33,133 bases of DNA from Prochloron sp. SulCav_FS08_3_32_3330 (GTDB lineage: Bacteria > Cyanobacteriota > Cyanobacteriia > Cyanobacteriales > DYNF01): NCBI GenBank assembly GCA_020721205.1, contig DYNF01000047.1:1-33133 (forward strand), read 5' to 3'. Made by a program: the position numbers and the translations under genes. Positions 1 through 33,133 of this stretch are shown here, one piece after another. Numbering within the stretch: the first letter of the stretch is position 1; each line of letters opens with the position of its first letter. Below the pieces are notes generated by a model that was not told the origin of the DNA, made no database searches, and worked only from the letters and a program-made list of their open reading frames with translations.

Positions 1-14
1 TGACTATTCAGAAT

Positions 15-43
15 CCCCCGTTACAGCGTCAGCTTAACGGGGG
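15..43. terminator. GC-rich hairpin at the left edge
   Basis: A perfect 9-bp stem, CCCCCGTTA at 15-23 and TAACGGGGG at 35-43, encloses an 11-nt loop. There is no clear T-run on either side, so it may be a terminator of a gene outside the window or simply a folded repeat. It is the only strong secondary structure before the first gene. Confidence 0.4.
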
Positions 44-164
44 AGTATGTCAATTTAATTAGGATTGCTTATTTTTGGGATAATTTAGCAAAATATCCTT
101 TGTTTCTTTGTGCCTTGGCGAGAAACAATTATTTTTTAATTCAATAACTTTAACTAAACTTAAT

Positions 165-812
165 ATGGATTATTTTTCAACGAAAGAAATAGAGAATTGG
201 ATGAATTTTTATTATCAAAATCCTCAACCCGATTTAATCCCAATTTTTATTAAAAGTTTAAGTCAAGAAGGATTTTTAACTAAGGAAAATACTCAAGAGC
301 CAATTATGTGTTTTTTAAGTTTAGTCTTTCGTGATAATTCTGAGAAAATAAGGGATTGGTTATCCCAATTTTGGCAGGATTTATCTACAATAGAACAAGA
401 AGTAATGATTAAAGCTTTGTTTTTAGCTAATACAGAAGAAACTCAAGCTTATTTAAGGGATAAATCTCATTTTATTAATCCAGAAATTCAAGAGTTAATT
501 GAATCTTTAGAGACGATATCTCCGCCAGATTTAGCAGAAATATCAATTGATTATCCTCCGATTTTAGATAATTTATGGGCGGCTTTTATGGCTACTGGCT
601 CGGAAAAATATGTGATTAACATAATTGGTGCTTTATCTAAGGGGGATGAAACAAATGATCCACTTTCTGAAATGATTATGAATATGGCACAATGGTCATT
701 ATCTACCCATATTAAAACCCATGAAAAGGTTAAAGATATTTGTTCTGATCAATTAACTAAACAACCTGAATATATATCATCAATTTTACGAAATTTATTA
801 ATGTATAATTAA
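165..812 (+). CDS. Uncharacterised alpha-helical protein upstream of an eCIS-type AAA ATPase
   Basis: This frame encodes 215 residues from the ATG at 165. The frame stays open upstream to a weaker start at 108, but the ATG followed by the DYFSTKEIENW segment looks like the natural N-terminus. I do not recognise a named domain. The protein is predicted to be helical throughout, with a segment FMATGSEKYVINIIGAL around residues 155-171, and has no signal peptide or membrane segment. It ends 22 bases before the AAA+ ATPase gene on the same strand, so the two are probably co-transcribed. A role with the ATPase is inferred from proximity only. Confidence 0.6.
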   Translation: MDYFSTKEIENWMNFYYQNPQPDLIPIFIKSLSQEGFLTKENTQEPIMCFLSLVFRDNSEKIRDWLSQFWQDLSTIEQEVMIKALFLANTEETQAYLRDKSHFINPEIQELIESLETISPPDLAEISIDYPPILDNLWAAFMATGSEKYVINIIGALSKGDETNDPLSEMIMNMAQWSLSTHIKTHEKVKDICSDQLTKQPEYISSILRNLLMYN

Positions 813-834
813 TCTTAATTCAATTATTTAAGAT

Positions 835-2787
835 ATGCTAACTGTTACAAAATCTCAATTTTACCAAGAAAATTTAAACTTTCTTTTTCAACAAGTTAAT
901 CAAGTTCGTCATATTTTAGAACAATCTCTTAACCAAGAAAATCAGAATAATACATATATACCTAATATTAATTGTCAAAATTCTAATTTAGATAGTTTAT
1001 GTCAAAAATTTAATCTTTCTCCTTTTGAAAGGGATATTTTATTGTTATGTGTGGGGATAGAAATTGATCCCAATTTCACTGAATTATGTGCGAAAATTAA
1101 CGGTAATCCTAAAAAAAATTATCCCACTTTAAGTTTAGCTTTATCTTGTTTTCCTAATCCTAGTTGGCAGGTAATTTCCCCTAGTTATCCTTTACAAAAG
1201 TGGGATTTACTTGAATTTTCTCCCGATTTAACTATTACTCAAGCACCGATTAAAATTGATAAGAGAATTTTTTGTTATCTCTTAGGTGAAAATGCTTTTG
1301 ATCAACATTTAACAGGGCGAATTTATCCCATTCCTGAGAATTTTCAATCTACTTTTTTGGCTCAATCTCAGTTAGATTTAATTCAACAAATGAGTAAAAT
1401 TTGGTCTCATTCTAACTTAAATGTTTATCCGATTTTACAACTTTGTGGTTGGGAAATTTCGTCTAAATATGCGATCGCTTTTCAAACTTGTCAAAAATTA
1501 GGGATTGATCTGAAAGTTTTATCTGCTAATCTCTTACCGACTGAAGCCCAAGAATTGAATCATTTTACCCGAAGATGGGAAAGGGAATCAATTTTAAGTA
1601 ATAGTGTTTTATTATTAGATTGCGATGATATCAATTCCGAAAATCGTGTTAGGGAAATGGCAATTTCTCAATTTATTGAAAACTTAAATACTCTGTTAAT
1701 TATTAGTAGTTATAATCGTCATTCCACTCGTTATAAACCTTTAATCAGTTTTGATGTGCCTTCTCTTTCTCATTATGAACAAAAAACTCTCTGGGAAAGT
1801 CATTTAGGAGATTATTCTACTCAATTAAATGGTCATTTATCTCAAGTTGTTTCTCAATTTAATCTTAGTCCAAATGCGATTGAATCTGCTTGTTTAACGA
1901 TTAAAAGTGAGATTGAAAATGAGCAAGATTTACCCAAACAATTATGGAATTATTGTCGCTCTCAAGCTCGTCCAAAATTAGATGATCTTGCTCAATATAT
2001 TGATTCTCATGCTAGTTGGGAGGATTTAATTTTACCCGAAAAACAAAAGAATATTTTGAAGGATATGGAGGCTCATTTAAAACATAGGGCAAAAATTTAT
2101 GAGGATTGGGGTTTCGGTGGACGAGAAAAAAGAGGTTTAGGAGTAACTTCTTTATTTTCTGGTCAAAGTGGGACGGGTAAAACGATGGCGGCAGGGGTAT
2201 TAGCCAAAACTCTTAATTTAGACTTATATCGAATTGATTTAAGTACGGTTGTGAGTAAATATATCGGTGAAACGGAGAAAAATCTCAGAAAAATTTTTGA
2301 TGCGGCGGAAACGGGAGGGGCGATTTTATTATTTGATGAGGCGGATGCTCTTTTTGGGAAACGTACGGAGGTGAAAGATAGTCACGATCGCCATGCTAAT
2401 GTAGAGGTAAGTTATCTTTTACAGAGGATGGAATCTTATCAAGGTTTGGCAATCTTAACTACTAATTTAAAAAGTTCTTTAGATCAGGCATTTTTACGGC
2501 GGATCCGCTTTGTGATCCCTTTTCCTTTCCCCGATGAAGATTCTCGTAGTGAAATTTGGAAAAGAGCATTCCCCCCCAAAACGCCGACGGAGGGGCTTGA
2601 TTTTTGGCGTTTAGGAGCGTTAAATCTGGCTGGGGGTAATATTAAAAATATTGCGTTAAATGCGGCGGTATTTGCGGCAGAAGCGGGGGAATCTGTGATG
2701 ATGAAACACATTTTAAGGGCAACTCAAGCTGAATATATTAAGTTAGAAAGAACTTTAACTGAGCGGGAAATTTATGGTTGGGTCTAA
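835..2787 (+). CDS. AAA+ ATPase of the extracellular contractile injection system type
   Basis: A 650-residue ATPase with a long helical and winged-helix-like N-terminal half and one AAA+ module at the C-terminus. Walker A is GQSGTGKT at residues 443-450, Walker B is LLFDEADALFGKR from about 498, and an arginine-finger region LRRIRF lies near 554. The linking segment DLSTVVSKYIGETEKNL followed by DRHANVEVSYLLQRME closely matches the ATPase carried by phage-tail-like contractile injection clusters (the Afp15/Pvc15 type), which is thought to act in particle assembly. No tail, sheath or baseplate genes are seen here, so either the rest of the cluster lies to the left or this is an orphan. The family call is firm, the role in this cell is inferred. 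Confidence 0.85.
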   Translation: MLTVTKSQFYQENLNFLFQQVNQVRHILEQSLNQENQNNTYIPNINCQNSNLDSLCQKFNLSPFERDILLLCVGIEIDPNFTELCAKINGNPKKNYPTLSLALSCFPNPSWQVISPSYPLQKWDLLEFSPDLTITQAPIKIDKRIFCYLLGENAFDQHLTGRIYPIPENFQSTFLAQSQLDLIQQMSKIWSHSNLNVYPILQLCGWEISSKYAIAFQTCQKLGIDLKVLSANLLPTEAQELNHFTRRWERESILSNSVLLLDCDDINSENRVREMAISQFIENLNTLLIISSYNRHSTRYKPLISFDVPSLSHYEQKTLWESHLGDYSTQLNGHLSQVVSQFNLSPNAIESACLTIKSEIENEQDLPKQLWNYCRSQARPKLDDLAQYIDSHASWEDLILPEKQKNILKDMEAHLKHRAKIYEDWGFGGREKRGLGVTSLFSGQSGTGKTMAAGVLAKTLNLDLYRIDLSTVVSKYIGETEKNLRKIFDAAETGGAILLFDEADALFGKRTEVKDSHDRHANVEVSYLLQRMESYQGLAILTTNLKSSLDQAFLRRIRFVIPFPFPDEDSRSEIWKRAFPPKTPTEGLDFWRLGALNLAGGNIKNIALNAAVFAAEAGESVMMKHILRATQAEYIKLERTLTEREIYGWV

Positions 2788-2794
2788 AACAGTT

Positions 2795-2829
2795 ACCAGT
2801 GACCAGTGACCAGTGACCAGTGACCAGTT
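2795..2829. repeat. Tandem 7-bp repeat (ACCAGTG)
   Basis: Four perfect copies of ACCAGTG plus a partial fifth directly follow the ATPase stop codon. Short tandem repeats of this kind are common between genes in cyanobacteria. No function can be assigned. Confidence 0.85.
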
Positions 2830-2858
2830 AGGCGATATAGTGCTACGCGCACTTGGTT

Positions 2859-2878
2859 AGCAGGGCGTTTTCATTCTC
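2859..2878 (+). repeat. Dispersed 20-bp repeat, copy 1
   Basis: The string containing GCAGGGCGTTTTCATTCTC occurs here and again at 33080-33099 in the same orientation, 30 kb apart. The surrounding bases differ (a GATCGCC/GGCGCTGCGCGATC-rich stretch follows here), so only the 20-mer is shared. Likely part of a dispersed intergenic repeat family. Confidence 0.7.
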
Positions 2879-2995
2879 CAAATTTACGATCGCCAAAGGC
2901 GGCGCTGCGCGATCATGATAACCTTTTTGAGATCAGTTTTTTAGCTTGTTTTTGATATTAATTAATCAAAAATTATTAAAAATCAGATCAAAATT

Positions 2996-3139
2996 TTAAA
3001 ATTTAAGTCGAATTGGACCGACTTTTGCTATTAGCTGTGAAATTAGAGTTTTCAAAAGACTATAAGCTTCATCTTTATTGAGAGAAAATAAATCTTTTTG
3101 GAAAACTGGAGAGTTTAAATCAAGAATTATTTTGTTCAT
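2996..3139 (-). pseudogene. Remnant of a small cyanobacterial TA-like protein
   Basis: A 47-residue frame starts MNKIILDLNSPVFQKDLF and continues LNKDEAYSLLKTL. This resembles the N-terminus of a small cyanobacterial protein family often found in TA-like pairs. After residue 31 the sequence (ISQLIAKVGPIRLKF) no longer resembles the usual TWEQ-containing tail, so it looks truncated or re-joined. It lies 56 bases downstream of the AbrB-like gene at 3196-3447 on the same strand and could be its broken partner. The family match is from memory. Confidence 0.35.
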
Positions 3140-3195
3140 TTTTTGTTAATATACCTGATTGAATATTCAATTAAAATATCCCATTTTTATAATTT

Positions 3196-3447
3196 TTATT
3201 TTAATTGATCTTCTAATTCAATTAAGTTAGTTTCTTGGGGAGCATTATTCGCCGCCCAATTGAGAGATTCTTCAAGCTTTATTGCATTAACTTCTTGATG
3301 TAACCATTGCTCATTATTAGGAATAAATTGACCAATTTTAACAATCCATACTCCGGGTTCTGGACTATCAATTAAAACCTTTTCCCCTGCAAATTCTTTA
3401 CCGAGAATAATTTGTCCATTACTATCAATTGTTTTGATTTGTGCCAT
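3196..3447 (-). CDS. AbrB/SpoVT-like small antitoxin-type protein
   Basis: This 83-residue protein begins MAQIKTIDSNGQIILGKEF, a swapped-hairpin-like N-terminus in which a short beta segment is followed by G-x-I-x-L-G-K-E. A Trp-rich middle (GVWIVKIG) and an acidic, Glu-rich tail ending ETNLIELEDQLK follow. Small cyanobacterial proteins of this shape are annotated as AbrB-like antitoxins that bind their own promoter and neutralise a toxin encoded next door. The downstream partner (2996-3139) looks broken, so this may be a solitary survivor. Promoter details are not resolvable. Confidence 0.5.
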   Translation of the reverse strand: MAQIKTIDSNGQIILGKEFAGEKVLIDSPEPGVWIVKIGQFIPNNEQWLHQEVNAIKLEESLNWAANNAPQETNLIELEDQLK

Positions 3448-3498
3448 AATATTTAAGCCTTTAAACTTTTAATTATTTTATTTTAGCATAAACTAAAA

Positions 3499-3834
3499 TT
3501 ATTTAGCCATCTTTTGCGGAATCAAAAAAGTAATAGCCAAAGGAAATAAACGAGGAGTAGGAGCAGAAAAACGCTTTTTAATTAACGCAATTTCCTGTTT
3601 TATTTCATCAGGAATTTGCTCTAATCTCATTTGTAAACTACTACGATTACGTTCAAATTGTTCTTTTTCCGTATCAGTAAATAACTCCAATTGTACAGGT
3701 TGTTGTGATTCTTTTATTTCCCTTTCAATATTATTTTTTAACTCCTCTAAAATCGCCGTAATATCATTAATTTCCTTGTCACAACGCTCCTGTAATTGTT
3801 TTTGTAAAGAAGTAGTACGCTCATTCATTCTCAC
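3499..3834 (-). pseudogene. C-terminal remnant of a DrmD-like SNF2 helicase (DISARM)
   Basis: The frame encodes a coiled, charged segment (DKEINDITAILEEL, then TDTEKEQFERNRSSLQMRL) ending in RLFPLAITFLIPQ. This arrangement matches the extreme C-terminus of the large SNF2-family DrmD helicase of the DISARM defence system as I remember it, where PxxRxFPVAVTFLVP is typical. The complete protein is around 1000 residues, so only about a tenth remains and no helicase motifs are present. On the coding strand the remnant begins at about 3838, exactly where a polymerase remnant on the other strand begins. It is not expected to be functional. Confidence 0.55.
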
Positions 3835-3837
3835 TTC

Positions 3838-4459
3838 TAAACTCTTAGCTAAAACTATTAGAATAGGGGCAGGTATTTCGATTAGTTTAGAACAGGCAAA
3901 ACAAGCTAATTTAGCATGGAAACAAACCTATCCTATTTTGGCACAATTTCAACATCAAATTATTAAGAAAACAAACGATGAAATTAGAACGATAAACGAT
4001 GAAAAAGAGGTTAATTCATCGTTTATCGTTCATAATTCATCGTTTCCTAATAGTTCATCCCTCATCCCTCATCATTCATCCCTAGTATTTGGATACCTCA
4101 AAACCTTAACCGGAAGGGGGGTTTTCTTACCCAAATACCCTCAGAAATTTGAGAATCGTACTTTCTACTCTGTGAAAGGACCTGATGCCACCGCCGCTTA
4201 TTGGTCAATGGCTGAGGCTGACATTATGAAACAGGCATTAGGGGAATTAGTCTTAATCTTTGACAAATATCCTCATTATCAGTCTCATATTGGTAATATG
4301 TGTCATGATGAAATAGATGTTATTTGTGCCGAGAAATATGCTTTAGAAGTGGCAGTAATTGTACAAGAAACAATGAGGAAAGCAATGGCTACTTTTATCA
4401 CAATTATACTCGTAGATGAGGCAATTTCTCCTGATAGTTTAATCTGTCAATCATGGTAA
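3838..4459 (+). pseudogene. Family A DNA polymerase, C-terminal remnant
   Basis: The frame reads LLAKTIRIGAGISISLEQAK, then TLTGRGVFLP, then GPDATAAYWSMAEADIMKQA and finally MCHDEIDVICAEKY. These correspond to the fingers/palm end of a phage- or plasmid-type DNA polymerase I, including the motif C-like HDE. Everything upstream (exonuclease domain, motif A) is missing. An in-frame low-complexity insertion with an inverted repeat (3975-4043) splits the palm. The last codons end TGG TAA, whereas the duplicate copy at 5435-5584 reads TGG CAA AAA TAG, so this copy has gained a premature stop. It is a decayed gene, not an active polymerase. Confidence 0.7.
3975..4043. repeat. Inverted repeat inserted in the polymerase remnant
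   Basis: Arms at 3975-4003 and 4015-4043 (29 bp each, about 27 matching) are built from ACGATGAA/TTCATCGT units around an 11-nt loop. They are followed by further TTCATCC repeats to about 4083. The insertion keeps the reading frame and would encode an Asn/Ser/Ile/His-rich linker. It resembles the ATTCATCA-type short repeats scattered in cyanobacterial genomes. Confidence 0.75.
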
Positions 4460-4463
4460 AAAT
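4316..4463 (+). repeat. Direct repeat flanking the PIN/UPF0175 module, left copy
   Basis: These roughly 148 bases of the polymerase 3' end recur at 5435-5584 with about ten substitutions and no obvious indels. Homology starts at GATGT and stops shortly after the stop codon. The two copies enclose the TA pair at 4589-5325, which lies on the opposite strand. Confidence 0.85.
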
Positions 4464-4588
4464 AACAATAATTTAAGTAGTTATTTATTTGCTATTAATT
4501 ATTAAGATTAATCAAAATCCACATTTTCTGAATAAATAAAATTGAGGAGATGTGGATAATTTTTATTTCCCTTAAAAGCTATCAGTTA

Positions 4589-5107
4589 TCAGAATTTTGC
4601 TTGAGAGCTAAGATTTATTTGTTTAATCAACTCATAGTACATCTTTTTTCCAATACGTCCAGCTTTTAATAATTCTCCCAATTTCTTTGTGCCATCTTCC
4701 GCCGTAATCAAATTTTGACGATAAGCTTTGAGAATTTGCCCTGCAATTCCTGAAAATTTAAGACCTAATTCTTGAGCAATTTTACGTCCTTTTTCTTCTT
4801 CAATTAATAAGGGTAATTGCCGATTATAAGCTAATTGAATAGCCTGTTGTTCTCCTGCATCTAAGGCATCTAAAATTGGTAAGATTGACAATTTTTCTTC
4901 AATAATTGTGAGACAATCACCCACATTATAAAACTTTTGATAATCAGACCAATTACTAAATTGTCCCTGATAAAGTTCTTCAATTACAATTTTTGGCACG
5001 AACATTTGTTCATAAAATTGCCTGATAAACTGATAGCCATTTTCTAGTTTTTCTAAACTAATTAAAGGACCAGTATCACTAACAATAGAAATTATTAAAT
5101 TATTCAT
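4589..5107 (-). CDS. PIN-domain toxin-like protein (DUF3368 family)
   Basis: This 172-residue protein has the DUF3368 variant of the PIN ribonuclease fold. The first acidic site is in IVSDTGPLISLEKL (Asp11), a conserved Glu follows in VIEELY, then LDAGEQQAIQLAY carries the central acidic cluster, and PLLIEEEKGRKIAQELG carries the late acidic site. PIN proteins are Mg-dependent endoribonucleases, usually the toxin of VapBC-like pairs. Its start overlaps the stop of the UPF0175 gene by four bases, the usual antitoxin-then-toxin coupling. Catalytic acids appear present. The module is bracketed by two copies of the polymerase 3' end. Confidence 0.8.
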   Translation of the reverse strand: MNNLIISIVSDTGPLISLEKLENGYQFIRQFYEQMFVPKIVIEELYQGQFSNWSDYQKFYNVGDCLTIIEEKLSILPILDALDAGEQQAIQLAYNRQLPLLIEEEKGRKIAQELGLKFSGIAGQILKAYRQNLITAEDGTKKLGELLKAGRIGKKMYYELIKQINLSSQAKF

Positions 5108-5325
5108 ACACTTAATTCAATATTAATATTATCTATGCTATCAACAAGAATGGAAAAACCATAATTAGGCAACATTTCTTCAAAAGCACGACGATTAATA
5201 TTTAAAACTTGACAAGCTTGAAACTCAGAAAGTTTACCTTGGCTATAAAGAATTGCCACAAGTGCTTCATTGATATAACGTCGATCTACATCGGGAAGAT
5301 CAGGTAATTCTACAGTTATTTTCAT
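5104..5325 (-). CDS. UPF0175 antitoxin-like DNA-binding protein
   Basis: The 73-residue product has the UPF0175 layout: a short strand MKITVELPDLP, a helix with YINEALVAILYSQGKLSEFQA, and CQVLNINRRAFEEMLPNYG, a helix-turn-helix-like unit. Proteins of this family are the usual partners of DUF3368 PIN toxins and are thought to repress the operon and block the toxin. It is the first gene of a two-gene operon and overlaps the toxin start by 4 bp (ATGA-type overlap). Confidence 0.8.
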   Translation of the reverse strand: MKITVELPDLPDVDRRYINEALVAILYSQGKLSEFQACQVLNINRRAFEEMLPNYGFSILVDSIDNINIELSV

Positions 5326-5434
5326 CTTTGAAAAAGTTAATTATTTATACGATACAGTAATTACGATGATAACATAAAATCACCAAATTTTTTTCAAATT
5401 AAATTAAATTAGATTTTCCCTTTCTATTATTATT

Positions 5435-5584
5435 GATGTGATATGTGCCGAGAAATATGCTTTAGAAGTAGCAACAATTGTACAAGAAACAATGAGGAAA
5501 GTAATGGCTACTTTTATCAGAATTATCCCCGTAGATGAGGCAATTTCTCCTGATAGTTTAATCTGTCAATCATGGCAAAAATAG
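5435..5584 (+). pseudogene. Second copy of the DNA polymerase 3' end
   Basis: The frame here reads DVICAEKYALEVATIVQET and on to PDSLICQSWQK before a TAG stop, with no start codon of its own. It duplicates 4316-4463. This copy keeps IIPVDEAISPDS where the first copy has IILVDEAISPDS, and it lacks the premature stop, so it probably represents the older, better-preserved terminus. The remainder of the gene is not present on this side. Confidence 0.8.
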
Positions 5585-5685
5585 TTAAAATATTAATTAT
5601 TTATAGTGCTATATAGAGCCTCCTTTTTTGTTAGAATTTTAAGTTGTTAGTTGACAACCAAATTAATAATAACTAAAATCAAGAG

Positions 5686-5949
5686 ATGAAAAAACATCCT
5701 AATAAAGAAATAAGGGAGGCTCTAGCATACGCTATTCAACAGGGATGGACAGTGAAAGAGTCTAATGCACGTTCCCATTCTTGGGGTAAAATGTATTGTC
5801 CCAATCCTAGCCATGAATGTAGATGTGGAGAATTTTGTATTGCCAGTATTTGGAGTACACAAAAAAACCCTTCTAACCATGCCAAACAAATTAAACGGAT
5901 AGTTAATAATTGTATTTATTTGAATCAAGAAAAATTAGGAGATAATTAA
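5686..5949 (+). CDS. HicA-like small protein of a putative TA pair
   Basis: An 87-residue basic protein with MKKHPNKEIREALAYAIQQG, a serine/histidine stretch (ARSHSWGK), three closely spaced Cys (NPSHECRCGEFC) and the segment SIWSTQKNPSNHAKQIKRIV. Cyanobacterial proteins with the conserved IxSIWSTPKNPxNHAKQIRR motif resemble HicA-type RNA interferases, with one His positioned after a helix. It ends two bases before the start of the next gene, so the pair is a compact operon. HicA-like is an inference from motif memory, and the function is untested. Confidence 0.55.
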   Translation: MKKHPNKEIREALAYAIQQGWTVKESNARSHSWGKMYCPNPSHECRCGEFCIASIWSTQKNPSNHAKQIKRIVNNCIYLNQEKLGDN

Positions 5950-5950
5950 G

Positions 5951-6472
5951 ATGAAAGAATTTGATTTTACCTTAGTATTTCAATTAGCTCAAAGTCATAA
6001 TAATCCTGAAGATTATCTTGATTTACTTTATGAGGCAGGTTGTGATGATGCCCTACTTGGACTAGGCAAAGAAGGTTATATTTCCCTTAATTTTATTCGG
6101 GAATCTAATAGTGCTTTTACAGCAATAAAAAGTGCAATTGATGACGTAAAATCAGTTATAAAATCAGCTAAATTAATTCAAGTTGAACCTGATTTAGTAG
6201 GGGAACAAGATTTAGTAAATATCATGGAATATTCACGGCAAAATATTCAGAAAATAGTGAACAAATCTAGTTTTCCTAATCCAGTTTATAAAGGTTCTCA
6301 AAATATTTGGCATTTAGCCATAGTTTTAGAATGGTTGGTGACTAATAATTATGAAGTAAATCAAGAATTATTAGAAACTGCTCAATTAAATATGTCTATT
6401 AATTTAAGTATTGGTAATCAAATTACTCAGCCTCAAACCTTAACTCAAGCTAAAACTTTAGTCTGTGCTTAA
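5951..6472 (+). CDS. Putative DNA-binding partner of the HicA-like protein
   Basis: This 173-residue protein is acidic in its first half (DYLDLLYEAGCDDALLGLG) and carries a segment LVNIMEYSRQNIQKIVNKS that looks like a helix-turn-helix preceding a conserved SSFPNPVYKGSQNIWHLA stretch. I recognise this layout from uncharacterised cyanobacterial proteins that follow HicA-like genes. The second half of the pair would act as antitoxin and autorepressor by analogy. Tight spacing (one base after the upstream stop) supports translational coupling. No membrane segment or enzyme motif is visible. Confidence 0.5.
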   Translation: MKEFDFTLVFQLAQSHNNPEDYLDLLYEAGCDDALLGLGKEGYISLNFIRESNSAFTAIKSAIDDVKSVIKSAKLIQVEPDLVGEQDLVNIMEYSRQNIQKIVNKSSFPNPVYKGSQNIWHLAIVLEWLVTNNYEVNQELLETAQLNMSINLSIGNQITQPQTLTQAKTLVCA

Positions 6473-6884
6473 TTTTATTGATCGCACCTAGTACACTTAT
6501 ATTATTGATTAACAGCCTAGAGGAAAACGCCATTTTAAGGCACAATAATTCCTCTTTTGACTAATACTACCTAAACCCCCATTAACCACCCTAAATTGAT
6601 AAAATAACCGTCAATCCTTTAACTTTTCCCAAGGGGGTAGCTAGTCTTGAAATAAACCTTGTCTTACCCCATTACCCCGTCAAAACCATATCCCCCCATA
6701 AGTAAGGGGAATACCTTAAAAGCCTTATAATTCCTGATTATTTTATTGTACTGTCTCCCTTATTAGCCTAATAATTATCAGGGACAGTACACAATTAATA
6801 ATTGTACCGTTAGCTATTTTTATCTCATCTCAAACAGAGGTTAATATAAGGGCAGAAAAAATAAGGAATTTGAGGAATTAAATA
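6473..6884. other. 412-bp intergenic stretch with a dyad at 6747-6791
   Basis: No convincing coding frame or RNA gene is visible. The notable element is an imperfect inverted repeat, TGTACTGTCTCCC at 6747-6759 against GGGACAGTACA at 6781-6791, separated by 21 AT-rich bases. This could be a protein-binding dyad or a hairpin. A Shine-Dalgarno-like GAGGAA lies at about 6868-6880, just ahead of the next gene start. Confidence 0.5.
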
Positions 6885-8023
6885 ATGAAAAAGAACCCCA
6901 AAAACAGTGATGATAAACAAGGGAAAAAAGGTGAAGAAAAGTCCCCCTTTTTTCTGTCTAATAGCTCGATTTTTGAAGGTACTCCCATTAGTTTTGAGAG
7001 TGATGTAAATATTATTTATGGCTGGTTAGAGGGGGAAAGCACCTTGATCAGTAGTTGGGTCAGACCGATTAGTTTATCTATGTTTCGATGGCAAAATATC
7101 AGTCAATATAGCAGTTGGCAAAAACGCCATACTCGTTTGAAAATAACGAAAGGCTATGGGGTAGAATTATTCTTTATGAATAATTATGTCAAAAGTTTAA
7201 TCAAGCGGGTTATCCCGCAGAACACCTTGATTCTAAGACTCCGACTAAGGAACGAGAACAAATACTGGAACGCTTTAGACAAGGGGAAACTCTGATTTTA
7301 TGTCAACATAGCATTGTGATTGAGGGGGTAGATGTACCGGAGATTGGGGCGGTGATTTTTGCACGTCCTACCAAATCCCTCACTATTTGGTTTCAAGCAA
7401 TTGGGCGGAGTCTGCGTCCCTGTGAACACAAGCAACACGCTGTGATTATTGATCATACCACCACTCACCAATATTTACCTTTTCCTGACTGTGAAATTGC
7501 GTGGAATCTTGAGGAAACAAGGCTTCCTGAGATTACTCAACATGGTGTGTCTTGTCCTAAATGTCGTCATTATTACCACTTAAATCAGGAGGAATTAACT
7601 CAGAAAAAGAGTATTTGTCCTAGTTGTCGAACTAAATATGCTGTGTTTTGTCACTATCAAAATAACTCTTTTTATTTAGAAAAGATAGTAAAGAAAAGAG
7701 AGGAATTACAATTAAAAGTGGAGAAAGTGGTAAAAGTGATTCCCAGTCCGATTGAATATTACGAGGGATATCCTCTTAATAGCTCAATTATGGGCTTTTT
7801 CAATTACCATATTTACCATGCAAAATATTTACGGCAACCGCCTTTGTGGGTTTACGAACAGTATCAAAAAGCGGTATTAAATGGACAATTACCTTTAGGA
7901 TTAAATGAGTTAAAGGCATTAGCTAGAAAACTGAATTATCAAGAGAGTTGGGCATTTTATAAATATCAGGAATTAAGTCAACAATTAGCTTTTGCCCAAC
8001 TCAAAGTAATACATCAAACTTAA
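6885..8023 (+). pseudogene. DEAD/DEAH-box helicase with zinc ribbon, truncated and frameshifted
   Basis: The first frame (6885-7295) starts from a good ribosome-binding site but carries no helicase core. At about 7196 one base appears to be missing. In the next frame the sequence continues as FNQAGYPAEHLDSKTP, ILERFRQGETLILCQHS, EGVDVPEIGAVIFARPT and FQAIGRSLRP, which are helicase C-terminal motifs V and VI. A two-CxxC zinc ribbon follows (SCPKCRHYY and CPSCRTKY) with a tail ending at 8023. The ATPase half with Walker A and B is absent. The N-terminal 95 residues are not recognised and may be a fusion created by deletion. Overall it is a dead gene. Confidence 0.75.
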
Positions 8024-8033
8024 AAATATTAAT

Positions 8034-8064
8034 GGGGGTATAAAAAAGTACCCTCTTTTTTTTT
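8034..8064 (+). terminator. Rho-independent terminator after the helicase remnant
   Basis: GGGGGTA-rich arm (8034-8040) pairs with GTACCCTC (8048-8055), followed by nine T residues up to 8064. It sits 10 bases after the helicase stop codon, the standard position for an intrinsic terminator. Confidence 0.8.
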
Positions 8065-8156
8065 GATAACTTAAATAATTATTGATCAATTTGAGTAAAA
8101 TGATTAGATAATGTTATAATTATAATCATTATTAATATTAATATAATTAAAATAAT

Positions 8157-9185
8157 ATGTTTCAATCATTTACTGTTACTAATTTTGGCAGTTTTGCTAA
8201 TCTGAATTGGCAAAAATACAGCAATTTTAATGTAATTATTGGGGAAAATGATACAGGAAAAACCTATCTCTTGAAAATCCTTTATACCTTTGCTAAATCT
8301 GTTGAAGAATATAGTAAACGTCAATTATCTGATAAGCCGACTTTTTCACAGGTTTTGGCACATAAACTTTATTGGGTATTTCAACCAGAAAATGGTTTAG
8401 GAGACTTAGTAAAAAAAGGAAACCAACAATTAGAAATAAAAGTCAAATATTGCCATCAAGATTACAGTTTTAGTTTAGATAATAATGCCACTAAAACTAT
8501 TAATCAAATATTAGGAACACCTTTATTAGCAAATGAAATTAATAGTATTTTTATTCCCCCAAAAGAAGTTTTAACAGGGTTTGATGCAATTTCAGCTATT
8601 TATGAACAATTAAAAATATTTGGTTTTGATGACACTTATCAAGATTTAATTAAGGCTTTACGTCTGCCAGTTTGTCAAGAAGAAATTAATCCTGAATTAT
8701 TAAAAATTGCTCAAGAATTAGAGACAATTTATCAAGGAAAAATTGTTTATAAAAAACAACAATTTATCTTTCAACAAAATAATGAGAATTATGGAATGTT
8801 TCAAACAGCAGAAGGAATCAAAAAAATGAGTATTATCTCGATATTAATTCGCAATCAAATGATTAAAGAAAAAACAATTCTTTTCTTCGATGAACCGGAA
8901 GTAAATTTACATCCTTTTGCCTTACAATCAATGCTAAAGTGTTTATTTAAGTTAAGTCAAATTGGGGTTAATATTTACTTGGCAACTCATAGCTATACTG
9001 TACTTAAACAATTAGAAATTCTGGCAAAAAAATATCAACAAGATCTTAATTTATGTTCTTTAATTAAAACCGATAAAATTACAGCTTATTTTAGTAATTT
9101 ATTAGAAGGAATGCCAGATAATCCAATTTTGGAAGCATCCTTAAAACTATATGAAGAAGATGTTAAATTAGAATTGGAAGCGTAG
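8157..9185 (+). CDS. AAA/ABC-like ATPase of the OLD/RecF-type
   Basis: A 342-residue ATPase starting MFQSFTVTNFGSF. Walker A is GENDTGKT at residues 29-36, Walker B is ILFFDEPEVNLHP near 241-253, and the switch region ends LATHSYTVL around 280. This is the SMC/ABC-like class of single-protein AAA ATPases, many of which work with a nuclease or an unknown partner in defence. Downstream is a decayed reading frame (9192-9466) whose start, MVIYQESGLIINL, matches the partner protein I associate with this ATPase family in cyanobacteria. The ATPase itself appears intact, but its partner is broken, so it may be in decay too. Confidence 0.75.
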   Translation: MFQSFTVTNFGSFANLNWQKYSNFNVIIGENDTGKTYLLKILYTFAKSVEEYSKRQLSDKPTFSQVLAHKLYWVFQPENGLGDLVKKGNQQLEIKVKYCHQDYSFSLDNNATKTINQILGTPLLANEINSIFIPPKEVLTGFDAISAIYEQLKIFGFDDTYQDLIKALRLPVCQEEINPELLKIAQELETIYQGKIVYKKQQFIFQQNNENYGMFQTAEGIKKMSIISILIRNQMIKEKTILFFDEPEVNLHPFALQSMLKCLFKLSQIGVNIYLATHSYTVLKQLEILAKKYQQDLNLCSLIKTDKITAYFSNLLEGMPDNPILEASLKLYEEDVKLELEA

Positions 9186-9191
9186 AAAATA

Positions 9192-9466
9192 ATGGTAATT
9201 TATCAAGAAAGTGGTTTAATAATTAATCTTTAAGTCTTAAAAAATATATACCAGAATCTTGTCAAACTGTCAAAAGTTTAAAAATTGTTTTTGTTTTTAA
9301 GATTACGAATCAAACGATTAAAGCTAGTTTATCACCTCTTAAAACAAAATTGGTTAATAGTTTACGGGGAAAATTAGCTTTATTTGATATTAATAATATA
9401 ACTTTAATTGACCATGAAATTGCCATCAAAATGGGCTTACCTTTAGCCTTAAGTATTTATGATTAA
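9192..9466 (+). pseudogene. Decayed partner gene of the AAA ATPase
   Basis: An ATG six bases after the ATPase stop opens MVIYQESGLIINL and stops at 9233. A second frame, open from 9236 to 9466, carries on with LKKYIPESCQTVKSLKIV and then a different segment ending HEIAIKMGLPLALSIYD. The normal sequence would join NL to P-LKKYIPESC, so a frameshift lies at about 9233 and an internal deletion is likely after SLKIV. The nuclease-like middle expected for this family is missing. Confidence 0.5.
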
Positions 9467-9538
9467 TTATTAACAAAATGATTTTATGAGGCGATTTTAT
9501 CGCAGTTATGGATAATATTTTAATCTCATTTTAATCCC

Positions 9539-10189
9539 ATGACTACCTTAATTTCTCCTCAAACTAATACCTATAATTCTAATAATAATACCTATCAAAA
9601 ACTGCAATTAATGTTAGAATTAGGAATTGATAAAGAAGTAATTGCCACTTTATTAGAAATAGCTGAATTTTCTATTCATCATATACGCTGGTTTGCTTCT
9701 CCCATTATTGTCTATAAATCCTCTTGGAGTGAGACTATTCCCCCTTGGTTAATTACAGCTTGTTATCGAGAAAGATTAAGCCAAATTTATTTTGAACATG
9801 AACAAAATAAAATAGAAAATTATGCCACTAAACCAGAAGTTTTAGCTTATTTATATCCCCTTAGTTTAGAAATGCCAATGCAGTCTGATTGGACTAATTT
9901 ATATCTTTGGTTAGGCAATGAAGTCTTAACAAAATATAACCGCATTAAAGATGGTCAAAAATTTTGAGATATTGTAGGAGGTTATCCTGTAGAATATAGA
10001 CAAATTCAACATAATTTTGAACAACTTGCGAGGGATATTCGACGTAGTTGTGTAGCCCAAGGAAAACAAAAAGGTTGGGGTAAGAAAAGAACAAAAAAAC
10101 AGGAAAGTAATCAAGTTGTAAATGTGCCTAAATCTTCTAATCATACTAATAGCAATAATCAAATAATACAACTATCTTTATTTAATTAA
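9539..10189 (+). pseudogene. Uncharacterised protein interrupted by one in-frame TGA
   Basis: The frame encodes 142 residues (with the segment LMLELGIDKEVIATLLEIA) up to a TGA at 9965-9967, then continues open in the same frame for 73 codons to TAA at 10187-10189. The tail reads DIVGGYPVEYRQIQHNF, then RDIRRSCVAQGKQ, then a Lys-rich and Asn-rich end LSLFN. The sequence around the stop, KF-stop-DIVGG, fits an original Trp codon (TGG to TGA). No function is recognised. A basic C-terminal tail hints at nucleic-acid binding. Confidence 0.65.
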
Positions 10190-10303
10190 ACTGGACAAAT
10201 AAATCCTAAATTGTTATAATTAGATGAGACTTTAGGATTTATTTCTTATTTCTTAATTCCAGCTTTAATTTTATTACTTAAGTTTAATCTTTTATTATTA
10301 ATA

Positions 10304-10456
10304 ATGAACAAAAATCTAGCAGGGAAAATCGCTTTAGTGACAGGGGCAACTAGAGGTATTGGCAAAGGAATTAAACAATATGCTTGGTTAATTCCTGATT
10401 TTAAAATACCTTGGGGCTTCTTGTTATTAACTTTATTAAATTCCCCTAAAATTTAA
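10304..10456 (+). pseudogene. Short-chain dehydrogenase remnant
   Basis: The 50-residue frame starts MNKNLAGKIALVTGATRGIG, the intact nucleotide-binding TGxxxGIG start of a short-chain dehydrogenase/reductase. After about residue 23 the sequence becomes unrelated (YAWLIPDFKIPWGF) and then stops. The catalytic Ser-Tyr-Lys part is absent. It looks like an internal deletion that fused the N-terminus to other DNA. Confidence 0.7.
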
Positions 10457-10587
10457 CTTAACTGTTTTTTTCAACTATAGCTATTAGCTATAAAGGGCAG
10501 TAGACTTATTACTCTCCTGTCAAATAATAACTAATAAGTAATAGTAATTCACGATTAATTCAATTATCTTTATTTTTTAATAAAAAA

Positions 10588-11202
10588 ATGCTCAATATTA
10601 TTAATTTATCAAAGTATATCATTACTAATTTCTCTAATAAAAGTCGAGAAGTGATTACACCAATTAAATTACAACAACTTCTTTATTATATAAAAGTTTG
10701 GACTTTAGTAGGAAAGCAACCTTTAATTAAAGATGATTTTATTCATGGTCAATATAGTCCTATCAACGTCAAAATTTCTCAAAAATTCACGGATATAAAT
10801 TATCAAATTGAGGAGGAAACAACTCCTCAATTAAATATTAATAGTAATCAACTTCAATTAATTAACTTTATTTTAGAAAATTATTTAGTGTTTGATAATT
10901 TCAGTCTTAGAGTGATGACTCTTAGAGAAAAACCTTATCAAGAAACGAAACTTGATGAAGTTATATCTAATGAATCAATAATTGCTTATTATCAGCAAAA
11001 AAGATTTGCTAAAAATTTTCAACCATTTGACTTAGAAAATAATTATTTTTATCCTTTAGATGATGATTGTTTTATTATAGACATGAAAACAAAAGATATC
11101 GAAGAAATTGTGAGATTTAGAAACTATCAGGAATATCAAAATTTACTGTTGTTTACCAAAAAAGAATTAACTGAATTTACAGGAAGTTTAGTAAGAGTAT
11201 AA
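10588..11202 (+). CDS. Panacea-domain (SocA/DUF4065-like) antitoxin
   Basis: A 204-residue protein with the Panacea/DUF4065 signature near its N-terminus: REVITPIKLQQLLYYIKVW and then FIHGQYSPINVKI (about residues 22-66). Panacea antitoxins neutralise a wide range of toxins, and the neighbouring gene encodes the toxin. Here the next gene, four bases downstream, is a Fic-domain protein, which makes a Panacea-Fic pair. No catalytic residues are expected in the antitoxin. The gene is intact, while the Fic gene carries an early stop codon. Confidence 0.7.
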   Translation: MLNIINLSKYIITNFSNKSREVITPIKLQQLLYYIKVWTLVGKQPLIKDDFIHGQYSPINVKISQKFTDINYQIEEETTPQLNINSNQLQLINFILENYLVFDNFSLRVMTLREKPYQETKLDEVISNESIIAYYQQKRFAKNFQPFDLENNYFYPLDDDCFIIDMKTKDIEEIVRFRNYQEYQNLLLFTKKELTEFTGSLVRV

Positions 11203-11205
11203 CAA

Positions 11206-11925
11206 ATGAAATTAAATAATTTTTATCAACATGACCGTAATTCAGAAATTGCTTATTTACAAGATTTAATAGATATATTTGGTTGTTAAAACGACTTACA
11301 AGCAGAGAAAGAAATCAAAAAACTCTATGCCCGTTTTCTCGAATTAGAAAATCAAAGAACTTTGTTATTACAAATAATAAATCAAGAAGAAAATAGCTAC
11401 TATGAATTATGTTTAAATGTCCATAGTTTTTTATATCATAATATCTTGAAAAATGCGGGTAATTTCAGACAAATTAATGACCCCAATGAGGGAAATGTGT
11501 ATTTTGGAGGGATTAATTATCGAACAATGAAAAATAAATTTGTAGGAACAAAACCTCATCTAATTAGATCAGAATTAAAACAAGCATTTAATCTATTATT
11601 TAATCAACAATATCAACCGCCAGAAAGTTCAATTCGTTTTTATGCAGAATTTGTAGCAGTTCATCCTTTTTACGATGCAAATGGTAGAATTGGTAGATAT
11701 ATTGTTGATATCTATTTACAAGCTTATAATTATTATGTAGATTGGCAATCTATTAACAAAAAACATGGTAAATTTTTGAGAAAATTAAACTACTGTCATA
11801 GTGTAAGAGAAAGATTGAAACAATCTAATCCTAATCATCAAAATGATTGGCTTTTTGTCAGAGAAAAATATTTAACTTATTTAGTAAGTTTTTGGAGTAA
11901 ATTTGTTATTAGTATTGAGCTTTAA
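11206..11925 (+). pseudogene. Fic-domain AMP-transferase-like toxin with an early nonsense codon
   Basis: An ATG at 11206 opens a frame that stops at TAA 11287-11289 (codon 28). The same frame then stays open to 11925. The Fic motif HPFYDANGRIGR lies at 11662-11697 and fits HxFx(D/E)(G/A)N(G/K)R, so the catalytic His and phosphate-binding loop look intact. The stop sits between FGC and NDLQAEKEIKKLYAR and would be CAA in an undamaged gene. Expression could only come from reinitiation, for example at TTG 11362, which would give 187 residues. Fic toxins modify protein targets with AMP or related groups. Confidence 0.7.
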
Positions 11926-11996
11926 AAGTTCAGCTTTAATTAAATTATTTACGCACGATGTGCGAATTTTTTGCTGTGATTTAACTTCAAAAAAAT

Positions 11997-12689
11997 ATGC
12001 CAATTATTATCTTTTATGGGGATGATGATTACCTCATTCAACGCAATCTTCATAAACTGAAAAAAGAGATTATCTCTCCCGAATGGTTACACTTTAATTA
12101 TACACAAATACCCGCAGGTATGGACTCCATTCCTACAGGAATTATGGAAAGTTTAACCCCGCCAATGGGTAATGGTGGTAAATTAATTTTACTAGAAAAT
12201 AGTAGTTGGTTTGGGGCAATAAGTCAAGAATTATTAACTCAACTGCAAACTAATTTACCCCATATTCCTGATAGTAATACTTTAGTTTTAACCAGTCAGA
12301 AAAAACCTGATGGACGGTTAAAATCTACTAAATTATTGATGGAATTAGCTACCAATATTAAAGAGTTTTATTTAATCTCACCTTGGGAGATTTCTGCTTT
12401 AAGAAATCGAGTATTTTCTGCCGCAGTTTATCTCAATTTAAAGATTACTCCCACCGCCGTTGATTGTCTAGTGGAAACTATTGGGAATAACACCCGTTTG
12501 TTATTTAATGAATTAGAAAAACTAGCCAATTATACCAATGGAAAAATGATTGAGGCTGGACATATCAAAGCATTAAATAATAATTCTAATGCTAATAGTT
12601 TAGAACTAGCTAAAGCTATTTTAGCTCAAAATAAATCCCTTTCATTGCAATTGTTACAAGACTTAATTAATATTAATGAACCCCTTTAA
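11997..12689 (+). pseudogene. holA: DNA polymerase III delta subunit, 3'-truncated
   Basis: The 230-residue frame begins MPIIIFYGDDDYLIQRNL and contains LPHIPDSNTLVLTSQKKPDG, IKEFYLISPWE and NNTRLLFNELEKLANY, the first two domains of the clamp-loader delta subunit. HolA is normally about 320-340 residues. This copy stops at LQDLININEPL, where the C-terminal collar domain should start. The truncation coincides with the end of the converging STAND gene, whose last codons overlap by 27 bp. Because HolA is essential, an intact copy is expected elsewhere. Confidence 0.75.
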
Positions 12690-14045
12690 AAATTGTTTAA
12701 ATACTGAATTTAATTGAAATACTTTATCACCATTATTAGTAACTTTCTCAATTAAACAACGTCTTTCTAAAGATTGTACTATCTTTAAAAATTCTATATT
12801 AGATAATTCTAATTTTGATGAAATAGTAAAAATATCTAAATAATTATCATTATTAGCTAACCAATAGATAACTTTTTTCTCTGATAGAGATAAACGAGAT
12901 AAATGACGTTCTAAAATTAACTCAATATCACCTAAAAATAACTCTTGATTATAATTTAAAAAATTAGCAACACTACCATTAAATAGATCATTAATTATTT
13001 CCACAATAATATTTAACCATGATGGATGTCCTTGATATAATTCAATTAATTCTGACCATTTATCTTCATCTTGTAAATCATTTTCTTGTAATATTTCTGT
13101 ATTGTTACCAGCAAAACCTTTTAAGTGAAATGTTTTTAAATGATGATTATTTCTTTCTAAACTTGATAAATGTCTGGGTTTTTCCCAACTAATAATAATT
13201 AAACAACTTTGATGAGATAAAGTAACAACTTCCTGAAAAAATTTACTATAATCTTGGTATTCAGGTAAAAATTCTCCTGCTAATTCATTTGTTTTAAATA
13301 AATTTTGGAAATCATCAAGAATTAAAAGACAACGATAATTAATAAAATAATCTAAAATTTTGGGAAAAGTTTGTTGCTGGAATTTTCCAAAATACTGTCT
13401 TAAATCGTATGTTAATTTATCAAAATGATGAACTTCACTTAAATTACGCCAAATAATATAATCAAAATTATCTTTAATTTGAGTAATTAAATAACTAATA
13501 AAGGTACTTTTCCCAATTTCACTTAATCCGTAAAGAGTAATTAATCGAATATTATTATCTAAAATCCATTGTTTAAAAATAGATAACTCAGACGAATGAC
13601 CAGAAAAATTCAAGATTTCAGGAGCATAACTTAAATCAGAAATAGGTTGTTTAGATTCGTTGTTTTGTGGCGTTTTAACTATATCGTCTTCTCTTTCAAT
13701 TTCAGTTTGTTGTTGCACTTTAGTGCTATCTCTTTCAGAACATAAGTTAATATTATTATTTACAGTTGCATAATCTTTACCAGAGAAAAAAAGAGCTTTA
13801 TTTAAAATATGTCTAAAATTATTCTTGGTAATATGTTCACCGAGGGCATCAGATAAAACTTGCCAAAGTTCTGCTCCAGTGTTTTTTAAATGACTCTCAC
13901 TACAATTAATTTCTTCAGCGATTTTAGTATAATTTTTATATTCTAAAGTTCCTTTAATAATTGCTTCTTGAAGATAATCAAGATGTTGTCCAGTATGAGA
14001 AAAAATCAAATCATCTGCTATTTTTACAATTTCAGGAATATTCAT
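12663..14045 (-). CDS. STAND NTPase with vMAP-like N-terminus and NB-ARC-like domain
   Basis: A 460-residue protein. Residues 1-90 form a helical region with LEYKNYTKIAEEINCSESHLKN, the vMAP-like N-terminal domain common in cyanobacterial NB-ARC proteins. After a polar linker (100-140), an NB-ARC-like ATPase follows: P-loop GLSEIGKS at 173-180, Walker B CLLILDD near 236-242, then a winged-helix segment SEKKVIYWLAN and a tail. No WD40 or TPR sensor repeats follow, so the protein ends after the ATPase and winged-helix parts. Related STAND proteins act in signalling and in antiphage defence (Avs-like). It stands alone on the minus strand and runs into the truncated holA gene. Confidence 0.7.
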   Translation of the reverse strand: MNIPEIVKIADDLIFSHTGQHLDYLQEAIIKGTLEYKNYTKIAEEINCSESHLKNTGAELWQVLSDALGEHITKNNFRHILNKALFFSGKDYATVNNNINLCSERDSTKVQQQTEIEREDDIVKTPQNNESKQPISDLSYAPEILNFSGHSSELSIFKQWILDNNIRLITLYGLSEIGKSTFISYLITQIKDNFDYIIWRNLSEVHHFDKLTYDLRQYFGKFQQQTFPKILDYFINYRCLLILDDFQNLFKTNELAGEFLPEYQDYSKFFQEVVTLSHQSCLIIISWEKPRHLSSLERNNHHLKTFHLKGFAGNNTEILQENDLQDEDKWSELIELYQGHPSWLNIIVEIINDLFNGSVANFLNYNQELFLGDIELILERHLSRLSLSEKKVIYWLANNDNYLDIFTISSKLELSNIEFLKIVQSLERRCLIEKVTNNGDKVFQLNSVFKQFLKGFININ

Positions 14046-14407
14046 AAATATTTAAGTTTGAAAATGATTGATGTTCTTAAATTACCATACTTTTGATACT
14101 TTCCGTAATTTTTGTAAGTTTATAATCAGACTAAAGAGCGTAATTTTCGTATTTTTATTAACTTTATACTCAATTACAATGAAAAATCGTAATCCATACT
14201 CGACCTGTAGAGAACTCCAGAAAATAAATGATCCAATAGTTAACTAGGTTTGCCCATAATTTTCACAAACCATTTCGGCAAATGAGGTAATCTTGAAATC
14301 TTTTTTTCTAATTTTTCCATATTTGATCAATCTTTTTCTGGAGTTCTCGTAGAGATCGCTATAAGGTGCGATCGTAAATAACTTAATCAAAAACAAGGAG
14401 AACATCA
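14046..14407. other. Intergenic region upstream of the RiPP precursors
   Basis: The 362 bases hold the divergent promoters of the STAND gene and the precursor genes and an inverted-repeat element (14210-14348). A Shine-Dalgarno sequence AAGGAGAA at 14393-14400 precedes the first precursor start by seven bases. A small minus-strand frame of 26 codons (14240-14320, ending LPKWFVKIMGKPS) lies inside the element, and I cannot identify it. Confidence 0.5.
14210..14348. repeat. MITE-like element with 15-bp terminal inverted repeats
   Basis: GAGAACTCCAGAAAA at 14210-14224 is matched perfectly by its reverse complement at 14334-14348, and weaker symmetry (TGATC near 14229 and 14325) extends inwards. 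The 139-bp unit has no transposase. No target-site duplication could be confirmed by eye. It sits just upstream of the precursor operon and could affect its promoter. Confidence 0.45.
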
Positions 14408-14566
14408 ATGCCAACTCTTGCACCCTCAAAATTAGATAACTTACAAGAAAAACAATTAGAGCAACTAAATCCCAAAATTGCTGAAGCAATTAAGGCAATT
14501 CAAGCCGAATGTTCCGGTAAAGAGCCTATTGCTTGGTCTGATTTTAGCAGTCACGATAAAAACTAA
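14408..14566 (+). CDS. RiPP precursor peptide 1
   Basis: A 52-residue peptide with a helical leader (LDNLQEKQLEQLNPKIAEA) and a C-terminal core EPIAWSDFSSHDKN. The core offers aromatic three-residue motifs W-S-D, F-S-S and H-D-K, of the kind processed by cyclophane-forming radical SAM enzymes, and FSS fits the FxS motif of FxsA-type precursors. The ATG follows AAGGAGAACATCA. It differs from precursor 2 at four leader positions or nearby (P2S, L4I and C35R among them) and lacks that peptide's final Trp. The next precursor starts 12 bases after this stop. The role is inferred from size, core and the rSAM neighbour. Confidence 0.75.
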   Translation: MPTLAPSKLDNLQEKQLEQLNPKIAEAIKAIQAECSGKEPIAWSDFSSHDKN

Positions 14567-14577
14567 GGAGAACATCA

Positions 14578-14739
14578 ATGTCAACTATTGCACCCTCAAA
14601 ATTAGATAACTTACAAGAAAAACAATTAGAGCAACTAAATCCCAAAATTGCTGAAGCAATTAAGGCAATTCAAGCCGAACGTTCCGGTAAAGAGCCTATT
14701 GCTTGGTCTGATTTTAGCAGTCACGATAAAAACTGGTGA
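14578..14739 (+). CDS. RiPP precursor peptide 2
   Basis: A 53-residue near-copy of precursor 1, with the same leader and the core EPIAWSDFSSHDKNW. The two start codons are 170 bp apart and the coding and ribosome-binding sequences are almost identical, so they arose by a recent tandem duplication. Precursor 2 keeps a terminal Trp encoded by TGG before its TGA stop; in precursor 1 the duplication junction replaced it with TAA. This copy probably represents the ancestral C-terminus. It is followed by a hairpin that separates the precursors from the enzyme genes. Confidence 0.75.
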   Translation: MSTIAPSKLDNLQEKQLEQLNPKIAEAIKAIQAERSGKEPIAWSDFSSHDKNW

Positions 14740-14784
14740 GATTTTTAAGTTGAGTTATTAATATACTCATCATTAAAAATGATA

Positions 14785-14822
14785 TATCTCCTTATCATTC
14801 TATCACTTTAGATAAGGAGATA
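14785..14822. terminator. Hairpin between precursor and enzyme genes
   Basis: A perfect 12-bp stem, TATCTCCTTATC at 14785-14796 and GATAAGGAGATA at 14811-14822, has a 14-nt loop and is followed by ATTTTC. The T tract is weak, so partial termination or RNA processing is likely. Such a structure commonly keeps precursor transcripts more abundant than those of the modifying enzymes. Confidence 0.6.
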
Positions 14823-14854
14823 ATTTTCTAAATCAAAAATACAAATATTATTTT

Positions 14855-16009
14855 ATGGGAATATTGTTACCTCAGAGAACAGAATTTTATGAAGAAGTAC
14901 CAATTTCAACTTTTGTGGTAAAAGTAGCAAGTCGGTGTAATCTTAAATGTTCTTACTGTTATATGTATGAACATCCTGATCAAACTTGGCAAGAACAACC
15001 AAATTTTTTTGACTCTGAGATGATTCATATTCTTGCTACTCGTCTCAAGGAATATGCTAACAGTCGTCAGTTAAAACAACTTCTTGTTATTGCCCATGGT
15101 GGTGAACCATTATTATTAGGAGCAAAAAAACTAAGAGAGTTTTTTTCTATTATAAAAGATAGTTTACAGGAAGTCGAAACTGATGTAGGGTTTGGTCTTC
15201 AAACTAATGGAATTTTAGTCAATGATGACATTATTGACGTCTTACAAGAGTTTGACGTTCGAGCAGGTGTAAGTATTGATGGACCTCCTGAATGGCATGA
15301 TCGAATGCGTGTTGATCATAAAGGAAATGGCTCATTTAATCAAGTTATGAAAGGTGTAGAAAAATTGCGTAATCCTAACAATGGAAAATCTGTATTTGGT
15401 GGTTTTCTTACAGTGGCAAATCCAGAAATTCCTGCTCAGGAACTTTTATCATTTTTCATAAATCTAAACACCACTTCTATGGATTTTTTACTACCAGATT
15501 ATAACTTTGATACTTTTCCTTTTGATCGTTATCCCGTAGGAACTTTTGGACGTTGGTTATCAGAGCTTTTTGATTGTTGGTTAGAATCAAAAACTGACAT
15601 GGAAATTCGCAAATTCAAAACTTTTATGAAACTTTTGATGGGCGGGAAAAGGGGCTATGATGCTATTGGTGCTTTTAGTCATGGCGTTGTTGTAATTGAA
15701 ACTGATGGTACTTATCATGCTCTCGATGTACTGAAAACTTCTTATCATGGTGCTACTCAAACAGGAATGTCTTTAAGGGATCATCCTATTAAAGAATTAG
15801 AAAAATTACCTTTAGTAATGGCACTGTCAGCTAAACGGTTTTCTGTAGATCAAAAATGTCTTGATTGTCGCTTATTTGATGTTTGTGGAGGTGGTTATCT
15901 TCCTCATCGTTATAGTGAGGCTAAAGGTTTTAATCAAGAATCACTTTATTGTCAAGATTTAATGATTTTGATTGATCATATTAGCTCACGTCTTTCTAAT
16001 GAACTTTAA
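14855..16009 (+). CDS. Radical SAM/SPASM peptide-modifying enzyme (FxsB-like)
   Basis: The 384-residue enzyme has the radical SAM cluster motif CNLKCSYC (Cys28, Cys32, Cys35) and a G-G-E-P strand (AHGGEPLLLG) near 90. A C-terminal SPASM-type cysteine set follows, KCLDCRLFDVCGGGYLPHR, with a final LYCQDL. The overall layout and the CGGGYxPHR signature match the FxsB group of radical SAM enzymes that act on small ribosomal peptides, several of which form cyclophane links between an aromatic residue and a residue two positions on. The two precursors upstream carry suitable W-S-D and F-S-S triplets. It starts from ATG after the hairpin and is followed directly by the HExxH gene. Confidence 0.85.
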   Translation: MGILLPQRTEFYEEVPISTFVVKVASRCNLKCSYCYMYEHPDQTWQEQPNFFDSEMIHILATRLKEYANSRQLKQLLVIAHGGEPLLLGAKKLREFFSIIKDSLQEVETDVGFGLQTNGILVNDDIIDVLQEFDVRAGVSIDGPPEWHDRMRVDHKGNGSFNQVMKGVEKLRNPNNGKSVFGGFLTVANPEIPAQELLSFFINLNTTSMDFLLPDYNFDTFPFDRYPVGTFGRWLSELFDCWLESKTDMEIRKFKTFMKLLMGGKRGYDAIGAFSHGVVVIETDGTYHALDVLKTSYHGATQTGMSLRDHPIKELEKLPLVMALSAKRFSVDQKCLDCRLFDVCGGGYLPHRYSEAKGFNQESLYCQDLMILIDHISSRLSNEL

Positions 16010-16101
16010 TTGTTAATCAAGACAGTTATCTTGGGGAAATTACAAAAGAAGCGATCGCTTTACTTCACAATTTAGATTATAAATCTGATTTCATAACATG
16101 G

Positions 16102-16818
16102 TTGCCAAACAAATTCACTCGCTCCGGGATTAGACTTAGCACAGCCATGACTCAACCATCAGCAGCAGGAGATGAATTTCATCTAATTGAAAAAGCTCAG
16201 ATAGATTATTATAATCAGGCTTTAAATACGATTTGTTTTTGCTTAGATTTACTACCACTTTTAAATTTAGAACTTGGTATAAGTATGAGCAACTTAATGA
16301 AATTATATACAGTAATACCTAGCCGTGATCCCAACAAGAGACAAGCAGGATCTGTATCATCTTTACTGGGTTGGGCTTGGCAAGATTTTGATCCTAATGT
16401 TGATATTTTAGAGGAACAATGTCACTTATGTGTGCAGTTAGTTCATGAGTTTTTTCATACAAAACTTAATTTAGTAGAAAAAAATATTCCTCTTTATACA
16501 ACTGATGGAAACTCACCAGAAATTTTCTCACCTTGGAAAAATAGAAATCGTCCTCTCAGACAAGTTATCCATGCTCTTATGACCTTTTCAGCAGGAGCAG
16601 CAGTTTGGAATAAACTAATAACTTCTCTTTCGTTTTCATCTCCAAAAATTTACTCCCAAGCTGAGGATTATTGGTCTGAAACCATAGAATTTGCTAATTT
16701 AGCCTATCAAGGTTTATTTAATTCAGAAGTCTTAACCGATGCTGGAAAAACCTTAGTTAGTGCTTGTGTAGAACAGCTAAATTTAACAGTAAAAATAGGT
16801 AGAGATAGCTTATGTTAG
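16102..16818 (+). CDS. HExxH peptide-modifying protein (alpha-ketoglutarate HExxH-type)
   Basis: Residues 112-121 are QLVHEFFHTK, the HExxH motif. It is followed by LYTTDGNSPEIFSPW and RPLRQVIHALMTFSAGA, the pattern of the HExxH peptide-modification family that travels with FxsB-type radical SAM enzymes. Members of this group have been shown to be 2-oxoglutarate-dependent beta-hydroxylases. The annotated start is TTG 16102, but the same frame is open back to 16003 and reads DSYLGEITKEAIALLHNLDY, which looks coding. The true start may be an unusual codon such as ATT 16009, next to the radical SAM stop. It overlaps the glycosyltransferase start by seven bases. Confidence 0.75.
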   Translation: MPNKFTRSGIRLSTAMTQPSAAGDEFHLIEKAQIDYYNQALNTICFCLDLLPLLNLELGISMSNLMKLYTVIPSRDPNKRQAGSVSSLLGWAWQDFDPNVDILEEQCHLCVQLVHEFFHTKLNLVEKNIPLYTTDGNSPEIFSPWKNRNRPLRQVIHALMTFSAGAAVWNKLITSLSFSSPKIYSQAEDYWSETIEFANLAYQGLFNSEVLTDAGKTLVSACVEQLNLTVKIGRDSLC

Positions 16819-17792
16819 TTCCTGAAAAATTTAAAAAACCTGTGGTTTTTTGTGCTAATGGGATAGGTGATCATTTGATCGCCTTACCTCCATTGCGTGC
16901 CTTATCTCATTTGTTTTCTGGGAGGATATCCTTAATTGCCTTACCAGAAGCATATACAGAATTATTCTATGATATTGCCTTTGAATTTGTTTGGTTTATA
17001 GAAATTTTCGACTTAGATTCTAATAATAATGATTCCACAAGTAAAACAAAAAATATAGGGTGGAGACCTTTTAATTATCAACAACTAGCTACCCTTGCCC
17101 ATGGCTGTGATTTATTTATGTCTATTTCTCAGTGGCGGACACAGGACTTAGATTTGTTAATCGAAAAAATATCCCCATCAGTGTCTATTAGTTTTTTCCC
17201 AAATTATAGTTATCAAATACCAGATTTAGGAAATAATTCCTTTGATACAATTTTTTCTACGGTTCATTTATTTGCACCACAAATTAAGCTTAAGGAATTT
17301 AGCCAACCACCTAAAATCAATCCTCAATATATCTCTTTAGTACAATCTCTCAAAAAATCATTAGATCATGAATATAAATTATTGATTGTTCATACAGATA
17401 CCAAAAGAAGAAAAATGTGGTCATCTGATAAATTTTTAATCACAATTGATAAATTTTTATCATTAAGAAAAGATTATATAGCTATGATAATTGGTTCTTT
17501 TCAAGAATTACCCTTAGAATTAGCATCTCAAAAAAATCGAATTTTTGATCTTTGTCAGATTCCTATTAATTTATCATTTGCTTTATTAAGTGTAGCAGAT
17601 CTTTTTGTAGGAATTGATTCCTGTATGCTTCATGCGGCTGATTTATTTCGTGTACCCGGAGTCGGTATTTTTGGGGAAACCGATCCTAAAGAATGGGGCT
17701 TTCGTTTTGCACCTCATAAACACATTCATTCATGTATTATTGATTCTATTGAACCTGATCAAGTTATAGATGCCATGATGTCTTTATGTTAA
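16812..17792 (+). CDS. Glycosyltransferase family 9 (heptosyltransferase-like)
   Basis: This 326-residue protein has the GT9/ADP-heptosyltransferase layout: CANGIGDHLIALPPLRAL near the N-terminus (two-domain GT-B, first Rossmann half) and LFVGIDSCMLHAADLF with VPGVGIFGETDP near residues 266-296, which form the donor-binding half. GT9 enzymes usually transfer heptose in lipopolysaccharide synthesis. Here the gene overlaps the HExxH gene (ATGTTAG junction) in a peptide-modifying operon, so a sugar transferred to a hydroxylated residue of the precursor peptide is the simplest reading. No membrane segment is seen. The substrate is not established. Confidence 0.75.
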   Translation: MLVPEKFKKPVVFCANGIGDHLIALPPLRALSHLFSGRISLIALPEAYTELFYDIAFEFVWFIEIFDLDSNNNDSTSKTKNIGWRPFNYQQLATLAHGCDLFMSISQWRTQDLDLLIEKISPSVSISFFPNYSYQIPDLGNNSFDTIFSTVHLFAPQIKLKEFSQPPKINPQYISLVQSLKKSLDHEYKLLIVHTDTKRRKMWSSDKFLITIDKFLSLRKDYIAMIIGSFQELPLELASQKNRIFDLCQIPINLSFALLSVADLFVGIDSCMLHAADLFRVPGVGIFGETDPKEWGFRFAPHKHIHSCIIDSIEPDQVIDAMMSLC

Positions 17793-17816
17793 AATTAATT
17801 AATTAAAAATAAAAAT

Positions 17817-18641
17817 ATGTTTCAATTAATTGATGGTGTCAAAATAGTTTTCACTCCCCTGAGTATTAAAAATTTACAAGACCGTGTTTTATTAAATTCA
17901 GGGACACAAAAAGCTAATAATTTGATAAATGATGAGTTTATATATTATAATAATGAAGCACTTATTCCTCAAGAATCATGGCGAAAAGCAACAGAATTAG
18001 AAGAAAAGATACTTTTTAGTAATCAATTTGCTCAAGAAGCTGAATTTTGGGTAAGTATTATTCAACTTCCTCAAGAAATTAAAAATCATCTAAAAATGTT
18101 AAAAGATGTTAAAGAACCTAGAAAATTACAATTTGTTTTAGAAGACAAAAATGTTATTAATGGTATTAAATTAACTCAGGATTTTATCAATACTTTTTGT
18201 AATCCAGAATTATCTAGTCAATATGGTATTGGTTGGAATGCTCCTAATCAAATAACAGTAACAACAGGAAAAGATAATTATAAAGTTGGTCTTCACATTG
18301 ACAATCATCTGGAATTTCCACGTCATCGAATTTTGATTAATTTAGGGAGTGAATGTCGTTACTTTTTATTTATAAATCTATCCATAACACAAATATATGA
18401 TTTAGTTTCAAAGTATCATAATATTGCCAACAAAGATAATTTAGGTAGAACAGGACTTGCTATTATGTTTATGGAATTATTCCCTAACTATCCTGTAATT
18501 AAACTTAGAGTTAATCCTGGAGAAGCTTATATAGCAAATACAGAGCATATTATTCATGATGGAAGTACAAAAGGAACGCATCATCTTGATATTTTTTTTA
18601 CAATGCGTTCTATCTTTAATTTTAAAATAGATAAGTTTTAA
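17817..18641 (+). CDS. Fe(II)/2-oxoglutarate-dependent oxygenase-like protein
   Basis: A 274-residue protein whose C-terminal half shows an iron-binding facial triad: His160-x-Asp162 in VGLHIDNHLEF and His247 in EHIIHDGSTKG, with Arg264 in FFTMRS as a 2-oxoglutarate carboxylate partner. The strand pattern between (ILINLGSECRYFLFINL, then NPGEAYIANTE) fits the double-stranded beta-helix fold. The N-terminal 100 residues are not recognised. As last gene of the operon, 24 bases after the glycosyltransferase, it probably hydroxylates or otherwise oxidises the peptide. This would make two separate oxygenases in the same cluster. Confidence 0.7.
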   Translation: MFQLIDGVKIVFTPLSIKNLQDRVLLNSGTQKANNLINDEFIYYNNEALIPQESWRKATELEEKILFSNQFAQEAEFWVSIIQLPQEIKNHLKMLKDVKEPRKLQFVLEDKNVINGIKLTQDFINTFCNPELSSQYGIGWNAPNQITVTTGKDNYKVGLHIDNHLEFPRHRILINLGSECRYFLFINLSITQIYDLVSKYHNIANKDNLGRTGLAIMFMELFPNYPVIKLRVNPGEAYIANTEHIIHDGSTKGTHHLDIFFTMRSIFNFKIDKF

Positions 18642-18647
18642 AAATTT

Positions 18648-19055
18648 TTAACTTTGTTTTTCAAGAAAATCTTTTAAAACAGTAAGATATTTTCCATTAA
18701 GATTCTTAAAGTCAGTCCAACTAAAACCGCCAAAATCATCTCCCCACCCATGAGGTAGAAAAACTTGAGAATCATCAATTTTAAACCACTCTGCTGCTTC
18801 ATGAAGTTCTAAACTAACAATTACTTCTGCAAAAGCTTGTAAAGCATCTGCCAATGTAGTAATTTTTGACAACTTGACTGTATTATTAATTGTTAGACCA
18901 ACCTCATCATTTTCCTGTCGAGAATCTGGCAAAGATGGACACCGAAGTGATAAGAGAACTGTATCTTGATCTATTTGACGAATTAAAAAGCTATAACCGG
19001 GTTTATAAGATAGCCTTTTTACTAATTCAGTTAATAGTAATAAATTTTTTCCCAT
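18648..19055 (-). CDS. Uncharacterised protein convergent with the RiPP operon
   Basis: A 135-residue soluble protein with LSYKPGYSFLIRQID, then a mid-section VSLELHEAAEWFKI and VFLPHGWGDDF. The order YKPG...ExHExxExF...PH resembles a family of small hypothetical proteins known mainly from phages and actinobacteria, but I know of no function. It ends seven bases from the oxygenase stop on the opposite strand. A relationship to the peptide cluster cannot be shown from position alone, since it is convergent and separately transcribed. Confidence 0.5.
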   Translation of the reverse strand: MGKNLLLLTELVKRLSYKPGYSFLIRQIDQDTVLLSLRCPSLPDSRQENDEVGLTINNTVKLSKITTLADALQAFAEVIVSLELHEAAEWFKIDDSQVFLPHGWGDDFGGFSWTDFKNLNGKYLTVLKDFLEKQS

Positions 19056-19134
19056 GATTTTAAATAGTTATAAAAAAATAAAGTAAAATGTAAATATATT
19101 ATAAAATATTTTGGAGATTTATAACAGATTAAAA

Positions 19135-19377
19135 ATGATTCAATTTTCACCCACCCCTGAAGTAGAAGTTCAAGGTTTACCAATTTTACAAGAATGGGCA
19201 ACTACAATTACCACTTTATTAGAACCAGAAGCATCTCAATTTAATCTTCCTTTCCCCAAAGGAGTTTTATTAGTTGGATTGCCCGGAACAGGTAAAAGTC
19301 TAGCAGTAAAATGTCTTTCTCAACTGTGGGGAATCCCCTCCATTTTACTCGATTTAGGTTCATTTTGTAATTCCTGA
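19135..19377 (+). pseudogene. Truncated Ycf46-like AAA ATPase
   Basis: From the ATG at 19135 the frame gives about 80 residues: EVQGLPILQEWATTI, FPKGVLLVGLPGTGKS (Walker A) and LSQLWGIPSILLDLGSF, then CNS and stop. It corresponds to the N-terminal part of the FtsH-related AAA domain of Ycf46-like proteins (normally about 500 residues). Walker B, sensor and arginine-finger regions are lost. The homology ends abruptly at about 19366, where sequence reading as QWMRDQQDCQSYGELSQYV on the opposite strand begins, indicating a rearrangement junction. Confidence 0.65.
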
Positions 19378-19448
19378 GCTACATATTGACTTAATTCCCC
19401 ATAGGATTGACAATCTTGTTGATCTCTCATCCACTGATCACAACAGTT
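19320..19448 (-). pseudogene. Possible gene fragment downstream of the sigma-like gene
   Basis: A 42-codon minus-strand frame has no clear start of its own except an internal ATG. Its first two thirds (CCDQWMRDQQDCQSYGELSQ, then YVAQELQNE) look like protein; the rest is antisense to the AAA remnant. The frame begins six bases past the stop of the sigma-like gene. It is probably the left-over of a second operon gene cut at the junction near 19367. Confidence 0.25.
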
Positions 19449-19453
19449 TTAAA

Positions 19454-20161
19454 TTAACTAGCTATAGAATAATCCATATAACTATTAACAATTTTCCGTA
19501 ATAAGGGTTTACCTTGACGGTGAAAATGAGCAGTAATTGTGCCAACAGGAATATTTAATCTTTGACTTAAGGATGCCCAAGATTCTTGAGGTTCTAATAA
19601 GTAACGATGAGTTATAATTATTTTTAGATTTGCTTGAGGATGTCCTTTAGGGTAGGAATTGATTAATATTTTATCTGTATCTTCGGTTAAATATTTCCAT
19701 AAAGCTTGTCTGATTTTTTCATTTTCTTGTTCTATAAATGTGTTATCTTCTTGACCAAATAAATCAAGAAAGGAATTAGGGTTATTTTCATTTAACATAT
19801 TATCTAATGAACAGAAAAGATAAGGTTTTTCTTGACGATAGAGATCAACTTTTTTATGGTTAAATATAGTAACTACGAGGTTACGATAGCGAGTTTTAAT
19901 TTGTTGATCTGTTAAGCAAGGAGATAATTTAGCGAGAAAATTTTTAATTTTTTGAGAATTTAAGTAAGGATTTTTCCCATCTAAACCAGATATTGCCATA
20001 AGAGTTAAGTTTAAGATGTCTTCTCCGTTAAATTCAAGCTGACAATGGTATTTTAATAAGGTTTGAGTATATGCTAAAAGTTGATCAAAATGTTGTTTTT
20101 GAGGCTCTGAGGAGTCGGCACTGTTACAAATATTTTGTAATAATTGATAAAGATTATTCAT
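19454..20161 (-). CDS. Sigma-70-like regulator with C-terminal helix-turn-helix
   Basis: This 235-residue protein is helical. Its last 45 residues, LEPQESWASLSQRLNIPVG followed by TITAHFHRQGKPLLRKI, form a helix-turn-helix like region 4 of ECF-type sigma factors, with VGTITAHFHR as the recognition helix. An earlier block around residues 88-118 (LTDQQIKTRYRNLVVTIFNH) could correspond to a region 2-like element. Some cyanobacterial sigma-like regulators have this size and order. It is not part of the RiPP operon (opposite strand, separated by an AAA remnant) and lies upstream of the CRISPR array region, with its 5' end towards the array. Confidence 0.5.
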   Translation of the reverse strand: MNNLYQLLQNICNSADSSEPQKQHFDQLLAYTQTLLKYHCQLEFNGEDILNLTLMAISGLDGKNPYLNSQKIKNFLAKLSPCLTDQQIKTRYRNLVVTIFNHKKVDLYRQEKPYLFCSLDNMLNENNPNSFLDLFGQEDNTFIEQENEKIRQALWKYLTEDTDKILINSYPKGHPQANLKIIITHRYLLEPQESWASLSQRLNIPVGTITAHFHRQGKPLLRKIVNSYMDYSIAS

Positions 20162-20517
20162 GATAATCTAAGGGAAATATGTTAATTAATAGATTGAAAA
20201 ATTAGATATATTTCTAATTCTTTTTTGACCATAAGCTTCCCTCGGAAATAGGTATTTCCAGATACATAAAAAAAAACCCTAATCATTACAATTAAGAGTT
20301 TCTAATTAATTTAATTCAATAGGTAGGATTATTGACAAAAACGCAATGAAATTCATTTCATTGCTCATAAATTACGTTCAATAAAATAAATTGAACTGGA
20401 TTATTCTTTTAGTTAACTTTAGTTAACGCTGACGATTAGCTTTGAAATTCATTTCAAAGCGGACTAATACTCACATCATAAAATCTCATAAAAAAACTCC
20501 TAATCCTTAAATTAAGA
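20162..20517. promoter_or_regulatory. Leader region of CRISPR array 1
   Basis: The sequence is AT-rich and non-coding. A short palindrome, GGAAATA-GG-TATTTCC, sits at 20244-20259. A fossil CRISPR repeat is at 20298-20327. Inverted repeats follow: GCAATGAAA/TTTCATTGC near 20342-20363 and GTTCAAT/ATTGAAC near 20377-20397. AGTTAACTTTAGTTAACG is at 20411-20428, and the palindrome GCTTTGAAA...TTTCAAAGC is at 20439-20460. From 20411 onward, apart from the last 50 bases, it mirrors the leader of array 2 at 32040-32111. Confidence 0.7.
20298..20327 (+). repeat. Degenerate (fossil) CRISPR repeat
   Basis: GTTTCTAATTAAT... to ...CAATAGGTAGG matches the array repeat at both ends with substitutions and a central deletion of about six bases. 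The bases before it (a run of A, then CCCTAATCATTACAATTAAGAG) also resemble those before the first true repeat (A-run, CTCCTAATCCTTAAATTAAGAG). It therefore looks like an old leader-repeat junction now stranded upstream of the active leader. Confidence 0.7.
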
Positions 20518-20983
20518 GTTTCCAACTAATCCTATTTAACCCAATAGGTAGGGAGGAAACCACTCCTCCGTGTGTGGAAGAATTCCCTAGTTTCCAACTA
20601 ATCCTATTTAACCCAATAGGTAGGGAATTTTCAAAAAAAAGGAAGAGGATTGTTTTATGACTACGTTTCCAACTAATCCTATTTAACCCAATAGGTAGGG
20701 GAATTGAAGTCAAAGTTCAAGAAAACGATGATTTGTTTCCAACTAATCCTATTTAACCCAATAGGTAGGGGTATAGTGAAATCACTGCCATACAGAAAGT
20801 TAAAGGTTTCCAACTAATCCTATTTAACCCAATAGGTAGGGGCCTTTCACTTTCAGTGGGGGTCGACTTATCTCGTTTCCAACTAATCCTATTTAACCCA
20901 ATAGGTAGGGGGGGTGACTGAGTATCGGTTATCCCAACTGATTCAACGTTTCCAACTAATCCTATTTAACCCAATAGGTAGGG
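20518..20983 (+). CRISPR. CRISPR array 1 (7 repeats, 6 spacers)
   Basis: Seven identical 36-nt repeats, GTTTCCAACTAATCC...CCAATAGGTAGGG, start at 20518, 20590, 20665, 20735, 20806, 20875 and 20948. Spacers are 36, 39, 34, 35, 33 and 37 nt. The repeat has an internal stem CCTATT/AATAGG with a six-base loop, so it can form a small hairpin. The leader lies at the left, so transcription runs left to right, towards the cas genes. None of the spacers matched another part of the window by eye. Spacer sequences are typical of functional arrays. Confidence 0.97.
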
Positions 20984-21140
20984 AGTTCGTCTGGGGGCTA
21001 TCACCCTGTAAGGATTTCAAGCCTCGATTCGACGCACAAACTAATTTTAACATAAAACCGAAAAAAAGTTGTCATAATTATTGGGTTCAAAACCTTATAT
21101 AGTAAAGATTCGACACCCAAAAACGAAAACAATAGGGTTT
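20948..21140. repeat. 193-bp inverted repeat, left arm (array 1 end plus trailer)
   Basis: The last repeat of array 1 and the following 157 bases are the exact reverse complement of 31498-31690, judged by eye. The identical part includes the GTTCGTCTGGGGGCTATC stretch and ends at AATAGGGTTT. The two arms lie just inside the cas operon's flanks and point inwards. Confidence 0.9.
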
Positions 21141-21284
21141 CGGCGATTTTCGTTTGTGCGTCGGTGAGAATCACAAAAAAAAGGAAATAGCTGATAATCC
21201 TTATATCTCAATAGTTTTAAGTCTATTTCGTTAAAAAACAATCAACGAAACACCGTTCCGACACCTAAAATTGATTTTTAGTAA
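20984..21284. other. Array 1 trailer with repeated GTGTCG/GTGCGTCG motifs
   Basis: No gene is supported here. Beside the arm of the 193-bp inverted repeat, a degenerate motif of the form TTTGTGCGTCGAATC/GGGTGTCGAATC recurs: reverse strand at 21026-21042 and 21107-21124, forward strand at 21152-21172, and a weaker reverse copy at 21255-21270 next to the last cas gene's stop. They resemble reiterated protein-binding sites. Confidence 0.5.
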
Positions 21285-22913
21285 TTAGCCCCAAATTTTA
21301 GTTAAACCCCTGTTAGTAAGTTCCGTTTCAAAAATTGCTTTATTCCCATTCCATAAAAGAGGATCATTACCCTTAAAAATAGTCACAATTTCTAAATATT
21401 GATTATTACCAATCGGTAACATTCTGTGCCAAACATGACTAACATATTGAGGAGGAGTATTAGAATTTCTACCACCGATCGCCGGAGTAAACTTAAATCT
21501 GTTCTCATGAAATAAGGTAATAACTTGAGAAGTTGTGACTACTTTAGCAAAAACTTTAACATTATGTTGATGCCATGATTCACGCCAATTATTGATGTAG
21601 TTGGGAGGAGAATTAGTAACACCTAAATATTGTTGACAAGTGGTAACTAAATCATTTAAAAAAGCTTTTAAATCATCGGTAGTTGTGATATTAATAAAAT
21701 TAGGATCAGGACAAGTCCAATGACAACCGATCTGAAATTTACGAGGATCATTAACATAACTTTTATAAAATTCATGATGAGAAACACGCCGCCAAGTCTT
21801 ACCAAAACCTGCCATAATATAGGCAAATTGTAACACTTTTTTGATTAAAATTAATTCAGATTGAGGAGCATAAAGATAGAGTTTACCAGAAGTTGTGTAA
21901 ATATTTTTAGAAATATCATTAGGTTTTGTATAGCGTATTTCTTGCCAAAATAACTTAAGTAAACTTTGGGCATCAGTATAACCAAATAACTGCTCAATTT
22001 TGCTATTAACTAACTCTTGATCCTGAGAAACACCACCTAATAAACGAGTTACATGACCCCTTAAACTAGCCTTAAAAGTTTGAGGGCGAAATTCAGGGTC
22101 TTTATTAAGAGTAACAGAAGCCACACCTTCCCCTGTTAAACTAACAACAATATGCTCATTTTCTTGAATAAAATTAGGTAATTTTCGCTCAACAAAACCA
22201 TAACCAACGCTAGTTTTACCTCCTAAACCTTGACTTAAAGCTTGATTAAATAAAGTCTTAAATTCGTCCCAATTAAGATTAGGATCAACCGTACTAAATT
22301 GAAACATTAAAGTAGGTTGTGCTAAACTAATCGCTAAATAAGCACTGGTAGTAGAATCATTAAATTTTACTTGTTTATCCTGTTGAGGGTGAACTAAATC
22401 AACAATAGAATAACGAGTTTCCGTACTATGTTGATTAATATTAACATTATGTTGTCCCGTCCATTTTCCCACAGGATAAGCCCCCAAAAACCTTACTTTT
22501 GCAGAATGTTCTTGACTACCACAATAATACTCTTTTTGGGTAATTTGTTCCTTATTATTAACAGAATTGTAACATTTATTAATATTATCACAAACCCGTA
22601 AAAATAAACCTTTAATACTACTTCCGGGAATAAAAGGAATACCATTTTTACCAAGAATAGGACGGATAATACTATCCTGTCCACTATTAGTTAAAACCCG
22701 AAAATTAAACTTAACAAAAATGCGATAAATATTCCCATTTAAACCATCTCTTTCTCTGTTTTGAATATAAATATAAGGTTGATTATTATTTTGAGGATCT
22801 ACCCATTCCTTGATCCATTGATCTCGTTGTGCTTTATTATCAGGATTTTCTAGTTTACAACGCTCTTGAAGTTGCGCTCTAAACATCATGGGAACATCAT
22901 TAGCATTAGGCAT
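21285..22913 (-). CDS. cmr6: Cmr6-Cmr1-like RAMP fusion
   Basis: A 542-residue RAMP protein. Residues 1-255 are Cmr6-like, with PFIPGSSIKGLFLRV near 92-106 and the glycine-rich loop GLGGKTSVGYGF near 230-241. From about 256 the pattern resembles Cmr1: QTFKASLRGHVTRLLGGV, IEQLFGYTDAQSL and a later FAYIMAGFGKTWRRVSH. Cmr6 alone is usually 200-300 residues, so a fusion of Cmr6 and Cmr1 is the best reading and also explains why no separate cmr1 is present. In the effector complex these subunits cap the crRNA 3' end. It is the last gene of the operon, starts after AGGAGAAA, and lies 207 bp after cmr5. Confidence 0.75.
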   Translation of the reverse strand: MPNANDVPMMFRAQLQERCKLENPDNKAQRDQWIKEWVDPQNNNQPYIYIQNRERDGLNGNIYRIFVKFNFRVLTNSGQDSIIRPILGKNGIPFIPGSSIKGLFLRVCDNINKCYNSVNNKEQITQKEYYCGSQEHSAKVRFLGAYPVGKWTGQHNVNINQHSTETRYSIVDLVHPQQDKQVKFNDSTTSAYLAISLAQPTLMFQFSTVDPNLNWDEFKTLFNQALSQGLGGKTSVGYGFVERKLPNFIQENEHIVVSLTGEGVASVTLNKDPEFRPQTFKASLRGHVTRLLGGVSQDQELVNSKIEQLFGYTDAQSLLKLFWQEIRYTKPNDISKNIYTTSGKLYLYAPQSELILIKKVLQFAYIMAGFGKTWRRVSHHEFYKSYVNDPRKFQIGCHWTCPDPNFINITTTDDLKAFLNDLVTTCQQYLGVTNSPPNYINNWRESWHQHNVKVFAKVVTTSQVITLFHENRFKFTPAIGGRNSNTPPQYVSHVWHRMLPIGNNQYLEIVTIFKGNDPLLWNGNKAIFETELTNRGLTKIWG

Positions 22914-23120
22914 AATTTTCTCCTGTAAATATTAAGAAATTGATTTTAGAAAAAATTTAGAAAAATAAAATATTAAGGAAAATAACGATAAAATTCACAG
23001 CGATGAAATAGTTTGATAACTAATTAAATTTAACTAAAATTGAAATAGGAAAATAAAATAATTACGAATAAAAAAAAACTAATTAATCTATTTACCTATT
23101 ATAGAATAACTAACAATTAA

Positions 23121-23558
23121 TTAACCATTATTACCGCCCCCAATCGTAAATTTATAACGCTGAGTCCACCAAACTAAAGCATCACATAATTGAGTTAAAA
23201 CAGCTAAAGCAATTTGTTGATCTTGCCTGTCTAAATCCCATAATTGGTCCGCCATAGTATTAATATTTTGATGATTAGGTAAATTAACCTCAGCCATGTT
23301 TAAAATAGATACTAATTCATCCCAAACATCAGCCCAAAATTTAGCTTTAGCAGACTCTAATTTTTTCTCACTTTCTAATCTTAATTGTTCCCCCCAAAAA
23401 CGCTCTAAACCGTAAACAATAGCTTGACGCATTTTGTGACATTCTTTAATTAAAATTTGGGTTTCTTTATCTTCTAAATGTAGAAGATTAGCCCTTTGTA
23501 GTTGATTTTTAATTAAAATTCTGGCTTTTTCATCTAAACCATAATAATTAACAGTCAT
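23121..23558 (-). CDS. cmr5: Cmr5/Cas11 small subunit
   Basis: A 145-residue, all-helical protein with charged and Trp-containing helices (RFWGEQLRLESEKKLESAK, WDELVSILNMAEV, QLCDALVWWTQRYKF) and no enzyme motifs. Length, helical nature and location between cmr4 and the Cmr6-like gene match the type III-B small subunit that forms the minor filament along the crRNA-target duplex. Sequence conservation in this family is weak, so the call rests mainly on position and size. Its ATG follows AAAGGAGTATT. Confidence 0.65.
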   Translation of the reverse strand: MTVNYYGLDEKARILIKNQLQRANLLHLEDKETQILIKECHKMRQAIVYGLERFWGEQLRLESEKKLESAKAKFWADVWDELVSILNMAEVNLPNHQNINTMADQLWDLDRQDQQIALAVLTQLCDALVWWTQRYKFTIGGGNNG

Positions 23559-23601
23559 GATTAATACTCCTTTCTGAAATTAAATAATAAATTAAGTAAA
23601 A

Positions 23602-23681
23602 GTTGTAGGTTGGGTTAAGGGAACGAAACCCAACTCTCATAACTTGTGTTGGGTTGCACTCCGTTTAACCCAACCTACAAC
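23602..23681. repeat. GTAGGTTGGGTT-type inverted repeat between cmr5 and cmr4
   Basis: GTTGTAGGTTGGGTTAA at 23602-23618 is the exact inverse of TTAACCCAACCTACAAC at 23665-23681. The centre contains CGAAACCCAAC and GTTGGGTTGCA, adding a second inner hairpin. It is an intergenic palindromic repeat of a kind common in cyanobacteria. In the transcript it would fold between two cas genes and could influence relative expression. Confidence 0.85.
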
Positions 23682-23684
23682 TGA

Positions 23685-24563
23685 TTAACTAACATTGTTA
23701 TCTTGAAAATATTGACCATTTAAAGTTACTTGAGTACGTCCAAAACCAATAGATTCTAAACCCCCAAAATAAAGCTCTTTTTTAAGAGAATTATTGTCTA
23801 ATGTTTCCCATTCAGTTACTTCTAAAGTTTCTTGTAACTTAATAGAATCATTATCTTTTTCTTTAATAGCGATCGGGAAGATTAAAATACTACCTTCAGG
23901 TAAAGCTTCAGTATTAAAAAAGCCACCTTTATCACTATCAACAATTTTCTCATCATCTTTTAATTTAACTCGACTTTGACGAAATAAAGCCATGTCATGA
24001 ATAATTCCCATTTCCGCATCTTCTACCACTAATAAATTAGTAGGAGGATTTTCTAAACCTTCAGGTATCCATTGTAATAACTCTGGAGTATTTCTTAAAT
24101 TGTCAATAAAACCTAAATTAAAAAATAAAACATTGCGAGGATTGGTTAATTTTACTTGATTAGGTTTAGGGAAATTATTAACAGTAGGAGCAGGTAAATT
24201 ACTATTAGTAGATTTTACGATTTGATAATAGCGTTTTAACAATCTTGGACAAGTAATATATACCACAGGTTGCCCCGGACAAAACACAGGAAGCCAAACT
24301 AAAGACGCATATTCAAACTTAACTTTTGCTTCACTGGTTAAAATTTCTGAACTACCTTTTTCCCCTTCATGTCCATAAATTTCATTAGCATATTCACCTA
24401 TATCAGCCCGAAAACGTCCTCGAATAGAACTACCCGGAATAATACCAGTTTGAGTAAATTGATCTCGAAAAATCAAGTTTAAATTACCCGTTTCTTCCCC
24501 CGAAGAAGCACCCACATGAAGGGGTGCTAAAGTTTCCATAATACCGTAAGCTTTGTTATACAT
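23685..24563 (-). CDS. cmr4: Cmr4-like Cas7 backbone protein, catalytic Asp missing
   Basis: The 292-residue RAMP starts MYNKAYGIMETLAPLHVGA and carries IIPGSSIRGRFR (about 40-51) and, near the C-terminus, YFGGLESIGFGRTQV. It is the Cas7-group backbone that lies along the crRNA. In Csm3 and Cmr4 relatives the RNA-cutting Asp sits in a motif like GVDNPVIRD. Here the ungapped equivalent is GNLNLIFRD (residues 26-34), with Leu28 in place of the Asp. Target RNA cleavage may therefore be lost. The first 12 codons and upstream 49 bases are duplicated at 25303-25388. Confidence 0.8.
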   Translation of the reverse strand: MYNKAYGIMETLAPLHVGASSGEETGNLNLIFRDQFTQTGIIPGSSIRGRFRADIGEYANEIYGHEGEKGSSEILTSEAKVKFEYASLVWLPVFCPGQPVVYITCPRLLKRYYQIVKSTNSNLPAPTVNNFPKPNQVKLTNPRNVLFFNLGFIDNLRNTPELLQWIPEGLENPPTNLLVVEDAEMGIIHDMALFRQSRVKLKDDEKIVDSDKGGFFNTEALPEGSILIFPIAIKEKDNDSIKLQETLEVTEWETLDNNSLKKELYFGGLESIGFGRTQVTLNGQYFQDNNVS

Positions 24564-24613
24564 AAATCACTCCTAAATTAATAAAAAAAAATTGTTTGTT
24601 GTTGTGCTTTAGC
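24528..24613 (-). repeat. 86-bp direct repeat, copy at the cmr4 start
   Basis: These bases cover the first 12 codons of cmr4 and its upstream leader. They are repeated at 25303-25388 without visible differences. The MntA/HepT genes lie exactly between the two copies. Confidence 0.9.
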
Positions 24614-24619
24614 ACTAAC

Positions 24620-24970
24620 TTAAATATTAGATTCTTGTACAATAATATTGATTATTTCCTGTAATAAAAAAGGTAAATTATCAGTTACAGTTTGCCAAAC
24701 AATATCATAATTAATGCCAAAATAAGCATGAACTAAACGATTTCTCATCCCAATCATATCTCCCCAAGGAATATGAGGATAACGACTTTGACATTCAGCC
24801 GAAATATTATTAGCGGCTTCACCAATAATTTCTAATTCTTTAACCAGAGATAAAGCCAACATTCGATTATTTTCTAAATCATCTTTAGTTTGATTAGCCA
24901 TAAATTGTAAAGCTTCACTACAAGCATCTCTAATATGTTTTAAACGAGATAAATCATCTTGTAATGTCAT
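24620..24970 (-). CDS. hepT: HepT-like HEPN ribonuclease toxin
   Basis: A 116-residue HEPN protein of the DUF86 type. The conserved RNA-cutting motif RX4HXY appears as RNRLVHAYF near residues 81-89, preceded by the helix LALSLVKELEIIGEAANNIS. HepT cuts RNA or tRNA and is neutralised when its partner MntA adds AMP groups to the Tyr of this motif. The start overlaps the end of mntA by 17 bp. Both motifs are intact, so the pair is likely active. It lies inside the cas operon, on the same strand. Confidence 0.85.
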   Translation of the reverse strand: MTLQDDLSRLKHIRDACSEALQFMANQTKDDLENNRMLALSLVKELEIIGEAANNISAECQSRYPHIPWGDMIGMRNRLVHAYFGINYDIVWQTVTDNLPFLLQEIINIIVQESNI

Positions 24971-25277
24971 ATTGTACCTCCGCTTCTGCTATAACTTTTT
25001 GACGAAAATAAGGGCTTAATTCTTGAGAAGTTCTTAAATCAATTTTTCGACCTAAAAATAATTTTGATAATTCCCTTTCCATTTGAGCTAATTTAAAAAA
25101 AGTAGGCGTATAATTAGCTTCAAATTCTACTAAAAAATCGAGGTCACTTTCAGGGGTAAAATCATCTCTTAAAACTGAACCAAATAAAGATAATTTAGCA
25201 ATAAAATTACGTTGACAAAACTCCTTTAATTCTAATTTTGGAATCATAATAGGTAAAGACAATACATTTTTACTCAT
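24954..25277 (-). CDS. mntA: MntA-like minimal nucleotidyltransferase antitoxin
   Basis: A 107-residue protein with the nucleotidyltransferase signature GSVLRDDFTPESDLDFLVEF (about residues 33-52), in which the metal-binding acids are D49 and D51 region (SDLD), and a downstream RKIDLRT providing the third Asp. Minimal nucleotidyltransferases of this kind polyAMPylate HepT. The ribosome-binding site GGGAGG precedes its ATG. The start codon overlaps the stop of a short frame derived from the duplicated cmr4 start (ATGAGTAA), so translation may be coupled to that leader. Confidence 0.85.
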   Translation of the reverse strand: MSKNVLSLPIMIPKLELKEFCQRNFIAKLSLFGSVLRDDFTPESDLDFLVEFEANYTPTFFKLAQMERELSKLFLGRKIDLRTSQELSPYFRQKVIAEAEVQYDITR

Positions 25278-25338
25278 TATTAAATCCTCCCTTAAAAAAT
25301 ATTAAAGTTTCCATAATACCGTAAGCTTTGTTATACAT
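25270..25338 (-). pseudogene. 22-codon leader frame copied from the cmr4 start
   Basis: The duplicated cmr4 start encodes MYNKAYGIMETL and then continues into IFFKGGFNNE before TAA at 25270-25272. The cmr4 ribosome-binding site was copied with it. Its end overlaps the mntA start by eight bases. It is likely translated, but the peptide has no function that I can infer. Confidence 0.6.
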
Positions 25339-25388
25339 AAATCACTCCTAAATTAATAAAAAAAAATTGTTTGTTGTTGTGCTTTAGC
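25303..25388 (-). repeat. 86-bp direct repeat, copy upstream of mntA
   Basis: This is the second copy of 24528-24613. It lies directly between the nuclease gene stop at 25390 and mntA. Removing the unit 24528-25302 restores a simple nuclease-cmr4 arrangement. Confidence 0.9.
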
Positions 25389-25389
25389 T

Positions 25390-25983
25390 CTAAAAAGAAG
25401 TAGCAAAAATTCCTAAAATTTGAGGTAAATCTTTCAGGTAATATTCATTAAGATCAATGCGACATTCTTGCCCTTCTAACTGCAAAAATTTCCAAATATT
25501 ACCCGAAGTAACTACTCCTAAAATTATGGGTATTTCATTACCTTCTTGTTGATTAAAGATTTGAGCGGCAATCATTTCAGAAATACATTGTCCTAAGCCA
25601 CCCATAATATTTTCTTTTTTAGCTTCTACTAAAGTAATTACTGGAGATTTAATAAATAATTGTTCAGAAGAAGCACTAATTAAAAAATCACAAATTCCAT
25701 TTAATCCTTGTTGACTATCTACATTAAAATCAACTCCTGAAAAAAGACTAAGAGAAGTTTTAACTTGATTTTTTAAGTCTAATAAAATAGGGGCAATAAT
25801 CATTTCTGAACGAGCTTTTTCCGTATTAATTTTTAAAGCTAAATTAGCATTTTGTTCTAAAAAAGTTTTTAAGAGTTCAGAAGGCTCTAAAGGTTTAATT
25901 TCTGTAAATAATTCAAGATTTTCTTGAATTACTAAATTAAACATTTTTTGGACTTTTTCTAAGGTAAAATCACTATAAGACAT
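25390..25983 (-). CDS. PD-(D/E)XK nuclease-like accessory protein
   Basis: The 197-residue frame starts at ATG 25983 after a strong AGGAGG. A restriction-endonuclease-like core is visible: Glu in [13 protein letters not shown], Asp in [11 protein letters not shown] (about 94-104), the EAK triad in [13 protein letters not shown] (about 114-126) and a Gln in [10 protein letters not shown]. This order (E, D, ExK, Q) is typical of PD-(D/E)XK enzymes. The family is widespread in cyanobacteria outside CRISPR loci, so it may be a passenger in the operon rather than a dedicated effector. It lies 58 bases downstream of cmr3 and on the same strand. Confidence 0.6.
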
Positions 25984-26041
25984 CAATTAATCCTCCTTTT
26001 TGTTACAAGCAAGATGCTTGTTTTACTTAAATTTACAACTG

Positions 26042-27130
26042 TTAAACTGGTAAAGCTAAGGCACAACCCCACCGTTTGAAGGAATAACCCTCATAAGGAA
26101 ACCAGTTTTCATCCCAGTTTAACCAAGACTTGGCAAGGGCGTTTTCCAGTATATAAACTGTACCCGCTTGGACAGCATAACGCCCTCTGGATAAGCGTTT
26201 TGTCTTACCTGTGCCACCTAAGCGATAACGATAAGTAGTAGCAGGTTCAGTGAAAATCTGAGTATTTTCCCATTCAGGTACAATTTTCCAGTCGTTACCC
26301 TCTTTAATCATGGGAAAACGATAGGAAAAACGATTAGAACCCCAAATACCATGAGTAATTAAAGCAAATTGATTTCCGATTTCTTGTGTTAATAAATGTC
26401 TAATTTTGGCATTTTCAGAGAGAGGTTGACAGTCAATTTCGACTAAATGACCTTCTCCACCAAAACGATACCAACCCGGTTCTAAATAGGTATTAGTTAA
26501 GTAAATTAAACAGGTTTCAGGGTGCATTTGGACAGAGTTTTCTAAGAATAAACTACCCCTTTCTAAACTCTGATCTACTATTCTTTGATTAGTTTCTAAA
26601 CGAGGATGTAAATGAGGTAAATATTGCCAAGGTACATTATAAACTTGCTCAGGATTTTCCCAATTATTAATAGGTATCCATGTATTATGACTAAATTTTC
26701 CGATGGGTGGAGCTAAAGATTTTTCTTCTTTTTTCAAATCAGAATTAAGCCATTTTTGTTGTTCAATATCCCAGTTTAATTTATGTTCAATTTGTCCTTG
26801 AGTAATTGAATTTGTTTCCTCATCTTCTGAGGAATTTAATCTTGCTAAATAATTAAAAGGTGTGGGAACAAAAAAGTTTTCAGGGTTATCTTCATAAGCC
26901 CAAAATGCTCCGGCGATCATCAAGTCAGGTAAGTCTAAAAATTGAGTGTCTTCCTCTCGATGATTTTTACCATTTTTACTATATTTAGCCGCATATAAAC
27001 CTGATAGGGTGGCAGAAGTAGGTGGAAAACTATTACCGGATCTTCCTACTAAATTTTCAGGGGATAAAAAGGGTCCACTACTAGCGTAAAGTAAACCTAA
27101 TGGTTTGATAATAATTAAATGAGAAAACAT
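26042..27130 (-). CDS. cmr3: Cmr3-like Cas5-group RAMP
   Basis: A 362-residue protein beginning MFSHLIIIKPLGLLYASSG. The segment NSFPPTSATLSGLYAAKY corresponds to the FPPxPxTxxGALR motif of Cmr3. Later GWYRFGGEGHLVEI matches its FGGEGR-type glycine loop. Cmr3 holds the 5' end of the crRNA and joins it to Cas10. It follows cas10 by 40 bases and is followed by the nuclease-like gene. A 7-bp hairpin (ACAAGCA/TGCTTGT, 26005-26021) lies in the spacer downstream. Confidence 0.8.
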   Translation of the reverse strand: MFSHLIIIKPLGLLYASSGPFLSPENLVGRSGNSFPPTSATLSGLYAAKYSKNGKNHREEDTQFLDLPDLMIAGAFWAYEDNPENFFVPTPFNYLARLNSSEDEETNSITQGQIEHKLNWDIEQQKWLNSDLKKEEKSLAPPIGKFSHNTWIPINNWENPEQVYNVPWQYLPHLHPRLETNQRIVDQSLERGSLFLENSVQMHPETCLIYLTNTYLEPGWYRFGGEGHLVEIDCQPLSENAKIRHLLTQEIGNQFALITHGIWGSNRFSYRFPMIKEGNDWKIVPEWENTQIFTEPATTYRYRLGGTGKTKRLSRGRYAVQAGTVYILENALAKSWLNWDENWFPYEGYSFKRWGCALALPV

Positions 27131-27170
27131 AATTGATTAGTTACTGTTAAATTTATCAAAGGTTTTAAAG

Positions 27171-28916
27171 TTAAGAAAATAGATGAAAACCAACTTTAGA
27201 TAAATTAATTATCCATTGATTTAAAGCTTTAATATTTTGAGATGGATTTGCTTTGGGTTGATTCCCTAAAATCCCTGTTTTTTTCTGATTATTAAGGGAT
27301 GTATCCCAACTATAATCTTCTAAAAGTTGAGCCTTTTCGGGGAAATAAATATCAAATAAACCTAAAGCAACTTCACGATTATTCGCAAAACCATGACGGT
27401 TTTCTACGGTGGCAACATCATTATAAAAATGTGTCCAATTGGGGACTTTTTTGTGCTTTTTAGGCTTAATTTTAAGGGATTGAATGGTATCACCCTCTCG
27501 GTCTTGATAAGCCTCTAAAATCTCTTGTAAACACCACCAAGGGCAATACCAATCAAGGTAATTTCCACTATTAAAAAGTATGCGAATAGCTAGACGATCT
27601 CGTCCTTGATCTTTTGCCAATTTTTCCGTTTCTCGACAATGTTGTAAAATATCTCTTTGGGGTACTTGCGCTCCTGTCCATACCCAACCTACACTAACAG
27701 TAATATTTTGTTGATGAAGTTGCCAAAGTTCGGGAAATGTATAAAACCATTCTAAACATTTAATCGCCGTTAATTTATCTTCTGAATTAGGTTTATAAAG
27801 TACCCCAAAAAAGTCATCACCTCCTGCATAAACAATGCGTCCAATATCATTATTTTGACCATTTTTTGTAGTAATTAAACATTGATCTTGAGCTAGATCA
27901 CATTCTCCCCAATTCATCATAGCATTACTAAATTTTTTCAAAATATTTGCTTCAGTTTCATTAATATCTCTAGTGGGATTTGTCACTTTTGCTTGATTTC
28001 TTAAATGTTGTAAATATTCACCTATTTTATCACCATCTCCTTGAAACCAACCTGTCCATAAATTATTTTCATGACGATTAATTTCGACAAAACTTGATGG
28101 TATTTCAAAAGATAATTTAGTTTTTTTACTAATTTTTTTAGCAATATCTTGACAAGTTACTAAACGTTTAATTACTTCAGCAATACTTAAACGCTCATCA
28201 GGGTCTATAATTGATTCACTAAAAACTTTACTTAATATTTCATAAAATTTAGTTATTTCATCAATTTGTTGAGCTAAAGTTAAGGAAGGTAAATCTAAAT
28301 TTTCCTGATGATTTTGTTCAGTTTGGGATGCTTTAATTTTATTCCCTTTTGGCAAGTATTTATGTTCTCCCATGCGATGCCATGCGATCGCCTCACTTCC
28401 TGAAAGGGTAGAACTTTCTCCTTGCCAATTAATACCTGTCCAATTCCGGCTATACTTAATTTGATTAAGTTTTCGACGAAGATGAGTAATAACAGTTTCT
28501 TCATCTTCTGTTATATCGTCTATGGTAGCCTGAGTCCAGAAAAACTCCCAAACATGATTTCCCACATCATTCCATTCGCTTTTCCAAGTATAAATAAATT
28601 CGACTTTATCCTCAATTTCTTGACGACAAATGTTAACAATAGTTTGCCAATGATCATAAAAAGTTTTTTTGGCTATTTCTTCAGGAAAATCACCTTTAAT
28701 AATAATTTGATTTGGTGTACCTTTAGTAACATTAATTAAAGCGGGAGAAATAACATCACAATTATGGATTTTTGCTGTGTGACAAAGGGCAAAAGCCAAA
28801 TAAGAAAGTAATAAAGAACTTCCATATAAGTCTCTTAATTTACGGGATTTTTCAATAAATTTTTGCACGGGGGCAAAGGTAATTACAGTATATTTTTGAT
28901 TAGTTTGTTCAGTCAT
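27171..28916 (-). CDS. cas10: Cas10/Cmr2 without HD domain, cyclase motif intact
   Basis: The 581-residue protein starts directly at the first palm-like region (TFAPVQKFIEKSRKLRDLYG), so the N-terminal HD nuclease found in many Cas10 proteins is absent. The second palm carries FQGDGDKIGEYL near 288-299, and the cyclase motif YAGGDDFFGVLY has GGDD at residues 365-368. Both are required to make cyclic oligoadenylates from ATP. Its ATG follows AAGGAGCAATT. The intact GGDD together with two sensor-type proteins upstream supports signalling as the main output. Confidence 0.9.
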   Translation of the reverse strand: MTEQTNQKYTVITFAPVQKFIEKSRKLRDLYGSSLLLSYLAFALCHTAKIHNCDVISPALINVTKGTPNQIIIKGDFPEEIAKKTFYDHWQTIVNICRQEIEDKVEFIYTWKSEWNDVGNHVWEFFWTQATIDDITEDEETVITHLRRKLNQIKYSRNWTGINWQGESSTLSGSEAIAWHRMGEHKYLPKGNKIKASQTEQNHQENLDLPSLTLAQQIDEITKFYEILSKVFSESIIDPDERLSIAEVIKRLVTCQDIAKKISKKTKLSFEIPSSFVEINRHENNLWTGWFQGDGDKIGEYLQHLRNQAKVTNPTRDINETEANILKKFSNAMMNWGECDLAQDQCLITTKNGQNNDIGRIVYAGGDDFFGVLYKPNSEDKLTAIKCLEWFYTFPELWQLHQQNITVSVGWVWTGAQVPQRDILQHCRETEKLAKDQGRDRLAIRILFNSGNYLDWYCPWWCLQEILEAYQDREGDTIQSLKIKPKKHKKVPNWTHFYNDVATVENRHGFANNREVALGLFDIYFPEKAQLLEDYSWDTSLNNQKKTGILGNQPKANPSQNIKALNQWIINLSKVGFHLFS

Positions 28917-28925
28917 AATTGCTCC

Positions 28926-29981
28926 TTAAAAGTAATATTTTACTTGATTAATTTTGATTAAATCTTGATAAGATTGAGGCTCAGAATTAAAATTAGTTAA
29001 GATAATATTCCAATAGTTTCCTATTGCCATTCCTCCTGCTATAGCTAAACTAACAGGCATAGAATAAACTAATTTTATTTCTTCATAATTTTGTTGTTCT
29101 TCATTTAAAATATGGGAAATTTCTCTAACATAATCTAGCCAAATCTCTCTAAACTCTATAGTATTACTATTAGTATTTTCTAAAGAAATTAAATCACCAT
29201 AATCTTTAATTTCTGGATTATTTAATTTAATTTTATGGGAAGCTGTATCAATAGCAACAGTTAATTTTCCTGTGTTATTATTGGCAATAAGTTTAGTCTG
29301 TGTAAATTTTTCAAGATGAGTAATTTTTTCTTTTAATTCTCGATCTTTAACTGTAATAACACTTTCATAACTATTAGTTGCTTGGTTTCTTTGAAAAATT
29401 ATCATTCCCTCTCTTTGTAACATTGCACCAATTAACCAAGCAACGCTAATTGGACCTATATATGCTAAATATATAGTAGAATCTTGAGGCGTTTTTTCCT
29501 TAACTTTTTCAATTAATTTTTTGGTAATTTGTAAAAAAGAAATTAAACGAGGTGTATCAAAAATATCTCCATTATATTTATGCACTAAATCTTGAGAAGT
29601 AATACCTAAATATTTCTCAATATCTTTTTTATAATTATTATAAATAGGTTGTTTTTGTATTAAGGTAAATAAAGAATTTAAAGCATCATTTTCATTATGA
29701 GGATTAGAGATATTAATAACAATAGGAAGGGGTAAATTTTCTTGAGTATAAATTTGATATTTTTTTGCTTCTGTGATAATTCCTACGAGAAGAATAATGA
29801 TCGAAATAGCCCCAACTCCAAAAACAGCATAAGGAGAAATAACGGCTACAAAACTAGGAGCAATAGTTGCTAATAGTCCTGCTGTTATGGTATAAGAATT
29901 ATCTAAGATAATCGCTCTCGGTTTTTTTACCGCCGTCTCTAACAGTTTTTTTAAACTAAATTTCTGATGATGTTTTAACAT
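28926..29981 (-). CDS. Membrane-anchored SAVED-domain effector candidate
   Basis: From ATG 29981 the protein has 351 residues; an upstream TTG at 29993 is less likely. Two hydrophobic segments form a hairpin near residues 28-69 (SYTITAGLLATIAPSFVAVIS and AISIIILLVGII). The C-terminal half resembles a SAVED domain, the cyclic-oligonucleotide sensor known from CBASS and type III systems: IYLAYIGPISVAWLIGAM, TGKLTVAIDT, and VYSMPVSLAIAGGMAIG near the end. It begins 31 bases after the CARF gene and ends nine bases before cas10. I infer a membrane effector opened or assembled by cyclic oligoadenylate. The SAVED call is motif-based and moderately sure. Confidence 0.6.
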   Translation of the reverse strand: MLKHHQKFSLKKLLETAVKKPRAIILDNSYTITAGLLATIAPSFVAVISPYAVFGVGAISIIILLVGIITEAKKYQIYTQENLPLPIVINISNPHNENDALNSLFTLIQKQPIYNNYKKDIEKYLGITSQDLVHKYNGDIFDTPRLISFLQITKKLIEKVKEKTPQDSTIYLAYIGPISVAWLIGAMLQREGMIIFQRNQATNSYESVITVKDRELKEKITHLEKFTQTKLIANNNTGKLTVAIDTASHKIKLNNPEIKDYGDLISLENTNSNTIEFREIWLDYVREISHILNEEQQNYEEIKLVYSMPVSLAIAGGMAIGNYWNIILTNFNSEPQSYQDLIKINQVKYYF

Positions 29982-30012
29982 TTTTAAGTTCAATTTTTTT
30001 GTTATTTTTATT

Positions 30013-31134
30013 TTAGTGTAAACCTTCAGCTAAAAAGTCAATTATATATTTATCGTCCTCTTGAAAATGTCCAAAAAGCCGATAAGCTTTACCATCTGCC
30101 CAAGCATCACATTCATGGGTAGAGATGCCTTTATAGGGTTTACCTTTTAACTGTTTAAAGTCTAAAGATTGAAGATAATCTTGTTTATTAGAATCTAAAT
30201 AACGACTCAGTTGATCACAGCGAATATTTACCTCTTTAATTTTATTTTTAGGTAAATTTTTACAGTCATTTTTTAACTGTTCACTATATAATAATTGATT
30301 ACTTAAAGGTGATAATAATTCCTGTTCATAATAATTATCTTTTACTTGAGACCAAATTAATGTTCCCCATTCAGAAAGTTGCACATTTTCCACATTTTCT
30401 AAGATAAAAAGTAAAGTTTCAGGAATATTATTACATTCATTTTTATTAACAAATAAATTTATTCCTAAACGACGAAAAACTGTTAAATTTTCATCTATAA
30501 TTCCTTGAGTATCTAATTTAATTGGTAAACGGGGAATTTGTAATAATTCTGAACTAAATTGAAAAATATAAATCGTTTCATCAGCATAAAATGAGGATAT
30601 TGCCTGTAAAAAACCTTGGACACTTTTAAAGCCACCAGTAAGATTAAATACCACATAATATTTACTTGCTCGTAAAGGCTTAATATTGTCTTCACACCAT
30701 TGAATTAACTCCGACATTGCTAACCGAAATCTATCTTTTTCATTAGTGGCTAAGTCAGGAATATTAACCACTTCAGCCCGTAATTTTTGTTGTTGTAACC
30801 ATGCAACAATAATTTTACCCACTTCTCTACCTTGATAGGTGTCACTGACTAAAATATAATGCTGATCTGGCACTCCACTATGGGGAATTTGATTTTGATA
30901 ATAGGTTAAAATTCCATTTAACTCCGCACTAAGTTTTTTTACTTCTTGAAAATTAGTTAAACTTAATACCATTTCACGACGTTGTTGAAGATGTTGAGAA
31001 ATAACTATTTTATCTTCAGGTGTTAATTCATTTTCTTGACAATTAGCAGTTTTAAATAATAATTGTCTGATATTATTGTCCACATTGTTAGTTAATAAAC
31101 TTGTGCCACAAGGGGATATAAATACATTAGACAT
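30013..31134 (-). CDS. CARF-domain protein (APE2256-type) with RelE-like C-terminus
   Basis: The 373-residue protein opens with ISPCGTSLLTNN, and at 164-170 has NLTGGFK, the two ligand-contacting motifs of the APE2256/Csm6-like CARF group. Residues 90-180 give the expected Rossmann pattern. The last 45 residues, HECDAWADGKAYRLFGHF and YIIDFLAEGLH, resemble a RelE-type toxin strand-turn set, so the protein may be a CARF-RelE ribosome-dependent mRNA interferase (Cami1-like) or may contain a ring nuclease-only CARF with an unrelated tail. It is the first gene of the operon, 520 bp from array 2, and would be activated by cyclic oligoadenylate. Confidence 0.7.
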   Translation of the reverse strand: MSNVFISPCGTSLLTNNVDNNIRQLLFKTANCQENELTPEDKIVISQHLQQRREMVLSLTNFQEVKKLSAELNGILTYYQNQIPHSGVPDQHYILVSDTYQGREVGKIIVAWLQQQKLRAEVVNIPDLATNEKDRFRLAMSELIQWCEDNIKPLRASKYYVVFNLTGGFKSVQGFLQAISSFYADETIYIFQFSSELLQIPRLPIKLDTQGIIDENLTVFRRLGINLFVNKNECNNIPETLLFILENVENVQLSEWGTLIWSQVKDNYYEQELLSPLSNQLLYSEQLKNDCKNLPKNKIKEVNIRCDQLSRYLDSNKQDYLQSLDFKQLKGKPYKGISTHECDAWADGKAYRLFGHFQEDDKYIIDFLAEGLH

Positions 31135-31497
31135 ACCTTTGATTTTCCTTATTTTGTAATTTGATTAAAAATCATCATATACCGAGATTAAATTTAGGTT
31201 ACTTCATTAATCAAAAAAAAAGTAAATTTACATAATATTACTTAACATTTTGTCAGAAAAATTAAAATCTATCTGAAGATAATGTGCGTTTTTATTGGCT
31301 TTCGTCTGAGGCTCAATCACTGGTAATCACCATTGGTAGTGAAACTCCATCAGCACCTGCTAATTATTTTATTGTTTAGTCATTTGGGTGGAGATGGCTA
31401 TTTTTTGTAAACAAAAAAACAAAAAACATTTCTCTGTCTAGCTTTAAGCTTTTTTTTAAACTTCTATTCTCGATCTACACCCAAAAGGAAATCGCCA
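31135..31497. promoter_or_regulatory. Upstream region of the cas operon
   Basis: This non-coding stretch must contain the promoter for the minus-strand operon. I could not single out a -10/-35 pair with confidence in such AT-rich DNA. A plus-strand frame at 31266-31379 (NVRFYWLSSEAQSLVITIG... to a TAG) looks like a gene remnant, but I cannot name it. AGCTTTAAGCT near 31440 is a small palindrome. Confidence 0.4.
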
Positions 31498-31690
31498 AAA
31501 CCCTATTGTTTTCGTTTTTGGGTGTCGAATCTTTACTATATAAGGTTTTGAACCCAATAATTATGACAACTTTTTTTCGGTTTTATGTTAAAATTAGTTT
31601 GTGCGTCGAATCGAGGCTTGAAATCCTTACAGGGTGATAGCCCCCAGACGAACTCCCTACCTATTGGGTTAAATAGGATTAGTTGGAAAC
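31498..31690. repeat. 193-bp inverted repeat, right arm
   Basis: Exact reverse complement of 20948-21140. It contains the first-in-window repeat of array 2 and the shared trailer with two GTGTCGAATC/GTGCGTCGAATC motifs (31520-31531 and 31600-31613). Confidence 0.9.
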
Positions 31691-31970
31691 AAAATACCAA
31701 CTTCTTCTTGTAATACATCACCAGTTCCCTACCTATTGGGTTAAATAGGATTAGTTGGAAACCATAAACACTATTTGTGCATTAACCACATTACCCCCTA
31801 CCTATTGGGTTAAATAGGATTAGTTGGAAACACTACCTCCGGAAGCAGTGTAGACGGTGTAACCGCCCCTACCTATTGGGTTAAATAGGATTAGTTGGAA
31901 ACACGGATCCATTTCTGAAAGAGCTTCTAATATTCCCTACCTATTGGGTTAAATAGGATTAGTTGGAAAC
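31655..31970 (-). CRISPR. CRISPR array 2 (5 repeats, 4 spacers)
   Basis: Five copies of the same 36-nt repeat, inverted on this strand (CCCTACCTATTGGG... to ...GTTGGAAAC), start at 31655, 31727, 31796, 31867 and 31935. Spacers are 36, 33, 35 and 32 nt. The leader lies at the right, so the array is read on the minus strand towards the cas operon, mirroring array 1. The spacers differ from those of array 1. Confidence 0.97.
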
Positions 31971-32209
31971 ACCTAGAGCAAAAGTCGGGGTTTTAACAAA
32001 TCCCCGACTTTTCTGTGGCTTTAGAGTTTTTTTATTGATTTAATGATGTGAGTATTAGTACGCTTTGAAATGAATTTCAAAGCTAATCGTCAGCGTTAAC
32101 TAAAGTTAACTAAAAGAGTTAAATCGTAGGAAAATAGTTAACTTTAGTTAACGTCTTATGTTAGCAGACTCAATAAATTGAGTCTGCTGTATTTATAGTT
32201 TTACTAAAA
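31971..32209 (-). promoter_or_regulatory. Leader region of CRISPR array 2
   Basis: Read on the minus strand, the order is: AGCAGACTCAA/TTGAGTCTGCT hairpin (32163-32188), GTTAAC-rich sites AGTTAACTTTAGTTAACG in opposite orientations (32136-32153 and 32094-32111), the palindrome GCTTTGAAA...TTTCAAAGC (32062-32083), a stretch matching the array 1 leader to about 32040, and then a unique hairpin (31980-32012) directly before the first repeat. The bases from 32040 to 32111 match array 1's leader closely. Confidence 0.75.
31980..32012. terminator. Terminator-like hairpin between leader and first repeat of array 2
   Basis: AAAAGTCGGGG at 31980-31990 pairs perfectly with CCCCGACTTTT at 32002-32012 around an 11-base loop. 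It is an 11-bp GC-rich-topped stem with A/T flanks on both sides, the form of a bidirectional intrinsic terminator. Array 1 has no counterpart at the same place. Confidence 0.8.
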
Positions 32210-32269
32210 TTGCATAATATTTGCTATTATCTTTGGAAACCACCCCCTCCCATACCTTGTTTAAATAAA

Positions 32270-32737
32270 ATGAATGAACAATTTTTTGAATATGCTCCCA
32301 CTATTGAATTATTACAAAGTTTAGTTAGTGGCTTATTAAAACAGAAAGGAGTCTTAGCTAAAGCCATCAGACTTTGGGTAATATTAAGATCTCTTTATGG
32401 AAATGAAGGGGATCCCTTATTTTTAGAAAGTACCTCTTATCATGATACTAAATCAGGAAATACCACAAATTTTAGTTGTGGAAAATGGTACAAAGAATTA
32501 CAAGCAAAAGATAATAATTTAAGTAATAATTCTCTCAATGATTGGTTATTTTCAGGGAATTTAAGTTTAGAAGAAAGAAATTGGCGTAAAATATTTCAAC
32601 AACAATATAATTTAACTGACACAGAATTAAATCAAATTTTACCCGAAAAAATTACAGATAAAAATAAAGATTATTTTCCTTTTGCTGTAGATGAAAGAAC
32701 TTTAAGAAATGATTTTAGTCATTTACTTAAAAACTGA
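32270..32737 (+). pseudogene. N-terminal part of a TIGR03985-type CRISPR-associated regulator
   Basis: From ATG 32270 the frame gives 155 residues, starting MNEQFFEYAPTIELLQSL and continuing AIRLWVILRSLYG, SLNDWLFSGNLSLEERNW and FAVDERTLRNDFSHLLKN. This fits the start of the cyanobacterial CRISPR-associated TIGR03985 family, a WYL-domain transcription-regulator-like protein that is normally several hundred residues long. The helix-turn-helix-like RTLRNDFSHL is present, but the WYL sensor is lost. Homology stops where a CHAT-gene remnant starts, so it was cut by a rearrangement. A shortened, constitutive DNA-binding product is possible. Confidence 0.6.
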
Positions 32738-33024
32738 TCAACGCCGTCAAGAAATTTTAGCAGAATTTCTTGATGTTTATGAAAATATGGTACAAGCTTG
32801 TATTAATGCAGGTGAATTAGAAAAAGCCATTGAAATAGTAGAAAGATCACGCAGTAAATTTGTTAGTTGATTTAATGGCAAGTAATGACTTATATAATGA
32901 TGGTAAAATACCAACGGAAGTTGAATCTTTATTACAAAAATATAAGGTCAAGGAATAGAAAATTTACAAAATTGACTTAGTGAAAATTGGTTAAATAATT
33001 ATATTAATAATTATCAAAATAGAT
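32736..33024 (+). pseudogene. Decayed TPR-CHAT protein fragment
   Basis: The reading frame is broken. DQRRQEILAEFLDVYENMVQ, ACINAGELEKAIEIVERSRS and, after a frameshift at about 32866, LVDLMASNDLYNDGKIP match the helical linker before the caspase-like CHAT domain of cyanobacterial TPR-CHAT proteins. A further frame change leads to ENLQN-stop-LSENWLNNYINN, where the stop (TGA 32973-32975) replaces an expected Trp. The CHAT catalytic His/Cys region is absent. Confidence 0.65.
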
Positions 33025-33079
33025 AATCATTAATTTTAGATTTTGACCAAGAAAAAAGGGTTTCAAGCCTCCTCTTTCA

Positions 33080-33099
33080 AGCAGGGCGTTTTCATTCTC
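33080..33099 (+). repeat. Dispersed 20-bp repeat, copy 2
   Basis: Second copy of the GCAGGGCGTTTTCATTCTC-containing 20-mer seen at 2859-2878. The bases 33102-33133 end the window in a GTTAGCCCTCACCCCCTAAC-type repeat common next to cyanobacterial mobile or intergenic repeats. Confidence 0.65.
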
Positions 33100-33133
33100 G
33101 GGGGAAAATTGTTAGCCCTCACCCCCTAACCCC

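Follow-up and report, generated by a model that had tools for sequence, protein, structure and literature searches.

What peptide would be made by the compact operon that we found in a Prochloron genome, and do all of its genes belong to one pathway? The window, the 33,133-nucleotide stretch of contig DYNF01000047.1 analysed here, carries between 14408 and 18641 two tandem precursor genes followed by a radical SAM (rSAM) gene, an HExxH frame, a GT9 glycosyltransferase gene and a 2OG-Fe oxygenase gene. A first-pass annotation had proposed that this gene set makes a glycosylated, multiply hydroxylated cyclophane peptide. All six of its genes were found, but it had left out a divergent NB-ARC gene and a further gene, ORF7 (Table 1). 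We consider it likely that the locus represents a cyanobacterial RiPP pathway of the triceptide kind, in which cross-links, oxidation and glycosylation are combined with a STAND regulator or sensor and with ORF7 as a partner.

Table 1. Features of the cluster in the window.
Feature	Position	Strand	Basis
Divergent STAND NTPase, 460 aa: N-terminal HTH-like segment, NB-ARC, winged-helix-like C-terminus	12663..14045	-	PF00931
Precursor peptide 1, 52 aa	14408..14566	+	Alignment of 13 precursors, invariant W-x-D-F-S-S-H
Precursor peptide 2, 53 aa	14578..14739	+	Tandem duplicate, one extra C-terminal W
RNA stem-loop between precursors and rSAM gene	14785..14822	+	Fold z-score -4.4 for 14740-14850
Predicted rSAM/SPASM cyclophane synthase, 384 aa, FxsB/YhhB lineage	14855..16009	+	YhhB/FxsB models; ChlB structure
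Predicted aKG-HExxH peptide hydroxylase, 5'-truncated, catalytic region kept	16009..16818	+	TIGR04267; relatives' gene length
GT9 glycosyltransferase, 326 aa	16812..17792	+	PF01075; 7-nt overlap with HExxH stop
MicC-like 2OG-Fe oxygenase, 274 aa, conserved HxD...H	17817..18641	+	MicC structure match
ORF7, 135 aa, cluster-specific protein	18648..19055	- (+ in relatives)	63-71% identity in six relatives

The gene identities, synteny, core conservation, truncation and gene losses described below are read from the sequences themselves. The cluster is present in nine relatives (eight of them loci in public genomes, the ninth an additional whole genome) belonging to Microcoleaceae, Oscillatoria, Planktothricoides and Oscillatoriales MAGs, with rSAM proteins that are 69-71% identical. 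A survey of 391 genomes from the order recovered an rSAM of this ~70% type from nine genomes in addition to the window, most of them already in the locus set. The shared order is a divergent STAND gene, one or two precursors, rSAM, HExxH, GT9, 2OG and ORF7, and its recurrence speaks against the possibility, raised with the first-pass annotation, that the GT9 and 2OG genes are mere chance neighbours. In the window, all cluster genes except HExxH are intact and without stops. The four enzymes described earlier in tight order are therefore three intact ones (rSAM, GT9 and 2OG) and one encoded by a 5'-truncated gene, HExxH. For rSAM, GT9, 2OG, ORF7 and the C-terminal portion of HExxH, comparison of the relatives L004 and L006 gave dN/dS values of 0.14-0.37, which indicates purifying selection on each of them. 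Nothing recognisable as a protease or exporter gene lies between the STAND gene and ORF7.

Both precursors carry the previously noted core EPIAWSDFSSHDKN, and each has an AGGAG site ahead of its ATG. The two copies are near-identical, with a repeat unit of ~170 bp; no further copies were found in the genome, and no named family in NCBIfam matched. An alignment of 13 precursors shows six core positions that never change (W, D, F, S, S and H), whereas the position between W and D is occupied by S, A, Q, R, K or L. Constancy of W and D around a changeable middle residue is what a bond between the two would predict. Its short length, the neighbouring rSAM gene and the aromatic-x-residue triads of its conserved core (W-x-D and FSS in the 13 precursors) would place the peptide with the triceptides. 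It is set apart from FxSxx-COOH peptides in that the core continues to FSSHDKN(W) rather than ending in F-x-S-x-x-COOH. Triceptide cross-links from W to Asp/Asn and from F to Ser are described as products of the rSAM enzyme alone (PMC11002830), with Trp-Asp reported for OscB and Phe-Ser for MscB. Given these reports and the conservation of the core, two three-residue cyclophanes, at W-x-D and F-S-S, are our best prediction; the match to OscB and MscB is one of reported motifs. The stem-loop that separates the precursors from the rSAM gene is a possible attenuator or processing site, and was not seen in the one relative folded.

The window rSAM enzyme scored best against the YhhB and FxsB families but fell under both NCBIfam cutoffs (396 bits vs 445 for YhhB, 357 vs 370 for FxsB). 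Since its relatives score alike (391-395 and 358-366 bits, respectively), these enzymes appear to form a distinct branch beside the two families. The nearest solved structure is the rSAM domain of ChlB (9gm3; 1.8e-81, full length), and the CxxxCxxC cluster and SPASM cysteines are kept, with CNLKCSYC and CLDC...CGGG...YC aligning to ChlB. ChlA/ChlB of Chlorogloeopsis (YhhA/YhhB type; PDB 9gm3, 9gmc, 8s5f) is accordingly the closest characterised system, sharing an FxsB-lineage rSAM (~37% identical over its full length), an aKG-HExxH hydroxylase and a short precursor. In contrast to the fused ChlB protein, the two enzymes here are in separate frames with a stop codon between them, and the ChlA core, SYDRMHHRHNRS, has Tyr/His triads where the present core has W-x-D and F-S-S. 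The rSAM domain at locus L031 is identical to the aligned 9gm3 sequence, and the flanks of that locus gave no GT9, MicC-like 2OG, STAND or ORF7 match. Homology and synteny thus lend good support to the earlier proposal of a cyclophane RiPP that undergoes peptide hydroxylation. Cyclophane synthesis and HExxH hydroxylation are already known from Chl; what appears to be new is the unfused rSAM/HExxH pair with a W/F core, the joint presence of GT9 and a MicC-like 2OG, the repeated STAND link and ORF7. No described product of such a gene combination was found in a literature search lacking most subscription journals, which also returned nothing usable past review mentions on GT9 in RiPPs, MicC or YhhB.

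The GT9 protein passed PF01075 (34.1 bits, gathering score 22). The 2OG protein had no Pfam or NCBIfam match; compared as protein sequences only, it matched solved MicC (PDB 9vkm) at 4e-29 over nearly its whole length, with the HIDN and IIHDGST motifs kept, and its iron ligands H160, D162 and H247 are invariant in six sequences. An intact GT9 gene is present in the window and in L003, L004 and L006; in two Planktothricoides genomes (L005 and L023) an internal deletion has split it, and L008, L002 and L009 lack it. This leaves five relatives without an intact copy, while L007 ends short of the GT9/2OG position. 2OG is missing from L002 and L009 only. The absence of both genes in L002 represents a loss, because its closest locus, L003, has both. 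2OG was kept without GT9 (L008, Planktothricoides), and the reverse was never seen, consistent with 2OG acting before GT9, although this order of loss rests on about three independent events. Both genes are intact in the window despite the HExxH truncation. Taken with the loss pattern, the simplest reading, from few events, is that the sugar acceptor would be a 2OG-made hydroxyl or a native Ser rather than an HExxH-made hydroxyl.

Among 386 cyanobacterial genomes, the 2OG family occurred in nine others, in six of which it lies beside or is fused to an rSAM/SPASM gene. These neighbours include GrrM/OscB above cutoff in three genomes and DynA-like enzymes in two, and L054 encodes two fused rSAM-2OG proteins of 719 and 738 aa. 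This pairing with rSAM/SPASM maturases supports a role of the family in tailoring rSAM-modified peptides and argues against chance neighbourhood. That GT9 and 2OG belong to the pathway, as proposed, is therefore supported by their recurrence in place, by purifying selection and by the general pairing of the 2OG family with rSAM maturases, but both genes are accessory and have been lost repeatedly. A search of 376 other cyanobacterial genomes at 1e-20 found no member of the same GT9 branch. Heptose, one of the sugars first suggested, is improbable: a search of the genome found no gmhA, for which reason an ADP-heptose donor was rejected, and heptosyltransferase models fell far below cutoff (TIGR02193, 41 bits vs 185).

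The HExxH protein passed TIGR04267 (55.9 bits, cutoff 40) and aligned to ChlH across the HExxH, SPW..RP and H regions. A full-length relative matched ChlH weakly (5.2e-4), and profile comparison with ChlH and the Microcoleaceae HExxH protein aligned only around and after the motif; the AlphaFold model of this relative (pLDDT 41) was unusable for judging the N-terminus as a separate domain. In relatives, the gene begins 12 bp past rSAM and encodes 414-416 aa. The window frame is open from 16003, starts at the rSAM stop codon and corresponds to residue 148 onward of the relatives' protein, with no ATG, GTG or TTG before a TTG at 16102, so that the start codon and ~147 N-terminal residues are missing. 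Relocation of the N-terminus was rejected, as no copy occurs anywhere in the genome (a control genome returned its own copy at 2e-93). A programmed frameshift joining rSAM and HExxH is also unlikely, as no slippery heptamer was seen by eye and an in-frame TGA at 16000-16002 bounds the HExxH frame.

The enzyme is probably weak or inactive in the window, and with the gene truncated, a "multiply hydroxylated" product becomes doubtful in this genome. A hydroxylase without its start also suggests that the local pathway may be decaying, with the hydroxylase going first and the output reduced to a cyclophane peptide at best, or to nothing. The complete disappearance of the missing segment from gene and genome would fit such decay, as would the repeated losses of GT9 and 2OG in relatives and the inversion of ORF7, which is off the operon strand in the window. 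However, the other genes are intact and without stops, and the truncated frame itself stays open for 271 codons, keeps its HExxH, SPW and RP motifs, and has a dN/dS against L006 of 0.17, close to the 0.14 of rSAM (dS was >1, making both ratios rough). A recent loss, or a shorter protein that is still made, is possible from these features, and decay of the pathway is conceivable but not what we expect. The truncation could instead be an error in a draft assembly of 209 contigs, the true gene being full length, as it is in every relative long enough to judge. We find this unlikely, as the junction, which lies inside a 33 kb contig, is clean, and no stray N-terminal fragment was found elsewhere in a genome that is 99.4% complete.

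The two genes that were first overlooked may bear on what the peptide does. The STAND gene scored 25.4 bits against PF00931 (gathering score 23.5; 43.8 bits for a relative) and occupies the same place in each of the seven relatives whose sequence reaches upstream; its product is 61-97% identical among relatives and 34-40% identical to the window protein. A relative's protein reached 19 of 300 bits for FxSxx_TPR, which sets it apart from the TPR partner of FxSxx systems. A second FxsB+HExxH cluster in Microcoleaceae (L070-L074) has a like order of precursor, rSAM and HExxH, and in four of its five genomes a divergent HTH-NB-ARC gene upstream encodes a similar full-length protein (about 32-35% identity). 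That cluster differs in having a 613 aa HExxH protein, a precursor that is unrelated and a DUF483-like gene downstream; its rSAM is ~37% identical, and it gave no GT9, 2OG or ORF7 match. No such STAND protein was present at 11 control loci (166 kb), and a role as cluster regulator or sensor is probable. Outside the cluster, ORF7 was found neither in 385 other cyanobacterial genomes nor in viral contigs. Its model (pLDDT 72.5) gave no fold-search hit under 0.001, and a weak likeness to CesT-like type III secretion chaperones (E 0.26) was not relied on.

These observations also allow for a peptide that is not secreted but acts as an intracellular signal or effector under the STAND NTPase, in a conflict- or immunity-like system. 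Peptide effectors modified by rSAM enzymes have been described in NTPase conflict systems (Kaur et al., PMC7159879), and the fixed divergent STAND position in two distant FxsB+HExxH cluster types (0/11 control loci) agrees with such a role, as do the lack of a recognised exporter in the cluster and the Fic, SocA-like, AAA_15 and type III-B CRISPR genes flanking the window cluster. Since the defence-like flanks were seen around the window alone, PADLOC gave no cluster-specific match and the STAND gene may simply regulate transcription, we regard this role as doubtful. The W-x-D-F motif is common to the core, the lineage's HExxH enzyme (GWAWQDFD) and ORF7, and could be a shared recognition surface if the modified peptide formed one intracellular switch together with ORF7 and the STAND NTPase, the peptide, with its cross-links, hydroxyls and sugar, serving as ligand or effector of the NLR-like NTPase that holds it; such an arrangement is very unlikely.

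For the triceptide-type pathway that we prefer, we infer from these comparisons each chemical step, the order of the steps and what the STAND protein and ORF7 do. The conserved helical leader, QL-x-x-(I/L)NPK...AI-x-AIQAE, would be bound by the rSAM enzyme, which most likely forms two links, one from Trp to the C-beta of Asp within W-x-D, the other from Phe to Ser within F-S-S. In relatives, the aKG-HExxH enzyme would beta-hydroxylate the cross-linked core, following the precedent of ChlB, where beta-hydroxylation comes after cross-linking (PMC12636437). The MicC-like 2OG enzyme would make a second oxidation, either a hydroxylation or a further cross-link, and GT9 would then add a sugar, probably not heptose, to a core hydroxyl. 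The upstream STAND NTPase would regulate or sense the pathway, with ORF7 as a dedicated partner.

If this reading is true, cyclophane RiPPs would extend to a longer maturation that comprises cross-links, two kinds of 2OG-dependent oxidation and glycosylation. A 2OG family without a Pfam model would be linked to rSAM maturases across cyanobacteria, including as rSAM-2OG fusions. Two distant cluster types would likewise connect FxsB-type RiPPs with a STAND NTPase, and the biological role of these peptides would become testable.

The cluster lies in defence-like surroundings in the window, and the type III-B CRISPR genes on its downstream side encode Cmr2, Cmr3, RAMPs, SAVED and APE2256-type proteins. 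Within the cluster, a strong stem-loop (z -4.4) separates precursor 2 from the radical SAM gene; the corresponding region in one relative folded poorly.

A W-x-D-F motif is common to the precursor core, the HExxH enzyme and ORF7, a 135-aa cluster-specific protein. It reads GWAWQDFD in the HExxH enzyme, invariant within this lineage, while the W, D and F are invariant in ORF7, and TWSDF also occurs in a leader at two relatives' loci (L005/L006). This recurrence across precursor, HExxH enzyme and ORF7 was noted post hoc and could possibly have arisen by chance.

Features of the window and of other cyanobacterial loci
Feature	Locus	Position	Strand	Placement
AAA_15, SocA-like and Fic genes	Window	8157-11925		Upstream of cluster
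W-x-D-F, precursor core	Window	14704
Stem-loop	Window	14785-14822		5' of radical SAM gene
W-x-D-F, HExxH enzyme	Window	16378
ORF7 (W-x-D-F)	Window	18648-19055	-
SPIGLNRISWK-type translated repeats, type III-B CRISPR genes	Window	20500-31134		Downstream of cluster
Radical SAM-2OG fusions	L054	7172-11544	-
chl-type locus	L031	6921-9312	-

Both of two neighbouring genes at L054 encode fusion proteins in which a radical SAM/SPASM domain is joined to a MicC-like 2OG domain. A second FxsB and HExxH cluster (L070-L073) has a 71-74-aa precursor (example C-terminal end, HESHSSHAEFHQRAWG) and is accompanied by a divergent HTH-NB-ARC gene and, on its downstream side, by a DUF483-like gene. Locus L031, whose YhhA-family precursor has the core SYDRMHHRHNRS and whose radical SAM domain reads identical to that in 9gm3 across the aligned part, is apparently the actual chl locus known from Chlorogloeopsis.
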